Shown piece after piece: positions 1 to 64,000 of a stretch of DNA of 64,000 bases. Position numbers and translations under genes: made by a program. Source of the DNA: Martinezella lusitana (GTDB lineage Bacteria; Pseudomonadota; Alphaproteobacteria; Rhizobiales; Rhizobiaceae); assembly GCF_014207095.1 (NCBI RefSeq), contig NZ_JACHBG010000003.1, forward strand, positions 124,001 to 188,000, read 5' to 3'. Below the pieces are notes generated by a model. It was not told the DNA's origin. It did not search any database and saw only the letters and a list, made by a program, of their open reading frames with translations. How positions within the stretch are numbered: the first letter of the stretch is position 1; each line of letters starts with the position of its first letter.

Positions 1-1475
1 CGGGAAAGTCGGTGACCGCCCGCACGGTGATGGGGCTTTTGACCAAGCGCGCGGTGGTTTCGGACAAATCCACCGTTCATTATGATGGCAAGAATGTCCT
101 GAAATTCTCGGAGCGAGCGCGCCGACAGCTGCGCGGCGACCGCATCTCGATGATTTTCCAGGAGCCGATGAGCTCGCTCAACCCGATCTATACCATCGGC
201 AGCCAGATCGTCGAGGCGATCCGGGTTCATCGCAAGGTCAGCCGCCGGGACGCCGAGAAACGGGCTCTCGACTTGCTGAAGCAGGTGCAGATCCCCGATC
301 CGGAAGCGCGGCTGAAGCAATATCCGCATCAGCTATCCGGCGGTCAGCGCCAGCGCGTAATGATCGCCATGGCGCTTGCCAACAACCCGGACGTGCTGAT
401 CGCCGACGAGCCGACGACGGCGCTCGACGTGACCGTGCAGGCACAGATCCTGAACCTCATCCGCGACCTGCAAAAGCAGCTCGGCATGGCGGTGATCCTC
501 ATCACCCACGACCTGACCGTCGTGCGCCAGTTCTCCGACTACGTCTACGTGATGCAGCATGGAGAAATGCGCGAGCACAATACGACAGAAGCCTTGTTTG
601 CTCATCCGCAGCACCCCTACACGAAGCATCTCCTGTCGTCGGAGCCGCGCGGCCGAGCAAAACCACTGCCGCCGAACTGCGATACCGTGCTCGAAGGAAA
701 GTCCGTCAAGGTTGCTTTCATGCTGCGGCATGGAAGCTTCTTTAAGCCGGATATGCGCGAGCTTGTCGCTGTCAATGGCCTGAATCTGGAATTGCGCCGT
801 CATGAAACGCTCGGGCTGGTCGGGGAATCCGGATCCGGCAAGACCACCTTCGGCCAGGCGCTCCTGCGCCTCATCGATGCCGATAGCGGCGAGATTTTCT
901 TCGACGGGCAAGCGATACACGGCAGATCTCGCGCCGAGATGCGGCCTTTGCGGTCCCGTATGCAGATCGTCTTTCAGGATCCGTTCTCGTCGCTCAATCC
1001 GCGCATGACCATCGGTCAGATCATTTCCGAGGGACTGGTGGTCAACAATATCGGCGCCAACAAGGCCGAGCGGCTGGAGCGCGTGCAGGACGCACTCGTC
1101 AGTGCCGGCATGCCCGCCAATATCCTCTCCCGCTTCCCGCACGAGTTTTCCGGCGGCCAGCGTCAGCGCATCGCAATTGCCCGCGCCATCGCACTCGAGC
1201 CGGAATTCATTCTGCTCGACGAGCCGACCTCGGCGCTCGATCTCTCCGTTCAGGCCCAGATCATCGATCTGCTGCGCAAGCTGCAGGACGAGCGCGGCCT
1301 GAGCTACCTCTTTATCTCGCACGACCTCAAGGTCGTCCGCGCCCTCTGCCATCGCGTGATCGTCATGCAGCATGGCAAGATCATGGAGGAAGGGCCGGTC
1401 GACGACGTTCTATCTCATCCCAAGACCGCCTACACCGAACGCCTCGTCAGAGCGGCGTTCGAGGTAGCTTCATAG
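1..1475 (+). CDS. ABC transporter double ATP-binding protein (peptide/oligosaccharide type), 5' truncated
   Basis: The reading frame is already open at base 3 (Gly-Lys-Ser, the end of the first Walker A motif), so the true start lies before the window. Two ATPase domains are fused. The first shows [12 protein letters not shown] (Q-loop), LSGGQRQR and ADEPTTALD. The second shows [29 protein letters not shown] and [10 protein letters not shown]. All catalytic motifs are intact, so it should energise a complete importer at the inner membrane. The domain pairing is that of Dpp/Opp/Agp systems, whose permeases and binding protein are presumably upstream of the window. The gene for a GH4 glycosidase follows after 18 bases, so an alpha-galactoside or related oligosaccharide is a likely substrate; that is inference from context. 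Confidence 0.93.
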
Positions 1476-1493
1476 CATCCAGGAGATTTTGAA

Positions 1494-2864
1494 ATGACAA
1501 GCACTCCCAAGATCACCTTCATCGGTGCCGGCTCGACCGTCTTCATGAAGAACATTATCGGCGACGTCCTGCAGCGCCCGGCGCTTGCCGGAGCCAAGAT
1601 CGCATTGATGGATATCAATCCGCAGCGACTGGAAGAAAGCGCCATCGTCGCCCGCAAGCTGGCCTCGACGCTCGGCGCGCCAGCGACGGTTGAGACTTTC
1701 ACCGATCAGCGCAAGGCACTTGATGGCGCCCACTTCGTCGTCGTCGCCTTCCAGATCGGCGGATACGAACCCTGCACCGTGACGGACTTCGAGGTTCCGA
1801 AGAAGTATGGTCTGCGCCAGACGATTGCCGACACGCTCGGCGTCGGTGGCATCATGCGCGGCCTACGCACGGTTCCGCATCTGTGGAAGATCTGCGAGGA
1901 CATGCTCGCCGTCTGCCCGAATGCGATCATGCTGCAATATGTGAACCCGATGGCCATCAACACCTGGGCGATTGGCGAGAAATACCCCACGATCAAGCAG
2001 GTCGGTCTTTGCCATTCCGTGCAGGGCACGGCCATGGAACTGGCGCACGATCTCGACATTCCCTATGACGAGATCCGCTATCGCTCGGCCGGTATCAACC
2101 ACATGGCCTTCTACCTCGCCTTCGAGCATCGCCAGCCGGATGGTTCCTACCGCAACCTCTATCCGGATCTCGTCCGTGCCTACCGAGAAGGACGCGCGCC
2201 GAAGCCCGGCTGGAACCCACGCTGCCCGAACAAGGTGCGTTACGAGATGTTGACCCGCCTCGGCTATTTCGTCACCGAAAGCTCCGAGCACTTCGCCGAA
2301 TACACGCCTTACTTCATCAAGGAAGGTCGCGAAGATCTGATCGAGAAATTCAGCATCCCGCTCGACGAATATCCGAAGCGTTGCATCGAGCAGGTGGCAC
2401 GCTGGAAGAACCAGGCCGAGGAATATCGCACCGCCGAGAAGATCGAGGTCAAGCAATCGAAGGAATATGCGTCTTCGATCATCAACTCAGTCTGGACCGG
2501 CGAACCCTCCGTCATCTATGGCAACGTCCGCAACAATGGCTGCATAACATCATTGCCCAGCAATTGCGCTGCCGAAGTGCCGTGCCTTGTCGATGCATCA
2601 GGCATTCAGCCAACCTATATCGGCGACCTGCCACCGCAGCTGACAGCCCTCATCCGCACCAACATCAATGTGCAGGAGCTGACGGTAAAGGCCCTGTTGA
2701 CGGAAAATCGCGAGCACATCTACCACGCCGCAATGATGGACCCGCATACGGCAGCCGAGCTCGATCTCGACCAGATCTGGTCGCTGGTCGATGAGCTGCT
2801 GGCAGCCCATGGCGAATGGCTGCCGGAATGGGCACGCGGCAATCGCAAGGTTCAGGCCGCCTGA
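1494..2864 (+). CDS. melA: Glycoside hydrolase family 4 alpha-galactosidase/alpha-glucosidase
   Basis: This 456-residue protein has the N-terminal NAD-binding motif ITFIGAGSTVF (residues 8-18) and the GH4 signatures NPMAINTW (151-158), GLCHSVQG (171-178) and GINHMAF. Cys173 and His203 match the divalent-metal ligands of family 4. GH4 enzymes cleave alpha- (or beta-) glycosides by an NAD+ and Mn2+ dependent oxidation-elimination mechanism in the cytoplasm. The gene follows the ABC ATPase by 18 bases with ggaga before the ATG, so it is probably co-transcribed and hydrolyses the imported sugar. MelA-type alpha-galactosidase or AglA-type alpha-glucosidase cannot be told apart here. Confidence 0.92.
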   Translation: MTSTPKITFIGAGSTVFMKNIIGDVLQRPALAGAKIALMDINPQRLEESAIVARKLASTLGAPATVETFTDQRKALDGAHFVVVAFQIGGYEPCTVTDFEVPKKYGLRQTIADTLGVGGIMRGLRTVPHLWKICEDMLAVCPNAIMLQYVNPMAINTWAIGEKYPTIKQVGLCHSVQGTAMELAHDLDIPYDEIRYRSAGINHMAFYLAFEHRQPDGSYRNLYPDLVRAYREGRAPKPGWNPRCPNKVRYEMLTRLGYFVTESSEHFAEYTPYFIKEGREDLIEKFSIPLDEYPKRCIEQVARWKNQAEEYRTAEKIEVKQSKEYASSIINSVWTGEPSVIYGNVRNNGCITSLPSNCAAEVPCLVDASGIQPTYIGDLPPQLTALIRTNINVQELTVKALLTENREHIYHAAMMDPHTAAELDLDQIWSLVDELLAAHGEWLPEWARGNRKVQAA

Positions 2865-2892
2865 AGCCACTCTCTCCCGGCTTGCGGCCCAA

Positions 2893-2929
2893 AAGGCCTC
2901 GCGGTGTTGCCGCGGGGCCTTACGCTTTT
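2893..2929 (+). terminator. Rho-independent terminator after the GH4 gene
   Basis: A 12-base-pair stem (2893-2904 with 2910-2921, one G-T pair) closes a TGTTG loop and is followed by the T-rich stretch cttttg. It lies 29 bases after the GH4 stop codon and should end the sugar-utilisation transcript. Confidence 0.85.
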
Positions 2930-3042
2930 GGTCACACGAGGGAAAAGGAAATACGAAACGCAATGAATGACACATCGAAAGACGATGACAAGGCATGATC
3001 GACTGCGTTAGAAACACTCGCAGTTTGGAGGAGACGAACGAC

Positions 3043-4185
3043 ATGGCCAGCTCGGATACATTCACCACAGGAACATTCGTCGGTCGCATTTGGCGTCCGG
3101 ATGCTGAAGGCCCTGCCCTCGTCACTGTCCGCGACGGCGCGCTCCATGACATCACCTCGAAACAAGCGCCGACCATGCGCGATCTTGTCGAGATGGACGA
3201 TCCGGTTGCGTTTGTCCGCGCTCAGAAAGGCGAAGCGGTCGGTAGCCTCGATACTCTTCTCGCAGCCAAACCTGATCGCTCGGCAATCCATCTTCTCGCG
3301 CCGATCGATCTTCAGGCGATCAAGGCTTGCGGCGTGACCTTCGCCCGCTCGATGCTTGAACGCGTCATCGAGGAGCGCGCGGCCGGTAATCCCGATCTCG
3401 CCGAAGCGATCCGCGGTAAGGTGACCGCGCTGATCGGCGACAGCCTGCGCAACCTCAAGGCCGGCTCGCCTGAGGCCGCCAAGGTCAAAGCGGCACTGAT
3501 CGAAGAAGGTGTCTGGTCGCAATATCTCGAAGTCGGCATCGGGCCTGATGCGGAGGTCTTCTCCAAATCGCAGGTTATGTCCTCAATGGGACCAGGCGCG
3601 GATGTCGGCTTGCACCCGATCTCGAAATGGAACAATCCGGAGCCGGAAATCGTCCTGGCAGTCGATAGTCAGGGGCGGGTCAGAGGCGCGACGCTTGGCA
3701 ATGACGTCAACCTGCGCGATGTCGAGGGACGCTCTGCCCTGCTGCTCGGCAAGGCCAAGGACAACAATGCTTCCTGCTCGATCGGCCCCTTCATCCGTCT
3801 GTTCGATGAGACTTACGGTCTAGACGACGTCCGCAATGCCGATCTCGACTTGAAGGTCGAAGGCGAGGACGGCTATGTGCTGCATGGCCGCTCGTCGATG
3901 AAGGAAATCAGCCGCGATCCCCTCGATCTCGTCGCGCAAACCATCGGCCGCCACCACCAATATCCCGATGGTCTCGTGCTGTTCATGGGAACGCTTTTCG
4001 CGCCGGTGGAAGATCGCGACACCCCTGGTCAGGGCTTCACCCACAAGGTCGGTGACATCGTCACCATCTCCAACGACAGGCTCGGCGCGTTGCAAAACCG
4101 CGTGCTGTTGTCGACCGAATGCCTACCATGGACTTTCGGCACTTCGCACCTGATGCGCAATCTCGCGCGGCGCGGATTGATTTGA
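3043..4185 (+). CDS. Fumarylacetoacetate hydrolase (FAH) family protein
   Basis: The 380-residue protein has the FAH C-terminal fold: the metal-site motif NNPEPEIVL, then GNDVNLRDVEGR and KAKDNNASCSIGPF. Members hydrolyse or dehydrate 2-keto acids with Mg2+. This longer form, with an N-terminal domain of about 150 residues, resembles FAH-fold dehydratases of 2-keto-3-deoxy sugar acids, so a role in sugar-acid breakdown is possible. I chose ATG 3043 because ggagga at 3027-3032 is well spaced; an in-frame ATG at 2995 has no such site. A terminator separates it from the GH4 gene, so it is probably its own unit. It converges with the CYTH gene, whose stop is 12 bases away. Confidence 0.85.
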   Translation: MASSDTFTTGTFVGRIWRPDAEGPALVTVRDGALHDITSKQAPTMRDLVEMDDPVAFVRAQKGEAVGSLDTLLAAKPDRSAIHLLAPIDLQAIKACGVTFARSMLERVIEERAAGNPDLAEAIRGKVTALIGDSLRNLKAGSPEAAKVKAALIEEGVWSQYLEVGIGPDAEVFSKSQVMSSMGPGADVGLHPISKWNNPEPEIVLAVDSQGRVRGATLGNDVNLRDVEGRSALLLGKAKDNNASCSIGPFIRLFDETYGLDDVRNADLDLKVEGEDGYVLHGRSSMKEISRDPLDLVAQTIGRHHQYPDGLVLFMGTLFAPVEDRDTPGQGFTHKVGDIVTISNDRLGALQNRVLLSTECLPWTFGTSHLMRNLARRGLI

Positions 4186-4196
4186 GGCGCGAGCTA

Positions 4197-4721
4197 TCAA
4201 GTGCGAGACTGAAGCGATAGCAGTTTCGTCGCCAATTGCTTGGCATCGATGGATGCAAGATTGCCACCGGCAAAGAACGGGTCGCGCGAGACGTCGCGCC
4301 CGACCCAGGGCGGGAGTATGAAGGTTTCGAGCGCAACGGCCGACTCCAGCTCCAGCTCGCCTAAAACCAAGCCGGCAAGATGATCTTCGAAGACATCAAT
4401 GCAGAATGCGGAGGGAATGACGTTGTATCGCTTCTTCCGCAAGCCTTTAGCGGGCAGCGCTGAGAACAGATCATGTTCCTGCGCCGTCAGGTAAATATTG
4501 ACGATTGCGAGCGGCTCGCCGCTCTCGCTCGGGTACTTTTTGCAGAGCTTGTATTGCGTCTCCCGATCCTGGCCGGTGATCTTGCGCAGGCGTAGTCTCG
4601 TGCCATCGAGATAGAGATCTTCGATCAGTCGAAATCTCTTGTCGGAAAGATCGGGAATATCGCCGAGTAGAAATCGCCGCTCAAATTCGGGCTTCGCATA
4701 TTTCGGAATTGAGTGCGCCAT
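4197..4721 (-). CDS. CYTH domain protein (class IV adenylate cyclase/triphosphatase fold)
   Basis: The 174-residue protein carries CYTH hallmarks: E-F-E-R-R-F at residues 12-17 (the family ExExK motif with Arg for Lys), the basic strand RLRLRK (42-47) and the acidic strand ELELES (122-127). The CYTH tunnel fold binds triphosphates; members include class IV adenylate cyclases, thiamine triphosphatases and inorganic triphosphatases. The substrate cannot be read from the sequence. The ATG at 4721 is preferred over an in-frame TTG at 4763. It lies downstream of a cyclic-nucleotide-binding protein on the same strand, 52 bases away, which makes nucleotide signalling worth considering but does not prove it. 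Confidence 0.82.
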   Translation of the reverse strand: MAHSIPKYAKPEFERRFLLGDIPDLSDKRFRLIEDLYLDGTRLRLRKITGQDRETQYKLCKKYPSESGEPLAIVNIYLTAQEHDLFSALPAKGLRKKRYNVIPSAFCIDVFEDHLAGLVLGELELESAVALETFILPPWVGRDVSRDPFFAGGNLASIDAKQLATKLLSLQSRT

Positions 4722-4773
4722 CTCGCAATGAGGCGCCTGCTGCTCAAAGGCACAAGCGCCCAACCTCTTGGTA

Positions 4774-5250
4774 TCAATGCGTGGACATCGGCTGCGACTG
4801 GCTCAAACGGCTGCGAACAGCCGTAAGCTCTGAGGTCGTATGGTTCAGACGATCGGCGAGAACGCGCATGATCTCGACCGCCATTTCCGGGAAGTCGCTG
4901 AGCAATTTCAGGAAGTGTTCCTTGCTGATCTTCAGCGCCTCCAGCCGAGAGGTCGCTTTCACTGTCGCTGTACGGGAAACGTCGCAAAGAATGGCGATTT
5001 CACCAACGATGGAGTTGAGATCGACCTCGGCAACCTTGATCTCGCCGGCGGGGCTGTCGACGAGAATATCAGCGGTTCCTGAAAGAACAACATAAGCGGC
5101 ATCGCCTTGATCGCCCTGATGAAACAGGGTTTGTCCAGCATTGTAGCTGACGCGATCCGACGTAAACGCCAACAATTTCAACTTCGCCGGTGCGATGCGC
5201 GAAAAAATCGGCACCCGCTTCAGCATTTCAACTTCATCTTTCAGAAGCAT
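4774..5250 (-). CDS. Stand-alone cyclic nucleotide-binding domain protein
   Basis: The 158-residue protein is almost entirely one cNMP-binding beta-barrel. YNAGQTLFHQGDQGDAAYVVLSG (given here as the span of residues 36-58) is followed by the phosphate-binding cassette VGEIAILCDVSRTATVKA, with the Gly-Glu pair at 83-84 and Arg93 that usually contact the cyclic phosphate and ribose. There is no helix-turn-helix after the barrel, so it is not a Crp/Fnr transcription factor; it more likely works as a protein partner. The ATG at 5250 has a G6 run as ribosome site; an in-frame TTG is at 5259. It follows the degenerate ABC protein by 52 bases on the same strand and is probably in the same transcript. 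Confidence 0.88.
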   Translation of the reverse strand: MLLKDEVEMLKRVPIFSRIAPAKLKLLAFTSDRVSYNAGQTLFHQGDQGDAAYVVLSGTADILVDSPAGEIKVAEVDLNSIVGEIAILCDVSRTATVKATSRLEALKISKEHFLKLLSDFPEMAVEIMRVLADRLNHTTSELTAVRSRLSQSQPMSTH

Positions 5251-5302
5251 GAGCTTCAACCCCCCAGTGTTCGGCCCCAGACGCCACTGTCGAGATAGGA
5301 TA

Positions 5303-8017
5303 TTACGATAACAGTTCTTTGAACATACCGTTTTTCTCTAAAAGGTCGGTCGTTGAACCGCTTTCGACAAGGTTGCCGTGATCGAACACCAACACGCGGT
5401 CGAACAATTCGGCAAAACTGGGATTGGACAGGACCCAGATGACAGCCGGTGAATAGCCCGCGCTATCGAGATCCCCCAATATGGCTCTGGCAATCTGATC
5501 CTGAACACGATGATCAAGCGCCGGCAGCGGGCGATTGCAGATGATATAGTCCGCGCGCTTCAAAAGCGCACGGCCGAGATTGAGCTTCTGCCGTTGCACG
5601 TTCGTCAGGCGCTTGCCGCCCGACCCGACGTCGAAATCCAGGCCGATCGACAGAACACCATCATGCATGCCGAGACGCGCGAAGACGTCGAACATGATCT
5701 GATGGATGCGCTCGGGGGCATTAGCCTGCTGATGCGCGATACGCCCGAACAGAACATTGTCCATCAGGGTCGCCGATGCCGTGAAGCGCTCGGGATCGTA
5801 ACGCTCGATCACGCTGGCAAGATCGGCGGGAATGTTCTCATAGAATTTCGCACGCGCCTGCACGATCTTCTCCATGAGCATCTGCGTCAGGAGACCGAAA
5901 CGGTGGCGGGGCTCGATGTAGGAAAAGCTCAACCGGATAATCGCCGATCTCTCGTCGTCGGTTGCCGCCTCGTAGCCCTTGCCATTCAGCTTCTGCAACA
6001 GCGCCTCATAGGTCGGAATATCTTCCGCCGTCATGAAGGTCAGTTGCTGGAAGAACGGATGATCCGGCGGCAAGTCTGTGAAGAGTTCGACGGCGTTTTC
6101 CGCAATCTCCAGGCCCATGTCATAGAGATCGGAGATCAGCCCGGTTTCTGCGAACAGTTGCCGGAAATATGGATGTGCGGCCAGCTTGCGGTTGGTCATC
6201 TGCGGCCGCTTCAGGGTGCCGAACAGCAGATTTTCGCCGACGGTCGCCTGCAGATTATAGGCGTCGAACTGGAAGGGAACGACGAGGTCCTCGAGCTTTT
6301 CTTCCTGCAGCCGCTCCCGCAGCGCCTGTCGCAATTCCACAATGCGTGACGTCAGATCCTGGTGTGATGCGGTGTCGACATTCGAGCGCAACGCCATGTC
6401 GAAAATATCTTGAGACATCGCCACGGCATCGAGAACAGGGCGGATCACCGAATAGATATCTTCCGGGCCGCTCGCTCCCGCAGCGGCATAGTCGACCCAG
6501 TCGCCATTGAGATCGAGTTCCGGATTGGCAGCTCGCCGCGCCTCGTTCATTTGCCACTTGGCTTTGGTCGCCTCCTCCTCACTATAGGCGGGGGGAATAA
6601 GTGGCGCGTGCTTGAGGCCATAGAGCAGATTGCTGCGCAACGTACCGTGGAAGAAGAAGGTCTCGGATGAGGCATAGGCGATCCGCCGCCCGGTCAGCGA
6701 CTCCGGCAGCTCCAATATGTCACGTCCATCAATCGAAACACGGCCGCTGTCCGGCCAGACCAGCCGGCCGAAGGCTTCAGCCAGATATTCGCCACCGGCA
6801 CCGCTGTCGCCGACGATCGCAACCTTTTCCCCGGGCTGGATTTCGACGGATACGTGGTCGAGTACACGCGCGCCGCTGTCGTCGACGACGGTCACATTGG
6901 TCGCGAGAAGCGAATGGGTAATGCGGCCGGCCGGCGCTGGCGAGACAACCTGGATCTTCGGGTCGATCAGATTGTCGACGCTGAATTGCTCGACAACCTG
7001 ATTATATTTCACCTGTACATCCTGGCGCGACTGATCCCAGTCGATCAGTTCCTTGAGAGGACCGGGCAGATCCTTGTAGGCATTGATGACGGCAACGAGC
7101 TGACCAATATCCAGCCGACCCTGCAGGGCCAGGAAGCCGCCGACCAGATAGAACAGGAACGGCGTGACCTGCGCGAGGAAGTTGTTGATGAACTTCACCA
7201 TGAACTTCCATTGGTAAAGATCATAGCGGATCGAAAAGATCAGCCCCAGGCGTTGCGCGATATCCGCGCGCTCCAGGTTCGTCGTGTCGTTCGCATGGAT
7301 CGTGCCGATCCCGTCGACGATCTCGCCGACGCGCCCGGAAAGCTCGCGCGCCGTCAGCTGTCGCTGGCGACCGAGCTCCAAAAGGCGCTTGCGCATGCGC
7401 GGAATGACGATCGCCTGCACTGCGACGATGGCTGCGGCAATCATGCCCAGCCAGAAATTCTGCATGATGATGAAGACGAGGGCCGTCACCGCCTGGCCAC
7501 CCAGGAGCGCTGGCTGAACGAAGGCATCGCCGGTGAAACCGCCCATCGGCTCCACCTCGTCCTTGATCATCGTTGCAATCTCGGCAGGCTTCACCCGCTT
7601 GAAATGCGCCGGCGGGAACCGCAGCACCCGATCAATCAGCTCGAAACGGATGCGGCGCAGCATGCGTTCGCCAAGCCGGCCCTTGTAGGTGTTGATATAG
7701 AGCTTGAAGAGGCCGTTGAGCACGACAAGGGCCAGAAACACCAGGCTCAGCGCCACCAGCATCCACATGCGGGTAAGCTGGAATCCGTGGAACACTTCGA
7801 TATGACCGATCAACGGTACGTCGAAGGCAATGTGCATGAAGGTCTGCGTGTCGCCTGGATGCTCGAAGCCCTTACCCTGAATGGGTCCATTGACGATCTG
7901 CTTCGGCAGGTCGAACGACAGGAAGTACGGAATCATCGAAGCGGCGACAACAAGCAGTATCCAAATCTGCTCCAGTCGGGTATTCGACCAAATGTAACGC
8001 GCTAGGCTTTTTTCCAT
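5303..8017 (-). CDS. ABC exporter-like protein with degenerate, expanded nucleotide-binding domain
   Basis: The 904-residue protein has an ABC exporter membrane domain (about residues 15-310, helices near 20-36, 85-103, 170-205 and 275-300) and a C-terminal ABC-ATPase-like domain. That domain lacks every catalytic element: Walker A reads GDSGAGGEYL (403-412, no Lys), the signature reads RLTNVQRQ in place of LSGGQ (803-810), Walker B reads YIICNRPLPALD (Asp and Glu replaced by Asn and Arg) and the H-loop His is Asn. Walker A and signature lie about 400 residues apart, against about 110 normally. The extra part repeats the segment after the Q-loop: TLRSNLLYG (459-467), TVGENLLFG (592-600) and TLMDNVLFG (750-758). 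There is no stop or frameshift, so it looks selected rather than decayed. No active partner ATPase is adjacent. Its neighbours are glycosyltransferases and a cNMP-binding protein. Confidence 0.88.
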   Translation of the reverse strand: MEKSLARYIWSNTRLEQIWILLVVAASMIPYFLSFDLPKQIVNGPIQGKGFEHPGDTQTFMHIAFDVPLIGHIEVFHGFQLTRMWMLVALSLVFLALVVLNGLFKLYINTYKGRLGERMLRRIRFELIDRVLRFPPAHFKRVKPAEIATMIKDEVEPMGGFTGDAFVQPALLGGQAVTALVFIIMQNFWLGMIAAAIVAVQAIVIPRMRKRLLELGRQRQLTARELSGRVGEIVDGIGTIHANDTTNLERADIAQRLGLIFSIRYDLYQWKFMVKFINNFLAQVTPFLFYLVGGFLALQGRLDIGQLVAVINAYKDLPGPLKELIDWDQSRQDVQVKYNQVVEQFSVDNLIDPKIQVVSPAPAGRITHSLLATNVTVVDDSGARVLDHVSVEIQPGEKVAIVGDSGAGGEYLAEAFGRLVWPDSGRVSIDGRDILELPESLTGRRIAYASSETFFFHGTLRSNLLYGLKHAPLIPPAYSEEEATKAKWQMNEARRAANPELDLNGDWVDYAAAGASGPEDIYSVIRPVLDAVAMSQDIFDMALRSNVDTASHQDLTSRIVELRQALRERLQEEKLEDLVVPFQFDAYNLQATVGENLLFGTLKRPQMTNRKLAAHPYFRQLFAETGLISDLYDMGLEIAENAVELFTDLPPDHPFFQQLTFMTAEDIPTYEALLQKLNGKGYEAATDDERSAIIRLSFSYIEPRHRFGLLTQMLMEKIVQARAKFYENIPADLASVIERYDPERFTASATLMDNVLFGRIAHQQANAPERIHQIMFDVFARLGMHDGVLSIGLDFDVGSGGKRLTNVQRQKLNLGRALLKRADYIICNRPLPALDHRVQDQIARAILGDLDSAGYSPAVIWVLSNPSFAELFDRVLVFDHGNLVESGSTTDLLEKNGMFKELLS

Positions 8018-8255
8018 CGCTTATTGCAGGCTTTCAGATTCAATCGCCCAGCGCCGGCGAGATGCCGGCACCGATGTTACAGAAATGCAGGATGAGCTTG
8101 TTGCGGATGCGTGGCCCCATTGTGAAAAGGGACGCTGCCCGGTCTTTCGTCCACGCTCCCCCCGATTCATCGATTTTTCGATTTATATCACAAGATTGCA
8201 GGAATCCAGGAACATAAAACGGCAGGATATATCGATCATTGCGCCATCTCGGCGC

Positions 8256-9416
8256 TCACGCGATCTGGCGAATGATAGCCGAGGTCCTGGCCGCGCCACC
8301 GAGGTCGATATCAGCGCTGCCAGGCTTGGGCCGCGACAAGGCGGTCTCGACCGCCCTGACCAGCAGATCCGTGGTCAGTCCGGCCTCGGGTAGCGCCTGC
8401 GCAAGACCAAGCTTCTCAAGCCGCTCGGCCCTCACGGACTGCTCGGTCTCCCCGCCGGCGGTGAACGGCACCAGAATGGCGCGGCAGCCTGTGACAAGGA
8501 GATCGCCAACCGTGTTGTAACCGGCTTGGGAAATCGACAGCTCCGCCCCTCTCAGCAATGAAGGGAAATCCTTGCGGAAGCGCACGATTTCGACATTACC
8601 AGGTGCATCCTTGGTCAAATCCGCAAAATCCTGTTCCGGCAGGTTCGGGCCGGTGACGAGCAGCCAGCGATGCGAGGTCGCCACTCGGCTCGCCGCCTCA
8701 AGCGAGGCGCGGATAAGATCACGGCCGACGGCGCCGCCGCCAGCGGAAACGACAATATCGAAGGTCTCGACAGGCTCGGGAGGCAGCGCAGGTGCCACAA
8801 GCCCGGTGTAGACGATCTTATCGGCGATAGAACCGGTCAGAGGGAATGTCTCTTCCAGCCGGATGAAGTGGGGATCCCCGTGGACGAGAACGCCATCGAA
8901 ATGATCGCGCAGCAGCCCTACCGTCTCCTCGTCGCGTCCCGGCTTCTTCTGCTGCTGCAGGATATCGCGCACCGACGAATAAAGCCGGGGCTTCGGATCA
9001 GCCTTGGCAACCGCGTCCAGCAAGGGCAGCAGCTCAAAACGCATCTGCCGGCGCCCGAAGGGAAATGCTTCTATGACGACGACGTCCGGCGCTGCGTGCC
9101 GAAACGCCTCAAGCAGACGCTCGCGGCGCTGTGTTAGGAACGCTTCATCGACTGGATTGCCGGATTGATCGGCGAGCCCGGAAAAACCGGAACTGCTGGC
9201 GACCACCGCCGGCAGCGTAACCGAGGTCACATCGCTACCTGGAAAGCCACTCACCGGGATGCCGCCGGTAACGACAGTTACCTGGCAGCCGTCCGCGGTC
9301 ATGGCGCTAGCAATGCGGCTGGCTCTTGCAAGATGGCCAATTCCGAGCAGATGCTGAACATAGAAGAATATACGCAAGGGACGGATGTCTGCTGACGTCA
9401 TGCGGATTTCCGCCAT
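8256..9416 (-). CDS. Glycosyltransferase, MurG/GT28-like (first of two paralogues)
   Basis: The 386-residue protein begins with FFYVQHLLGIGHLARASRIA, the glycine-rich N-terminal loop of GT-B enzymes. Its C-terminal half has VVSAGGGAVGRDL and QAGYNTVGDLLVTGCRAILVP, the nucleotide-sugar site seen in MurG-like transferases. It should add a sugar from an NDP-sugar donor to an unknown acceptor. The ATG at 9416 follows aaggaag; a second ATG at 9401 makes an exact ATGA overlap with the preceding gene, so the start is uncertain by five codons. Either way it overlaps the upstream GT4 gene, which implies co-translation. It shares order and motifs with the protein at 10778-11992. Confidence 0.85.
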   Translation of the reverse strand: MAEIRMTSADIRPLRIFFYVQHLLGIGHLARASRIASAMTADGCQVTVVTGGIPVSGFPGSDVTSVTLPAVVASSSGFSGLADQSGNPVDEAFLTQRRERLLEAFRHAAPDVVVIEAFPFGRRQMRFELLPLLDAVAKADPKPRLYSSVRDILQQQKKPGRDEETVGLLRDHFDGVLVHGDPHFIRLEETFPLTGSIADKIVYTGLVAPALPPEPVETFDIVVSAGGGAVGRDLIRASLEAASRVATSHRWLLVTGPNLPEQDFADLTKDAPGNVEIVRFRKDFPSLLRGAELSISQAGYNTVGDLLVTGCRAILVPFTAGGETEQSVRAERLEKLGLAQALPEAGLTTDLLVRAVETALSRPKPGSADIDLGGAARTSAIIRQIA

Positions 9417-10657
9417 TGGTCTTCCTTCTGCCACTGCTCTTCGAACAGCCGCGTCAATTGCCGAATGCTGGCGTGATGATCGAAATGCTCGCGCACCCGC
9501 CTTTCCGCCGCATCTCCAAGCTTGTGGCGCAGCATCGGATTGCGGATCGCTGATTCCAGCCCTGCCGCAAGCGCCTGGGGGGCCTCCGGGGGAACGACGA
9601 GACCGTTCTCTCCATCTTCGAGCAGCTCTGGAACGCCCGAAATATTGGTGGAGATGCACACGAGACACTGGCTGGAAGCCTCGACGAGCACGTTCGGCAG
9701 GCCGTCCCTATCGCCATCTGCGGCAACGCGGCAGGCGAGTGCAAAAATATCCGCCTGACGGTAATGCGCCAGCACCTCTTCCTGCGCCAAGGCACCCTTC
9801 CAGGCGATGCGGCCGGCAATGCCGAGTGTTTCGGCAAGCGCCTTCAACTTTGCGAGTCCGTCGCCACCGCCAATATGGGTGAAACGCCAATGGAGATCAC
9901 CTGGCAGCAGAGCCAGCGCCCTCAACAATACGTCATACCCTTTCTTCTCCACAGCGCGGCCGACGCTGAGGATAAAAACGGGGTCGGCCGCATCCATACC
10001 GTCACGATTGGAATGCTCGCCCGCGAAGGGGCCGAAGCGATCGAGATCGAGGCCATGATAGCTCAGATACACGTTGTCACGCATGTCGGTCAGATCGCGC
10101 ATATGCTCGAAACCGCTGCGCGTGCAAGTGACTGCCCAACGGGCGCGGCCGAGCTTTTCCGAAAGCTCCCAGTCGGGTGAGGTCCAGATATCCTTGGCAT
10201 GCGCCGAGCAGGTCCAGGGTACGCCGGTCATTATGCTGGCATAGGCGGTCACGGAGGCCGGCGTATGGATGAAGTGCGCGTGTAGCCATTCACCGCCGTC
10301 GGGCCATTCATGCGCCAGCACCAGGGCCTGGCCGAAACGGCGAACGCGGTTCGGAGTAACATCCCGCTTCAAATCGGCCCAGAATTGCTTCACGAGCGGC
10401 CAGAAGCCGGGCTTGCCAATGCTGGCAAAGAAAGCGCGCAGAACTCTCAGCGGTTCGTTGTGCAGATACTCAGGCAGATAGACCACGCGCGCCTTGATCT
10501 CGTCGTGAACCGGATGGCGCTTCTTGTCCGTCGGCTTTCGCATCGAAATCAGCGTCAGATCAAATCCGGCCCTTTCCAGGCCGAGCAGCTCTTGCGCGAT
10601 AAAGGTTTCCGACAGGCGGGGATAGCCCTTGAGGACTACCAGTATTTTCTTTCGCAT
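9398..10657 (-). CDS. Glycosyltransferase family 4
   Basis: The 419-residue GT-B enzyme starts MRKKILVVLKGYPRLSETFI and contains the GT4 donor-site pieces SVGRAVEKKGYDVLL and DGLPNVLVEASSQ, then GVPELLEDGENGLVV (the E-x7-E motif). Retaining GT4 enzymes build polysaccharides, lipopolysaccharide and glycolipids. The ATG at 10657 fits the family N-terminus; the longer in-frame form would start at a TTG at 10735 with no good ribosome site. It lies between two MurG-like transferases and overlaps the one downstream, so the three probably assemble one glycan. Acceptor and product are unknown. Confidence 0.88.
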   Translation of the reverse strand: MRKKILVVLKGYPRLSETFIAQELLGLERAGFDLTLISMRKPTDKKRHPVHDEIKARVVYLPEYLHNEPLRVLRAFFASIGKPGFWPLVKQFWADLKRDVTPNRVRRFGQALVLAHEWPDGGEWLHAHFIHTPASVTAYASIMTGVPWTCSAHAKDIWTSPDWELSEKLGRARWAVTCTRSGFEHMRDLTDMRDNVYLSYHGLDLDRFGPFAGEHSNRDGMDAADPVFILSVGRAVEKKGYDVLLRALALLPGDLHWRFTHIGGGDGLAKLKALAETLGIAGRIAWKGALAQEEVLAHYRQADIFALACRVAADGDRDGLPNVLVEASSQCLVCISTNISGVPELLEDGENGLVVPPEAPQALAAGLESAIRNPMLRHKLGDAAERRVREHFDHHASIRQLTRLFEEQWQKEDQWRKSA

Positions 10658-10777
10658 CAAAAGGTCTCGATGATCCCAGGCATTTCCGCTTTCAACGGAG
10701 CCGCGGCAATACTCTATCTCGTTGTCTTCACGCAATTTCGAACGCGAACATCGCTTCGCGCCTATGCTCGAATTGCA

Positions 10778-11992
10778 CTACTCGGCAACAATCGACAGCG
10801 GCGGATAGCGCTCGCGATCATCGAACCACTCGCCGACCGTGTGCGAAATATGCACGAGCCCCTCAAGGCGCATGTTGCTGCTGCTTGCGGAAGGAGGCGC
10901 GCGGTTCGGCAAGCGCTTCAGGGCGGCGGCAAGCTGCTTCGGATCGGCCGATTCCTCCGGCAACAGCATATCGACGAGACCCAGCTCGCTTGCCCGCTGC
11001 GCCCGGATCAGTTGCTCCTCGCGCGGCCGCGTGCGCGGAATGATCAGCGCCGGCTTATCGAAGGACAGGATCTCGCAATAGGTGTTGTAGCCGCCCATGG
11101 CAACGACAGCCCTAGCGCCGGCGATCAGCTCTTCCATCTTGTTGTCGAATTCGATCACCTGCAGACAGTCGATCTTGCCCGCCCGTTCCAGCAGCTGACT
11201 GCGCTCCTTGGCCGGCATATAGGGGCCAAGGACAATCAATGTCTTTTGCGTCAGCGAGCTGTCGTACTCGAAAGCGCCGATGACATCGCTGACAAGATCG
11301 GCGCCATCGCCACCGCCACCCGTCGTCACCAGGATGTAGTCCTCGTCGGGTACATGTTCGGACTTCGTGCCGAGCTTGGAAACGCTGCGCTGCAGGAAGC
11401 CGACGAATTCCATCTTCCGGCGCACGCCTGCCGGCACGTCGAGGCCGACGAGCGGATCATGGAAATCCGGTGGCCCATAGACCCAGACGCGATCGTAGAA
11501 CTGATCGATCTTCTGCAGGACGTTGTTCTTCTTCCACTCCGCTTCCAAGAGGTGTGGCGCGTCCATGACATCGCGCATGCCGAGTACGAGCGTCGTGCCG
11601 CGCGCCTTGAGATAGGTCAACGTCTCCTCGACCTCACCCTTGAGCCCAAGGGGCTCTTTGTCAACGATGAAGACGTCGGGCTGAAAGGTTTCGGCGGTGT
11701 GCCGGATGATCGACTGCCGCATCTTCAGCGTTTCCTGCAGCGCGACATGGCTCGCCATCGACGTATACTCGCCGTCGCGCAGCTTGATGACGCTCGGCAC
11801 TTTTACGAAATCGACGCGCGCCCGATAATCGAAAGCGCCGGCGATCGTCGCGCCGGAGATAATCAACACATTCAGGCCACGATAATCCTCGACAAGAGCA
11901 TGTGCGATCGTGCGGCATCGCCTCAAATGGCCGAGACCGAACGTGTCGTGGCTGTACATTAGGATTCGAGCATCTTCTAAGCGCCGCTTCAT
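10778..11992 (-). CDS. Glycosyltransferase, MurG/GT28-like (second of two paralogues)
   Basis: The 404-residue protein has the same plan as the protein at 8256-9416: ILMYSHDTFGLGHLRRCRTI at the N-terminus, then VTTGGGGDGADLV and VVAMGGYNTYCEILSFDKPA, where MGGYNTYCEIL parallels QAGYNTVGDLL in its paralogue. It is a predicted NDP-sugar transferase with unknown acceptor. The ATG at 11992 is preceded by agagg eight bases away, while the longer frame would need a TTG at 12040. A gap of 120 bases separates it from the GT4 gene, so one transcript is likely but not certain. It is the first gene of the glycan group on this strand. Confidence 0.85.
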   Translation of the reverse strand: MKRRLEDARILMYSHDTFGLGHLRRCRTIAHALVEDYRGLNVLIISGATIAGAFDYRARVDFVKVPSVIKLRDGEYTSMASHVALQETLKMRQSIIRHTAETFQPDVFIVDKEPLGLKGEVEETLTYLKARGTTLVLGMRDVMDAPHLLEAEWKKNNVLQKIDQFYDRVWVYGPPDFHDPLVGLDVPAGVRRKMEFVGFLQRSVSKLGTKSEHVPDEDYILVTTGGGGDGADLVSDVIGAFEYDSSLTQKTLIVLGPYMPAKERSQLLERAGKIDCLQVIEFDNKMEELIAGARAVVAMGGYNTYCEILSFDKPALIIPRTRPREEQLIRAQRASELGLVDMLLPEESADPKQLAAALKRLPNRAPPSASSSNMRLEGLVHISHTVGEWFDDRERYPPLSIVAE

Positions 11993-12094
11993 GGGCAAAA
12001 CCTCTGGGGGATGAAAGTCATGTACGCGGTCTGTCGGCAAACGACATCCACGTCCGCTCCTCGAATTGCAATCCTGTCTTCGCCATTCACCCTG

Positions 12095-13270
12095 CTATTT
12101 GTAGGGATCGGCGGCATCGCGCAAGCCGTCTCCTAAAAAGTTGAACGCCAGAATGACCAAAATCACCGGGATCATCGGAAAAAGAAGCCATGGATAGAAG
12201 GCGATCACACTCACGTCCTTTGCCTCGGTCAACAGAATACCCCAGCTCGTGATCGGCGGGCGCAGACCTAATCCGAGGAAGCTCAGCGCCGTCTCGCCGA
12301 GAATCATGCGAGGAACCGCGGTCGTCGCCGCAGCGATCAGATAGGACATGAACCCCGGCACAAGATGGCGGCCGATGATGCGCCTTGTGGGGGCGCCCAT
12401 CAGCTGCGCGGCAAGCACATAGTCTTCCTCGCGCAGGGATAGAAGCTTGGAGCGAACTGCACGCGCAAGACCCGTCCAGTCCAGAATGCCGAGAATGATG
12501 GTAATGCCGAAATAGACTATGATCGGGCTCCAGCTCACAGGCATGATCGCGGCTAGCGCCATCCATAACGGCAGGCTTGGTACCGATTGAAGGATCTCGA
12601 TCACGCGCTGAACAAGCAGGTCGAACAGGCCGCCGTGATATCCCGCAAGACCGCCGATGACGATCCCGAGCACGAAGCTGATGGCGATGCCGATCAACCC
12701 GATCGTCAGGGATATGCGTGCGCCGTAGATGATCCGCGACAGCACGTCACGGCCGAGCCGGTCGGTTCCTAGCAGATACATCTGACCGCCGATGGCCGGG
12801 CAAACCAGATGGACGTTTGATTCTACCAGGCCCCAGAAGCGATAGGCATCACCGCGACAGAAGAAGCGGATGGGCTGCACGTCCGATGTGTTGTCGGTGT
12901 AGTTCCTGCGCAGCGTGTCGATATCGAGTGTCATCTTGCGGCCATAGACGAACGGCCCGACGAAGTTGCCCTTATCGAAAAAGTGAACCGCCTGCGGTGG
13001 CGAATGAATGTAGTCGACGTTACGGCTGTGCAGCCCATAGGGCGCCACGAACTCCACGATCAGGATCATCCCATACATTAGCGCCAGAAAGATGCCGGAT
13101 GCGAGCGCGAGCTTGTGCTTCTTGAATTTCCACCACATCAGCTTCTTTTGCGAGGCCATGTAGTAGCGTTGCTGGCCAGCGGACATGGCTTCGAACTGAT
13201 CCGGATCGAAATCCGCGCTCGAGACATAATGCTCCAGTGGGGCGCCAGGGCTTGGCAGAGGTGCGGTCAC
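12095..13270 (-). CDS. Peptide-type ABC transporter permease (OppC/DppC family)
   Basis: The 391-residue membrane protein has a long cytoplasmic N-terminus, a helix near residues 55-75, a periplasmic segment and the permease core with the coupling loop EEDYVLAAQLMGAPTRRIIG, typical of DppC/OppC. The start is GTG in the sequence GTGA, overlapping the stop of the partner permease by four bases, which implies translational coupling. It is the last gene of an operon coding an ATPase, a binding protein and two permeases. The roughly 100-residue insert between the first helix and the core also occurs in YejE-like systems. Confidence 0.92.
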   Translation of the reverse strand: MTAPLPSPGAPLEHYVSSADFDPDQFEAMSAGQQRYYMASQKKLMWWKFKKHKLALASGIFLALMYGMILIVEFVAPYGLHSRNVDYIHSPPQAVHFFDKGNFVGPFVYGRKMTLDIDTLRRNYTDNTSDVQPIRFFCRGDAYRFWGLVESNVHLVCPAIGGQMYLLGTDRLGRDVLSRIIYGARISLTIGLIGIAISFVLGIVIGGLAGYHGGLFDLLVQRVIEILQSVPSLPLWMALAAIMPVSWSPIIVYFGITIILGILDWTGLARAVRSKLLSLREEDYVLAAQLMGAPTRRIIGRHLVPGFMSYLIAAATTAVPRMILGETALSFLGLGLRPPITSWGILLTEAKDVSVIAFYPWLLFPMIPVILVILAFNFLGDGLRDAADPYK

Positions 13271-14265
13271 TTTGTACTCCTGCCTTGCAAGCGGATGCGG
13301 GGATCGAGAAAGCCGAGAGCGATATCGGAAATCAACACGCCGATGACATTGAGGAAGGCCAGGAACATCAGGAACGAGCCGGCAAGATACATGTCCTGGC
13401 TCTGCAAGGCCCGGATCAGCATCGGGCCGGTCGTCTCAAGCGATAGCACAATGGCGGTGATTTCGGCGCCGGAAATGATCGATGGCAGGATGGAACCGAT
13501 ATCGGCGACGAAGAAGTTCAACGCCATACGCAACGGATATTTGACCAGCGCCCTTAGCGGATGCAGGCCCTTGGCGTGCGCTGTGATGACATATTGCTTC
13601 GGCATTTCATCGAGCAGGTTGGCGCGAAGGCGGCGGATCATCCCGGCCGTCCCGGCGGTGCCGACGATGATGACCGGGATCCAGAGATGCGCCAGGATCG
13701 AGCGCGCTTTTTCCCAGCTCATCGGTTGCGACAGATATTTCTGATCCATCAGGTGGCCAACCGACACGCCGAACCAGACATTGGCGAAATACATCAGGAT
13801 CAGCGCCAGCATGAAGTTCGGGATGGCGATGCCAAGCAGGCCGAGAAAGGTAAGGCTGTAATCGCCCCAGCTATATTGATGCGTGGCCGAATAGATGCCG
13901 ATCGGGAAGGCGATCAGCCACGTCACGATGATCGTCGTCATCGACACCAAGATGGTCAGCCACAGGCGATCGCCCACCACATCCGACACCGGCAACTGAT
14001 ATTCGAAGGAATAGCCGAAATCGCCGTGCAGCATCCCGGCGACCCAGCGGAGATATTGAATCGGAAGCGGCCGGTCGAGCCCATATTCGTGGCGAAGCTC
14101 CTCAATCTTCTGAAGGTCAGCGGTCTCGCCCTGAGCACGCAGCTCGGCGATCTGGCTTTCGAAGAAATCGCCCGGCGGGAGCTGGATGATGGTAAAGACC
14201 AGCATGGAGATGACGATCAACGTCGGGACCATCACCGCAATGCGCCAGAAGATATATCTAAGCAT
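13267..14265 (-). CDS. Peptide-type ABC transporter permease (OppB/DppB family)
   Basis: The 332-residue protein starts MLRYIFWRIAVMVPTLIVIS, the standard first helix of OppB/DppB permeases, and carries about six membrane helices with the coupling loop HAKGLHPLRALVKYPLRMAL. It forms the channel with the OppC-type protein. Its ATG lies inside the end of the binding-protein gene (8-base overlap), and its stop overlaps the next start, so this operon is tightly packed. Confidence 0.93.
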   Translation of the reverse strand: MLRYIFWRIAVMVPTLIVISMLVFTIIQLPPGDFFESQIAELRAQGETADLQKIEELRHEYGLDRPLPIQYLRWVAGMLHGDFGYSFEYQLPVSDVVGDRLWLTILVSMTTIIVTWLIAFPIGIYSATHQYSWGDYSLTFLGLLGIAIPNFMLALILMYFANVWFGVSVGHLMDQKYLSQPMSWEKARSILAHLWIPVIIVGTAGTAGMIRRLRANLLDEMPKQYVITAHAKGLHPLRALVKYPLRMALNFFVADIGSILPSIISGAEITAIVLSLETTGPMLIRALQSQDMYLAGSFLMFLAFLNVIGVLISDIALGFLDPRIRLQGRSTK

Positions 14266-16174
14266 TGGGACGATCCTCCTTCATCCAGAAGGTGTCTGGC
14301 ATGTAAACCCCGAGATAGCAGGTCGGAGTGAAGCCGTAGAGCGCCTTATCGGGCACGTTCTGCATGCGCGACGAGTGAACGATCGGCTGCAGCGTGCCAT
14401 TGACAAGCCCGATGGAGAAGACCTGGTCCGAATAGATCGCCAGCATATTATGCCAGATTTCGGCACGCTCGAAGGAGGATGCGGCCTCCTCCCACTCATG
14501 AAGCAGCTTGACGAGTTTGGCCGCCTCCGGAACGTCGGGCGCAACCCCTTTCGTCTCGCGCGAGAGGTAGTACATGCCCCAGAGCGGCCATTGCATCTGG
14601 TCGTTGGTCGTCGGTGCCAGCTCCGCCGGGGTCATGTCCGCCGTCGGCGCGCCGTTGTCGAGGCCGAACCACAACGACATCTGAATGCGCCCGCCCATGG
14701 CGCGGCTTTGAAAAACATCGCGTTGCGAGACGCGGGTGAAAAGCGCAATGCCGACCTTGCGCCAGTGATCGGTCACCAGTTCTAGGACGTCCGAATCGAG
14801 CGTGCTTTCACCCGGTGTTTCCACGGTGATCTCCATCCGCCGCCCATCCGGCAACAGACGGATGCCGTCATCGTCGCGCCTGGCGAGACCTGCGTCATCG
14901 AGAAGAGCATTGGCCTGATCCGGATCGTGCGCGATCCACGCCGACGCATATTCAGGCTTAAAGAGCGGGCTGTCCGGCAGGACGGTATTGGCGCTCTCCG
15001 TGCCAAGGCCGTAGAAAACGGCCATGTTAATCTCACGGCGGTCGATCGCCAGCGACATGGCTCTACGCACCCTGACATCGCGCAGGACATCCCGCCAGAC
15101 AGGATCGGCACTGTTCAGATTCGGAAACAGCGCAACGCGCGAGCCGCGCACCGATTTCCACAGATTGACTTTGACCGGATAGCGCTTCTCTGCCTCCTTC
15201 AGGAAAGTATAGTCGCTGAAGTCGATGCCGGTCGCCTGCAGATCGCTCTCTCCCGCACCGGTCTTGGCGGCGATGATCGACGACGAGCTGATGTTCAGGA
15301 TCATACGATCGATATAGGGGAGCTGTCGCCCATTCTCGTCAACGCGATGAAAATAGGGGTTACGTTCGAAAATGAATTGCTCGGCCGGCGGTGCCGTCGT
15401 GTTTTTCCAGGGATCGAGGACCGGCAGATTGGGATTTTCAGGCCGGTACGAGCGGCCCATCTTGATATGAAGGTCCTGCCACTTCTTTGCCCGATTTTCC
15501 TTCATCAGCGAGGCGAGGCGAATGCTGTCCTGGTATTTCTTGTGGAACTGCTTAAGGTAGTGCGCCGGGCCGGCGATGATCAGTGGCTGCGGGGCGGCAA
15601 GAATCGACAGAAAGCCCGGATTGGGATCATCCCAAGAATAGCGCACCGTCAATTCGTCGAGCACCTCAAAACGCGGCAGGCTGCCGTGCGGTCGCAGCTC
15701 CAAGGCCCCGCCGCCGGGCGTCAACTCCTTGTTGAGGATGACGTCTTCCCACCAGTAGCGGAAGTCATTGGCCGTGAAGGGCTGCCCGTCCGACCATTTA
15801 TGCCCTTCGCGCAACTTGAAGGTGAAAACCATATCGTCGACGGAGGAAAAAGACTCCAGAATATCCGGCTGCAGCGTCAGGTTTCGGTCGTAGCCGACGA
15901 GACGGGCATAACCGTAGATCGTCATGAAACGAAGGTCGTTCTGGCTGCCGATGATCATGCGCACCGAACCGCCATAGTGGCCCGGCACGCGCCCCATGGC
16001 GGCGACGTTGACGACGCGTGGGAATTTCGGCAGGCGCTTGGCGAGATGCGGCAATTGGCCGGCTCTCAGCCAATCGGCGAGATATTGGGGCTCATTATCG
16101 ACATCGGCTGCGGCAAGAGGCGAAGGAAGCACCGTGGAGGCCAGCAGGCCAAGAAAGGTTCTGCGAGTTACCAT
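14258..16174 (-). CDS. Extracellular solute-binding protein family 5, Tat-type signal
   Basis: The 638-residue protein begins MVTRRTFLGLLASTVLPSPL and a processing site near AAA. The Arg-Arg-x-Phe-Leu motif suggests export in folded form by the Tat pathway. The mature part has SBP_bac_5 features: FTFKLREGHKWSDGQPFTA, then DVRVRRAMSLAIDRREIN. Family 5 proteins bind peptides, nickel or oligosaccharides; at over 600 residues this resembles the YejA-like or large sugar/peptide subgroup. It overlaps the ATPase gene by seven bases and the permease by eight. The ligand is unknown. Confidence 0.92.
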   Translation of the reverse strand: MVTRRTFLGLLASTVLPSPLAAADVDNEPQYLADWLRAGQLPHLAKRLPKFPRVVNVAAMGRVPGHYGGSVRMIIGSQNDLRFMTIYGYARLVGYDRNLTLQPDILESFSSVDDMVFTFKLREGHKWSDGQPFTANDFRYWWEDVILNKELTPGGGALELRPHGSLPRFEVLDELTVRYSWDDPNPGFLSILAAPQPLIIAGPAHYLKQFHKKYQDSIRLASLMKENRAKKWQDLHIKMGRSYRPENPNLPVLDPWKNTTAPPAEQFIFERNPYFHRVDENGRQLPYIDRMILNISSSSIIAAKTGAGESDLQATGIDFSDYTFLKEAEKRYPVKVNLWKSVRGSRVALFPNLNSADPVWRDVLRDVRVRRAMSLAIDRREINMAVFYGLGTESANTVLPDSPLFKPEYASAWIAHDPDQANALLDDAGLARRDDDGIRLLPDGRRMEITVETPGESTLDSDVLELVTDHWRKVGIALFTRVSQRDVFQSRAMGGRIQMSLWFGLDNGAPTADMTPAELAPTTNDQMQWPLWGMYYLSRETKGVAPDVPEAAKLVKLLHEWEEAASSFERAEIWHNMLAIYSDQVFSIGLVNGTLQPIVHSSRMQNVPDKALYGFTPTCYLGVYMPDTFWMKEDRPNA

Positions 16175-18081
16175 TTGCGCAACTCCTGAGCATCGACACC
16201 CCGGCGTGCGCGAACGAAATGACCGCCGCCCAGATCGGCATAGGCGAGCTCTGCATCCCCGCTTTCAGAAAACTGCGGCCCCCATTTCTGCCTGGCTGCA
16301 GGCCCCTCGCTATTTAGCGCCGAGAAATCCAACGGCCGGTCGAGATCGGGGAACGGAACGGCGGCAAGCAGCGAGCGGGTGTAGGGGTGGACGGGCTCGC
16401 GCAAGATGATCTCACGCGGCGCGATTTCAACAATCCGACCCCGCGCCATGACGGCAATCCGGTCGGCCATATAGTCGACCACGGCGAGATTGTGCGAGAT
16501 GAACAGATAGGTCAGGCCGAGCTCCTTCTGCAGATCCTTGAGCAGATTGAGGATCTGCGCCTGGACCGACACGTCGAGCGCCGAGACGGGCTCATCGAGG
16601 ATCAAAAGCTTCGGCCCCAGCGCCAAAGCACGCGCAATGCCGATGCGCTGGCGCTGACCGCCCGAGAAGCTGTGGGGATAGCGGCTCAGATAGTGCATAT
16701 CGAGCCCGATCGCTTGCATCAGCGCCTTGACCTTCTCCTTGCGTTCCTCGCTGTCGCCATGCCCATGAATTTCCAGGGGCTCGCTTAGGATATTGCGGAC
16801 CGTCATGCGCGGCGAGAGCGACGAAACAGGGTCCTGGAAAACCATCTGTATCTTTGTGCGCAGATCCATCAATTCCTTGTCCTTGGCGGCGAGCAGGTCG
16901 ATCTTGCCGCTGCCATCGTCGAAGCTCACGGAGCCGCTGTCGGCCCTGATCGCCCGCATGAGGATCTTGCTCACCGTCGTCTTGCCGCAACCGCTTTCGC
17001 CGACGAGACCAAGACATTCGCCGCGGCGGATTTCGAAACTGACATCATCCACCGCGCGGAATTTCGCGCCACTCCGCTTGCCGAACAGCCCGCCGGCTTT
17101 CGAAGTATAGGTCTTGGTCAGGTTGCGAACGCTAAGCAAGACCTCAGGCGTCGCGCCGGCGGCTGCCGCCGCGCCGTTGCCGATCAGCTTTTTCTTGCCG
17201 GAGAAGGTGCCGAGGTTGACTGGAACGTCGCGCAGCGATTTCAAGCGCTCTCCAGGCTTCATGTCGAAATGCGGTACAGCCGCCATGAGCGCCTTCAGAT
17301 AGCGGTGCTGGGGCTTGCGAAAGATCGTGTCGACCGGACCCGCTTCCATGATCTCACCGTGATAGATGACGACGACCTCATCGGCCATGTTGGCAACGAC
17401 GCCCAGATCATGGGTGATCAACAGCATAGCCATGTTGAAGCTTTGCTGCAGATTGCGCAGCAAGCCGAGAATCTGCGCCTGAATGGTGACATCGAGTGCC
17501 GTCGTCGGCTCGTCGGCGATCAAAAGCGCCGGATTGCATATGAGCGCCATGGCGATCATCGCGCGCTGACGCATCCCGCCTGAAAGCTCGAACGGATACA
17601 TATCGAATGTGTGGACGGGATCCTGAAAGCCAACGAGGCTCAGCATCTCCTCCGTCTTCTCGCGTTGCTCCGCCCTGCTGGTGCCAGGGTTATGAATGCG
17701 CAGCGCCTCGCTGATCTGATTGCCAACCGTATGCAGTGGCGACAGCGAAGTCATCGGCTCCTGGAAGATCTTGGCCATTCGCGCGCCGCGCAACCGGCGC
17801 ATGGCAACACCGTCACGTGGCAGCTGGAGAAGGTCCGTCGTCTGGCCATCAAGCGGATCGGTAAACAGAATGCGCCCCGTTGCCCCTGCGGCAGCGGGAA
17901 GAATGCCCATGATCGACTGACTGATAATCGACTTTCCGGACCCGGATTCACCGACAAGTGCAGTGACTTTGCCGGGAAGCACTCTCAGGTTGGCATTCTT
18001 GACGACGCTCAGCTTTTCCCCATAGAGCGAGAACGAAACGTCGAGGTTCTCGATACGCAGCAGATCAGTCCCTGACGCCAT
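16168..18081 (-). CDS. ABC transporter double ATP-binding protein, first gene of the peptide-type operon
   Basis: Two complete ATPase domains are fused in 637 residues. The first has GESGSGKS, KIFQEPMTSLSP, LSGGMRQR and [10 protein letters not shown]; the second has [29 protein letters not shown] and ILDEPVSALD. It resembles DppDF/YejF and should power the two permeases encoded downstream. Having the ATPase first, before the binding protein, is the reverse of the usual Opp order. The ATG at 18081 has gggaag eight bases before it. The 161 bases up to the cyclase gene must hold any separate promoter. Confidence 0.93.
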   Translation of the reverse strand: MASGTDLLRIENLDVSFSLYGEKLSVVKNANLRVLPGKVTALVGESGSGKSIISQSIMGILPAAAGATGRILFTDPLDGQTTDLLQLPRDGVAMRRLRGARMAKIFQEPMTSLSPLHTVGNQISEALRIHNPGTSRAEQREKTEEMLSLVGFQDPVHTFDMYPFELSGGMRQRAMIAMALICNPALLIADEPTTALDVTIQAQILGLLRNLQQSFNMAMLLITHDLGVVANMADEVVVIYHGEIMEAGPVDTIFRKPQHRYLKALMAAVPHFDMKPGERLKSLRDVPVNLGTFSGKKKLIGNGAAAAAGATPEVLLSVRNLTKTYTSKAGGLFGKRSGAKFRAVDDVSFEIRRGECLGLVGESGCGKTTVSKILMRAIRADSGSVSFDDGSGKIDLLAAKDKELMDLRTKIQMVFQDPVSSLSPRMTVRNILSEPLEIHGHGDSEERKEKVKALMQAIGLDMHYLSRYPHSFSGGQRQRIGIARALALGPKLLILDEPVSALDVSVQAQILNLLKDLQKELGLTYLFISHNLAVVDYMADRIAVMARGRIVEIAPREIILREPVHPYTRSLLAAVPFPDLDRPLDFSALNSEGPAARQKWGPQFSESGDAELAYADLGGGHFVRARRGVDAQELRKW

Positions 18082-18242
18082 ACATATTACTTCCCGCTCA
18101 CATGACCTTTGTGGCCTTAATACGGCACACTAACGTAGGCCAGAACGGGTGTCTAGCTGGTCAAAGTAGTGAGAGCACCGTTAAAAAACTGTCGTCTTTC
18201 CAGTGATATATGGGCTTATGTTATACTCCGCGTAGGCGGTAG

Positions 18243-19580
18243 TCACGGAGCATGCTTTTCGACTTGAAAACGGCTCTCGAATTTCTTGGCATCCCTGTGT
18301 AGCAGAATAACCTGCTCTGCTTCAGAGAGGCCATCTGTCTCGGCATCGCTAAAGATTTCCGCGACGCGGCTGGAGGCTGTGGCAGCCTTCGGAGAGACGA
18401 CGGTGAAGCGCTGGCGCACGCCCCGCAGCTTTTCCTCCCCGAGCGTTCCCCACTCGCAATCGGTGTAGCCGGAGAATGCCTGGCTGGCGACGACTTCCGT
18501 CGCATATTTCTTCGTCAGCGATTGAAGCCGCTCGACCTCGTTGACGGCAGCGCCGAAGGCGGAGAAAGTCAGCCGGTCCTTCAATCCCACATTGCCGAAC
18601 ATGACGTTGCCGACATGAAGGCCGATGCCGTATCGCACCTCGCTCAAGCTACGTGACCGGCGATCCTCGTTCAACGCGGCAACGCGGCGCTGAGCTTCGA
18701 AGACGGCGGAAAGCGCCGCCTCGCAAGCAACCTTCGACGGGTCCTTATGCCGACCACAGGGGTAAACGGCCAGAAATCCGTCGCCGAGGAAGCTCATGAT
18801 CTCACCGCCATTGCGATTGAACGGCGCGGCGATCGCATCGAAGAACTCGTTGAGCGTATCGATATAGGCTTGCCGCCCCTCCTTCTCGGCATAGACGGTG
18901 GACTGTCGCATGTCGCCCATAACGAGCGCCGCGCGGATCGTCTCGCCGTCGCCGCGACGGATCTGCCCATTCAGCACGCGCTTGCCGGCATCGCCGCCGA
19001 GATAGGTCGTCAACATGTTGTTGGTGAGTTTGCCGAGAACCGCCATCTTGGCAGCCATGGCCAGATGATTCTGGATGCGCATGAGCGCACCGATCATGTC
19101 CTCGCTGAAGCCGCCGACGCCATCGGTGGACCAGGATCCCATCATCCCCTGCATGGACCCTGCACCGAAGGTCTGCACGAAGGCAAGATAGTCGGTGATC
19201 TTCTCCTTGCGCAGATCGTCGAAGATGGGAAATTCCACGGCGCCATCCAGATCGATGCGGCGGCGCAAATGCAGAAGATTGTTGGACAAAAGGTAATAAT
19301 AAGGGCTCTGCATGAATCGTTCCGGCCGCTCATTCGCATGCCGGTAGCCCTCTATCGTCAGTCCACCAGTCCTGCGCCACGTAAAGCCGAGCGCGTCATA
19401 GAGCGGGTGCAGCATCGAAAAGGTCAGATGCACGCGATAGAGGGGCATGCCGGTGGCAGCCATACGCTCGCAGAACCCGCGCACGATGGTCTCCAGGTTT
19501 TCGCCGGTCAATGCCGCGTGGGTCAGCCACTCCGCAACCTTGTCGAGAAGAATATTGGAAACAGTCGAATGAGCAGTCAT
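18243..19580 (-). CDS. Class III adenylate/guanylate cyclase, soluble
   Basis: The 445-residue protein has an N-terminal region of about 200 residues without a recognised domain, then a class III cyclase catalytic domain. Metal-binding Asp223 (VMGDMRQST) and Asp267 (SFLGDGFLAVYP) are present, as are the transition-state pair Asn347 and Arg351 (VNEVERLQ). The position that usually holds the adenine-selecting Asp is Ala344 (FGAAVN), so substrate choice is uncertain. The ATG at 19580 is chosen; an in-frame GTG is at 19589. There is no membrane segment. It probably makes cAMP from ATP in response to an unknown input sensed by the N-terminal part. Confidence 0.88.
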   Translation of the reverse strand: MTAHSTVSNILLDKVAEWLTHAALTGENLETIVRGFCERMAATGMPLYRVHLTFSMLHPLYDALGFTWRRTGGLTIEGYRHANERPERFMQSPYYYLLSNNLLHLRRRIDLDGAVEFPIFDDLRKEKITDYLAFVQTFGAGSMQGMMGSWSTDGVGGFSEDMIGALMRIQNHLAMAAKMAVLGKLTNNMLTTYLGGDAGKRVLNGQIRRGDGETIRAALVMGDMRQSTVYAEKEGRQAYIDTLNEFFDAIAAPFNRNGGEIMSFLGDGFLAVYPCGRHKDPSKVACEAALSAVFEAQRRVAALNEDRRSRSLSEVRYGIGLHVGNVMFGNVGLKDRLTFSAFGAAVNEVERLQSLTKKYATEVVASQAFSGYTDCEWGTLGEEKLRGVRQRFTVVSPKAATASSRVAEIFSDAETDGLSEAEQVILLHRDAKKFESRFQVEKHAP

Positions 19581-19956
19581 TATCCCCACGGCCTATCTTT
19601 GAATTATCGATGCACGCCCCGGCAACACAGCGCCTGCCAAATCACCCGGCTGCCCTCTGCTGTGATGCCGATCTCCCGGCTCGATCAAATAAACAATCAT
19701 TCAAGGCGTCGGCGGATGCTCCAGACACTGGATTGACCCGGACGCCACAAGAAACCAGCTGCACACGCTCCCAAAACAGGGAGCAACAAAACGCGGCAAA
19801 AAGACAGCCGCAAAATCACCGACTCTCGTTTTGTTCTCATTGAAATAAGGCGCACATACCGCCGAAACAATGGGTGAAACGCCAGTCGCAACGATAAATT
19901 TGCTTTGGCGGCAAAATAGCCGACAAAATATATCTTTCACATACAGGCAGGTATAA
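19581..19956. other. Intergenic region without a recognised gene
   Basis: These 376 bases separate two minus-strand cyclase-like genes and must contain the promoter of the downstream one. The stretch is less GC-rich than its surroundings (for example 19790-19870 and 19895-19950). I see no clear hairpin, RNA gene or conserved short coding sequence in it. Confidence 0.5.
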
Positions 19957-21132
19957 TCACGCGCCGGTGGCGAGTTCAGGCGGCTTTTTACCCCGCATTG
20001 CCATGGCAGCCATGGCGTATCCGCCGCTTGCTCCGTCGATGAAATGCATATGATCGCGCATCAGGGGCGTTGGTACGAAACAGGTCATCAATGCACTATC
20101 CTGCCGATGCAAGCCATAGCGACAGACGCCTTCCGCCTCAGCCTGCCGCAGACGCGCCTCGATGCGCGACAATCGTTCCGCGTCCACATCGATGGTCATC
20201 TTCAAGCCGTCATCGAACTTGCGAAAATCGGAGTTCGCGGCAAGGTCGCTGCGATAAATCTTGGCATCGAAGGCCGCCATTCGGAACCCTAACCTGTCGA
20301 GAATGTAGATGAGGACGATCTGAGCGCCGATGGCAAGCTTGCGCCACCAGCGATCGGCTGTCTGCGCCTGTGCGCGAGCCTCCATCTCCGCCCCCTCGAA
20401 GATCAGCGACGGCGTCGGCCCCTCGACAGGGACCGGATGGCCATCACGGCTCTCCTCCTTTGCGATGGCGATGATGTCGGCAACGAGCAGCTGGAACTTC
20501 GCGCTGTTTCCAATGTCGCCCGGAACAGCGATGATGGAGACGATCTCGCCATTATGCGCCTTGATCGGGTTCCAGCGGCAGGACAGGCCCGTCAAATCGG
20601 GACGGGCTTGCGGGGCGGCGGCCTCGACGATGAAATGCCCCGCCTTCATCTGCCTCTCGGCCCAACTTGTGCCGCCGCCGAAGAACATGGCGTAGGAGAC
20701 GTGTTCGCTCGGGCTGAAGCGCGCGACCATGACGTCCAGCCCTTCGCTGCGAATTGCCGACATCGGAACGAGAGCGGTTCGCAGCTCAAGCTGCAATTCT
20801 TCGATAACCCAGGTCCGCACGGCGGCAAGCGCCTGCCGCACCCGTCCCTCGCCTGACGGCGGGATGGCCACCAAGGCGCCGTCGCCGCCGAAAACGAAAG
20901 GATAGTCGCCCTTGTCCAATGCGTTGAGAATGGCCGAAATCACACTGGCGCCGGCCATATTGACGGATTTGTAGTGGCCCGCAGCTATTGCCTTTGTCGA
21001 GCTGACGATATCGGCAACTGCGATCAGCCAATCATCGGGAAGAGGCTGATAGTTAGCACTGTCTGTCACCCCTTCGAAACGGGTGAAGGCCGTCAGCTTG
21101 TGGAAGAAATCGTCGTTGGATAAGTCAACCAT
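19957..21132 (-). CDS. DUF3095 family protein, cyclase-like
   Basis: The 391-residue protein matches the DUF3095 pattern: an N-terminal region with VADIVSSTKAI (Asp41) and FVFGGDGALVAIP (Asp84), and a C-terminal DRLGFRMAAFDAKIYRSDL segment. D-I-V-S-S-T followed by G-G-D-G is the same arrangement as the two metal-binding loops of class III nucleotide cyclases, so a cyclase-related palm fold is likely; activity is not known to me. ATG 21132 has ggggga seven bases upstream, while the longer frame starts at TTG. A possible membrane helix lies near residues 275-290 (AIGAQIVLIYILDRLGF). It lies among two other cyclases. Confidence 0.82.
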   Translation of the reverse strand: MVDLSNDDFFHKLTAFTRFEGVTDSANYQPLPDDWLIAVADIVSSTKAIAAGHYKSVNMAGASVISAILNALDKGDYPFVFGGDGALVAIPPSGEGRVRQALAAVRTWVIEELQLELRTALVPMSAIRSEGLDVMVARFSPSEHVSYAMFFGGGTSWAERQMKAGHFIVEAAAPQARPDLTGLSCRWNPIKAHNGEIVSIIAVPGDIGNSAKFQLLVADIIAIAKEESRDGHPVPVEGPTPSLIFEGAEMEARAQAQTADRWWRKLAIGAQIVLIYILDRLGFRMAAFDAKIYRSDLAANSDFRKFDDGLKMTIDVDAERLSRIEARLRQAEAEGVCRYGLHRQDSALMTCFVPTPLMRDHMHFIDGASGGYAMAAMAMRGKKPPELATGA

Positions 21133-21251
21133 GACAGTTCCCCCTTTCGTCAATACCTCAACAGTCTATCCCTACAACAAACATCGCGAAAAGCCAGCGG
21201 GCGGTCGACCGCCAACGCCAGTCGTGCTACTGCGGCCACCGAAGGGCACTG

Positions 21252-21365
21252 GAGCCGGATGATTTTAGGTTTGTACGCCCAAAAATCTGAATCTGCTCCA
21301 GGACCATGGAAGCAGAGCATAATGTCGCCCGAAATTCCCCAACACTTTTCGGCCTCATGCTCTAA
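21252..21365. repeat. Rhizobiaceae intergenic palindromic repeat
   Basis: The segment has two parts. One is gatgattttagg...aaaaatctgaatc (21258-21292). The other is an imperfect palindrome running from gagcataatgtcgcccgaaa (21315) to cacttttcggcctcatgctc (21343-21362). This layout is familiar from dispersed intergenic repeats of Rhizobium and Agrobacterium. It sits between divergent genes, just before the methyltransferase gene at 21390. Confidence 0.7.
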
Positions 21366-21389
21366 ATTGCCAAGGACAAGACAGATACG

Positions 21390-21869
21390 ATGAGCCGTCT
21401 AGATAGTTTCATTCGCCGCTTGAGCGCCCAGCGCGATATTCTCAACGCCGTTGCCAATGATGTCAGAAGGATCGAAGGGCCGGTTCTCGAACTCGGGCTC
21501 GGCAATGGCCGCACGTTTGATCATCTGCGCGAGCTTTTTCCCGACCGGCGCATCGTCGCGTTCGATCGGGCAGCGAATGCCTATGGCCCCTCCATGCCTT
21601 CAGCCGACAACCTTATTCTCGGGGAGATCAAGGATACGGCCAGGAATTTTATTGGCGCGGAAGCTTCGCTTGTCCATGCGGATATCGGGACGGGCTATGA
21701 AGATAAGGATGCGGTGACGCTCACCTGGCTGCCGCAGATCATGGCCGGCACGCTGAGGGCAGGCGGTCTTGCGGTCTGCGGTCTCCCGCTGGACCACGCC
21801 GACCTGCAGCTCTTGCCGCTGCCCGATAGTGTCAAGGAAGGGCGCTATTTCATCTATCGGCGCCGGTAG
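21390..21869 (+). CDS. Small class I SAM-dependent methyltransferase
   Basis: The 159-residue protein has the SAM-binding motif GPVLELGLGNGRTFDHLREL (residues 30-49), an acidic residue after the second strand (IVAFDR) and a late GGLAVCGLPLD strand, the core of a short class I methyltransferase. The acceptor is unknown. It is a lone plus-strand gene between minus-strand genes and its stop codon is the first three bases of a dispersed repeat (TAGAGC). The ribosome site is weak. Confidence 0.8.
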   Translation: MSRLDSFIRRLSAQRDILNAVANDVRRIEGPVLELGLGNGRTFDHLRELFPDRRIVAFDRAANAYGPSMPSADNLILGEIKDTARNFIGAEASLVHADIGTGYEDKDAVTLTWLPQIMAGTLRAGGLAVCGLPLDHADLQLLPLPDSVKEGRYFIYRRR

Positions 21870-21936
21870 AGCGTCCCAGGGAAAAGTGCGGCATGCTTTT
21901 CCGTCTGGAATATGCGAGAGCCAGGGAAGCAGCGTT
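21867..21936. repeat. Rhizobiaceae intergenic palindromic repeat
   Basis: The stretch reads gagcgtcccagggaaaagtg, then gcatgcttttccgtctggaa and a gcgtttcc end. It shares layout (gagc, ttccag-like, aaagtgcg, ttttccgtc, ggaat) with the reverse complement of the element at 43291-43396, so both belong to one dispersed family. Confidence 0.6.
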
Positions 21937-21971
21937 TCCGCTAATAAAAAGAAGGCGGGAACGATCTCATG

Positions 21972-22859
21972 TCAGCGCAGAAACAGGACGTCGAACTGTT
22001 CGCCCTCCGTCGGCAAATCCGCCACCTTCATGGCTTGCTCGCGCTCCTCGAAAAAGGCCAGGCATTCATTGTAATGGCCGGCGAGTTCGTCCACGAAAAT
22101 CCTGGCTTGCTCCTTACCGTAAAATGCCGGCGTGAACTCCATATAGAGCGGCACCTGACGCGCCATTAGTGTCTGCATCGAACGACAGGCGACCGGCTCA
22201 TAGCCCTCGATATCCATCCAGATCAGGGTGATCTGAGCCGGATCGACGCCTGCTTGCGCCAGAATGTCGGCAACCGGCCGGACCGACACTGCAATCGGCT
22301 CATCGCTGGCGCTCTGCCGCAATGCGCTGCTTTTGCCGTGGTTCTTATGGTTCAGGTAGAAATCGAGCTGTCCTTCCCGATCTCCGGCCGCGCAATTGAC
22401 AGCAGTCACGACGGCCTGAAAGCCATTATCGGCTATGTTGGCCGAGAGCAGCCGAAAATTCCGCGGATCCGGTTCAACGCTGACGATGCGACCATAGACG
22501 CCGCTGAGAGCGAAATAGCAGGTCTGTGTGCCGATATTGCCGCCAAGCTCAAGTAGGGCCGACCCCTTGCGCAACAGGCCGCGCTCGCGCAGCACGCTCA
22601 GCAACCGGTCGACGTGATCACGCTCGAAATGTCCCTTGCGGAAAACCTTGCGACCGATGTAATCGGCCGGCGAAAAGCTCATGACGTGATCACCGCAATC
22701 CACCGTCATACTTTTGACGCGCGGTCCAAGCGCGCTGACGAGAATGTCTCGACCGAGACGCGTATCGAACAGCCGCGTCGCGATTGCGTCCCGCTTCTTG
22801 CGGAAGGCACGTTTCCAGTATTTTCTCGTGAGGATCTTGCCGTCGAACATAGGCGCCAT
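21972..22859 (-). CDS. FkbM family methyltransferase
   Basis: The 295-residue protein has ALLELGGNIGTQTCYFAL (SAM motif I), VSVEPDPRNFRLLSANI and the FkbM signature LIWMDIEGYE, then a C-terminal PLYMEFTPAFYG. FkbM enzymes O-methylate sugars, polyketides or glycolipids, which fits the nearby glycosyltransferases. I start at ATG 22859; ATG 22850 is equally possible. The open frame extends upstream to 23027 but would run into the cyaC gene, so the shorter form is right. Confidence 0.87.
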   Translation of the reverse strand: MAPMFDGKILTRKYWKRAFRKKRDAIATRLFDTRLGRDILVSALGPRVKSMTVDCGDHVMSFSPADYIGRKVFRKGHFERDHVDRLLSVLRERGLLRKGSALLELGGNIGTQTCYFALSGVYGRIVSVEPDPRNFRLLSANIADNGFQAVVTAVNCAAGDREGQLDFYLNHKNHGKSSALRQSASDEPIAVSVRPVADILAQAGVDPAQITLIWMDIEGYEPVACRSMQTLMARQVPLYMEFTPAFYGKEQARIFVDELAGHYNECLAFFEEREQAMKVADLPTEGEQFDVLFLR

Positions 22860-22932
22860 CCCTACACCACCGCATTCACCTTGCAAACCGGGAAGGTCAT
22901 CCCGCGCAGCGACCGTGTGAACCGCTGCAGCA

Positions 22933-24657
22933 TCAGGCAAAGCGGCTGCTCGCCTCTTTCGAGACGATATAGACCCGCAGCGGCTCGCCGCGGCCGCGAA
23001 CGGCGATCTCCCGGCTTTCGACACCATCGACGTCGATCCCGGATAGGCGAGCTACGGGCTCGGAGAAAACGAGCGCAGTATTATATTCCTTGGCGACACT
23101 TTCGAGGCGGCTGGCAACATTGACGGTATCGCCAATCGCCGTCACGTTTTTGACGCTGCCATAGCCCATAGAGCCGACCACTGCCAGACCGGAGTGGAGA
23201 CCGATCGCGATCTCGAGGGGCGAGCTAAGCTCGTCCGCCAATTCTGCACTGAGCTTGTCGATTTCCCGAACGATCGCCGCAGCCGCCTTCAGCGCCTGAC
23301 GATTTGCCTCCTTGGGCGTGGCGCGAAGACCAAAGAGAGCCATGGCGCCATCGCCGATGAACTTGTCCATCCGCCCGCCATTTTCCTCAACGATACGCCC
23401 GACCAGAGCAAAATAGCGGTTGAGCAGGAAAACAATGTCGAAAGGTAGCCGTGATTCCGTCAACGCTGTAAAATGGCGAAGATCGCAGAAGAACACGACG
23501 ATTTCACGCTCGCGACCTGGGCTTGCGGCCTGGGTATAGACCGGAATTGCGGCTTCAGCCATCGGCGTCAGCAGCGGCACGACGCTCACATTTCCGGTGG
23601 GGCGCAACTGACAGGCAAGCCGGACATCCGGCGTGGCGCCGATGCGGTTCAGCGTCTTCTGCTCCAGCGCTTCCGGCGGCGGCAGGTTTTCAGCGCCGTC
23701 GATAATCTGCACGCGACAGGTCGAACACTGCCCCTTGCCGCCGCAGATGGAATAATGCGGAATACCGCCGAGACGGCTTGCCTCCAGCACGCTGAAGCCG
23801 CGCGGCGCATGCACGACCTCGCCGCCGGGATAGCGGATGGCGACCTGATACCGCCGCTCGCGCAGCCGGCGATGCGCACGGAAAGCGAAGAGACCGACGA
23901 TCGACAGACTGAAAGCGCCATAGAAACCGGCGCGATATGGCCAGAGCGTGTCGGCCATCTGGCTTCCAGGCACCGAACCCGTTTCGCCGAAGCTTCTTAT
24001 GTCGCTGTAATAGCCGCCAGCATAGCCGCGCTCGTCCGGTTGGGCCGCGTCATGCGTGACGATCTTACCCATTGCAGCAAAGCCAAGCAGGGCAAGAACC
24101 GGAAGGACGATGGCGAAGGACAGCAAGACCGGAGCAATCGCGATGTACCAGGGGCGAAAGCGAAGCCAGAAATGCACGCCGATACAGCCATGAAGCCAGA
24201 CGATGACCAACAGGATGGATTGGCGCACGCCGCTGGTAGGCGATGTCAGCCACAAAGTGTGGACGATGGCCCTGTAGGTATCGTGATAGCCGTAGACCAC
24301 ATGCACGACGCGCGTGGCAACGATGTGATCGATCAGGAGGAGCGGCACCAAAAGGCCGGTGACGATCTGGAACGCCTCACCCGGCGGCATGATCAGTGTC
24401 CGACGTATGTAGAGAAGCCGCAACACCAGCAGGATATGGACGATCAGCGCACTGTACAGAAGCAGCGTTCCGACGGGATTGCGCCAGACGGCCATGAACC
24501 ACTGCTGCGCACGTTCGGCCGCGCTGAGGGATATGAGCCCGAGGGAATGATTGGCCAGATGCATGATCACAAAGGAAAAAACGACCAAGCCGGAGCCAAG
24601 GCGGAACTTCCGCACGAGACGATCGGAAATGATTGGCTTTCTTGCCTGGATGGTCAT
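22933..24657 (-). CDS. cyaC: Membrane adenylate cyclase with SdhC-like heme anchor and 2Fe-2S domain (CyaC type)
   Basis: Numbering from the upstream GTG at 24684, the protein has six membrane helices (about 30-270) rich in His (42, 46, 83, 120, 128, 165, 171), like the diheme anchor of succinate dehydrogenase. A 2Fe-2S ferredoxin domain follows, with Cys314, 320, 323 and 358 in C-x5-C-x2-C...C spacing. The C-terminal class III cyclase has Asp401 and Asp445 (metals), Lys512 and Asp519 (adenine) and Asn522 and Arg526, so it should be active on ATP. This is the plan of Sinorhizobium meliloti CyaC, known as a quinone-responsive diheme adenylate cyclase with an iron-sulfur cluster. I prefer ATG 24657 (574 residues). 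It should report respiratory-chain redox state as cAMP. Confidence 0.92.
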   Translation of the reverse strand: MTIQARKPIISDRLVRKFRLGSGLVVFSFVIMHLANHSLGLISLSAAERAQQWFMAVWRNPVGTLLLYSALIVHILLVLRLLYIRRTLIMPPGEAFQIVTGLLVPLLLIDHIVATRVVHVVYGYHDTYRAIVHTLWLTSPTSGVRQSILLVIVWLHGCIGVHFWLRFRPWYIAIAPVLLSFAIVLPVLALLGFAAMGKIVTHDAAQPDERGYAGGYYSDIRSFGETGSVPGSQMADTLWPYRAGFYGAFSLSIVGLFAFRAHRRLRERRYQVAIRYPGGEVVHAPRGFSVLEASRLGGIPHYSICGGKGQCSTCRVQIIDGAENLPPPEALEQKTLNRIGATPDVRLACQLRPTGNVSVVPLLTPMAEAAIPVYTQAASPGREREIVVFFCDLRHFTALTESRLPFDIVFLLNRYFALVGRIVEENGGRMDKFIGDGAMALFGLRATPKEANRQALKAAAAIVREIDKLSAELADELSSPLEIAIGLHSGLAVVGSMGYGSVKNVTAIGDTVNVASRLESVAKEYNTALVFSEPVARLSGIDVDGVESREIAVRGRGEPLRVYIVSKEASSRFA

Positions 24658-24727
24658 CAAACCCAATATATATTGTCCGTTCACAACAGGAGCGAAAACG
24701 GTTATCGCCTATTCATCTAGCCGCAAC

Positions 24728-24756
24728 GCCGCATGCTGTCGAGGATGCGGCTTTTT
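24728..24756 (+). terminator. Terminator-like hairpin in the leader before a glycosyltransferase gene
   Basis: GCCGCAT (24728-24734) pairs with ATGCGGC (24745-24751) around a 10-base loop and is followed by TTTTT. On the plus strand no gene precedes it, and it lies about 100 bases before the glycosyltransferase start. It could attenuate that transcript or stop antisense reading from cyaC. Its role is inferred. Confidence 0.55.
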
Positions 24757-24857
24757 GAAGCAGGCATCTTATTGACACGCAACCGGTCGGAATTCGGGCA
24801 ATCCTCTCACAATTCGGGCTTCCGTAATCACTTAATCGTCAACCGTATGCCGGCACA

Positions 24858-25961
24858 ATGAACATCGCTTTCTATGCACCGCTGAAGCCGCCCGGCCATC
24901 CCGTACCCTCGGGCGACCGGTTGATGGCCCGGCAGATTATGGAAGCACTGCGCATGGCGGGACACCGGGTCGAGGTGGCTTCCGAACTGCGGAGCTTCAC
25001 GTCGACCCCTGAAGCCGATCTGCGCGCGGCAATCGCACGGCAAGCCGGAGATGAGACATTGCGTCTGCTTGCGGGATGGCAAAGCAGGCAGACACCCGAT
25101 TTGTGGTTCACCTATCATCCTTACTACAAGACCCCCGATCTCATCGGTCCGCCAATCGCTCGGCAACTCGGCATTCCCTATGTCACTGCCGAAGCCTCCT
25201 ACTCCCGGCGCCAGGATGACAATGGCTGGGCCGAAAACCAGCGTCTGATTGCCGATGCCGTCCGGTTGGCGGCGGTCAATCTGTGCTTTACCGAGCGGGA
25301 CCGCGTCGGTCTTGTGGAAGCAATACCGTATGGCCGCTACGAGCGGTTCCTGCCCTTCATCGATGTCGCGCAGTTCAAACACGCGGCCTCCGCCCCGGAC
25401 CCAAGGCGACTGATCACCGTCGCCATGCTTCGAAAGGGTGACAAATTCGACAGCTACGTCATGCTCGCCAAGGCGCTCGATCTTATCCGCGATCGGGATT
25501 GGACCCTGACCATAGTCGGAGACGGGCCGATGCGGACCGAGGTACGATCGATGTTTTCGAGCTTCGGTGACGAGCGAATTACCTGGCGCGGCGAACGCCC
25601 GACATCGGAGATTGCAACAGAGCTTGCAACAGCCGGCCTCTATGTCTGGCCCGGCTGCAACGAGGCCTATGGGCTTGCCTATCTGGAAGCACAGGCAGCA
25701 GGCTTGCCCGTCGTCGCCCAGGCAACTGCGGGCGTGCCGGAAGTGGTGATGGCCGGCAAGACCGGACTATTGACACCGGAAGGCGATGTCGCCGCTTATG
25801 CGGCTGCCATCGCCGAACTTCTGAGCGATCAAAGCAAGCGGCAAGCCATGGCAGACGCGGCCCACACTTTTGTGCACCGGGAGCGCTCCTTGACGGCCGC
25901 TTCCAAACAACTTGAAACCATTCTTCGAAAGCATCTGGGAGATACCAATTATGAGCGATAG
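24858..25961 (+). CDS. Glycosyltransferase family 4
   Basis: The 367-residue GT-B protein starts MNIAFYAPLKPPGHPVPSGD, then has TVAMLRKGDKFDSYVMLAKAL, LTIVGDGPMR and the GT4 E-x7-E region NEAYGLAYLEAQAAGLPVVA followed by GVPEVV and GKTGLL. It transfers a sugar from an NDP-sugar to an unknown acceptor. Its stop codon overlaps the start of the deacetylase gene by 11 bases, so the two proteins are co-translated and likely act on the same glycan. The plus-strand pair diverges from cyaC across 200 bases. Confidence 0.88.
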   Translation: MNIAFYAPLKPPGHPVPSGDRLMARQIMEALRMAGHRVEVASELRSFTSTPEADLRAAIARQAGDETLRLLAGWQSRQTPDLWFTYHPYYKTPDLIGPPIARQLGIPYVTAEASYSRRQDDNGWAENQRLIADAVRLAAVNLCFTERDRVGLVEAIPYGRYERFLPFIDVAQFKHAASAPDPRRLITVAMLRKGDKFDSYVMLAKALDLIRDRDWTLTIVGDGPMRTEVRSMFSSFGDERITWRGERPTSEIATELATAGLYVWPGCNEAYGLAYLEAQAAGLPVVAQATAGVPEVVMAGKTGLLTPEGDVAAYAAAIAELLSDQSKRQAMADAAHTFVHRERSLTAASKQLETILRKHLGDTNYER

Positions 25962-26697
25962 CGCCGAATGGCAGCCCTTGCGCGACGAACTGCGCCGCTG
26001 GACGGAAGCTGAACGAAAGGTGAAGCTCTGGTTCCGTGACGACGACGCCATAGAACCGACCCCTGCCCTCGACCGGTTGCTCTCGCTTTCCGATCGTTTC
26101 GAGGTGCCGATGGCGTTGGCGATCATTCCGGGTCCCACCAGCGAGCCGCTTGCCGAGTGCCTTGCGCAGAAAAACCGTATCACCGCCACGGTCCATGGCT
26201 GGACGCACCAGAACTATGCGCCTGATGACACCAAGAAGCAGGAGCTCGGTCTGCATCGGCCCAAGGAGATCGTGCTTGATGAGCTGCATCGCGGCTTCGA
26301 CAAGTTGAAGGCGCTTTACCCCTCACAGTTTGTCCCGCTGCTGGTGCCGCCGTGGAACCGCATCGATGATGCATTGCTGCCGCATCTCGCTCCCTTCGGA
26401 TATCGCGCCGTCTCTGTCTTCGGATTGGCAAAACAGGCGCCAATCGGCCTGATCAACACCCATATCGACATCATGCGATGGCATGGTGTACGGGGTGGCC
26501 TGCCGCATGCCGAGATAATCGAGCGTCTGGTCGAAGAGCTGCAGAACCGTTTCGACGGCAATGAGGAGCCGATCGGTGTGATGACGCACCATCTCGCGCA
26601 TGACGATCTAGCGTGGGGGTTCGTCGAAACGCTGTTCGATGAGACCGCCGGCCATGCCGCCATCGAATGGCGGCCGGTCGGCGACTTCATACACTAG
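25951..26697 (+). CDS. Polysaccharide deacetylase-like protein
   Basis: The 248-residue protein has KLWFRDDDAIEPTPAL (the metal-binding Asp-Asp motif), VHGWTHQNYAP (the His-x3-His motif) and LLVPPWNRID (the Arg/Trp barrel motif), in the order of carbohydrate esterase family 4 (NodB homology). There is no signal peptide, so it would act in the cytoplasm, removing N-acetyl groups from a sugar intermediate. The start ATG at 25951 lies inside the glycosyltransferase gene with gggaga nearby; a longer frame from 25912 is unlikely. Together the two genes resemble a glycolipid or polysaccharide modification pair. Confidence 0.83.
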   Translation: MSDSAEWQPLRDELRRWTEAERKVKLWFRDDDAIEPTPALDRLLSLSDRFEVPMALAIIPGPTSEPLAECLAQKNRITATVHGWTHQNYAPDDTKKQELGLHRPKEIVLDELHRGFDKLKALYPSQFVPLLVPPWNRIDDALLPHLAPFGYRAVSVFGLAKQAPIGLINTHIDIMRWHGVRGGLPHAEIIERLVEELQNRFDGNEEPIGVMTHHLAHDDLAWGFVETLFDETAGHAAIEWRPVGDFIH

Positions 26698-26732
26698 CTG
26701 CGCTCATCTGGTTCCGTCGTCGCTGCGAGCGC

Positions 26733-27563
26733 TCAGAGCTGCAGCGACTGCCCATCAAAGGCGAAGAATGCTTCGGGGAAGCTCTTCTGCGCCTCGCGCT
26801 GCATGTCATCCAGCTCGCGGTCCGTGCGGCCGGGCGCATGATGAAACAGGGCGAGCCGCTTGGCGCCTGCCTTTTTGGCAAGCTTGATGCCTTGGTTCCA
26901 GGTGGAGTGACCGAAGCCCAGATATTTCGGCATTTCCGCTTCGATGTAAGTTGCGTCGTATATGGCAAGATCGGCATCGGCCATCAAAGCGAGCGCAGCC
27001 TCATCAAGCTGACCGTCGGTGTGCTCGGTATCATAGACCATCGCGATCACCCGGCCGGACCATTCGATGCGATAGCCGATGCAGCCGCCCGGATGGTTGA
27101 GGCGGGTCGTATGCATGACGATGCCCGGATGCGGTTTCAGCGTATCGCCAGCAGCAAAATCGCGAAAATTCATGGTGGCACGACAGATGTCAGGTTCGAC
27201 CGGGAACCATGGCGGCCGCATGAACTGGCCGATCAGCTGCCGTGTCGTCGTCTTGCCGGCGAGGTGGCCGGACCAGAGATCGACGCTGACGCGCGGATCA
27301 TAGATGGCGTTGAAGAATGGCAGGCCGATAATGTGATCGTAGTGCGAATGCGTGAAGAAGAGATCGATGTTACGAACCCCTTCCTTGGCAAGAAATGCGG
27401 CCGCTTCGCGCAAACCGGTTCCCGCGTCGAACAGTATGTGCCTGCCTGCGTGTCTTAACTCAATGCACGACGTATTACCGCCGTACCGCTCAAACTCCGG
27501 ACCCGACACGGGGATGCTCCCCCGAACGCCCCAGAATTTAAGCTCGAAACTATCGTTGTTCAT
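26733..27563 (-). CDS. Metallo-beta-lactamase fold hydrolase
   Basis: The 276-residue protein contains the zinc motif THSHYDH (His72, His74, Asp76, His77), later His residues in LNHPGG and LFHHAP, and YDTEH. ILFDAGTGLR near residue 43 is typical of the PhnP/RNase Z-like group, which acts on phosphodiesters including cyclic nucleotides. A phosphodiesterase role would fit the cyclases nearby, but the sequence does not prove it. It converges with the deacetylase gene (35 bases). The ribosome site is weak. Confidence 0.83.
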   Translation of the reverse strand: MNNDSFELKFWGVRGSIPVSGPEFERYGGNTSCIELRHAGRHILFDAGTGLREAAAFLAKEGVRNIDLFFTHSHYDHIIGLPFFNAIYDPRVSVDLWSGHLAGKTTTRQLIGQFMRPPWFPVEPDICRATMNFRDFAAGDTLKPHPGIVMHTTRLNHPGGCIGYRIEWSGRVIAMVYDTEHTDGQLDEAALALMADADLAIYDATYIEAEMPKYLGFGHSTWNQGIKLAKKAGAKRLALFHHAPGRTDRELDDMQREAQKSFPEAFFAFDGQSLQL

Positions 27564-27600
27564 AGAAGTTTTTACACCATTCCCCTTTCGGTCAAAAAAA

Positions 27601-27648
27601 GCACACTTTTGCTGTCATGCGAAGCCAGCATTTTTCAAAAGTGGTGCG
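27601..27648. promoter_or_regulatory. Inverted repeat upstream of the metallo-hydrolase gene
   Basis: GCACACTTTTG (27601-27611) is matched by CAAAAGTGGTGC (27637-27648), with inner GCTG/CAGC arms. It lies 38-85 bases before the start of the minus-strand hydrolase and could be an operator or leader hairpin. No known protein is assigned. Confidence 0.4.
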
Positions 27649-27826
27649 GAGGTGAAAACTGGATCTCTTCGTTCGGCCTGTGCGACTCCTCGAACGAGCC
27701 CGCGCGGCACACCGCACAGATCTAATATAGGTATGCGATGACAAAATAGATAAGGGCCGTCAAAGCCCTCATATGCAACCGGTTTTGCAGGCGCCCGCTC
27801 GCCGTCGGGGGCTGATAAGGTAAGGC

Positions 27827-28354
27827 TTACAGCGTAGCCGCCGATCGGGCAGCCTGTTCATAATAGCCCGACAATGCCCTAAGATGCGAGGCGATGTCGG
27901 AAAGGCCATCTTGCGACAGGCCGGAGACCTTGGTTGCCTCCACCAGCAGTCGCTCGCGAATTTCGGTATAGCGCTTCAGCGCGTCCAGACCCTTGTCGGT
28001 CACGTGGATCGTCTTTTCCTTGCCGGCCTTGCCGCTCTTGACCAAGCCCGCCGCTTCTAGCTTCTTGATGGCGTAATTGGCCACATGCGTATCCTCGATG
28101 TCGAGGACGAGGCAGAGATCGGCAAGCGTCTTCGGTCGATCGCGATGGCGCACCGAATGAATGATGAGGATTTCGACCGGAGAAAGGCCAGGCACGCCGG
28201 CAGCCGCCATGCAGCGGACCAGCCAGCGATTGAACGCATGGGAAAAGAGGATCGATCCATATTCGAGCTCGGACAAGGCCGGCGAGCTACCATCCGCCAG
28301 ATGGGCCGACGAGACGATCAAATCGCGCGGTCTACTCTTTTCCTCGGACGTCAC
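27827..28354 (-). CDS. MarR-type winged-helix transcriptional regulator
   Basis: The 175-residue protein has a MarR-like core: LSPVEILIIHSVRHRDRPKTL, then the recognition region IEDTHVANYAIKKLEAAGLV and the wing KEKTIHVTDKG. The start is GTG at 28354, chosen because aaggag lies seven bases upstream. It follows the 5-oxoprolinase gene by 85 bases on the same strand, so it is probably co-transcribed and may control that operon in response to a substrate. Members of this group occur next to hydantoinase genes. Confidence 0.87.
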   Translation of the reverse strand: MTSEEKSRPRDLIVSSAHLADGSSPALSELEYGSILFSHAFNRWLVRCMAAAGVPGLSPVEILIIHSVRHRDRPKTLADLCLVLDIEDTHVANYAIKKLEAAGLVKSGKAGKEKTIHVTDKGLDALKRYTEIRERLLVEATKVSGLSQDGLSDIASHLRALSGYYEQAARSAATL

Positions 28355-28439
28355 CTGAAAACTCCTTCGAACGGATCAAGGCATCTGCAGACTAATTGAG
28401 CCGAGCAACCAATGGGTGCGAGGCTCTCGCATTGCGTTC

Positions 28440-31400
28440 CTAGTTGTCCCGCTTTCCGTAACCGCCGCCTGTGGGGGTCACAACGGTAAAGGCTTCACCT
28501 GCTTCAAGCACAGTATGGGCCGAACCGATCAGTTCATCGATCTTGCCATCGTTGCGGCGGACGTAGTTGCGGCCCGTCTGACCCGCTTCACCGCCCTTGA
28601 CGCCGAAAGGCGCCACGCGCCGATGGCCGGACAGGATGGCGAATTCGAGCTTTTCGCGCGTGCGGATCGTGCGCTGGGTACCGTTGCCGGAATTCCACTT
28701 CCCGCGCCCGCCCGAATTCGGACGAATGTGGAAATCCTCCAGCACGACCGGAAAGCGCGTCTCAAGGATTTCGGGGTCGGTCAGGCGCGAATTGGTCATG
28801 TGCGTGTGAACTGCATCGGCGCCATTGAAGCCTGGGCCTGCCGGCGCGCCGGAGCAGATCGTCTCGTAATATTGATAGGCGTCGTTGCCGAAGGTCAGAT
28901 TGTTCATCGTCCCTTGCGCTGCGGCAAGCGCCTCGACAGCACCAAACAGGCAGTTGGTCACGGCCTGGCTGACTTCGACATTGCCGGCGACGACTGCGGC
29001 CGGATATTTCGGCGTCAGCATCGTGCCTTCGGGGATGATGATACGGATCGGCCTCAGGCAGCCGGCATTCATCGGAATATCCGCCACAACGAGAACCCGG
29101 AAGACATAGAGCACGGCGGCGCGCGTGACCGGCTGCGGCGCATTGAAATTATCCGGGCGCTGTGCAGACGTGCCGGTGAAATCGACCGTCGCCTCCCGCT
29201 TGTCCTTGTCGATCGAGATCTTGACGACGATCTTGCAGCCCTGATCCATCTCATAGCTGAACTCGCCATCCGACAGACGATCGAGAACGCGGCGCACGCT
29301 TTCGGCCGCGTTATCCTGAACGTGACTCATATAGGCGTCGACGACATCTTCGCCGAACAGCGCAATCATCTTCTTGAGCTCGGCAACGCCCTTTTCGTTG
29401 GCGGCGACCTGGGCCTTCAGATCATTGATGTTCTGCGCAAGCGTGCGCACCGGATAGCGCGCGCCCGTCAAAAGCTTGGTAAGCTCCGCTTCACAGAACC
29501 GGCCACGATCGAGCAGCTTGAAATTGTCGATATAGACGCCTTCCTCCTCGATGTGCGTCGCAAGCGGCGACATCGATCCCGGCGAAATACCGCCGATGTC
29601 GGCGTGATGGCCGCGGCTGGCGACCCAGAAACGAATCTTCTGACCGGCATCGTCGAAGACAGGGGTGCAGACGGTCAGATCGGGCAGATGTGTGCCGCCA
29701 TTGTAGGGGGCGTTGATCAGAAAGACGTCGCCGGGATGGATGACGGCGTTTTCGCGGATTGCCGTTGCCACCGACGCATCCATGGAGCCGAGATGAACCG
29801 GCATATGCGGTGCGTTGGCGACCAGATTGCCTTCGGCATCGAAGACGGCACAGGAGAAATCCAGCCGCTCCTTGATGTTAACCGAATAGGCGGTGTTCTG
29901 CAGCGTCATGCCCATCTGCTCGGCGATCGACATGAAGAGATTGTTGAAGATCTCCAGCATGACGGGATCGGCCTTGGTGCCGATGGCATTGCGCTCGGGC
30001 AGCGCCTTGATGCGCTTGAGGACAATATGATCCTTGGCGGTCAACTGCGCCTGCCAGCCGTCCTCGATGACAATCGTCTGGTTCGGCTCGATGATGATAG
30101 CCGGGCCGGTCACGGTCTGGCCGGGCTTGATCGCCTGGCGCAAGACAACGGCTGCGCCGTGGCTTTCACCGCCCGAATAGAAAGCGGTACGCTTCGCGGC
30201 CTGCGCCTCGCCCTCGGCTGAGGCCTCCAACTCGATTGCGATATCGGCAGCTGCGCCACCGATCGTTTCGATTTCCACTGCCTCGACCACCAAGGGCTTG
30301 TCTTCAGCAACAAAGCCGAAACGGCGCTTGTGCAGCGTCTCGAACTGGCTGCGCAGCCGTGCCGGAGTGTCCGCTTCCGGGAAGGTCGTCTCCACCGCCA
30401 GCAGGGTATCCGTGCCGGCGTAGCGGATATGGGCGCGCTGGACCGTCTTGATCTCGTTCGTTGCAACACCCTGCGCTTCCAGCTCGGGCACGCATTCGCG
30501 GCGCAATTCGTTGCCAAGGCCCGCAATGGCGGCGGGTGCGGCATCATCGAGCGGAACACCAAGCGCCTTCTGGCGCGTTGCCCTGATATCGGCAAGTCCC
30601 ATGCCGTAGGCCGAGAGAAGGCCGGACATAGGATGCAGAAGGATGCTTTTCATGCCGAGCGCGTCGGCAACCAGGCAGGCGTGCTGCCCGCCGGCGCCGC
30701 CGAAGCAGTTCAGCGCATAGCGCGTCACGTCATAGCCGCGCTGCACCGAGATCTTCTTGATCGCCTCGACCATATTGGCGACGGCGATGCGGATGAAGCC
30801 ATCGGCCACATCTTCGGGGCTGCGGCCATCACCTATCTCGGCTGCAAGCGCTGCGAACTTGGCGCGCACCGTCTTGACGTCGAGCGGCTGATCCTGGTTT
30901 GGCCCGAAAATGGAGGGGAAGAATTCCGGCAGCAGCTTGCCGGCCATAACGTTGGCGTCGGTGACGGCCAGCGGTCCGCCATTGCGGTAGCAAGCAGGTC
31001 CCGGAAAAGCGCCGGCCGAATCCGGACCGACACGGAAGCGATCGCCATCGAAATGCAGGATCGAGCCGCCGCCCGCCGCAACGGTATGGATCAGCATCAT
31101 CGGCGCGCGAACGCGCACGCCGGCCACTTCTGTTTCAAAAGCGCGCTCATATTCGCCGTCGAAATGCGCCACGTCCGTCGAGGTGCCGCCCATGTCGAAG
31201 CCGATGACATTGGCGAAGCCGGCCTGTTCGCCGGTCTTCGCAAGACCGACCACGCCGCCGGCCGGACCGGAAAGGATGGCGTCCTTGCCCTGAAACATGT
31301 CGGCAGCCGTCAACCCGCCTGAGGACATCATGAACATGACGCGCGCGCCGGTGCGCTCGACATCAAGCTCGTCGCAGACCTGGCCGATATAGCGGCCGAG

Positions 31401-32066
31401 CACCGGCGAGAGATAGGCGTCGATGACGGCTGTATCGCCGCGACCGACGAGCTTGATCAGCGGCGAGACCTCGTGGCTGACGGAGACCTGCTCGAAGCCG
31501 ATGGACCTTGCGATTTTAGCAACAGCTGCCTCATGAGCCGGGAACTTGTAGGCATGCATGAAGACGATGGCGACTGAGCGATACCCCTTGGCGAGAAGCT
31601 CGCGCAGCGCCGCCTCGGCGGCTTTTTCATTCAGAGCGAGCTCGACCGTGCCGTCAGCAAGCACGCGCTCGTCGATCTCGACGACATCTTCGTAGAGCGC
31701 TTCCGGCTTGACGATCTCGGTCGCAAAGATCTTCTTGCGCTCCTGATAACCGATACGCAGAGCGTCGCGGAAGCCCTTCGTCGTCACCAGCGCAAGGCGT
31801 TCGCCCTTGCGCTCGAGCAACGCATTGGTGGCGACCGTTGTGCCCATGCGGACCTCACCGATTGCGCCTTCGGGAACCGGCTCGCCCTTGCCCAGACCGA
31901 GATGGAGACGGATACCGTGAACGGCCGCGTCGCGATAGGCCTCGGGATTTTCCGACAGCACCTTGCGGGCATGGAGAGCGCCAGACGGATCACGCCCGAC
32001 GACGTCGGTAAAAGTACCGCCGCGATCGATCCAGAAATCCCAACGACTCGAAGTGTTCTCCGACAA
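28440..32066 (-). CDS. 5-oxoprolinase/hydantoinase, fused HyuA-HyuB
   Basis: The 1208-residue protein joins both subunits of the family. The HyuA half begins [16 protein letters not shown] and contains [20 protein letters not shown]. The HyuB half starts near residue 690 ([20 protein letters not shown]) and continues to GGGYGKRDN at the end. The length matches ATP-dependent 5-oxoprolinases, which open L-pyroglutamate to glutamate; hydantoin substrates are an alternative. The start is TTG at 32066: tggagg lies five bases before it and no nearby ATG fits the conserved N-terminus. The enzyme is cytoplasmic. A MarR-type regulator follows. Confidence 0.92.
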
Positions 32067-32104
32067 ATCCGCCTCCAGCAGAACGACGCAACGATGATAA
32101 TATA

Positions 32105-32133
32105 TCGATAAATCGTCAACGTTTTGTCGTCAA
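32105..32133 (-). promoter_or_regulatory. Candidate promoter of the 5-oxoprolinase operon
   Basis: On the minus strand TTGACG (32133-32128) is followed after 17 bases by TATCGA (32110-32105), and a second TTGACG copy starts 14 bases further on. The spacing fits a sigma-70 promoter about 40 bases before the TTG start. The stretch is markedly AT-rich. Confidence 0.4.
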
Positions 32134-32199
32134 TATGAATTCCCAATGGCGAGCACCATCGACAGGTTTTGTCAGTATAATCCTTTGTTCGAATGCGCC

Positions 32200-32592
32200 C
32201 TACCCCTCCGAGCGGCCCGCCGCCTCACGATCGCGCTCATATCGCCTCGCGAGCGGAAACGCGGGCAGCCAGGCTTCGCGTCGAACTGTCCAGAGTTCGT
32301 AAGTCGGTGTCAGCTGATCCGAAGCATCGAGTGACCCGAGATTGATTTCGATTTCATCTGCGCTTCGTGAAAAGACAGACGAGCCGCAATGGGGACAGAA
32401 AAACCGACCCGCATAGTTCCTCGTCTCGCCTTCGATCATCACCGCATCCTCGGGAAAGATCGCGGAGGCGTGAAACAGCGCACCATGGAACTTCCGGCAG
32501 TCGAGACAGTGGCAGATGCCGACCCGATACGGGCGCCCCGCCGCCACAAATCTCACTTTGCCGCACAGGCAGCCGCCGGTGAATCGGTCCAT
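32200..32592 (-). CDS. GFA family (CENP-V/DUF636) zinc protein
   Basis: The 130-residue protein has the cysteine pattern of the glutathione-dependent formaldehyde-activating family: GGCLCGKVRF near the start, ICHCLDCRKFHG and FFCPHCGSSVF. These cysteines bind zinc. Most members have no proven substrate, so formaldehyde is not claimed. The ATG has aagggg nearby. It lies between the transporter operon and the 5-oxoprolinase gene, on the same strand as both, with gaps of 117 and 133 bases. Confidence 0.88.
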   Translation of the reverse strand: MDRFTGGCLCGKVRFVAAGRPYRVGICHCLDCRKFHGALFHASAIFPEDAVMIEGETRNYAGRFFCPHCGSSVFSRSADEIEINLGSLDASDQLTPTYELWTVRREAWLPAFPLARRYERDREAAGRSEG

Positions 32593-32709
32593 GTCGCACC
32601 CCTTTTTGACATCAAACAGGCGGAATGTTTACGACAAGCGGAACAGTCACCGCAATTGCACCATCGCTAGGCCGTGCTGCTATTATACGGCCGGAAACGG
32701 CGGCACGCG

Positions 32710-33426
32710 CTAGTGCAATCCGCCGACGCCAAGCAGGCGCTCCACGGCCTGATGATCCGCGGTAAGCGCCTCGGGCGTGCCCTTCCAGGCAAGCCGCCCG
32801 CGCTCCAGAATGATGACGTCACTGGCAAAGTCGAGCGCGCTTTGAATGCGCTGCTCCACGAGAAGGATGGTCATATCGCCGGTTTCGGCGAGCTTTGTAA
32901 AGGCCGCCATCAGCTCCTCGCAAATGACGGGGGCAAGCCCTTCCAGGGGTTCGTCGAGAAGCAGTACCGAGGGACGGCCGAGGATCGTGCGAGCGGTCGA
33001 CAACATCTGTTGCTCACCGCCGGAAAGCTGGCCGCCGAGGTTTCGGCGGCGCTCATTCAGGCGCGGGAACATGTCGTAGGCTTCCTGCAGGGCGCTCTTC
33101 GGCCGACCTTTCAGCCCAACGGAAAGATTTTCCTCAACCGTCAGCGTCGGAAAGACGTCGCGCGTCTGCGGCACGTAGCCGAGGCCCTGATGGGCGCGTC
33201 TGGCACTTGGCAAACCGGCAATTTCAGCCGAGCCAAGCCGGATGCGGCCATCATAGCGCCGTGTCTGACCGGCAAGCGTCGCAAGCAGCGTGCTCTTGCC
33301 CATGCCGTTGCGCCCAAGCACGGCAAGCCGGCCGCCGGCCGGCACCGAGAAGGAGACGCCTTCCAGCACGCGCGTCGGGCCATAACCGGCCGACAGATTT
33401 TCGACTTCAAGCGGCGTGGCCGGCAT
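32710..33426 (-). CDS. Branched-chain-type ABC transporter ATPase, LivF family (probably protocatechuate)
   Basis: The 238-residue ATPase has LGRNGMGKSTLL (Walker A), LSGGEQQML (signature) and LLLDEPLEGLAP (Walker B), the LivF variant. It overlaps the LivG-type gene by 20 bases; I start at ATG 33426 with gggag upstream rather than at 33465. It is last in a five-gene operon that begins next to pcaB and carries a PcaQ-type box in front, so it likely corresponds to part of the S. meliloti PcaMNVWX protocatechuate transporter rather than an amino acid system. Confidence 0.9.
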   Translation of the reverse strand: MPATPLEVENLSAGYGPTRVLEGVSFSVPAGGRLAVLGRNGMGKSTLLATLAGQTRRYDGRIRLGSAEIAGLPSARRAHQGLGYVPQTRDVFPTLTVEENLSVGLKGRPKSALQEAYDMFPRLNERRRNLGGQLSGGEQQMLSTARTILGRPSVLLLDEPLEGLAPVICEELMAAFTKLAETGDMTILLVEQRIQSALDFASDVIILERGRLAWKGTPEALTADHQAVERLLGVGGLH

Positions 33427-34171
33427 TGGCGTAGCTCCCAAGATAGGCTTCGCGCACACGCGCATCCTGTGTCACGTCTTTCGGCGAACCGTCGAAGATG
33501 ATCGTGCCGGCCGCCAGCACGACGACGCGCTTGGCGAAGCGGAAGACCAGATCCATATCGTGCTCGATCATCAACACGGCGAGATCGGCAGGCAGATCGG
33601 CGAGCGCCTTCTCGATCCGGCCAGTATCGCTTTGCGGCACGCCTGCGGCCGGTTCGTCAAGCAGCAATATTTTCGGCTTCAAGGCCATAGCGACGGCAAT
33701 TTCGAGCAGCCGCTGCTGGCCATAGGCAATCTCGCTGACTCTGCGATGCGCCAACCCGGCAAGGCCGAGCGTACCGAGCAGCTCGTCCGTTTCCTCCATG
33801 ACGTCACGCATGGCGAGAAAATTGCCGAACATGCGGCCGAAGCGGCCTGTCCGCTGCAACACCGCCATGCCGACATGCTCGGCGGGGGTCATGTCCTGAA
33901 ACAGTCGCGTCACCTGGAATGACCGCACCAGGCCGCGCCTGACGCGGCCGATGGCATCGACCTTGTTGACGTTTTGCCCGGCGATGCGAACCTCGCCTGA
34001 GTCAGCCGGCAGATTGCCCGTGACGAGATTGACGAAGCTGGTCTTGCCGGCGCCGTTCGGCCCGATCAAGGCGACACGGTCGCCCGGCGCCATCGACAGG
34101 GTGACACCATTGGTGACGGTCAGCCCGCCGAAAGCTTTCCTGAGATTGTCGACCTCGAAAATCGCGCTCAT
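33407..34171 (-). CDS. Branched-chain-type ABC transporter ATPase, LivG family (probably protocatechuate)
   Basis: The 254-residue ATPase shows IGPNGAGKTSFVN (Walker A), a LivG-type signature region EIAYGQQRLLEIA in place of LSGGQ and LLLDEPAAGVP (Walker B). It pairs with the LivF-type protein to drive the two permeases. The start ATG overlaps the permease stop as ATGA, so synthesis is coupled. By operon order it would be one of PcaW/PcaX; the exact letter is not certain. Confidence 0.9.
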   Translation of the reverse strand: MSAIFEVDNLRKAFGGLTVTNGVTLSMAPGDRVALIGPNGAGKTSFVNLVTGNLPADSGEVRIAGQNVNKVDAIGRVRRGLVRSFQVTRLFQDMTPAEHVGMAVLQRTGRFGRMFGNFLAMRDVMEETDELLGTLGLAGLAHRRVSEIAYGQQRLLEIAVAMALKPKILLLDEPAAGVPQSDTGRIEKALADLPADLAVLMIEHDMDLVFRFAKRVVVLAAGTIIFDGSPKDVTQDARVREAYLGSYANAGHAA

Positions 34172-35175
34172 GCCCGTGCCTCCCGGCGGCGAGCCACATA
34201 GGCGACGGCAGTGCCATAAATACCCTTAGGCGCAAAGAGAACCACGAGGATCAACAGCGCGCCGACGATGGTCAGCCAATGGAAGGGATTGGCGGCGGAA
34301 ACATAATCCTCGAACAGCATGAAGATCAGCGTGCCGACAAGTGCCCCAAACAGGGAGCCCGTACCACCGAGCACAAGCATGACAAGGGCCTCGGCCGATT
34401 GTGTGAAGGACAGGCTGTCAAGGCCGACCACCTGCGTCGAGATCGCGTTCAAGGCGCCGCCGACGCCGGCAACTGCACCGGAAATAACATACATCTTGAT
34501 CAGCGCCACTTTCGGCGACGCCCCCATTGCGCGAATGCGCAAAGGATCCTGCCGGATACCGCGGCACAGCATGCCGAAGGGCGAGCGCACGAGAATGCGC
34601 AGGAGCATAAGGACGATCAGCAGTAGGACGACAGCGTAGATGTAGGCCGTATGCCCATAGAGATCGAATTCGAAACTGCCGAACAATGGATTCGGAGCGA
34701 TGCCGGACAGGCCGTCGCTGCCACCGGTCCAGCTCGAAGCCTTGTTGGCGAACTCGTGAAAGAGATAGATCAGCGCGATCGAAAGCACGAGTTGCGGCAA
34801 ACCATGCGCCCTCAGGATGACGACGGAACAGACCAGTCCCGCGACCGCGCCGCCGAGGATGCCGGCAAGCGTCATCAAGAGAGGATCGCTGATGCCGTAA
34901 TGCGCCGACACAATGCCAGCGGCGTAAGCGCCGGCGCCGAAGAGGGCGGCATGACCGAGCGTCGCTACCCCAGAATAGCCGGTGACCAGATCAAGCGACA
35001 GGACCAGCAGGGCAATCGCGATCAGTCGCGTCAGAAGAGCGAGGTTATCGGGAAACAGGATGTAGCCGGCAGCGGCCAGCACTGCGATCACGGCAACCGC
35101 AATCATATCCTGTCCAAGAGTACGATGTCTGGTCACGGCAGGAATGGCCTCTCTTTCCAGGGTCGTCAGCGCCAT
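34168..35175 (-). CDS. Branched-chain-type ABC transporter permease, LivM family (probably protocatechuate)
   Basis: The 335-residue membrane protein has about nine hydrophobic segments and the LivM motif SLDLVTGYSGVATLGHAALF, then the coupling region IRQDPLRIRAMGASPKVALIK. It lies one base after the LivH-type stop and overlaps the next gene by four bases. It should form the inner-membrane channel together with the LivH-type protein. Confidence 0.91.
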   Translation of the reverse strand: MALTTLEREAIPAVTRHRTLGQDMIAVAVIAVLAAAGYILFPDNLALLTRLIAIALLVLSLDLVTGYSGVATLGHAALFGAGAYAAGIVSAHYGISDPLLMTLAGILGGAVAGLVCSVVILRAHGLPQLVLSIALIYLFHEFANKASSWTGGSDGLSGIAPNPLFGSFEFDLYGHTAYIYAVVLLLIVLMLLRILVRSPFGMLCRGIRQDPLRIRAMGASPKVALIKMYVISGAVAGVGGALNAISTQVVGLDSLSFTQSAEALVMLVLGGTGSLFGALVGTLIFMLFEDYVSAANPFHWLTIVGALLILVVLFAPKGIYGTAVAYVARRREARA

Positions 35176-35176
35176 C

Positions 35177-36040
35177 TTACTTCATCCTCCCGGCAAAGCC
35201 GCGCGGGAAGACGCAGACGATGGCAATGACGGCCAGATAGAAGAAAAACTCGCCATATTCGGGCATGAGGTAACGGCCGGTCGTGTCGATACAGCCGAGG
35301 ATGAGGCAGGCAAGCAGCGCGCCGGAAATGGAGCCGGCACCGCCCACCGAGACGACGACGAGAAAGGTCACCATGTAACGCAAGGCATAATAGGGTTCGA
35401 CCGGCAGCAGTTCAGCGCCGACGACGCCCCCGAAAGCGGCAAGGCCGACGGCAATGGCAAAGCTGACGGCGTAGACGATTTCGGTACGCACGCCGAGAGC
35501 CGCCGCCATCGAGGCATTGTCAACGGAGGCGCGCAGCTTGACGCCGAACGATGTCTTCTCGATCGTGAACCACAGTGCCAGAGCGACGATCAGGCCGCAG
35601 ACGATTGCGAAGATGCGATGCGTGCCGATGGTGCGGAAGCCGAGATCGACCGAGCCTTGAAGTTCGCCCGGCAGCGGTATGGTCTTCAGCGTCGGACCGA
35701 AGACGTAGTTGGCGATGCCGATGATGCAGAAGGTGATGCCAATCGTCATCAGCACCTGCGTCAACTCCGGCGCCCCGTAGATGCGCCGATAAAGCAGACG
35801 CTCGATCGGGATGGAGATAATGACCGTGCCGACCACGGCCAAGAGTACGGCCGCACCATAGCCCAGACCGAGATCACGCGCCGCATAGGAGGCGATGTAG
35901 CCACCGATCATGGCGAAGGCACCATGCGCGAGGTTGACGACGCGCATCAGCCCCATGGTGACGGAGAGGCCGATGGAGATGACGAACAGCACCATGCCGT
36001 AAGCGAGGGCATCGACTGCTATGCTGAGCACGGTTTGCAT
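35177..36040 (-). CDS. Branched-chain-type ABC transporter permease, LivH family (probably protocatechuate)
   Basis: The 287-residue permease begins MQTVLSIAVDALAYGMVLFV and carries LivH features: VTMGLMRVVNLAHGAFAMIG and the coupling loop ASVDNASMAAALGVRTEIVY. I start at ATG 36040. The longer frame (GTG 36103) would translate a perfect inverted repeat that lies between this gene and the binding-protein gene, so it is unlikely. Confidence 0.9.
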   Translation of the reverse strand: MQTVLSIAVDALAYGMVLFVISIGLSVTMGLMRVVNLAHGAFAMIGGYIASYAARDLGLGYGAAVLLAVVGTVIISIPIERLLYRRIYGAPELTQVLMTIGITFCIIGIANYVFGPTLKTIPLPGELQGSVDLGFRTIGTHRIFAIVCGLIVALALWFTIEKTSFGVKLRASVDNASMAAALGVRTEIVYAVSFAIAVGLAAFGGVVGAELLPVEPYYALRYMVTFLVVVSVGGAGSISGALLACLILGCIDTTGRYLMPEYGEFFFYLAVIAIVCVFPRGFAGRMK

Positions 36041-36072
36041 TGAAATCGCTGGTCCGGTTGTTGAGGCGTCTC

Positions 36073-36102
36073 TGTCGTCACCCACTCGAGCGGGTGACGA
36101 CA
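36073..36102 (-). promoter_or_regulatory. Hairpin between binding-protein and permease genes
   Basis: TGTCGTCACCC (36073-36083) pairs perfectly with GGGTGACGACA (36092-36102) around an 8-base loop, ten bases after the binding-protein stop codon. Such hairpins between a binding protein and its permeases often stabilise the upstream mRNA or partly stop transcription, giving more binding protein. That role is inferred; there is no T-run. Confidence 0.65.
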
Positions 36103-36111
36103 CAGGAGCGC

Positions 36112-37284
36112 TTACTTCGCAGCAGCAAGGCCGGGATCGCCCTGCTTCTCGAAGGTCTGGATTTCCTTGTTGTAGTACTTGCCGTCGTCACCCTTGGTGA
36201 CTTCGCGCAGATAGATGTTCTGCGTGATATGGCGGCTTTCCGCATCGATGGTGACCGGACCACGCGGGCTGACCCAGGACAGACCCTTGACGGCATCGAC
36301 AGCCTTCTGCGCATCCTGCTTGCCGCCGGTCGCCTCGATCATCTTGTAGATGACATGCATGCCGTCAAAGGCGCCGACTGCCGGGAAGGTCAACTCGGCA
36401 GGATTGCCGATCGCCTTGTCGGCTGCGGCGATGAAAGCCTTGTTTTCGGCTGAGTCATGCGAAATCGCATAGTGGAAGGTCGTCTGCATGCCGAGTGCGG
36501 CATCGCCGAGCGCCGGCAGATCGGATTCCTGCGTCAGATCGCCGGGGGCAAACAGCTTGATACCACCGGCCTTCAGGCCATTCTCATTGTAGGCCTTGAC
36601 GAAGCCGAGCGTCGTCGGGCCGGACGGCAGGAAGGCGAAGACGCCCTGCGCGCCGGAATCCTTGATGCGCTGCATGATCGGGCTGAAGTCGTTGGTCGAC
36701 AGCGGCATGCGGATCGCCTGCACCACCTGACCACCCTGCTTCTCGAAGCCGGCCTTGAAGGCATTTTCGGCATCGACGCCCGGGCCATAGTCGCTGACGA
36801 CGGAGATGACCTTCTTCACGCCGGCATCATAGGCGACCTTGGCGATCGGCGTGGAGGTCTGCCAGGTGGTGAAGGACGTGCGCACGACCAGCGGGCTCTT
36901 GGTGACGATTGCCGAAGTCGCGGCATTGAAGATGACCATCGGCACATTGGCCTGCTTGAGGATAGGCGTCACGGCCATCGCGTCCGGCGTGAAATAGAAG
37001 CCGGCGAGATACTGAACCTTCTCCTTGACGACGAGTTCCTGGGCCAGCGCCTTCGACTGCGCCGGATCGGCCTGCGGCACGTCGCGGTAGATCACCTCGA
37101 CTTCGTCATTGCCGATCTTCTTGCCGTTGAGCGCCATATAGGCGTCGATACCGGCCTTGAAATTCTTGCCCTGCAGCGCGAACGGACCGGAGAAAGGTCC
37201 GATGACGCCAACCTTGATCGTGTCGGCATAGGCAGCACCGCCAAGAGCAACAGCCGCGATGGCGGCCAAGATAAACCGTTTCAT
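36112..37284 (-). CDS. pcaM: Periplasmic binding protein of a liv-type ABC importer, probably for protocatechuate
   Basis: The 390-residue protein starts with a Sec signal peptide, MKRFILAAIAAVALGGAAYA, then DTIKVGVIGPFSGPFALQG, the type I periplasmic fold of LivK/aromatic-acid binding proteins. The ribosome site gggaggag is very strong. The gene is first in the transporter operon and lies 144 bases beyond the pcaB stop. A PcaQ-type box at 37396-37415 precedes it. In S. meliloti a PcaQ-controlled transporter of this class (PcaMNVWX) takes up protocatechuate, so that substrate is proposed over branched-chain amino acids. Confidence 0.88.
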   Translation of the reverse strand: MKRFILAAIAAVALGGAAYADTIKVGVIGPFSGPFALQGKNFKAGIDAYMALNGKKIGNDEVEVIYRDVPQADPAQSKALAQELVVKEKVQYLAGFYFTPDAMAVTPILKQANVPMVIFNAATSAIVTKSPLVVRTSFTTWQTSTPIAKVAYDAGVKKVISVVSDYGPGVDAENAFKAGFEKQGGQVVQAIRMPLSTNDFSPIMQRIKDSGAQGVFAFLPSGPTTLGFVKAYNENGLKAGGIKLFAPGDLTQESDLPALGDAALGMQTTFHYAISHDSAENKAFIAAADKAIGNPAELTFPAVGAFDGMHVIYKMIEATGGKQDAQKAVDAVKGLSWVSPRGPVTIDAESRHITQNIYLREVTKGDDGKYYNKEIQTFEKQGDPGLAAAK

Positions 37285-37395
37285 TTTTCTCCTCCCGGCA
37301 GCCGTTTTTCGTACCGCCCTTGATCGTTTAAAACTTGATCATCACCAATTTCCCATAGGAAATGGTAATGTAAAATGAAATAAAGCCTTTCATCC

Positions 37396-37415
37396 ATACC
37401 TATACGGTTATGAAT
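37396..37415 (-). promoter_or_regulatory. Candidate PcaQ box of the transporter operon
   Basis: On the minus strand this reads ATTCATAACCGTATAGGTAT. It matches the pcaD-pcaQ box (41141-41160) at 16 of 20 positions, in the same orientation to the gene it would control, ending 112 bases before the pcaM start. PcaQ sites of rhizobia have ATAAC and GTTA-like half-sites. Confidence 0.68.
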
Positions 37416-37427
37416 ATCGACGACTTC

Positions 37428-38480
37428 CTATTCTTTCGCCGTTCCCAGGCGCTTGATCATGCCGACGAGTTGCAGTGCATGGCGCAGCGATGCCGCCGTC
37501 GCCACCACCATAGGCGGCAATAGCAACCATTCCAACGTCCAGGCGGCTCCGGAGCGTTCCTGTTCGTGCACGAGCGACTGGTGAATGCCCGACAGCTGAA
37601 CAGCATTGAAGCGGGCAAGCGTGACCAGCACTTCGGCCGCGACCGGGTTCTGCTTGTGCGGCATGGCCGAGGAACCGCCGCCGCCAGCAAGCTCGATCTC
37701 GTCGCCGGCCTGCGCCAGAAGCGCGACATCCTGGCCGATCTTGCCGAGACTGCCCGAAATCATGGAAAGCAATCCCGCCAGTTCGGCGATGCGCGCCCTT
37801 TGGCTTTGCCATTGCGGCTCATCCGTCAGGCCGAGAGCCTGCGCCAGCAAGCCTCTGATTGCAGCCGCTTGCGGCCCAACCTTTTCAAGCGTGCCGGCGG
37901 CACCGCCGAATTGCAGCGGAAAACTCTCCTGCGTTAGCCGGTCTCGATATTGATCGAGTGGATGGCGCCACGCCAGCAGCCGATCCGACACGGTGATAGC
38001 AATCGCCGCCTGCATCCGGGTGCGACCCATCAGTCTGTTCGATCCGAAACGCGCATCCAGTTTGGAAAGCGCTGATGATACGGCAAAGAGACGACCGCTA
38101 AGGACGAACACAACCGCTTTCAGACGCAGCATCAGGCTGGTGTCGATGACATCCTGGCTGGTCGCACCGAAGTGGACATGACCACTCGCATCACCGCCAA
38201 CCGCTTTGCGCAGCTGCCTGACAAGATCGGGCACGACGACGCCATCAGACGCAGTTGCAGCCTTCAAGCTCTCCAGATCGGGCTCGAAGCTTTTGCAGAC
38301 CTCGGCGATCCGCTCGGCCGCATCAGGCGGAATCAGCCCCTGCCGCCCCTCGACCTCGGCAAGTACCGCTTCGAAGACAAGCATGGATCGAATATCGGCC
38401 CTGGCCGAAAAATAGTCCGCGATCTCCTCGTCACCGAGGAGGCCGGACAGGAACGGGTGGTCGAAGGGAGAAACGCTCAT
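37428..38480 (-). CDS. pcaB: 3-carboxy-cis,cis-muconate cycloisomerase
   Basis: The 350-residue protein belongs to the fumarase/argininosuccinate lyase superfamily. It has HVHFGATSQDVIDTSLML and the signature loop GGGGSSAMPHKQNPVAAE. PcaB cyclises 3-carboxymuconate, the product of protocatechuate ring cleavage, to 4-carboxymuconolactone. At 350 residues it is the short rhizobial form, lacking the C-terminal domain of the 450-residue pseudomonad enzyme. It is the last gene of pcaDCHGB, three bases after pcaG. Confidence 0.95.
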   Translation of the reverse strand: MSVSPFDHPFLSGLLGDEEIADYFSARADIRSMLVFEAVLAEVEGRQGLIPPDAAERIAEVCKSFEPDLESLKAATASDGVVVPDLVRQLRKAVGGDASGHVHFGATSQDVIDTSLMLRLKAVVFVLSGRLFAVSSALSKLDARFGSNRLMGRTRMQAAIAITVSDRLLAWRHPLDQYRDRLTQESFPLQFGGAAGTLEKVGPQAAAIRGLLAQALGLTDEPQWQSQRARIAELAGLLSMISGSLGKIGQDVALLAQAGDEIELAGGGGSSAMPHKQNPVAAEVLVTLARFNAVQLSGIHQSLVHEQERSGAAWTLEWLLLPPMVVATAASLRHALQLVGMIKRLGTAKE

Positions 38481-38483
38481 GGC

Positions 38484-39098
38484 CTATATATCGAGGAAAA
38501 CCGTTTCCTTGTCGCCCTGCAAATGGACATCGAAGGTGTAGGTGGAGCCTTCCTTCACGCCAATCATCGTTGCGACGCGATCCTTATGTTCGATGCGTGC
38601 GAGCAAGGGGTCTTCGGCGTTTGCGGCAGTCTCCTCCGGGAAATACATGCGCGTGTGCAGACCGATATTGATACCCCGCGCAACGATCCAGAAGGTGATG
38701 TGCGGCGCCATCTTGCGGCCGTCCTTGAAGGGCGCACGGCCCGGCTTGATGGTCTCGAAACGAAAAACGCCGTCAGCCGAGTTGGTCGGGCAGCGCCCCC
38801 AGCCGGTAAAATTCGGGTCGGCGGCGCCGCGCAGCTCCGAGGGGCTGTTGTAAAGCCCGGCACTGTCTGCCTGCCAGATCTCCAGGACGGCATCCTTGAC
38901 CGGCGCACCCGCGCCATCGAGAACTCTTCCCGTCACGGTGATGCGCTCGCCGAGCGTCTTGTCGTTGACCATGGAGGAGCCGAGATCGGCCTCATAGACG
39001 CCGACGATCTCGCTATAGTTCGGCGTGAGGCCGATATGAACGTAGGGGCCTGCCGTCTGTGACGGCGTTTCCTTGAGATAGCCGAGTTCCTGTACCAT
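38484..39098 (-). CDS. pcaG: Protocatechuate 3,4-dioxygenase, alpha subunit
   Basis: The 204-residue intradiol dioxygenase subunit begins [20 protein letters not shown], the standard alpha-chain opening, with VLEIWQADSAG in the core. The alpha chain shapes the active site but does not bind the iron. The start ATG overlaps the pcaH stop by one base (TGATG), so the two chains are made together in equal amounts. With PcaH it opens the protocatechuate ring in the cytoplasm. Confidence 0.95.
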   Translation of the reverse strand: MVQELGYLKETPSQTAGPYVHIGLTPNYSEIVGVYEADLGSSMVNDKTLGERITVTGRVLDGAGAPVKDAVLEIWQADSAGLYNSPSELRGAADPNFTGWGRCPTNSADGVFRFETIKPGRAPFKDGRKMAPHITFWIVARGINIGLHTRMYFPEETAANAEDPLLARIEHKDRVATMIGVKEGSTYTFDVHLQGDKETVFLDI

Positions 39099-39847
39099 CA
39101 ATTGCCCTCCAGCCGGTTTTCGAACAGGGTCGAACGGCGACCGCGCAGAACGATATCGAATTTATAGGCGCGGGCATCCATCGGGATCGTGTTGCCCCAG
39201 TCGAGCGGTGCGATCAGCTGCTCGATCGCCTGCCTGTCGGGGATCGTACCGACGATCGGACATTTCCAGATCATCGGGTCGCCCTCGAAATACATCTGCG
39301 TGATCAGCCGTTGGGCAAAGCCATGGCCGAAGACGGAGAAATGAATATGCGCCGGCCGCCAATCATTGACGCCGTTCGGCCAGGGATAGGCGCCGGGGCG
39401 GATGGTGCGGAAGGCATAACGGCCTTCGTCGTCGGTAATGGCACGGCCGCAACCGCCGAAATTCGGATCGATGGCGGCGAGATAGGTTTCCTTCTTGTGG
39501 CGATAACGCCCACCGGCATTGGCCTGCCAGAATTCGAGCAGGACACCCGGCACCGGCCGGCCACGCTCGTCGAGTACGCGGCCGTGAACGATGATCCGCT
39601 CGCCGATGGCGCTTTCACCCGCCCTGGCAAAATTGTGGATCAGGTCGTTGTCCAGCTCATTCAGTATCGAATGGCCGAAAACCGGCCCGGTAATCTCCGA
39701 AATCGTGCCGTCAAGCGAAAGCAATGCCCGTTGCGGCGAGCGCAGCACGGACGTCTTGTATCCAGGCGAAAATGCCGGCGGATGCCAAGCCCGGTCTCTG
39801 GCGAAAAAGGCGCCCGTCTCGGGCTTGCTATTGCTTCTGTCGGACAT
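39098..39847 (-). CDS. pcaH: Protocatechuate 3,4-dioxygenase, beta subunit
   Basis: The 249-residue catalytic chain has the four expected Fe(III) ligands: Tyr115 (GRYRHKKE), Tyr154 (GAYPWPNG), His167 and His169 (RPAHIHFS). [14 protein letters not shown] is the intradiol dioxygenase signature. It adds O2 across the bond between the two hydroxylated carbons of protocatechuate, giving 3-carboxy-cis,cis-muconate. It lies 12 bases after pcaC. Confidence 0.96.
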
Positions 39848-39859
39848 GTCTGCCTCGCT

Positions 39860-40264
39860 TCATGCCGCTTCTTCGGCGTCCATCTGTTCGAAAACCTGCT
39901 TGGCGATCTTGATCGCGTGGTTTGCCGCTGGCACGCCGGCATAGATCGCCACATGCAGCAGCGCTTCGCAAACATCGTCCCGCGTCGCGCCTGTATTGCG
40001 CGTCGCGCGCACATGCATGGCCACCTCGTCATCCTGGCCGAGCGCAGCCAGCAGCGCGATCGTAACGATGGACCGTTCACGCCAGCTGAGCGTCGGGCGC
40101 GACCAGACATGTCCCCAGGCGGCCTCGGTGATCAGCTCCTGGAAAGGCCGATCGAACTCGGTGACGCCGTGCTGGGCACGATCGACATGGCCGTCGCCCA
40201 GCACGGCGCGGCGGGTCGCCATGCCCTGCTGGTAACGCTCAGACGGCGTGGTGGGGTCATTCAT
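39860..40264 (-). CDS. pcaC: 4-carboxymuconolactone decarboxylase
   Basis: The 134-residue protein is a small AhpD-fold decarboxylase: WGHVWSRPTLSWRERSIVTI and HVRATRNTGATRDDVCEALLHVAIYAGVP (span about 84-112) are typical. It converts 4-carboxymuconolactone to the 3-oxoadipate enol-lactone. Here PcaC is separate; in some bacteria it is fused to PcaD. The start ATG overlaps the pcaD stop as ATGA. Confidence 0.94.
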   Translation of the reverse strand: MNDPTTPSERYQQGMATRRAVLGDGHVDRAQHGVTEFDRPFQELITEAAWGHVWSRPTLSWRERSIVTIALLAALGQDDEVAMHVRATRNTGATRDDVCEALLHVAIYAGVPAANHAIKIAKQVFEQMDAEEAA

Positions 40265-41070
40265 GGGGCTTGTTCTCCACGCAGGACGACGTCGATGAAG
40301 GCACGGATGACTTCGGTCAACGCCTCGGGTTGTTCGACGCAGGGAATATGGCCGGCGTCCTTGATGACTTCATAGCGCGCATTCGGAATAAGTTTCGCCG
40401 TCGAGAGCACCAGCTCCGGCGGCGTCGAGCCGTCCTGATCGCCGACGATGCAGATTGTGGGCACCGCGATCTTGGCGGCGGCTCCGGTCAGATCGGCGTC
40501 GCGAAGCGCGGCGCAGGTTGCGGCATAGCCTTCAACCGGTTGGCGGATCAGCATGTTGCAATAGCCGGCGTAGGCGATGTTTTCCGGACGGCGAAAGGCA
40601 GGCGTGAACCAGCGCTCCATAATCGCATCGACGATGGATTCGATGCCTTCTGCCTCTACTGCCGCGATGCGGGCATTCCAGCTTTCGGCGGTGCCGATCT
40701 TGTGGGCAGTGTCGCAAAGAATCAGCGCCCGCACCAGATCCGCGCGACGCTGATAGAGCGACTGGGCAACCAGCCCGCCGACCGAAAGACCGCAAATGAT
40801 GGCATTCTTCACCGAGAGAAAATCGAGCAGGCCGGCAAGGTCAGTCGCGTGATCCTCGATGGAATAGGGCATCTGCCCGAGATCGGAGAGGCCATGGCCG
40901 CGCTTGTCATAGAGCACGATGGCGAAATCGCCGGCGAGCCGCACGATCACATCGCGCCAGATCCGGAAATCGGTACCGAGCGAATTAGCAAAGACAAGCA
41001 CCGGCTTGTCGCCGGGGCCACCAATGATCTGGTAATGGATCGTGACGTCGTTGATACGGGCAAACTGCAC
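40261..41070 (-). CDS. pcaD: 3-oxoadipate enol-lactonase
   Basis: The 269-residue alpha/beta hydrolase has nucleophile Ser96 in ICGLSVGGLVAQ and the late catalytic His in DAGHIPCVEQP. It opens the enol-lactone to 3-oxoadipate. The start is GTG at 41070, supported by gaggag seven bases upstream. As first gene of pcaDCHGB it faces pcaQ across 88 bases containing the PcaQ box and a -10-like TATACA (minus strand, 41104-41099). Confidence 0.95.
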   Translation of the reverse strand: MQFARINDVTIHYQIIGGPGDKPVLVFANSLGTDFRIWRDVIVRLAGDFAIVLYDKRGHGLSDLGQMPYSIEDHATDLAGLLDFLSVKNAIICGLSVGGLVAQSLYQRRADLVRALILCDTAHKIGTAESWNARIAAVEAEGIESIVDAIMERWFTPAFRRPENIAYAGYCNMLIRQPVEGYAATCAALRDADLTGAAAKIAVPTICIVGDQDGSTPPELVLSTAKLIPNARYEVIKDAGHIPCVEQPEALTEVIRAFIDVVLRGEQAP

Positions 41071-41140
41071 TGGAAATCTCCTCGGACGCGAGATTGGATG
41101 TATAATCTGGTTAGGTAAAATGATATTTCTTTGCTCTACG

Positions 41141-41160
41141 ATAACTCAATGGTTATGAAT
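41141..41160 (-). promoter_or_regulatory. PcaQ box in the pcaD-pcaQ intergenic region
   Basis: The core ATAAC (41141-41145) and GTTAT (41152-41156) form a perfect dyad separated by six bases; on the minus strand the box reads ATTCATAACCATTGAGTTAT. It ends 70 bases before pcaD, right for LysR activation, and touches the first pcaQ codon (41159), which suggests PcaQ also limits its own expression. Confidence 0.75.
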
Positions 41161-42091
41161 GGGCATGCTCGACGCACGCATTAAATTCCGCCATCTGCAG
41201 ACCTTTGTCGAGGTTGCGCGCCAGAAAAGCGTGATCAAGGCGGCGGGACTGCTGAATATCAGCCAGCCGGCGGTGACAAAGACGATCCGCGAACTGGAGG
41301 AGGCGCTCGGCGTTGCCGTCTTCGAACGCGATGGACGCGGCATTCGCATCACCCGCTACGGCGAAGTCTTCTTGCGCCATGCAGGCGCGGCGCTGACGGC
41401 ACTGAGGCAGGGCCTTGATTCCGTGTCGCAGGAGCGCTCCGGCGAGGCGCCGCCCATCCGTGTCGGCGCCCTGCCGACGGTTTCGACGCGGATCATGCCT
41501 CGGGCGATGGACCTGTTTCTCAAGGAAGAGACCTGGAGCCGCATCAAGATCGTGACCGGCGAAAACGCCGTGCTGCTGGAACAGTTGCGCATCGGTGATC
41601 TCGATCTGGTCGTCGGGCGACTTGCCAGTCCGGAAAACATGGCGGGCTTTTCCTTCGAACATCTCTATTCCGAGCAAGTGGTCTTCGCCGTGAGAGCCGG
41701 CCACCCGTTGCTATCAGACAAGCAATCGCTATTTTCCGATCTCAACCGCTACACGATCCTGATGCCGACGCGCGGTTCGATCATCCGCCCTTTCGTCGAG
41801 AGTTTTTTGATCGCCAACGGCGCCGGCGGCGTGCCCAACCAGATCGAAACCGTTTCGGACTCCTTCGGCCGCGCCTTCGTGCGATCGAGCGACGCCATCT
41901 GGATCATCTCGGCCGGTGTCGTTGCCGGCGATGTCGAAGACGGATTGCTGGCACTGCTGCCGATCGATACCAGCGAGACGAAGGGGCCGGTGGGACTGAC
42001 CGTGCGAACCGACGCCATCCCCACCTTGCCTTTGTCGATCCTGATGCAGACCATCCGTGAGGCGGCAAGCGAAGTCGCCAAGAAGCTCTAA
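41159..42091 (+). CDS. pcaQ: LysR-type activator of protocatechuate genes
   Basis: The 310-residue protein has a LysR helix-turn-helix at the N-terminus (FRHLQTFVEVARQKSVIKAA, then LNISQPAVTKTIRELEEALG) and a type 2 periplasmic-fold effector domain. PcaQ activates the pca operon, in rhizobia in response to 3-carboxymuconate or its lactone. It is divergent from pcaD across the PcaQ box. Two ATGs are possible (41159, 41165), and both lie almost on the box. It converges with pobA, eight bases away. Confidence 0.93.
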   Translation: MGMLDARIKFRHLQTFVEVARQKSVIKAAGLLNISQPAVTKTIRELEEALGVAVFERDGRGIRITRYGEVFLRHAGAALTALRQGLDSVSQERSGEAPPIRVGALPTVSTRIMPRAMDLFLKEETWSRIKIVTGENAVLLEQLRIGDLDLVVGRLASPENMAGFSFEHLYSEQVVFAVRAGHPLLSDKQSLFSDLNRYTILMPTRGSIIRPFVESFLIANGAGGVPNQIETVSDSFGRAFVRSSDAIWIISAGVVAGDVEDGLLALLPIDTSETKGPVGLTVRTDAIPTLPLSILMQTIREAASEVAKKL

Positions 42092-42098
42092 CGTCAGT

Positions 42099-43289
<1,191 letters not shown>

Positions 43290-43290
43290 T

Positions 43291-43396
43291 TAGAGCATTT
43301 GCATCCCAAAGGAATGCTGCAGAATGCTCTATCTCTTTGCCTTTACGCAGTTCAGGACGCAAAAAACGCTGCGCACCTTTGCTGGAACTGCTCTAG
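43291..43396. repeat. Rhizobiaceae intergenic palindromic repeat between pobA and pobR
   Basis: The stretch begins tagagcatttgcatccc and ends ggaactgctctag, with gaatgctctatctctttgcc and ttacgcagttcaggacgc between. The reverse complement of the second half has the gagcagttccag...aaagg...gcgcagcg layout of dispersed Rhizobium elements and resembles the copy at 21867-21936. It fills about half of the pobA-pobR regulatory gap. Confidence 0.7.
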
Positions 43397-43488
43397 TTCC
43401 TCTCAAGTCTGTTCGGCGCGCGGCCGATCCGCAATGGACATTTCGGTCATGAAATTGCACAAATCGAACATGACGGAAGAGGCAAGCC

Positions 43489-44376
43489 ATGACCAGGAAC
43501 GTGCCGACCTACGAGCTCTACGGTGAAAATACCGGTCAAAAGCCGGATTTTTGGCTCCATTGCGAAACTATCCCGTCCCGCAGCAGCCTCCATCACTGGG
43601 AGATCCGCCCGCACCGGCACGAGAGCTTCTTTCAGATCTTGTACATAGATGCCGGATCCGGTGACGCGGTCTTCGACGGCGTTCCGCATGCAATCGTGCC
43701 GCCTGCCGTCATTACCGTGCCGCCGCGTCTCAACCACGGCTTCCGGTTCTCGCGCGACATAGACGGCTTCGTCATCACCGTGCTGATCTCGCATCTGAAG
43801 GCCTCTCCGGGCGATCGCAGTCGCCTTGGCACATGGCTTGCCGAGCCGCATCTGACCCTGTTGGATACCGGTGACGGAGATGCAGCCCACGTCGCCAGCA
43901 CATTAAGGCGCCTCGGTGAGGAATTCGCCAGCCAGCGCAACGGCCGTACCGATCTTCTCGAAGCCTATCTGACAACAGCACTGCTGCTAACGGCACGGAT
44001 CGCCCGGAAAACCGATGAAACCGCCAATCCGGACGATGAGACCGAGCGCCGGATGGAGATGCTGCAGGCCCTCATCCAACGCCACTTCCGCTCTCATAAA
44101 CCGGCCGCGTTCTATGCCGAGAGCTTGGGCATTTCACTCGCCCATCTCAGCCGCATCGTGCGCGGCCGGACCAGGCACGGCGTACACGAGTTGATCACCC
44201 GCAAGCTGCTCGATGAGGCCAAGCGCGAACTGGTCTTCACCTTCGCGACCGTGCAGGAGATCAGCTATCGCCTCGGCTTTGCCGACCCAGCCTATTTCTC
44301 CCGCTTCTTCGTCAAGCAGACCGGCCAGACGCCCCGCGCCTGGCGTATCGAGGAGCGGGAACGGCTAGGGATGTAA
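43489..44376 (+). CDS. pobR: AraC-type activator of pobA
   Basis: The 295-residue protein has an N-terminal cupin sensor (HHWEIRPHRHESFFQILYID) and a C-terminal AraC/XylS domain with two helix-turn-helix units (AAFYAESLGISLAHLSRIV, then TVQEISYRLGFADPAYFSRF). It fits the AraC-type PobR of rhizobia and pseudomonads, which activates pobA when 4-hydroxybenzoate is bound; the Acinetobacter PobR is of a different family (IclR). It is divergent from pobA. The ribosome site ggaagagg supports the start. Confidence 0.92.
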   Translation: MTRNVPTYELYGENTGQKPDFWLHCETIPSRSSLHHWEIRPHRHESFFQILYIDAGSGDAVFDGVPHAIVPPAVITVPPRLNHGFRFSRDIDGFVITVLISHLKASPGDRSRLGTWLAEPHLTLLDTGDGDAAHVASTLRRLGEEFASQRNGRTDLLEAYLTTALLLTARIARKTDETANPDDETERRMEMLQALIQRHFRSHKPAAFYAESLGISLAHLSRIVRGRTRHGVHELITRKLLDEAKRELVFTFATVQEISYRLGFADPAYFSRFFVKQTGQTPRAWRIEERERLGM

Positions 44377-44421
44377 GAGATAATCGGCCGTGCTCTATGC
44401 CCATTCTGAGGTGCGCAGCCG

Positions 44422-44442
44422 CGGGGGACAAGGATACCCCCG
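44422..44442. terminator. Hairpin between convergent pobR and pcaR
   Basis: CGGGGG (44422-44427) pairs with CCCCCG (44437-44442) around a 9-base loop in the 79-base gap between the two convergent stop codons. There is no T-run on either strand, so it may slow transcription from both sides rather than act as a full intrinsic terminator. Confidence 0.5.
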
Positions 44443-44455
44443 GAAAATACAAGAG

Positions 44456-45211
44456 CTACGGCAGGACCAGCCGCAGCGCCTTTTGCGTCTCCTTCAGCAG
44501 CGGCAGAAATCGCTCCGTCATCTCGGCGGCGGCGACATAGGCGGCCGGTGCGCCGATATTGATCGCAGCAACGGTCTGGCCTCGGTCATTTTCGACAGGC
44601 ACGGCAATCGAGCAGAGGCCGATTTCCAACTCCTGATCAATGACGGCGTATCCCTGCCCCCTCACCCGGCGGAACTCCGCCATCAGTTCCTCGGGATCGG
44701 TTTTGGTATTTGGCGTGTTGGCCTTGAGGTCGGTCCGTTCAAGCACTGCGCGTGCCTCGCTTTCCGGCAAGGCGGACAGCAGGACACGGCCCATCGAGGC
44801 GCAGAAGGCCGGAAGGCGGCTGCCCGGCGTCAGGTTGATCGACATCACCCGGCGCTGCGAGGCGCGGGCGATATAGACGACTTCCGTTCCGTCAAGCACC
44901 GAAGCCGAAGCATTCTGCCCGGCGCGTTCGGAGAGCAGGTCGAGATGCGGCTGGATGATGATCGGCAGGGGCGTTGCCGCCAGATAGGCATGGCCGAGCC
45001 GCAAGACCTTCGGCGTCAAGGTGAAGAACTTTCCATCATAGACAGCATAGCCGAGCTCCGAGAGCGTCAGCAGCGAGCGGCGCACCGTCGCGCGGTCGAG
45101 CCCCGTCAGCTTCGACGCCTCGGCAATCGTCAAGCGCTGCCGCGTCTCGCCGAAGGCTTCGATGACTTTCAATCCCTTGGCAAACCCACTGACGAAATCT
45201 GTTTCGCGCAT
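44456..45211 (-). CDS. pcaR: IclR-type regulator of 3-oxoadipate genes
   Basis: The 251-residue protein has an IclR winged helix (RLTIAEASKLTGLDRATVRR, SLLTLSELGYAV) and the IclR effector domain (SASVLDGTEVVYIARA, ASMGRVLLSALPE, GYAVIDQELEIGLCSIAVPV). PcaR responds to 3-oxoadipate and controls pcaIJ and pcaF. It diverges from pcaI across 133 bases with two PcaR-like boxes. The start has ggggatggg upstream. Confidence 0.93.
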   Translation of the reverse strand: MRETDFVSGFAKGLKVIEAFGETRQRLTIAEASKLTGLDRATVRRSLLTLSELGYAVYDGKFFTLTPKVLRLGHAYLAATPLPIIIQPHLDLLSERAGQNASASVLDGTEVVYIARASQRRVMSINLTPGSRLPAFCASMGRVLLSALPESEARAVLERTDLKANTPNTKTDPEELMAEFRRVRGQGYAVIDQELEIGLCSIAVPVENDRGQTVAAINIGAPAAYVAAAEMTERFLPLLKETQKALRLVLP

Positions 45212-45236
45212 ATCCCATCCCCAAAGTCGCGCTCAT

Positions 45237-45275
45237 TTTGTGCGATATATGAACAAATGTCAAATATCGCACAAA
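45237..45275. promoter_or_regulatory. Paired PcaR boxes between pcaR and pcaI
   Basis: TTTGTGCGATAT (45237-45248) and ATATCGCACAAA (45264-45275) are a perfect 12-base inverted repeat 15 bases apart. The arms hold two 15-base sites, GTTCATATATCGCAC (minus, 45254-45240) and TGTCAAATATCGCAC (plus, 45258-45272), close to the GTTCGATAATCGCAC site known for Pseudomonas putida PcaR. They lie just upstream of the pcaI promoter. Confidence 0.8.
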
Positions 45276-45279
45276 TCCG

Positions 45280-45308
45280 TTGACGATCCCCAGTCGAAGG
45301 CGCTTATT
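45280..45308 (+). promoter_or_regulatory. Promoter of pcaIJF
   Basis: TTGACG (45280-45285) and CTTATT (45303-45308) are separated by 17 bases, a good sigma-70 arrangement. It lies five bases after the PcaR dyad and 36 bases before the pcaI start, so PcaR would bind directly upstream of polymerase. Confidence 0.65.
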
Positions 45309-45344
45309 GACGCCCACAAGGACAGCATTTTTTGAGGAGGCCCT

Positions 45345-46205
45345 ATGGCGAAGATCCTATCGCTCTCACAAGCGGTGGCAGAGAATGTGCGGGATGGCGA
45401 TACAGTCGCCATGGAAGGTTTCACCCATCTCATTCCTTACGCCGCAGGCCACGAGATCATCCGTCAGGGCAAAAAGGATCTGTTCCTGATCCGCATGACG
45501 CCGGACATTCTGTACGACCAGTTGATCGGCGTCGGCGCGGCACGAGGCATGAAATTTTCGTGGGGCGGCAACCCGGGCGTCGGCTCGCTCCATCGCTTCC
45601 GCGACGCGGTCGAGAACCAGTGGCCTCGCCCACTGGAAATCGAAGAGCACTCGCACGCCGCCATGGCCAATGCCTATGAAGCCGGTGCCGCAAACCTGCC
45701 ATTTGCCATGCTGCGCGGCTATATCGGCGCCGACCTGCCCAAGGTCAACCCGAACATCAGACAAGTCACCTGCCCCTTCACCGGCGAAGTGCTCGCCGCC
45801 GTTCCTGCCATCCGGCCGGACGTTTCCATCATCCATGCGCTGCGTGCCGATCGGAAAGGCAATGTGCTGCTCGAAGGCATCGTCGGTGTTCAGAAGGAGG
45901 CAGTGCTCGCCGCCAAGCGCTCGATCGTCACGGTCGAGGAAATCGTCGACGAACTGAACCCGCCTTCGCCCAATTCCGTCGTGTTGCCGACATGGGCGGT
46001 AACAGCGGTCGCACTCGTCCCGGGCGGCGCTTTCCCATCCTACGCCCAGGGCTATTACGCGCGCTCCAACGCCTTCTATATTGCCTGGGACGAAATCGCC
46101 CGCGATCGCGAGAGCTTCCAGGCCTGGATCGAGGAGCATGTGATGAAGGCCAGTCCGGAGGACTTTGCCAAACATGCCGGCAAGAAGCCGGTCAAGTCGG
46201 CGTAG
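45345..46205 (+). CDS. pcaI: 3-oxoadipate CoA-transferase, subunit A
   Basis: The 286-residue CoA-transferase family I subunit begins ILSLSQAVAENVRDGDTVAM and has FSWGGNPGVGSLHRFRDAVE. At nearly 290 residues it is longer than the 230-residue pseudomonad PcaI and matches the alphaproteobacterial/glutaconate-type form. With PcaJ it moves CoA from succinyl-CoA to 3-oxoadipate. The ribosome site ttgaggagg is strong. It is first in pcaIJF. Confidence 0.94.
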   Translation: MAKILSLSQAVAENVRDGDTVAMEGFTHLIPYAAGHEIIRQGKKDLFLIRMTPDILYDQLIGVGAARGMKFSWGGNPGVGSLHRFRDAVENQWPRPLEIEEHSHAAMANAYEAGAANLPFAMLRGYIGADLPKVNPNIRQVTCPFTGEVLAAVPAIRPDVSIIHALRADRKGNVLLEGIVGVQKEAVLAAKRSIVTVEEIVDELNPPSPNSVVLPTWAVTAVALVPGGAFPSYAQGYYARSNAFYIAWDEIARDRESFQAWIEEHVMKASPEDFAKHAGKKPVKSA

Positions 46206-46215
46206 GGAGATCAAG

Positions 46216-46986
46216 ATGAGCGATTTTACGCCTACAGAAATGATGACGATTGCGGCCGCCCGCGCACTGACGAATGACGATGTCTGCTTCGTCGGCATCG
46301 GCGCCCCGTCGGCCGCCTGCAACGTCGCGCGGCTGACCCATGCGCCCGATATCACCCTGATCTACGAAAGCGGCACGGTCGGCACCAAGCCCGACGTTCT
46401 GCCGCTCTCGATCGGTGACGGCGAGCTTTGCGACACCGCACTCTTTACCGTTTCCGTGCCGGAGATGTTCCGCTACTGGCTGCAGGGCGGCCGTATCACC
46501 ACCGGCTTCCTCGGCGGTGCGCAGATCGACAAATTCGCTAACCTGAACACGACCGTCGTCGGCCCTTACGATCACCCCAAGGTTCGCCTGCCCGGCGGCG
46601 GCGGCGCACCGGAAATTGCCAGCAATTGCGGCCAGATCTTCATCACCATGGCATTGTCGAAGCGCGGCTTCATTGAGAAGCTGCCCTTCATCACCTCGAT
46701 GGGCCATGGCGAGGGCGGCAATCATCGCGAGCGCTTGGGCATGAAGACGAAAGGCCCGACTCGCGTTATTACCGATCTCTGCATTCTCGAGCCTGATCCG
46801 ATCACCAAGGAATTGACTGTCGTGTCGATCCACAAAGGTGTAACCCGGGAGCAGATCACTGAGAATTGCGGCTGGACGCTCAAGTTTGCCGATGAGGTAA
46901 TCGAGACGCCGGTACCGACCGAAACCGAACTATCCGTCCTGCGCGATATCAACGCGCGCACCAAGAAAGCCCATGAGGCAGCCTAA
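46216..46986 (+). CDS. pcaJ: 3-oxoadipate CoA-transferase, subunit B
   Basis: The 256-residue subunit has LIYESGTVGTKP, where the Glu of ESG is the catalytic residue that forms the glutamyl-CoA intermediate, and LGGAQIDKFANLNTTVVG and GGGGAPEIASNCG, typical of family I. ATG 46216 is chosen with aggga upstream; the longer frame would overlap pcaI. Its TAA overlaps the pcaF ATG (TAATG). Confidence 0.94.
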   Translation: MSDFTPTEMMTIAAARALTNDDVCFVGIGAPSAACNVARLTHAPDITLIYESGTVGTKPDVLPLSIGDGELCDTALFTVSVPEMFRYWLQGGRITTGFLGGAQIDKFANLNTTVVGPYDHPKVRLPGGGGAPEIASNCGQIFITMALSKRGFIEKLPFITSMGHGEGGNHRERLGMKTKGPTRVITDLCILEPDPITKELTVVSIHKGVTREQITENCGWTLKFADEVIETPVPTETELSVLRDINARTKKAHEAA

Positions 46987-48191
46987 TGACCGAAGCCTTT
47001 ATCTGTGACTATATCCGCACTCCGATCGGCCGCTTTGGCGGATCGCTCTCCTCCGTTCGCGCCGATGATCTTGGAGCCGTGCCGCTGAAGGCGCTCATCG
47101 CGCGCAACGGCTCGGTCGACTGGGACGCCATCGACGACGTGATCTACGGCTGCGCCAACCAGGCAGGCGAGGACAATCGCAATGTCGCTCGCATGGCAAT
47201 CTTGCTTGCCGGCCTGCCTATCTCAGTGCCGGGTACGACGATCAACCGGCTTTGCGGTTCGGGCATGGACGCCATCATTGCAGCCGCCCGCGCCATCCGT
47301 GCCGGAGAGGCCGACATCATGATTGCGGGCGGTGTCGAAAGCATGTCGCGTGCACCCTTCGTGCTTCCCAAGGCCGAAAGCGCTTTTTCGCGCAACGCCG
47401 AAATCTACGACACCACGATCGGCTGGCGCTTCATCAATCCTGTCATGAAGAAGCAATACGGCGTCGACTCCATGCCGGAGACGGGCGAGAACGTTGCGGA
47501 AGATTATAAGGTCACCCGCGAGGATCAGGACGCCTTTGCCGTTCGTTCACAGGCCAAAGCTGCCGCAGCGCAGGAAAACGGCCGGCTTGCCAAGGAAATC
47601 ACCTCGGTCACGATCCCGCAGCGCAAGGGCGATCCGGTCGTTGTCGGCAAGGATGAGCATCCGCGTGCGACCACGATGGAAGCGCTCGCCAAGCTCGGCA
47701 CACCCTTCAAGAAGGAAGGCGGCACGGTGACGGCCGGCAATGCTTCCGGGGTCAATGATGGCGCCGCCGCACTCATCATCGCATCCGAGGCCGCGGCTAG
47801 AAAATACGGTCTGACGCCGATCGCACGCATCCTCGGCGGCGCTGCTGCCGGCGTCGCCCCGCGTATCATGGGTATCGGCCCGGTTCCGGCGTCACGCAAG
47901 CTGATGGCCCGGCTCGGCATGCGCCAGGAGCAGTTCGACGTCATCGAACTCAACGAGGCCTTCGCCTCGCAGGGGCTTGCCGTGCTGCGCGAACTCGGCA
48001 TTGCCGACGACGACGCTCGCGTCAATCGCAACGGCGGCGCGATCGCGCTTGGCCATCCCCTCGGCATGTCCGGCGCTCGCATCACCGGCACGGCGGCTCT
48101 TGAACTCAAGGAAACCGGCGGGCGCTACTCGCTCTCGACCATGTGCATCGGCGTCGGCCAGGGCATAGCCATCGCGCTGGAACGAGTCTGA
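46986..48191 (+). CDS. pcaF: 3-oxoadipyl-CoA thiolase
   Basis: The 401-residue thiolase has the acyl-accepting Cys in TTINRLCGSGMDAI, the His of NGGAIALGHPLGMSGAR and the second Cys in TMCIGVGQGIAIALE. It splits 3-oxoadipyl-CoA to succinyl-CoA and acetyl-CoA, the last step of the route. It is last of pcaIJF and its start overlaps the pcaJ stop by one base. Confidence 0.95.
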   Translation: MTEAFICDYIRTPIGRFGGSLSSVRADDLGAVPLKALIARNGSVDWDAIDDVIYGCANQAGEDNRNVARMAILLAGLPISVPGTTINRLCGSGMDAIIAAARAIRAGEADIMIAGGVESMSRAPFVLPKAESAFSRNAEIYDTTIGWRFINPVMKKQYGVDSMPETGENVAEDYKVTREDQDAFAVRSQAKAAAAQENGRLAKEITSVTIPQRKGDPVVVGKDEHPRATTMEALAKLGTPFKKEGGTVTAGNASGVNDGAAALIIASEAAARKYGLTPIARILGGAAAGVAPRIMGIGPVPASRKLMARLGMRQEQFDVIELNEAFASQGLAVLRELGIADDDARVNRNGGAIALGHPLGMSGARITGTAALELKETGGRYSLSTMCIGVGQGIAIALERV

Positions 48192-48346
48192 TCTTTTCGA
48201 TCGCTTGCGGTCCGTCGCCCCAATCGCGGCGGACCTCCCAGATCAGCGCACCCTGCATGACAAACCAAATAAGGCCGCAATTACCGAAGTGATCGGGAAC
48301 GGCGGACGCTTTGATGCGTTTTCCTACTGCTCAGTGGGATCGATCG

Positions 48347-50686
48347 ATGTCGTCACGCCAGAATTGCATAAAGTCATTTTCGTCAAACGTACTTATCATT
48401 GCCATTGCCATCATCCTGTCGTTGTCGATAGCGCAAACCGCTTTGGCAGCCGAAGGGCAGAAGGCCAGCCATCCCTCGGAAGGGTTGTTTCTGGCCCAGA
48501 TCGTTCTGCTTGTCGTATCGGGCAGGTTGCTCGGCGAATTGATGGTGCGGTTCGGTCAACCATCGATCATGGGACAGATCATTGCCGGCATCATTCTCGG
48601 CCCATCCCTTTTCGGCCTGGCTTTCCCGCATGCGCAAGCGAGCCTCTTCCCATCAAATGAAGCGCAGAAGAGCATGGCTGACGCAGTGGCCCAGCTCGGC
48701 ATCCTCTTTCTCCTGCTGCTCGCCGGCATGGAAACCGATCTCGGACTGGCGAAGCGCCTGCGCAAATCCGCGGCAGGCGTATCGCTGGCGGGCATCGTCA
48801 TTCCTTTTGCTGCAGGCTTCGCCCTCGGAGAGCTTATTCCCGACTCCCTGCTTCCCGACCCTCAGAAACGGCTGGTCACCTCGCTCTTTCTCGGCACTGC
48901 GCTTTCGATCTCTTCGGTGAAGATCGTCGCCTCCGTCGTCCGCGAGATGGACTTCATGCGCCGAAACATCGGCCAGCTGATCGTTGCCTCCGCCATCATC
49001 GACGACACGGTCGGATGGGTGATCATCGCCATAACCTTCGGCCTCGCCGAAAAGGGCATGGTCGATCTGACCACACTGGCAACAAGCGTCGTCGGCACGC
49101 TGGCCTTCATGGCCGTCAGCTTCACCGTCGGCCGGCGGATCGTCTTCGAGATCATCCGCTGGACCAACGACAATTTCCGCAGCGACCTGCCGGTGCTCAG
49201 CGCCATCATCGCAATCATGGGCGCAATGGCGATCATCACCAACCTCATTGGCGTCCACACTGTGCTCGGAGCTTTCGTCGCCGGTATCCTGGTCGGTGAA
49301 TCGCCGATCCTCACCCGCCAGATCGATGTACAGCTTCGAGGGTTGACGACGGCACTCTTCATGCCCGCCTTCTTCGGATTGACGGGCCTTCAGACAGATC
49401 TCACGGTGCTCGCCGATCCCTCGATCCTTCTGCTGACGGCAGCCGTCGTGATCATCGCAAGTGTCGGCAAATTCGGTGGCGCCTTCGCGGCTGCCAAGAT
49501 CAGCGGTTATTCGGGATCCGAAGCCCTGGCGCTGGGTTGCGGCATGAATGCCAGAGGGTCGACGGAGGTTATCGTCGCGACCATCGGTCTTTCCGTCGGC
49601 GTCCTCGACGAAAAGCTGTTCTCCGTCGTTGTCGCCATGGCCGTCATCACGACGATGGCCATGCCGCCGACGCTTCGCTGGGCGCTGGCACGCCTGCCAT
49701 TGCGGAAAGAGGAGCGCGACCGGCTGGAGCGCGAAGAATTCGAAAGCGAAAGCTTCCTCGGCAATTTCGAACGCATCCTGTTAACCGTCGACGGCTCGCA
49801 AAGTAGCCGCCTTGCCGCCTGGATCGCCGCCTTCTTCACGGTAACCCGCAGGATGCCAATCACCGTACTCGATGTCCGCGCACCGATTGATGAGAGCGAA
49901 GAACGGGAGATGGCAAGCGCAAACGGTCAGCAAGTGCCACCCCAGAGCAGAACGATTGCGCAAGAACTGCGCGAGTTCGCGACCGATCTGCTCTCGGCAG
50001 CCGCTCCAGATGCCGGCCTGACCGCTGCGAGCGACATCCACATAACCGTCCGGGATAGGAATGGTGAGCTCGAGACCGTGCTTAGCGATATTTCCAGCAC
50101 CGGTCACGACCTTCTCCTTACCGGGGTGGAACCTTCCATGGGCCAGGATGGCCGCTTCAGCCGGCCACTTCAAATCATGACATCCGCCTTCAAGGGCACC
50201 TCGGCCATCGTCTCGGCCCGAGGCCCGCTCCCCGAACGCCCGCGGGACTTGCGGATTCTGCTGCCCGTGAGCGGTACCGAGCGCTCTATACGGGCGGCCG
50301 AATTCGGGCTTGCCATTGCCAAGGCAGCCGGTGCCCATTGCGCACTGCTATTGATCGTGGAACCGCGACAGGTCAGGGCCATCCCGCGCATCAGCGATCG
50401 CGGTAGCGACCATCAGGATGTCCTGAAGATCGTCGGTGAAATCGCCGATTATTACGGTGTGGAAGTCGAGAAGGTCATCCAGGAAGGCCCCTCTCCGGAG
50501 CTGTCGATCCTGCGTCACGCTCGCAGCGGCAGGTACAATCTAGTCGTGCTGGGGGTGAGCAAGCGGGCAAGCGGCGGCCTTTCCTATGGAAGCGTCGCTG
50601 ATACGCTTCTGCAGACCGCCGACCGGTCATGCATATTCATCGAAACCGATCTGGCGCCCAACGCGGTGCTGCCAAACCAGTCTTGA
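48347..50686 (+). CDS. Cation/proton antiporter (CPA2) with C-terminal universal-stress-type domains
   Basis: The 779-residue protein has a hydrophobic N-terminus and about twelve membrane helices of the KefB/NapA-type exchanger (SGRLLGELMVRFGQPSIMGQ, GMETDLGLAKRLR, SAIIDDTVGWVIIA, GCGMNARGSTEVIVA). The C-terminal 300 residues look like tandem UspA-like cytoplasmic domains (ERILLTVDGSQSSRLAAWIA, then DLRILLPVSGTERSIRAAEF and LVVLGVSKRASGG). It should exchange Na+ or K+ for H+. I start at ATG 48347 with ggga eight bases before it; 48311-48314 is the alternative. It is alone on this strand. Confidence 0.88.
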   Translation: MSSRQNCIKSFSSNVLIIAIAIILSLSIAQTALAAEGQKASHPSEGLFLAQIVLLVVSGRLLGELMVRFGQPSIMGQIIAGIILGPSLFGLAFPHAQASLFPSNEAQKSMADAVAQLGILFLLLLAGMETDLGLAKRLRKSAAGVSLAGIVIPFAAGFALGELIPDSLLPDPQKRLVTSLFLGTALSISSVKIVASVVREMDFMRRNIGQLIVASAIIDDTVGWVIIAITFGLAEKGMVDLTTLATSVVGTLAFMAVSFTVGRRIVFEIIRWTNDNFRSDLPVLSAIIAIMGAMAIITNLIGVHTVLGAFVAGILVGESPILTRQIDVQLRGLTTALFMPAFFGLTGLQTDLTVLADPSILLLTAAVVIIASVGKFGGAFAAAKISGYSGSEALALGCGMNARGSTEVIVATIGLSVGVLDEKLFSVVVAMAVITTMAMPPTLRWALARLPLRKEERDRLEREEFESESFLGNFERILLTVDGSQSSRLAAWIAAFFTVTRRMPITVLDVRAPIDESEEREMASANGQQVPPQSRTIAQELREFATDLLSAAAPDAGLTAASDIHITVRDRNGELETVLSDISSTGHDLLLTGVEPSMGQDGRFSRPLQIMTSAFKGTSAIVSARGPLPERPRDLRILLPVSGTERSIRAAEFGLAIAKAAGAHCALLLIVEPRQVRAIPRISDRGSDHQDVLKIVGEIADYYGVEVEKVIQEGPSPELSILRHARSGRYNLVVLGVSKRASGGLSYGSVADTLLQTADRSCIFIETDLAPNAVLPNQS

Positions 50687-50751
50687 TCGCTCTTTGATAT
50701 CCGGCTGCGTCATCAAGGCTGCAATCTGCTTGCTTGGACGGGCGGCCGCAC

Positions 50752-51147
50752 TCATCGTCGTTCAAGCTGAGCGGAGATGGCCGCTTTGTCTATGATCGAC
50801 CAGACCTCATGGATTCGCCCTTGCGAAAATTCGTAAAAGACGTTTTCCGAAAACTGCACTCTTTTGCCGTTCACCGGCGAGCCGAACAGCATGCCCTTCG
50901 GTGTACAGTCAAAACGCAAGCGGCTGGCAACACGCGGCGGCTCGCAAACCAACATGCCGATGTCGAAATGAAGATCGGATATCGCACGAAAATCCCCTTC
51001 GAGCATCTCGCGATATCCTAATAATCCGACATGGTTGCCATTGTAGCAGACATCATCGTGGACGAAATCGGCCAAATTCGCCCAGTCCTGCTGATTCAGG
51101 CAGGCAATATAACCTCGATAGATCTCGGAAAGGCCGGCGCTGGACAT
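50752..51147 (-). CDS. SnoaL-like/NTF2-fold protein (ester cyclase type)
   Basis: The 131-residue protein has SnoaL-like features: an N-terminal helix with YIACLNQQDWANLADFVHDD, the loop NHVGLLGYREML and a final strand FYEFSQGRIHEVWSIID. NTF2-fold proteins include cyclases, isomerases and simple binding domains; the function is unknown. It follows the GGDEF-EAL gene by 39 bases on the same strand, so may share its transcript. Confidence 0.75.
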   Translation of the reverse strand: MSSAGLSEIYRGYIACLNQQDWANLADFVHDDVCYNGNHVGLLGYREMLEGDFRAISDLHFDIGMLVCEPPRVASRLRFDCTPKGMLFGSPVNGKRVQFSENVFYEFSQGRIHEVWSIIDKAAISAQLERR

Positions 51148-51186
51148 CTTGTTGCCTTTGCAGTTCTCCCAGCACCGGCTGATCGC

Positions 51187-53211
51187 TTAAGCCGATGCCT
51201 GCCACCGCCGGCGCCCTGCCTGCCTCATCGCAATCGGATGCTTGAGCGGCGGTGCCGGACGGCCGATATGGTAGCCTTGAACAGCGTCGATACCAAAGGA
51301 TTTGACGAGGTCGAGCTGCTCCTCATCTTCAACACCCTCGACCAGGATGCGATGGCCGCGGTTGCGCACCAGGCCGATAATGTCCTCAAGAAGAACCTTC
51401 GCACCTTCGCTTTTTACCGCATCGTGAAGGAACGACTTGTCGATCTTGACGGTCTCGAATTCCATCAGGCGAAGCCAGGAGAGCCCCGCAAATCCGGTGC
51501 CGAAATCGTCGAGCCAGAACTTGATGCCGAGCCTCTTCAGGTCCTGAATACTTTCGAGCACGTCCGGGCGTATTTCCATCTCGACGCCTTCGGTGATTTC
51601 GAAGGCGACCCTGTGTCCCGAGATACCCGTTTCCGCCAGGATTGCCGCGACCTGCGCGGCAAAGCCCGGCGCGCGAAGCTGGATCGGGGATACATTGACG
51701 CTGACCGTTTCAACGAGATCACGCGAAAGCAAATCGCAACATGCTCTTCTGATCGCCCAGTAACCAAGCTCGATGATCGCGCCAGTGCGTTCTGCTACCG
51801 GGATGAACACCGCCGGAGACGAGTTCGACCCATCGAGCAGTTGCAGCCGCATCAGGGCTTCATAGGCGCCGATCTCTCCCGTCTCCAGAGATTGGATCGG
51901 CTGATAAACCAGCGAAACGAGGTTCTGTTGGATGGCGATCTTCAATATCGCTGCGATATTCTCGCTCGCATCCCCGCCGGGAAGCTCGTTCGGATCGAAT
52001 ATCCTCGCGCAGTTGCGGCCGCTCGCTTTCGCCGAATAAAGCGCACGATCGGCCTCGTTGATGACGTTTTCCAGCTTCGTGCCGACGATGTCCCTGGTGA
52101 TGGTCGCCCCGACACTCACCGTGACGTGCCTGAAGCCATCCAGTCGCTGCGCATGGACGATATCGAGCGCTTCGATCCCCTCGCAGATGGCTTGGGCCAA
52201 AGCCAGCGCATCCGCACTGCGATCAAGATCGATAATGACGATGAACTCCTCGCCGCCGTATCGCCCCACGGTCGCGCCCAGAGGGGCCACAATATCCGAC
52301 AGGGCGTTTGCGACCGTGACGAGACAATGGTCGCCTTCCTGATGGCCATAATAATCGTTGTACTTCTTGAAGAAATCGACGTCGACCAATAGCACCGCGA
52401 ATGCAACCGCATCCTGACGCCAGCGTTCCCAGAACTGCTTAAGGCGGATATCGGCGGCTCTTCGATTTTCCATCCCCGTCAGGGAGTCCGTGATCGACAG
52501 GCGCAGAAGAGCTTCGCCGCGCTCCGTCGCCTGGCGCTGCTGCAACTCGGCTTCCCTCGCATTGAGAAAGACGTTGAAGCGCTCCTTGTTCAGCTTCCAG
52601 TTCACGTAGGACGTGAAAATGAAGCAGCAGGAATAAAAGGTCGTGAACGCCAGGCAATAGGCCAGGCTGTAGTGGAACTGAGTGAGCGACAGCAGAAAGG
52701 AAACGAAGATCAGCCCCGATGAGACAACTGCGAGGCTGAATTCGAGGCTGAAGAACAAATTGACGCCCATCATGAAGATAGCGCCGAAAGCAGCATAATA
52801 GGAGAAGGCCTCGGCATTTGCGGTCTGCAACGCCGGTACCAGCCATACGATATATCCGAGGACCACCGCGGCTGCGCATGTAGCCTCAAGTTCGCCAGCA
52901 CGGCGCTGGTGAGCAAACTGGATTTCCAGAACCAGCAGCGAGATGATGCCAATCAGGAAACGCGCCGGAATCGTCACATGCGAAACGTCGGGAATGAAGA
53001 TTAGGTCCGTTACCAGGAACAGAACATAGACCGGCACGGCAAGCCATAGGCCGCTGCGTGCCACGGCACGGCGCGTCTCGTCACTGTAATCCTTATAAAG
53101 AGCGCGCAACCCGACGGGGTCGCTCGTCCGGCGTGGCCCTCCCCGGCCAGAATCGCTTCCTCTCGACAATCGACGCATGTTCACCATCACCCGAGTTAGC
53201 CGAGACTTCAT
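51187..53211 (-). CDS. Membrane GGDEF-EAL protein (c-di-GMP synthesis/breakdown)
   Basis: About six membrane helices fill residues 50-205. A GGDEF domain follows with an intact active-site variant GGEEF (about 319-323) and no RxxD inhibitory site at the usual place, then an EAL domain with EAL (about 451-453), VNVSPIQL, FEITEGVE, LDDFGTGFAGLSWLR and KIDKSF. Both halves keep their key residues, so it could make or degrade c-di-GMP depending on signals from the membrane part. Start: ATG 53211; later ATGs at 53187 and 53178 are possible. It is divergent from a methyltransferase gene. Confidence 0.92.
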   Translation of the reverse strand: MKSRLTRVMVNMRRLSRGSDSGRGGPRRTSDPVGLRALYKDYSDETRRAVARSGLWLAVPVYVLFLVTDLIFIPDVSHVTIPARFLIGIISLLVLEIQFAHQRRAGELEATCAAAVVLGYIVWLVPALQTANAEAFSYYAAFGAIFMMGVNLFFSLEFSLAVVSSGLIFVSFLLSLTQFHYSLAYCLAFTTFYSCCFIFTSYVNWKLNKERFNVFLNAREAELQQRQATERGEALLRLSITDSLTGMENRRAADIRLKQFWERWRQDAVAFAVLLVDVDFFKKYNDYYGHQEGDHCLVTVANALSDIVAPLGATVGRYGGEEFIVIIDLDRSADALALAQAICEGIEALDIVHAQRLDGFRHVTVSVGATITRDIVGTKLENVINEADRALYSAKASGRNCARIFDPNELPGGDASENIAAILKIAIQQNLVSLVYQPIQSLETGEIGAYEALMRLQLLDGSNSSPAVFIPVAERTGAIIELGYWAIRRACCDLLSRDLVETVSVNVSPIQLRAPGFAAQVAAILAETGISGHRVAFEITEGVEMEIRPDVLESIQDLKRLGIKFWLDDFGTGFAGLSWLRLMEFETVKIDKSFLHDAVKSEGAKVLLEDIIGLVRNRGHRILVEGVEDEEQLDLVKSFGIDAVQGYHIGRPAPPLKHPIAMRQAGRRRWQASA

Positions 53212-53317
53212 GTCCACCGCAGTTCGCTTTGCGTCGCTCAACCGAACAAAATGCTTGCTTCACCGGGCTGCTAATTTGCTTCGTTTGATAACGACAGCGT
53301 TGCAACAGTGACATTAA

Positions 53318-53356
53318 CAAAACCATAGCGCTCACATTTTATGTGAGATATGGTTT
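53318..53356. promoter_or_regulatory. Long palindrome in the GGDEF-EAL/methyltransferase intergenic region
   Basis: AAAACCAT (53318-53325) and CTCACAT (53330-53336) are mirrored by ATGTGAG (53340-53346) and ATGGTTTT (53349-53356). It lies 27 bases before the methyltransferase start and could be an operator or a leader hairpin; the plus strand ends in TTTT. No binding protein is assigned. Confidence 0.55.
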
Positions 53357-53383
53357 TCATAGTCTTCACGGAATCATTTAAAA

Positions 53384-54415
53384 TTGAAACAATTTCAAAC
53401 TGCTCTCGACGGCTACAGCCTTGTAACCGCACAATCGATCTCGGAGCACGCGAGATCTACGGTTAACAATTTTACAATCGACCAGACTAAGGAGGGCGAA
53501 GCAGAACTCGCCCTCATTCTATCATTGACGCAACAGGCATTTGAGACCAACGCACCCGTTCACGGCATCATGAAAGCCCTGACCGAACGGTTACAGACGC
53601 TGAAGAACAAGGTAACGCCGCTGACCTGGACGCACCTTGCTGCGCTGGCACAGATGCATCCGGTCTCGTCCTACCTGCTTCAGGATCCCCTGACCCGGTG
53701 GTCGTTCGAAAAGCCACGCGGATACAGCGGTGATGCCCAATTGCTGGATTTCATCTACGAGCACCCGGCCGTCGCCTCCCAGGTGAAAGAAGCGTCGCCG
53801 CTTGGAACCGAAATCTACGATTTCACGCGACAGGCAGCGTCGGCGGTCGCCGTGCGCGAAAGGCGTGATCTTCTTGCGGGGCATGTCGATGCCGTTGCCA
53901 GCGAGAAGCCGAATGCAGAGGTTCTAGCGATCGCCGCCGGACACCTGCGCGAAGCGGAGCGCTCGGATGCCTTTAAGAGCGGCAAGCTCGGACGCTGGGT
54001 CGCGCTCGATCAGGATCCGATCAGTGTCGGCTCCGTCAGTTCGGCCTTCCACGGCAGCTGCATCGAAGCGGTCAACGGATCCGTTCGCACCATTCTCGGA
54101 CGAGCGCAGAAGCTCGGAACTTTCGATTTCATCTACGCAGCGGGCCTCTATGACTATCTGGCAGAAAGCGTCGCCGTGAAATTGACGGAGCGGTGCCTGC
54201 AGATGCTAAAGCCGGGCGGAAAGTTTCTTCTCGCGAACTTTGCCCAGGATATCGGCGTTGAGGGTTACATGGAAACCTTCATGAATTGGCCGCTGATCTG
54301 GCGAACCGACCGGGATGTCCAATCGATCGTGGATAAGGTCAAGCACCCGATCGCCGACAGCACCGTTACGCGCGGCGAAAACGGCGGCGTTATCTATGCG
54401 ATGCTGACCGTTTGA
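53384..54415 (+). CDS. Class I SAM-dependent methyltransferase-like protein
   Basis: The 343-residue protein has an N-terminal helical region (about 1-170, including WSFEKPRGYSGDAQLLDFIY) and a C-terminal Rossmann-like part (AEVLAIAAGHLREAE, WVALDQDP, FDFIYAAGLYDYL, LKPGGKFLLANF). Glycine motif I is degenerate (AIAAGHLRE). Proteins of this type are often annotated as 3-hydroxypalmitate methyl ester (PhcB-like) factors; I cannot confirm that. The start appears to be TTG at 53384, as no ATG fits before residue 63. Confidence 0.78.
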   Translation: MKQFQTALDGYSLVTAQSISEHARSTVNNFTIDQTKEGEAELALILSLTQQAFETNAPVHGIMKALTERLQTLKNKVTPLTWTHLAALAQMHPVSSYLLQDPLTRWSFEKPRGYSGDAQLLDFIYEHPAVASQVKEASPLGTEIYDFTRQAASAVAVRERRDLLAGHVDAVASEKPNAEVLAIAAGHLREAERSDAFKSGKLGRWVALDQDPISVGSVSSAFHGSCIEAVNGSVRTILGRAQKLGTFDFIYAAGLYDYLAESVAVKLTERCLQMLKPGGKFLLANFAQDIGVEGYMETFMNWPLIWRTDRDVQSIVDKVKHPIADSTVTRGENGGVIYAMLTV

Positions 54416-54432
54416 TGCCTGTGATGGGCAGC

Positions 54433-55059
54433 TCACGGCCGAGCCGCGTTGCGGCTTGGCCGGCTGAGACGATACCCCATGAACAATAGCGGATAAGCCA
54501 GCATGATTGCGGCGAAAGCTGCAGGCAGGGCAATGTCCTGATCGAACATGTGCCTGCGCAGCATATAGCCCGATACGAGATAAGGCGTGTTCCAGAGAGC
54601 CGCGCCCAAAAAGGTTGCGATCGCAAAGCGCATGGCGGGTAAGGCAAGCGCTCCGGCGGGAAATGCGAGATAGACCCTCGCAACCGGAATGATCTGGCCG
54701 ACAAAGGTGACGCCAAACCGGTGATCACGATACCCGTCTTTCAGTCGCCAATACCAACCGCTTCCCACACCAAGACGTTTCTCCATCTGCAAGATAAGAG
54801 CGTCACCGCGTTTGGGGCCGAACCATCGACCCAGGATATACCAGAACAACGAACCCGCAGTTGATCCTGCGGCCGTAACCGCAACGACGCCCGGCATATC
54901 GCTCAGGCTGGATACGCCGAACATCCCGAGCATGATGAGCATGCCGCCAGAGGGAACGATGGGGATCAACTTCTCTACGGTGGAACAGAGAGCAAGGCCA
55001 AGCAGGCCCCATGCAGCCAAAGCCGGCAGGAAGTCGAGGACGTCGGTTTGATTGATCAT
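54433..55059 (-). CDS. DedA family membrane protein
   Basis: The 208-residue protein has the DedA (VTT/SNARE-associated) plan: a re-entrant loop near IPIVPSGGMLIMLG, GSLFWYILGRWFG, then VGQIIPVARVYLAFPAGALA with the conserved Arg and Pro. DedA proteins act as lipid flippases or support membrane energetics. The ATG overlaps the stop of the phospholipid N-methyltransferase-like gene (ATGA), which links both to membrane lipid work. Confidence 0.88.
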   Translation of the reverse strand: MINQTDVLDFLPALAAWGLLGLALCSTVEKLIPIVPSGGMLIMLGMFGVSSLSDMPGVVAVTAAGSTAGSLFWYILGRWFGPKRGDALILQMEKRLGVGSGWYWRLKDGYRDHRFGVTFVGQIIPVARVYLAFPAGALALPAMRFAIATFLGAALWNTPYLVSGYMLRRHMFDQDIALPAAFAAIMLAYPLLFMGYRLSRPSRNAARP

Positions 55060-55646
55060 GCCCCGACCACCGACTGCCTCAACGGCTTTCGTCGCACGAT
55101 TTTATAGACACGCGCGGGCGGAAAGTTGCGCAGCACCCGCCCGTGCAACGTCGCCTTGAAGCCAAAGCGATCGAGCAGGCGATGTGGCACGGGACAGCGC
55201 ATCCCGTAAGTGAACTGATAGAGCGCACCGCCCTCCCGCAACCGCGATAACGCGCCATCGAGAATCGCAACGACTGCCTTTGGAGACATGTTCAAGAGCG
55301 GCAGACCGCTGATCACGCAACCAAACAAAGGTCCTTCCGGCGGGATATGAGCACTGAGCCTTGCGGCATTGGCACATAGGACGCGGGCGTCCGGAAAGCG
55401 CCTTTGCAGCATGACGGCAAAATCGGCACTGAATTCCACCAGGGTGAGATCGCTTTCCCTGACGCCGCGAGCAAGCAGCGCCTCGGTGAAAACGCCGGTG
55501 CCAGGCCCAAGCTCAAGAATAGGCCCGGAAGATGGGTTCACCTCGCTGGTGATAAGGTCGGCCAATATCGGGCCGGATGGTGCGATTGCACCCACCATGC
55601 GTGGGTTGGTCAAAAGAGTTCGCATGAATAGTGAGGTGTTGGACAT
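55056..55646 (-). CDS. Phospholipid N-methyltransferase-like protein (PmtA type)
   Basis: The 196-residue protein begins MSNTSLFMRTLLTNPRMVGA, then IAPSGPILAD, the opening found in rhizobial PmtA, and has the SAM motif PILELGPGTGVFTEALLARG and the late VISGLPLLNMS. PmtA methylates phosphatidylethanolamine toward phosphatidylcholine. It could be PmtA itself or a relative. ATG 55646 is chosen over 55730. It sits between a sensor kinase gene (101-base gap) and the coupled DedA gene. Confidence 0.82.
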   Translation of the reverse strand: MSNTSLFMRTLLTNPRMVGAIAPSGPILADLITSEVNPSSGPILELGPGTGVFTEALLARGVRESDLTLVEFSADFAVMLQRRFPDARVLCANAARLSAHIPPEGPLFGCVISGLPLLNMSPKAVVAILDGALSRLREGGALYQFTYGMRCPVPHRLLDRFGFKATLHGRVLRNFPPARVYKIVRRKPLRQSVVGA

Positions 55647-55747
55647 CTGTTCCCGTCCCGTGCGGTCCTGGAGATTCGGTTGTTGTCCGACAGTCCTAAC
55701 GTCGGGCCGATTGCGAGAACATTGCATCAATTGGTCATGAACTGGCC

Positions 55748-57103
55748 TTAAGCGGCCGACGGGAAAGTCAGCCGGAAGGCTGCGCCGCCGCTCGAGCCTT
55801 CCAATACCGAGACCTGTCCGCCATGGAGTCTCGCAATCTCCTGCACGAGGTTGAGGCCGAGGCCGAACCCCTTGCCGTAGCCGGCAAGCCGATGAAACGG
55901 CTCAAAAATACGCCCACGTTCGTCGGCCGGAATTCCCTTGCCCTCATCCGTCACGGTGATACCGGTCGCTCGACTGACATCGACAGTAATGGTGCCCTTC
56001 CGGCCGCCATGCTGGATCGCATTCTGCACGAGATTGGCAACTGCACGCTCGAGGGCGACGCGATCGCCGATGATTTCGACTTCATCCTCATCCGCATGGA
56101 AACAGGGTTCGTAGTTGGCGGCGATCGCGAGCGGAGCCAATTCGGACACGACGTGACGCGCCACATCAACGAGGTTGACCGGTGCGGGTTCAAATCGGTG
56201 ATTGAGCCGCTGCAGATCGAGGAACTGCTCGGCCAACGTCGCAAGCCGTACGGTATCCTCGAAGATCCTCTCCTTCAGCGGTCCGGGGGGAAGGCCATCG
56301 AGACGTGCCTGCAGGATCGCGACAGGCGTGCGCCACTCATGCGCCAGGTGAGCAAAGAGCCGCCTCTGGCGCTCGTGGCCCTCATCCAATCGGCTCAACG
56401 CGTCGTTGATCGCTTCAACCAACGGCAGGATCTCTTGGGGAACATCTTCGACGGGCAGCCGCGTCCCCTGCCGATCGACATCGATCTGGCCGGCACGGGT
56501 AACGGCAGAATCGAGCGAGGAAAAAGCGCGGCGAACCACCAGCGGCGCCGCCACCATCGTCGCGACGGCAGTAACGATGAGCAGCGGCAAAAGAGTGCTG
56601 AAAAAGACGAGGCCGGTCGCGGCCATGGCCCTCGATGGCGATACGCTGCCTTCAACACCCGTCAGAACCTGTATCTCGCCGACCGGCGACCCGACCCATT
56701 GGAGCCGCGCGACCGGGACGATATTTCCACCGAAATTGCTGCCGAAGCGGGCCTGCCCTATGCCATCGAGCGTACCGCCGATGCCGGCATAGGCCTTCGG
56801 CACCTTCCCGTCCGTGACCGTCGAGCCGGCGCGGTCTCTTACCACGAACCAGAGATCGGGTAGCTCGGCGCGGCGTGCCGCAAGCGCCGGTGTGCTTTTG
56901 ACGGCAAGTGTGCCGTCCTTGGCGCGCTCGATCGACTGCGCAATCGCATCGATGGTCTCATCTTCCGGCTGAAGCGAGATGACGCTTCCGGTCATCCAGA
57001 GGGCGCCAACGATCAGGATGGCAAGAATACTCAGAAGAACCGCCTGCAGCGAGGCGAGCCGCAGCACCAGGCGCCATCGCAATGAGGGCTGGCTTCTACT
57101 CAT
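55748..57103 (-). CDS. Sensor histidine kinase
   Basis: The 451-residue kinase has a first helix (LASLQAVLLSILAILIVGAL), a periplasmic domain of about 140 residues, a second helix (LVFFSTLLPLLIVTAVATMV), a HAMP-like stretch and the phosphorylated His in FAHLAHEWRTPVAILQARL. ATP-site boxes follow: LVQNAIQHGG (N), VTDEGKGIP (G1) and GFGLGLNLV (G2). The start ATG overlaps the response regulator stop (ATGA). It senses an unknown envelope signal. Confidence 0.93.
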   Translation of the reverse strand: MSRSQPSLRWRLVLRLASLQAVLLSILAILIVGALWMTGSVISLQPEDETIDAIAQSIERAKDGTLAVKSTPALAARRAELPDLWFVVRDRAGSTVTDGKVPKAYAGIGGTLDGIGQARFGSNFGGNIVPVARLQWVGSPVGEIQVLTGVEGSVSPSRAMAATGLVFFSTLLPLLIVTAVATMVAAPLVVRRAFSSLDSAVTRAGQIDVDRQGTRLPVEDVPQEILPLVEAINDALSRLDEGHERQRRLFAHLAHEWRTPVAILQARLDGLPPGPLKERIFEDTVRLATLAEQFLDLQRLNHRFEPAPVNLVDVARHVVSELAPLAIAANYEPCFHADEDEVEIIGDRVALERAVANLVQNAIQHGGRKGTITVDVSRATGITVTDEGKGIPADERGRIFEPFHRLAGYGKGFGLGLNLVQEIARLHGGQVSVLEGSSGGAAFRLTFPSAA

Positions 57104-57774
57104 GAGGTCTGCTTCATGAGATAGCCGACACCCCGCACCGGGTGGATCTCGAGGCCGGCATCCGCAGCGATGAGCTTCCGCCGCAAGCGGGATATATGCG
57201 CATCCAGCGAGTTGGACTGGATATCGTCCTCGAAACCATAGACGGCCTCTTCGAGCATGTGCCGCTGAACTGTACGGCCGATCCGGCGGGCCAGCGTTTC
57301 GAACACCAGCAGTTCCCGGCGCGGCAATTCGAGCCGGTGACCGGCCACATGCGCCTCCCGGCAACCGAAATCGTAGGACATTCGCCCTAGATTGACCACT
57401 TCGGCGCGAACATCGCCCGGCCGGCGCATGACGGCACGCAATCGCGCAAGAAGCTCCTCGATTGCAAAAGGCTTGACGAGATAGTCGTCGGCCCCGGTAT
57501 CGAGGCCATCTATGCGGTCGTCGAGCTGCCCCCGCGCCGTCAGTATGATGACGGGAGCACTCACGCCATTGGCACGGAGTCTTGGAATGAGCGACAGGCC
57601 ATCGCCGTCAGGCACCTGTCGGTCGAGAAGGATGACATCGTATATGACGGCCTTTGTTGCCTCTTCCGCATCGGCAAGCGTTACCATGTGATCGACAACG
57701 GCATCGCGGGAGCGCAACGCACTACACAGCGCGGACGCCATCTCCGGCTCGTCCTCAAGCAGCAGTATTCGCAA
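57100..57774 (-). CDS. OmpR-family response regulator
   Basis: The 224-residue protein has a receiver domain with Asp51 as phosphoacceptor (VILLDRQVPDGDGL), the acidic pair at LLEDEPE, Thr in LTARGQ and Lys in YLVKPF, and a winged-helix DNA-binding domain ending HPVRGVGYLMKQ. I start at TTG 57774 because agagg is seven bases before it and the receiver begins there; ATG 57810 has no ribosome site. It is coupled to the sensor kinase and probably regulates the lipid genes downstream. Confidence 0.92.
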   Translation of the reverse strand: MRILLLEDEPEMASALCSALRSRDAVVDHMVTLADAEEATKAVIYDVILLDRQVPDGDGLSLIPRLRANGVSAPVIILTARGQLDDRIDGLDTGADDYLVKPFAIEELLARLRAVMRRPGDVRAEVVNLGRMSYDFGCREAHVAGHRLELPRRELLVFETLARRIGRTVQRHMLEEAVYGFEDDIQSNSLDAHISRLRRKLIAADAGLEIHPVRGVGYLMKQTS

Positions 57775-57922
57775 TGTCCCACCTCTGCGCAAAGAATGCC
57801 TGCATTGCATAGGCGCATTGCAAGAACATTGCGACCCCGATCTTGTCGCCCCGTCGCTGCTGCGGAGGCGGGAGGATCAAGGCGATAGGGCTGGCATTTG
57901 GGTCGTGGATCAATAGCTGCGC

Positions 57923-57959
57923 GCCGACAGGGGAAGGCATCGCTTGCCTTCCCCTGTCG
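57923..57959. repeat. Perfect 16-bp inverted repeat
   Basis: CCGACAGGGGAAGGCA (57923-57938) is an exact reverse complement of 57944-57959, with a 5-base loop. It lies in the 326-base gap between the response regulator start and the DUF1127 stop; no T-run follows on either strand. It may end or stabilise the DUF1127 transcript. Nothing else is recognised in 57775-58100. Confidence 0.75.
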
Positions 57960-58100
57960 GGATTCAGACGCGAACGCGCAAGAATTGTAAGCCATGGCGC
58001 ACGAAGGCGCATGGCTGGCTTGCGAGCAAGGGACGCTGCTCGAACCCAGTCCCTTTGGCCGGCCTTTTGCCGGAAAACACCCACCGGCATCCACTCCGGA

Positions 58101-58343
58101 TCAATCGAAGCGACGCAGATGCGGCGGCATGAAATACGGTGAACTCGACCTGGTCAACCGGTCGGAAAGACCGATATCGCGAAGCTGGTGGTCCGAGAGA
58201 TCAGCCACCTGCATGCGCGTCTGACGCTGCCGCCAAATGACAAACAGCAGGGCACCAGCAGTCCTCCATGCACCGAATTTCTGGTACAGTTCATCGACCG
58301 TTGCCGTTAAGCTTTCGGCAACCATTAATTGTGAAGTCGTCAT
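58101..58343 (-). CDS. DUF1127 family small protein
   Basis: The 80-residue protein ends with the DUF1127 pattern: a basic Trp-containing stretch (VIWRQRQTRMQVADLSDHQL) then RDIGLSDRL. Short members of this Arg-rich family occur in many copies in rhizobia and can bind RNA; this longer form may do the same. ATG 58343 is chosen. It is a single gene between a hairpin and an AT-rich upstream region. Confidence 0.85.
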   Translation of the reverse strand: MTTSQLMVAESLTATVDELYQKFGAWRTAGALLFVIWRQRQTRMQVADLSDHQLRDIGLSDRLTRSSSPYFMPPHLRRFD

Positions 58344-58499
58344 TATATTTTCCAGGCGCAATTAAGCCGCCCGGTCCTCTTGAAGCTCGACTGGCCTCAG
58401 GAGCTGACACGTCTGCGACGCACCAAATTATTCCCGTAGCAAGTCATATAGGTTTAGTGGGAATTCGCCTAAATGGCGGCAGATAAAGCGTTTGAAGCT

Positions 58500-58595
58500 T
58501 TAATTATAGAGTCGTCGAGAATTTGGTGCGGTGCACACCAAGGTCATCGAGATCATTCCGCCAGTGGCGTTTATAAACATTTGATGATGATGCAT
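58500..58595 (-). CDS. Candidate 31-residue small protein
   Basis: An ATG at 58595 is preceded by AGGAGG with a spacing of 6 bases, the best ribosome site in the neighbourhood. The frame codes 31 residues starting MHHHQMFINATGG and ends at TAA (58500-58502). I know no family for it. It could be a real small protein or a chance frame behind a leader sequence. It lies between the DUF1127 and radical SAM genes. Confidence 0.4.
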   Translation of the reverse strand: MHHHQMFINATGGMISMTLVCTAPNSRRLYN

Positions 58596-58755
58596 TTCAC
58601 GCCTCCTGTGTTTGATTTGCGGACGAGCGTATAATACGCGAGATCCGATATTCGGCAACCCCACAATTTCGAATTGCAGAGATCTTGCTCAATCTGTTGC
58701 CCCAATGCAACAGTGACTTTCCCGCGCCACGGCACGACCACAGAGATCATAGCGC

Positions 58756-58787
58756 ACAGGAGGGTCCGTTATCGGCCGGACTCCTGT
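58756..58787 (-). terminator. Hairpin after the radical SAM gene
   Basis: ACAGGA and GTCCG (58756-58761, 58764-58768) pair with CGGAC and TCCTGT (58777-58787), leaving a 2-base bulge and an 8-base loop. It starts 14 bases after the radical SAM stop on the minus strand. No T-run follows, so the terminator assignment is tentative. Confidence 0.45.
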
Positions 58788-58800
58788 ACGCCAGAATTCG

Positions 58801-60360
58801 TCAAAACGAATTGACGATGCCGCCACCGGTCCGCATTTGCTGGACCATGATATGGGCGTGATAGTGCATGGCGCACTTGATTGCGTAGATCTGCAAAATG
58901 ACCGGAGATCGCCGATGCCGCAAGAGCTTGAAAAAGCGCTGGCGATACACGGCCCGCAGATCCGCCTCCTTCACTCTGCGCATCAATCGGACGAAAATGC
59001 CGACCGCTTCCAAGGCCCATGTCGCGTTGAGGGCGAGGAGCCGCAGCGGATGACGACGTAGATGGCGTAAGCGGGTGCTTTCCGGTTTGATGTTGCCATC
59101 GATATAGAGGGCATCGAGCCGGTCGAAATAGGCAGACGGCTGATGCAGGTCGCTCAGCACCGAAAGATACCCATCCCGGAGCATTTCGCGGGAGAGATTG
59201 AGCGGAATGACGTTGGTGCCGTATGCCGGCGGATCGTCATGATCGAGCCGCCCCTCCTTAGCGAGGCGCGTGTAGAGCGGCGTCTTCGGAATAGCGGCCA
59301 GCATGCCGATCATAGCGTTGACGATGCGTGCATCCTTGATGAAGACGCGCTGTGCGTCGAAGATCGTGGCGTCGTCGCTGTCGAAGCCGAGGATCATGCC
59401 GCACCAGACTTCCATGCCGGTCTGCTGGATGGAGTGGATCTTCTCCAGCATCGTGCCGCCTTTGCGAAGATTCTGCAGCTTCTTGGTTTCGCGCAGCGCC
59501 TCCTCGTTCGGCGTCTCGATGCCGATGAAGACGACGCGAATATTGGCGTCGACCATCAGCTGCATCAGTTCGGCATCGTCCGCCAAATCGATCGACGCTT
59601 CCGTCAGGAAGGTCATGGGATAGTGGCGGCTTTCCTGCCAGGCGACGACGTCGCGCAGCACCTCCTTGATCGCCTTCTTGTTGCCGATCAGATTGTCGTC
59701 GACGATGAAGGCCGTATCCATGCCGGACGCCAGCAACGCCTCCATTTCGGCGATGACCTGGGCGCTCTGTTTGATGCGTGGCTTGCGCCCGAAGACGACG
59801 ATAATATCGCAGAAATCGCAGGTGAACGGACAGCCGCGAGAGAACTGAACGCTGCCGACGGCATATTCGTCCATTTTCAGGAGATCGAAGCGCGGCACCG
59901 GCACTTTACTCATATCCGTCTTGTCGGACTGCTCATAGCGCCGTGCGTGGCTGCCTTCCTCCCATTCGAGCAGGAACTTCGGCCAGGTCTCTTCCGCTTC
60001 GCCGATGAAGGAGACATCGACCAGATTGCCGAAATAATCTTCCTTGACCGTGATCCAAGGCCCGCCGACCACGGTGAAGCAATTGCGCCCTTTGAGCTCG
60101 GTCAATATTTCCGTCATGCGGAAGCGCTGGACGATCATCCCCGTCAACGCGACAATATCTGCCTTCGCGCACAGGTCGAAGTCTATCGGTTCGATGTTCT
60201 CGTCCACAAGGGTGACGGTATGTTCCGAGGGTGTAAGCGCTGCAAGCAACGGCAGGCAGGCCACCGGAAGGTTGGCCTTCACATCGAACAGCGGCAGCGC
60301 ATGTTCCATGCCCCAGTAGGAGGTTTCGAAACGCGGATTGATGATGACGATATGAGCCAT
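58801..60360 (-). CDS. B12-binding-domain radical SAM protein
   Basis: The 519-residue protein has an N-terminal cobalamin-binding-like domain (about 1-140, VALTGMIVQRFRMTEIL, VVGGPWITV), the radical SAM cluster motif CPFTCDFCD (Cys177, 181, 184) and a DUF4070-type C-terminal region. Such class B enzymes methylate or rearrange unreactive carbons; hopanoid methylase HpnP has the same layout, but I see no hopanoid genes here. It diverges from the MFS gene over 317 bases. Confidence 0.86.
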   Translation of the reverse strand: MAHIVIINPRFETSYWGMEHALPLFDVKANLPVACLPLLAALTPSEHTVTLVDENIEPIDFDLCAKADIVALTGMIVQRFRMTEILTELKGRNCFTVVGGPWITVKEDYFGNLVDVSFIGEAEETWPKFLLEWEEGSHARRYEQSDKTDMSKVPVPRFDLLKMDEYAVGSVQFSRGCPFTCDFCDIIVVFGRKPRIKQSAQVIAEMEALLASGMDTAFIVDDNLIGNKKAIKEVLRDVVAWQESRHYPMTFLTEASIDLADDAELMQLMVDANIRVVFIGIETPNEEALRETKKLQNLRKGGTMLEKIHSIQQTGMEVWCGMILGFDSDDATIFDAQRVFIKDARIVNAMIGMLAAIPKTPLYTRLAKEGRLDHDDPPAYGTNVIPLNLSREMLRDGYLSVLSDLHQPSAYFDRLDALYIDGNIKPESTRLRHLRRHPLRLLALNATWALEAVGIFVRLMRRVKEADLRAVYRQRFFKLLRHRRSPVILQIYAIKCAMHYHAHIMVQQMRTGGGIVNSF

Positions 60361-60677
60361 TGAATATGCCGCCTCATGACTGTGAAGATCTGCTTCTGTA
60401 TCATGTCAAGCTTGCATGCCATTCCCCCGCTTGCGCTGCAACAACGAAGCAGGTCTCCGATATAGAGGCGGCACCCTTAGCAGCCCTATATGAGCCGAAG
60501 ATTAAATTGGCTTGGCAAAGCGTGCAATGGCGATGCGGTGTTTTCGGCTGTCGAGAAATTTTTCAGACGGTAATGTCGAAACGTGGAAGGCACGACCGTC
60601 TTTACTGAGACGGGTTGCGAAACGCGGACACCGGGTGCTTCCCGTCGCGGGTCGAACCATTGAAGAGGAGCTGGGAG
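60361..60677. other. Intergenic region between divergent genes
   Basis: These 317 bases separate the radical SAM and MFS genes and must hold both promoters. I see no strong hairpin, repeat or convincing short gene. The MFS ribosome site gaggag lies at its end (60665-60670). Confidence 0.5.
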
Positions 60678-61877
60678 ATGAGTTCGTCGTATCGTTGGGT
60701 GATTGTCGGCGCAGGCGCGCTGATGACCTGTGTCGCACTTGGTGCAATGTTTTCTCTCGCCATCTTTCAGGTGCCTATCGCCACCGATACCGGCTGGTCA
60801 CATGCCGGCATCGCAGCCGCTATGACATTGAACTTCCTCGTGATGGGGCTCGGGGCGTTTGCATGGGGCGCTGCGAGCGATCGCTTCGGCATCCGTATCG
60901 TTGTCGTCATTGGCGCGTTGCTGCTCGGGCTTGCACTGGTGCTGGCGAGCCGCGCCACCTCGCTCCTGCAGTTCCAGCTGACGTACGGCATTTTGGTCGG
61001 GCTTGCAGCCAGCGCCTTTTTCGCGCCGATGATCGCAGCAACAACCGCTTGGTTCGAGAAGGGCAGAAGCCTTGCCGTATCGCTGGTGTCGGCGGGCATG
61101 GGCGTCGCCCCGATGACCGTATCGCCTTTCGCCCGTTACCTGATTTCCGCCTATGATTGGCGTTTCGCCATGCTGCTGATCGGGATCATGGCGTGGGTCC
61201 TTCTGATACCGGCGGCGTTGCTGGTGCGCCGTGCGCCGGTCCTCGCCGAAGAGCCTGGGGCCAACGGGCAAATGGCTGAGCAGAATCTGCCGCTTCGGCG
61301 AATTTTCCGCTCTCCGCAGTTCCTTGTTCTGGGCGCCACCTTCTTTGCCTGCTGCGCGGCGCATTCCGGCCCGATCTTTCACATGGTCAGCTACGCGACG
61401 ATCTGCGGCGTGGGACCTATGGCCGCCGTGAGCATCTACAGCGTCGAGGGTCTGGCTGGTCTTGGCGGACGCCTGTTCTACGGCACGCTTGCGGATCGGC
61501 TGGGCGTCAAGCCTGTGCTGATTGCAGGGCTCCTGGTTCAGGCCATCGCGCTCGCCACCTATTTGCGTGTCAGCGAACTTGGCGAATTCTATGCCCTGGC
61601 CGTTGTCTTCGGCAGCGCCTATGGCGGTGTCATGCCCCTATATGCGGTGCTTGCCCGCGAATACTTCGGACCGCGGGTCATCGGCACCGTCTTCGGCGCC
61701 GCATCGATGCTGTCGAGCATCGGCATGGCGGCCGGCCCGCTGATTGGTGGCTGGATATTCGATAACTTCGGCAATTACTCCTGGCTCTTTCTCGGATCCT
61801 CGATGGTGGGGTTGGGCGCAGCCGCCGTTGCGCTCGCATTTCCGCCCATGCAGCGCCTGCGGCTGCAGGCGGCATAG
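60678..61877 (+). CDS. MFS transporter
   Basis: The 399-residue protein has twelve predicted helices in two halves, with the MFS motif WGAASDRFGIRIVVVIGALL after helix 2 and its echo LFYGTLADRLGVKPVLIAGL in the second half. Its form suits the monocarboxylate/oxalate-formate antiporter group; substrate unknown. ATG 60678 has aggag eight bases upstream; the longer frame from 60615 is less likely. Confidence 0.88.
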   Translation: MSSSYRWVIVGAGALMTCVALGAMFSLAIFQVPIATDTGWSHAGIAAAMTLNFLVMGLGAFAWGAASDRFGIRIVVVIGALLLGLALVLASRATSLLQFQLTYGILVGLAASAFFAPMIAATTAWFEKGRSLAVSLVSAGMGVAPMTVSPFARYLISAYDWRFAMLLIGIMAWVLLIPAALLVRRAPVLAEEPGANGQMAEQNLPLRRIFRSPQFLVLGATFFACCAAHSGPIFHMVSYATICGVGPMAAVSIYSVEGLAGLGGRLFYGTLADRLGVKPVLIAGLLVQAIALATYLRVSELGEFYALAVVFGSAYGGVMPLYAVLAREYFGPRVIGTVFGAASMLSSIGMAAGPLIGGWIFDNFGNYSWLFLGSSMVGLGAAAVALAFPPMQRLRLQAA

Positions 61878-62246
61878 TCCCTACCTGAAGCGACAGGAAT
61901 TCCCACGCTTTTGCCCGTCCGGGTGCGTCAACTTTCGATGCGCCCGGCTTCCATCTTTGCGAATAAATCAAGCACAGTCATGCCGGATGGTGATATATTC
62001 GCATTTCTTGATGCTTACACACAGTTATTCATAAGCGCCGGCAGTTGCAGGCATTGCAATTTTCAATTTTTAGCCAAAACTCGCGGCTGCATCAGGCGCG
62101 TGATCTCCTCGGGGAGGAAATCGGGAGAGCACCCACTGGCGCGAAATTCCGCGCTTATTCGGCCGGAAAGTTCTGCGTAATTCATCATGGGGGACACGAG
62201 ACAGATCGATTGACGATGTCCCTGGTGCAATTGGGAGGATTGAGCA
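61878..62246. other. Intergenic region before the last MFS gene
   Basis: These 369 bases must contain the promoter of the last gene. TGCGAATA (61958-61965) recurs inverted as TATTCGCA (61996-62003), and ATCAAG/CTTGAT arms are interleaved with it, perhaps two operator half-sites. A 41-residue minus-strand frame (62063-62188) has no ribosome site and is not called as a gene. Confidence 0.45.
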
Positions 62247-64000
62247 ATGGCAACCACGTCCATGGCCGAGACAACGGGTCGAGGCATGACGAGGGAAGAG
62301 AAGAAGGTCATCTTCGCCTCATCCCTCGGAACAGTGTTCGAATGGTATGACTTCTATCTTTACGGATCCCTGGCTGCCTTCATCGGCACAACCTTCTTCA
62401 GTGATTATCCGGAGGCAACCCGAAACATCTTCGCCCTGCTCGCCTTTGCGGCAGGCTTCCTCGTCCGGCCATTCGGCGCCCTGGTCTTCGGACGCATCGG
62501 CGACCTTGTTGGACGCAAGTACACCTTTCTCGTCACGATCCTGATCATGGGTCTTTCGACCTTCCTGGTTGGCGTTCTTCCGGGATCGGCAAGCTGGGGC
62601 ATCGCCGCCCCTGTCATCCTTATCATCCTGCGTATGCTGCAGGGCCTTGCGCTCGGCGGCGAATATGGCGGGGCCGCCACCTATGTCGCCGAGCATGCGC
62701 CGGACGACAAACGCGGCTATTATACGTCATGGATCCAGACGACGGCGACCCTCGGGCTTTTCCTGTCGCTGATCGTCATCCTGGTCGTTCAAAACGCCAT
62801 GGGTAAGGATGCCTTCGCCACCTGGGGCTGGCGCATTCCTTTCCTCGTATCCTGCCTTCTGCTCGCCATCTCGGTCTGGATCCGCATGTCGCTTAGCGAA
62901 TCCCCGGCCTTCAAAAAGATGAAGGAAGAAGGCAAGGGATCCAAGGCGCCGCTCTCTGAGGCCTTCGGCCAATGGAAAAATGCCAGAATCGCGCTTATCG
63001 CGCTGCTTGGCCTCACCGCCGGTCAGGCTGTCGTCTGGTATACCGGTCAGTTCTATTCGCTGTTCTTCCTGCAGAACGTACTGAAAGTCGATGGCCAGTC
63101 GGTCAATATCATGATCGCGATCGCGCTGTTCATCGGCAGCGGATTCTTCGTGTTCTTCGGCTGGCTTTCCGACAAAATCGGCCGCAAGCCCATCATCATG
63201 GCAGGCCTTGCGCTCGCAATCCTCACCTATTCCACTCTGTTTAACGCGCTGACACGGGCCGCCAATCCGGCTCTTGCCCAGGCGGAGCAGACCATCCATG
63301 CCACTGTTACGGCAGCACCTGGCGACTGCACATTCCAGTTCAACCCTGTGGGAACGGCGAAGTTCAATAATTCCTGCGATATCGCGACCTCGTTTCTGTC
63401 GAAATCATCCGTTCCCTATACGATTGCCGATGGCCCTGCGGGTCAGCCGGCAACGGTCAAGGTCGGCGACGCGACGATAACATCCTATGATGCGACCGCC
63501 GCCGGAAAGGACGCCGCAGCCAAGGGCGTCGCTTTCACGCATGACATGAACCTTGCGCTGCAAAAATCCGGCTTCCCGCTGGCGCGCGATCCAGCCAAGG
63601 TTCCCGACGCAAAACTCGATGCCTTCATCGCAGCAAACCCTGAGCTCGGGCTCAACGCAGCCACGGTTCGAGCTGGCGAAAAGACCGTCACGCCGATCGC
63701 CGATCTCGTCAAGGCCAAGCTTTTGACGGCGGAGCAGGCAGGCGGCGCGACGGACATGCCTGTCTATACGATTGCCAAAGGCGGTGCCTTTAAGATGGTT
63801 GCCGACCCCGCAGGCATCAATTGGCCGCTGACCATCCTCATTCTGACGATCCTCGTCATCTATGTGACCATGGTTTACGGTCCGATCGCCGCCATTCTGG
63901 TGGAGATGTTCCCGACGCGCATCCGCTATACCGGCATGTCGCTGCCTTATCATATCGGCAACGGCTGGTTCGGCGGTCTGCTTCCGGCAACCGTTTTTGC
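62247..64000 (+). CDS. MFS transporter (MHS family) with large periplasmic insert, 3' truncated
   Basis: The frame is open from ATG 62247 (ggagg eight bases before it) to the window edge, at least 584 codons. The N-terminus has the metabolite:H+ symporter signature GTVFEWYDFYLYGSLAAF, then VRPFGALVFGRIGDLVGRKY and GLALGGEYGGAATYVAEHAP. After helix 9 (about residue 335) comes a hydrophilic insert of about 180 residues (63264-63816) with two Cys in GDCTF and NNSCD; helix 10 (LTILILTILVIYVTMVYG) then resumes. By topology the insert is periplasmic. MHS members carry shikimate, proline/betaine, citrate or oxoglutarate; the substrate is unknown. Confidence 0.9.
   Translation, partial: MATTSMAETTGRGMTREEKKVIFASSLGTVFEWYDFYLYGSLAAFIGTTFFSDYPEATRNIFALLAFAAGFLVRPFGALVFGRIGDLVGRKYTFLVTILIMGLSTFLVGVLPGSASWGIAAPVILIILRMLQGLALGGEYGGAATYVAEHAPDDKRGYYTSWIQTTATLGLFLSLIVILVVQNAMGKDAFATWGWRIPFLVSCLLLAISVWIRMSLSESPAFKKMKEEGKGSKAPLSEAFGQWKNARIALIALLGLTAGQAVVWYTGQFYSLFFLQNVLKVDGQSVNIMIAIALFIGSGFFVFFGWLSDKIGRKPIIMAGLALAILTYSTLFNALTRAANPALAQAEQTIHATVTAAPGDCTFQFNPVGTAKFNNSCDIATSFLSKSSVPYTIADGPAGQPATVKVGDATITSYDATAAGKDAAAKGVAFTHDMNLALQKSGFPLARDPAKVPDAKLDAFIAANPELGLNAATVRAGEKTVTPIADLVKAKLLTAEQAGGATDMPVYTIAKGGAFKMVADPAGINWPLTILILTILVIYVTMVYGPIAAILVEMFPTRIRYTGMSLPYHIGNGWFGGLLPATVF

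Follow-up and report, generated by a model that had tools for sequence, protein, structure and literature searches.

What does an ABC exporter-like protein do once its ATPase domain has lost its catalytic motifs? This question is raised by a gene of Martinezella lusitana at 5303..8017 of the 64,000-nucleotide stretch analysed here, which we call the window; coordinates are those of the window, and features lie on its minus strand unless stated otherwise. The gene was defined by its open reading frame and by Pfam. Its frame, described as undamaged in a preliminary description, indeed starts with ATG, encodes 904 aa and has zero internal stops. Pfam placed ABC_membrane (PF00664, 2.6e-17) at residues 86-311 and ABC_tran (PF00005, 4.6e-13) at residues 386-493 of the product, referred to below as the pseudo-ABC exporter. 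The protein thus has an exporter scaffold, made of a transmembrane domain (TMD; residues 1-345, 6983..8017), which is its best conserved part, and a nucleotide-binding domain (NBD).

Eight catalytic positions were scored, namely Walker A Lys and Ser/Thr, Q-loop Gln, signature Ser and Gly, Walker B Asp and Glu, and H-loop His, and the window protein was canonical at 0/8. By motif reading, the degenerate Walker A (GDSGAGGE, residues 403-410, 6788..6811) extends to GDSGAGGEYL at 403-412, with Gly409 at the Lys site and Glu410 at the Ser/Thr site. The Q-loop Gln is replaced by Ser451, the signature reads LTNVQ (804-808) and Walker B reads ICNRP (826-830); the Walker A, signature and Walker B readings had been put forward beforehand and were confirmed in the translation. 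Loss of the H-loop His also held, but its reported replacement by Asn did not: alignment with those relatives that read LHRA there puts Ser864 (5426..5428) at this site, with Asn865 next to it. Some Walker A glycines and the signature Leu and Gln are still present, and Asp379-Asp380 occupy the A-loop stretch, which was placed by eye.

The catalytic positions were lost and fixed in close relatives. We compared the gene with a near set, the best 80 of at least 469 confirmed relatives among named genomes, which were 57-95% identical and mostly rhizobial (Rhizobium, Phyllobacterium, Mesorhizobium, Sinorhizobium, Agrobacterium, Ochrobactrum/Brucella and some others). Across the resulting 81 close sequences (the window and these best 80 of at least 469), Walker A Lys was missing in 81/81, Walker B Asp had become Asn in 81/81, and the catalytic Glu was replaced by Arg (70), Gln (7), Lys (3) or Ala (1); Asp379 and Asp380 near the A-loop were invariant, Gln808 was kept in 81/81 and the D-loop Asp835 in 80/81.

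Selection on the gene is purifying. Pairwise Nei-Gojobori omega of the whole gene, between the window and 13 of the 80 near relatives, was 0.03 to the nearest, 0.03-0.06 to L095-L098, L100, L101 and L104 (seven of the eight closest relatives in this comparison), 0.09 to the eighth, L103, and as high as 0.24 to L132, and for the first seven relatives was 0.016-0.048 in the TMD versus 0.039-0.073 in NBD residues 370-490, all of these ratios being rough because dS was near or above 1 in most pairs. Mean TMD identity to the 80 near relatives was 83%, with 61-66% for three other regions, and charged TMD residues (e.g., R118, R121, R122, R124, R219, R264, K275) were conserved at 96-100% over all 236 members defined below. 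Low omega, motif loss throughout the 81 close sequences (best 80 of at least 469 relatives) and the absence of all eight positions support well, for the window's lineage, the earlier proposal of a pseudo-ATPase and show it to be under selection. A recent pseudogene or sequencing error was ruled out, since omega was low and frames of at least 850 aa were open in 80/80 near loci (best 80 of at least 469) and in 79/79 loci of the class set introduced below; an in-frame TAG in G406, one fragmentary class match, points against rejecting the pseudogene reading. Judged by its sequences, the pseudo-ABC exporter is a conserved family and not a decaying gene.

How far back the loss reaches was addressed in two further sets. 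The far set comprised 76 full-length members from an order sample of 199 genomes, some of which may share species with near loci. At a match threshold of 1e-60, the class search found the family in 79/240 genomes, and a phylum search yielded matches in 26/299 genomes (a total given undivided for in-class and out-of-class genomes), all of them within the class apart from G532, where the match is confined to the TMD. Class and phylum searches together provided a class set of 79 further loci, three of them from the same order and several genomes contributing two or three copies. Left out were homologues shorter than 850 aa from the order sample (L035, L047, L084, L085 and the TMD-only L086-L088), L194, and the class matches G406, G375, G336, G321 and G304:C4. 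The window, 80 near, 76 far and 79 class-set loci made up 236 alphaproteobacterial members. Separately, we observed that L086-L088 are proteins of 480-489 aa matching only the family's TMD part (34-35% by tblastn), and that L086 has ABC_membrane and no NBD by Pfam; they are possible NBD-less relatives.

None of the 236 members had more than 5/8 canonical positions. Walker A Lys was found in 1/76 far members, with Arg in 42/76, and the signature Gly was kept in 25/76; the class set kept Walker A Lys in 45/79, Walker B Glu in 38/79 and H-loop His in 24/79. Two members, L210 and L211, retain Lys, Asp-Glu and His, and are without Walker A Ser/Thr, Q-loop Gln and signature Gly. On a FastTree phylogeny of the TMD, in which six same-genome exporters served as outgroup, the family held together (support 96), and a clade of 107 (the 81 near sequences and 26 far; support 97) had Walker A Lys in none; at least 24 changes of the Lys/Arg/other state were needed over the whole tree. 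Since members outside Rhizobiales often keep Lys, the loss was stepwise and old rather than recent. As read from alignment and tree, the family as a whole decayed repeatedly and in steps; in the window's clade the decay is old and has run to completion. The preliminary description would have taken orthologues that retain both Walker motifs as a sign of recent loss; such orthologues were found in part outside the window's lineage (the members with Lys; L210 and L211), but recent loss was not borne out. Nucleotide binding or weak hydrolysis may persist in members keeping Lys or Walker B Glu. The sole far-set member with Walker A Lys, L069 (GATGSGKSS), has a fused cyclic-nucleotide-binding (cNMP) domain, and its Walker B Asp, signature Gly and H-loop His are all changed. 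On these comparative grounds, the window gene is the Rhizobiales form of alphaproteobacterial half-transporters derived from ABC exporters, with an NBD that lacks the ATPase residues.

A further feature, on which the preliminary description was silent, is an insert of about 300 aa between the Q-loop and the signature. Walker A-to-signature spacing was 401 aa in the window protein versus 104 aa in L002, L004 and L006, the three same-genome exporters in which both motifs were found. The insert consists of tandem extra copies of the Q-loop/helical subdomain, giving three copies in all: R1, a Q-loop strand plus helical-subdomain unit (residues 444-577, 6287..6688), R2, an extra copy of this unit (578-741, 5795..6286), and R3, the unit with the degenerate LTNVQ and ICNRP (742-830, 5528..5794). 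We drew the unit borders by eye, with 8 residues shared between the pieces for R1 and R2. hhalign scored R1/R2 at 46.7 and R1/R3 at 54.0, with maxima of 17.1-19.6 over 40 column permutations per pair and of 19.8-20.4 in reversed-side controls; R2/R3 reached 65.4, with control maxima of 17.3 (40 column permutations) and 12.0 (reversed). The three unit patterns read 'Y.F.GTLRDNLLYG ... VLD.V.L..DI..LGLRS ... EAR.ALR.RL', 'YN..ATVGENLLFG ... GL...L..MG.EIAE ... AR..F.E.LP' and 'AAASL.DN.LFGRIA ... LGL...VL..GLDF.VG ... LARALLKRP'. A profile of six canonical exporters matched R1 at 57.6 over 27 columns, corresponding to the ordinary Q-loop strand, R3 at 125.0 over 86 columns, and R2 weakly at 28.6 (permuted maximum 21.3); the case for copying therefore rests on the likeness of R1-R3 to each other. 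In known exporters, the helical subdomain is the part of the NBD that contacts the TMD.

The structure prediction proposed earlier was carried out with AlphaFold2 from a 73-sequence alignment (mean pLDDT 82.4, pTM 0.74; pLDDT below 50 at residues 154-172 and 318-334). The model shows long helices, which we interpret as six TM segments, together with an NBD that is complete. The ComA NBD aligned with the modelled NBD core over 239/239 residues (rmsd 2.1, Z 27.6), and because this alignment covers its full length, the insert is predicted to be a clean insertion. Modelled alone, the insert gave a pLDDT of 70.2, a pTM of 0.55 and no PDB match at E <= 0.001; we do not claim a new fold from this stand-alone model, which is too weak for it.

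Next to the gene, at 4774..5259, is a stand-alone cNMP-binding protein of 161 aa (PF00027, 1.2e-19; cassette VGEIAILCDVSRTAT), in which Pfam detected no other domain. This linkage is near-universal: by domain position, a cNMP-binding gene lay directly downstream on the same strand at 204 loci or was fused at 21 (L043 is an example of a natural fusion), i.e., in 225/235, comprising 80/80 near loci (best 80 of at least 469 relatives), 72/76 far loci (62 adjacent, 10 fused) and 73/79 class-set loci (62 adjacent, 11 fused). In the other 10/235 (L066, L089-L091, L210, L217, L263, L264, L266, L285) it was not found by domain position; that of L066, missed in this way, was found by similarity and by ORF gap. 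Because the basal clade of L089-L091 and L285 is without the cNMP gene, NBD decay may predate the cNMP partnership. Among 156 near- and far-set partners, which were picked for their similarity to the cNMP protein of the window, the cassette kept its Gly in 156/156, Glu in 149/156 and Arg in 154/156. The link to the neighbouring cNMP-binding protein, suggested from the window alone, is strongly supported by this adjacency and conservation. That the cyclic-nucleotide pocket is conserved and the ATP pocket lost is the chief reason to propose that the ligand has changed. In an annotated S. meliloti record, the exporter gene is labelled 'ABC transporter ATP-binding protein' and the cNMP gene 'Crp/Fnr family transcriptional regulator'; both labels are probably misleading, the latter being doubtful because the window protein has the cNMP domain alone by Pfam.

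The minus-strand run of the window comprises Opp genes (OppC, OppB and a solute-binding protein, 12095..16174; ORFs, with Pfam on OppC only), three glycosyltransferases identified by Pfam (GT28-type b, 10778..12040; GT4-type, 9398..10735; GT28-type a, 8256..9431, N-terminus uncertain), the pseudo-ABC and cNMP genes, and a CYTH-like gene (4197..4763). The 188 aa product of the latter is related to NE1496 (3typ, 4.2e-9; 2fbl, 4.8e-9), which we take to be of the CYTH fold; although directly behind the cNMP gene in the window, it was dropped as a conserved part (a possible class IV cyclase) since it occurs in only 4/80 near loci (best 80 of at least 469). Upstream of the run, to 27.6 kb, are two class III cyclase genes, at 18243..19589 (448 aa; PF00211, 2.2e-8) and 22933..24684 (583 aa, DKFIGDG, hydrophobic N-terminal half and 2Fe-2S domain; PF00211, 1.3e-18; PF00111, 2.3e-8), a DUF3095 gene (19957..21153; PF11294, 4.9e-132), an FkbM gene and a metallo-beta-lactamase-fold (MBL) hydrolase gene (26733..27563, HSHYDH; PF12706, 6.6e-22). 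Two genes between them are on the plus strand (24858..26697) and encode, by Pfam, a glycosyltransferase group 1 protein and a protein without a Pfam match, whose L149 relative is DUF2334-like, below cut-off. The cyclases are 10-17 kb upstream, and cyclases and metallo-hydrolase all lie within 20 kb.

Linkage to glycosyltransferases was frequent, at least one of the three being found in 158/235 loci (63/80 near, from the best 80 of at least 469 relatives, 46/76 far and 49/79 class set). Class III cyclases were near 47/235 loci (16 near, 25 far, 6/79 class set) and MBL hydrolases near 74/235 (37 near, 37 far, 0/79 class set), all neighbour counts being lower bounds because flanks differ, from about 1.5 to 8 kb. 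As cyclase and hydrolase are rare or absent in the class set, their link is mainly a Rhizobiales feature. Among far and class loci exceeding 9 kb in length, a class III cyclase was present in 31/118 versus roughly 2% expected, an expectation we estimated from 11 cyclase places in the 7.2 Mb of the window's genome. A Lys before the GD motif, as in adenylate cyclases, was found in 36/40 cyclase-type flank ORFs, two others having Ser and two no motif.

Several observations concern individual neighbours. The protein at 18243-19589 has Ser at the usual Lys position (MSFLGDGF) and is perhaps a cyclase of altered product or a pseudo-cyclase. The 2Fe-2S domain of the 22933-24684 protein suggests redox-controlled cyclase activity. 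DUF3095 recurs near the cluster in 18/80 near loci by tblastn (best 80 of at least 469), and the start of the protein (ADIVSSTKAI) resembles a cyclase metal-site motif. The MBL protein is not claimed as a proven cyclic-nucleotide phosphodiesterase, NF041851 scoring 36.8-40.4 with a cut-off of 400.

We give an even chance to the proposal that the pseudo-ABC exporter is a scaffold switched by cyclic nucleotide in place of ATP and serving a surface-glycan pathway, its gating and substrate being the conjectural parts. The protein would form a homodimer, and the cNMP subunit would dock on the enlarged helical, or coupling, part of the NBD. Rise and fall of cyclic nucleotide would then move the NBDs and thereby open or close the TMD path, the ligand probably being cAMP made by the cluster's own class III cyclases. 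This path would handle a glycan or glycolipid from the linked glycosyltransferases, moving downhill or pushed by synthesis, so that a cyclic-nucleotide switch would replace the ATP-driven stroke. We advance only tentatively the narrower idea that the protein is a flippase or channel for surface glycan or glycolipid that works independently of ATP and is gated by cyclic nucleotide, the cNMP subunit docking on the triplicated helical subdomain and being coupled through it. Counted against a cyclic-nucleotide switch are the ten loci without a detected cNMP gene, the restriction of nearby cyclases to 47/235 loci and of MBL hydrolases to 74/235, the Lys or Walker B Glu kept by class-set members, the in-frame TAG of G406, and the behaviour of the HetC cNMP domain, with its binding of ppGpp and its lack of significant protection by cAMP.

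Loss of the catalytic residues, together with the glycosyltransferase linkage at 158/235 loci, would also suit a protein that lacks a transport path and serves, like SUR, as regulatory scaffold or sensor, organising glycosyltransferases or reporting membrane state via the cNMP protein. This appears unlikely, since the TMD is the best conserved part and keeps its charged residues at 96-100% over the 236 members, suggesting more than a passive anchor. Somewhat less likely still is an arrangement like that of TAP or TM287/288, in which the protein would be the degenerate member of an exporter heterodimer, its canonical partner would be encoded elsewhere and ATP would be burnt at one composite site. 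Other exporters are present in the window genome, the signature Gly kept in 25/76 far members fits a subunit offering its signature to a partner, and degenerate sites are common in non-homodimeric exporters according to the available part of PMC7756269. However, within flanks of about 1.5 to 8 kb a second exporter-type TMD gene was found in 1/235 loci only, in agreement with the earlier statement that no partner half-transporter adjoins the gene, and about 300 aa of extra subdomain copies would be left unexplained. Moreover, signature, Walker A and Walker B are all changed in the window's lineage, and therefore both composite sites would be damaged.

Phage defence of the Pycsar type, in which a cyclase produces cyclic nucleotide upon infection and the cNMP protein and membrane protein form the effector, is a poor candidate in our view. 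Of the PADLOC models, PycTIR is matched by the cNMP protein (1.3e-16) and PycC by two linked cyclases (best 6.4e-32), but both models probably also recognise cNMP and class III cyclase domains in general; the family is moreover widespread (79/240 class genomes) and often kept with glycosyltransferases, and a cyclase is near only a minority of loci. It is slightly less probable again that the protein is a working but unorthodox ATPase or an ATP-binding switch: other members keep Lys, Glu or His, with up to 5/8 positions, but the window has none of the eight, and Walker A Lys is missing in all 107 members of its TMD-tree clade (support 97).

Returning to the proposed cyclic-nucleotide switch, degenerate ABC sites are usually discussed beside a live partner site, whereas here a whole family loses its motor stepwise and keeps the machine. 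The family is present in many alphaproteobacterial genomes, almost always with a conserved cyclic-nucleotide sensor, and would offer a system in which to ask directly whether a second messenger, in place of ATP, can drive or gate an ABC fold. No paper treating it was recognised in the open-access full-text literature, a scope outside which most subscription journals fall. The S. meliloti homologue lies at 841.7 kb on pSymB, and msbA2 (SMb21191) was ruled out as a studied homologue by its different position, 938 kb, where PMC3687685, in the part available, places a ChvI-bound fragment in the msbA2 operon; the available parts of PMC10659215, PMC5596199 and PMC11387232 concern the msbA2 operon or a LacI regulator and not the pseudo-ABC gene. 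The homologue of R. tropici CIAT 899 is 93.6% identical. In passing, the match in S. meliloti 1021 (L204, pSymB 841723-844432) spans 2710 bases versus 2709 in strain 2011, with 2708 in several other records; such differences could be single-base indels or record errors in the pseudo-ABC gene.

Compared with known systems, the pseudo-ABC exporter shares the TMD and NBD fold, and a sequence relationship, with MsbA and other type IV ABC exporter half-transporters, with NdvA and with the ComA NBD. It differs from MsbA-type exporters in lacking the catalytic positions and in carrying about 300 aa of extra helical-subdomain copies, and the MsbA equivalog model TIGR02203 scored 177.4 bits, under its cut-off of 602. 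TAP, TM287/288 and CydDC likewise tolerate degenerate Walker and signature residues, but the pseudo-ABC exporter has no adjoining partner in 234/235 loci and all of its motifs are changed in the window. Pycsar combines a class III cyclase, a cNMP-binding protein and a membrane protein, as does the window; here the membrane part is ABC-derived and set among glycosyltransferases, and a role in defence would be hypothetical. A cNMP-domain effector of Pycsar adjoins a pyrimidine cyclase; the cyclases of the window are the ones 10-17 kb upstream. HetC-type and NHLP-type exporters also link a cNMP domain to an ABC exporter (PMC10986499, in its available part; TIGR03896, the NHLP bacteriocin cNMP-associated protein model, which gave the window cNMP protein 42.2 bits, below its cut-off of 161.05). 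The same part of PMC10986499 reports that the HetC cNMP domain bound ppGpp in vitro, cAMP giving no significant protection. HetC depends on its ATPase residue and includes a C39 peptidase; the pseudo-ABC exporter has lost its ATPase residues and has no peptidase by Pfam. Of the precedents in which a cNMP domain acts on an ABC exporter, HetC comes closest.
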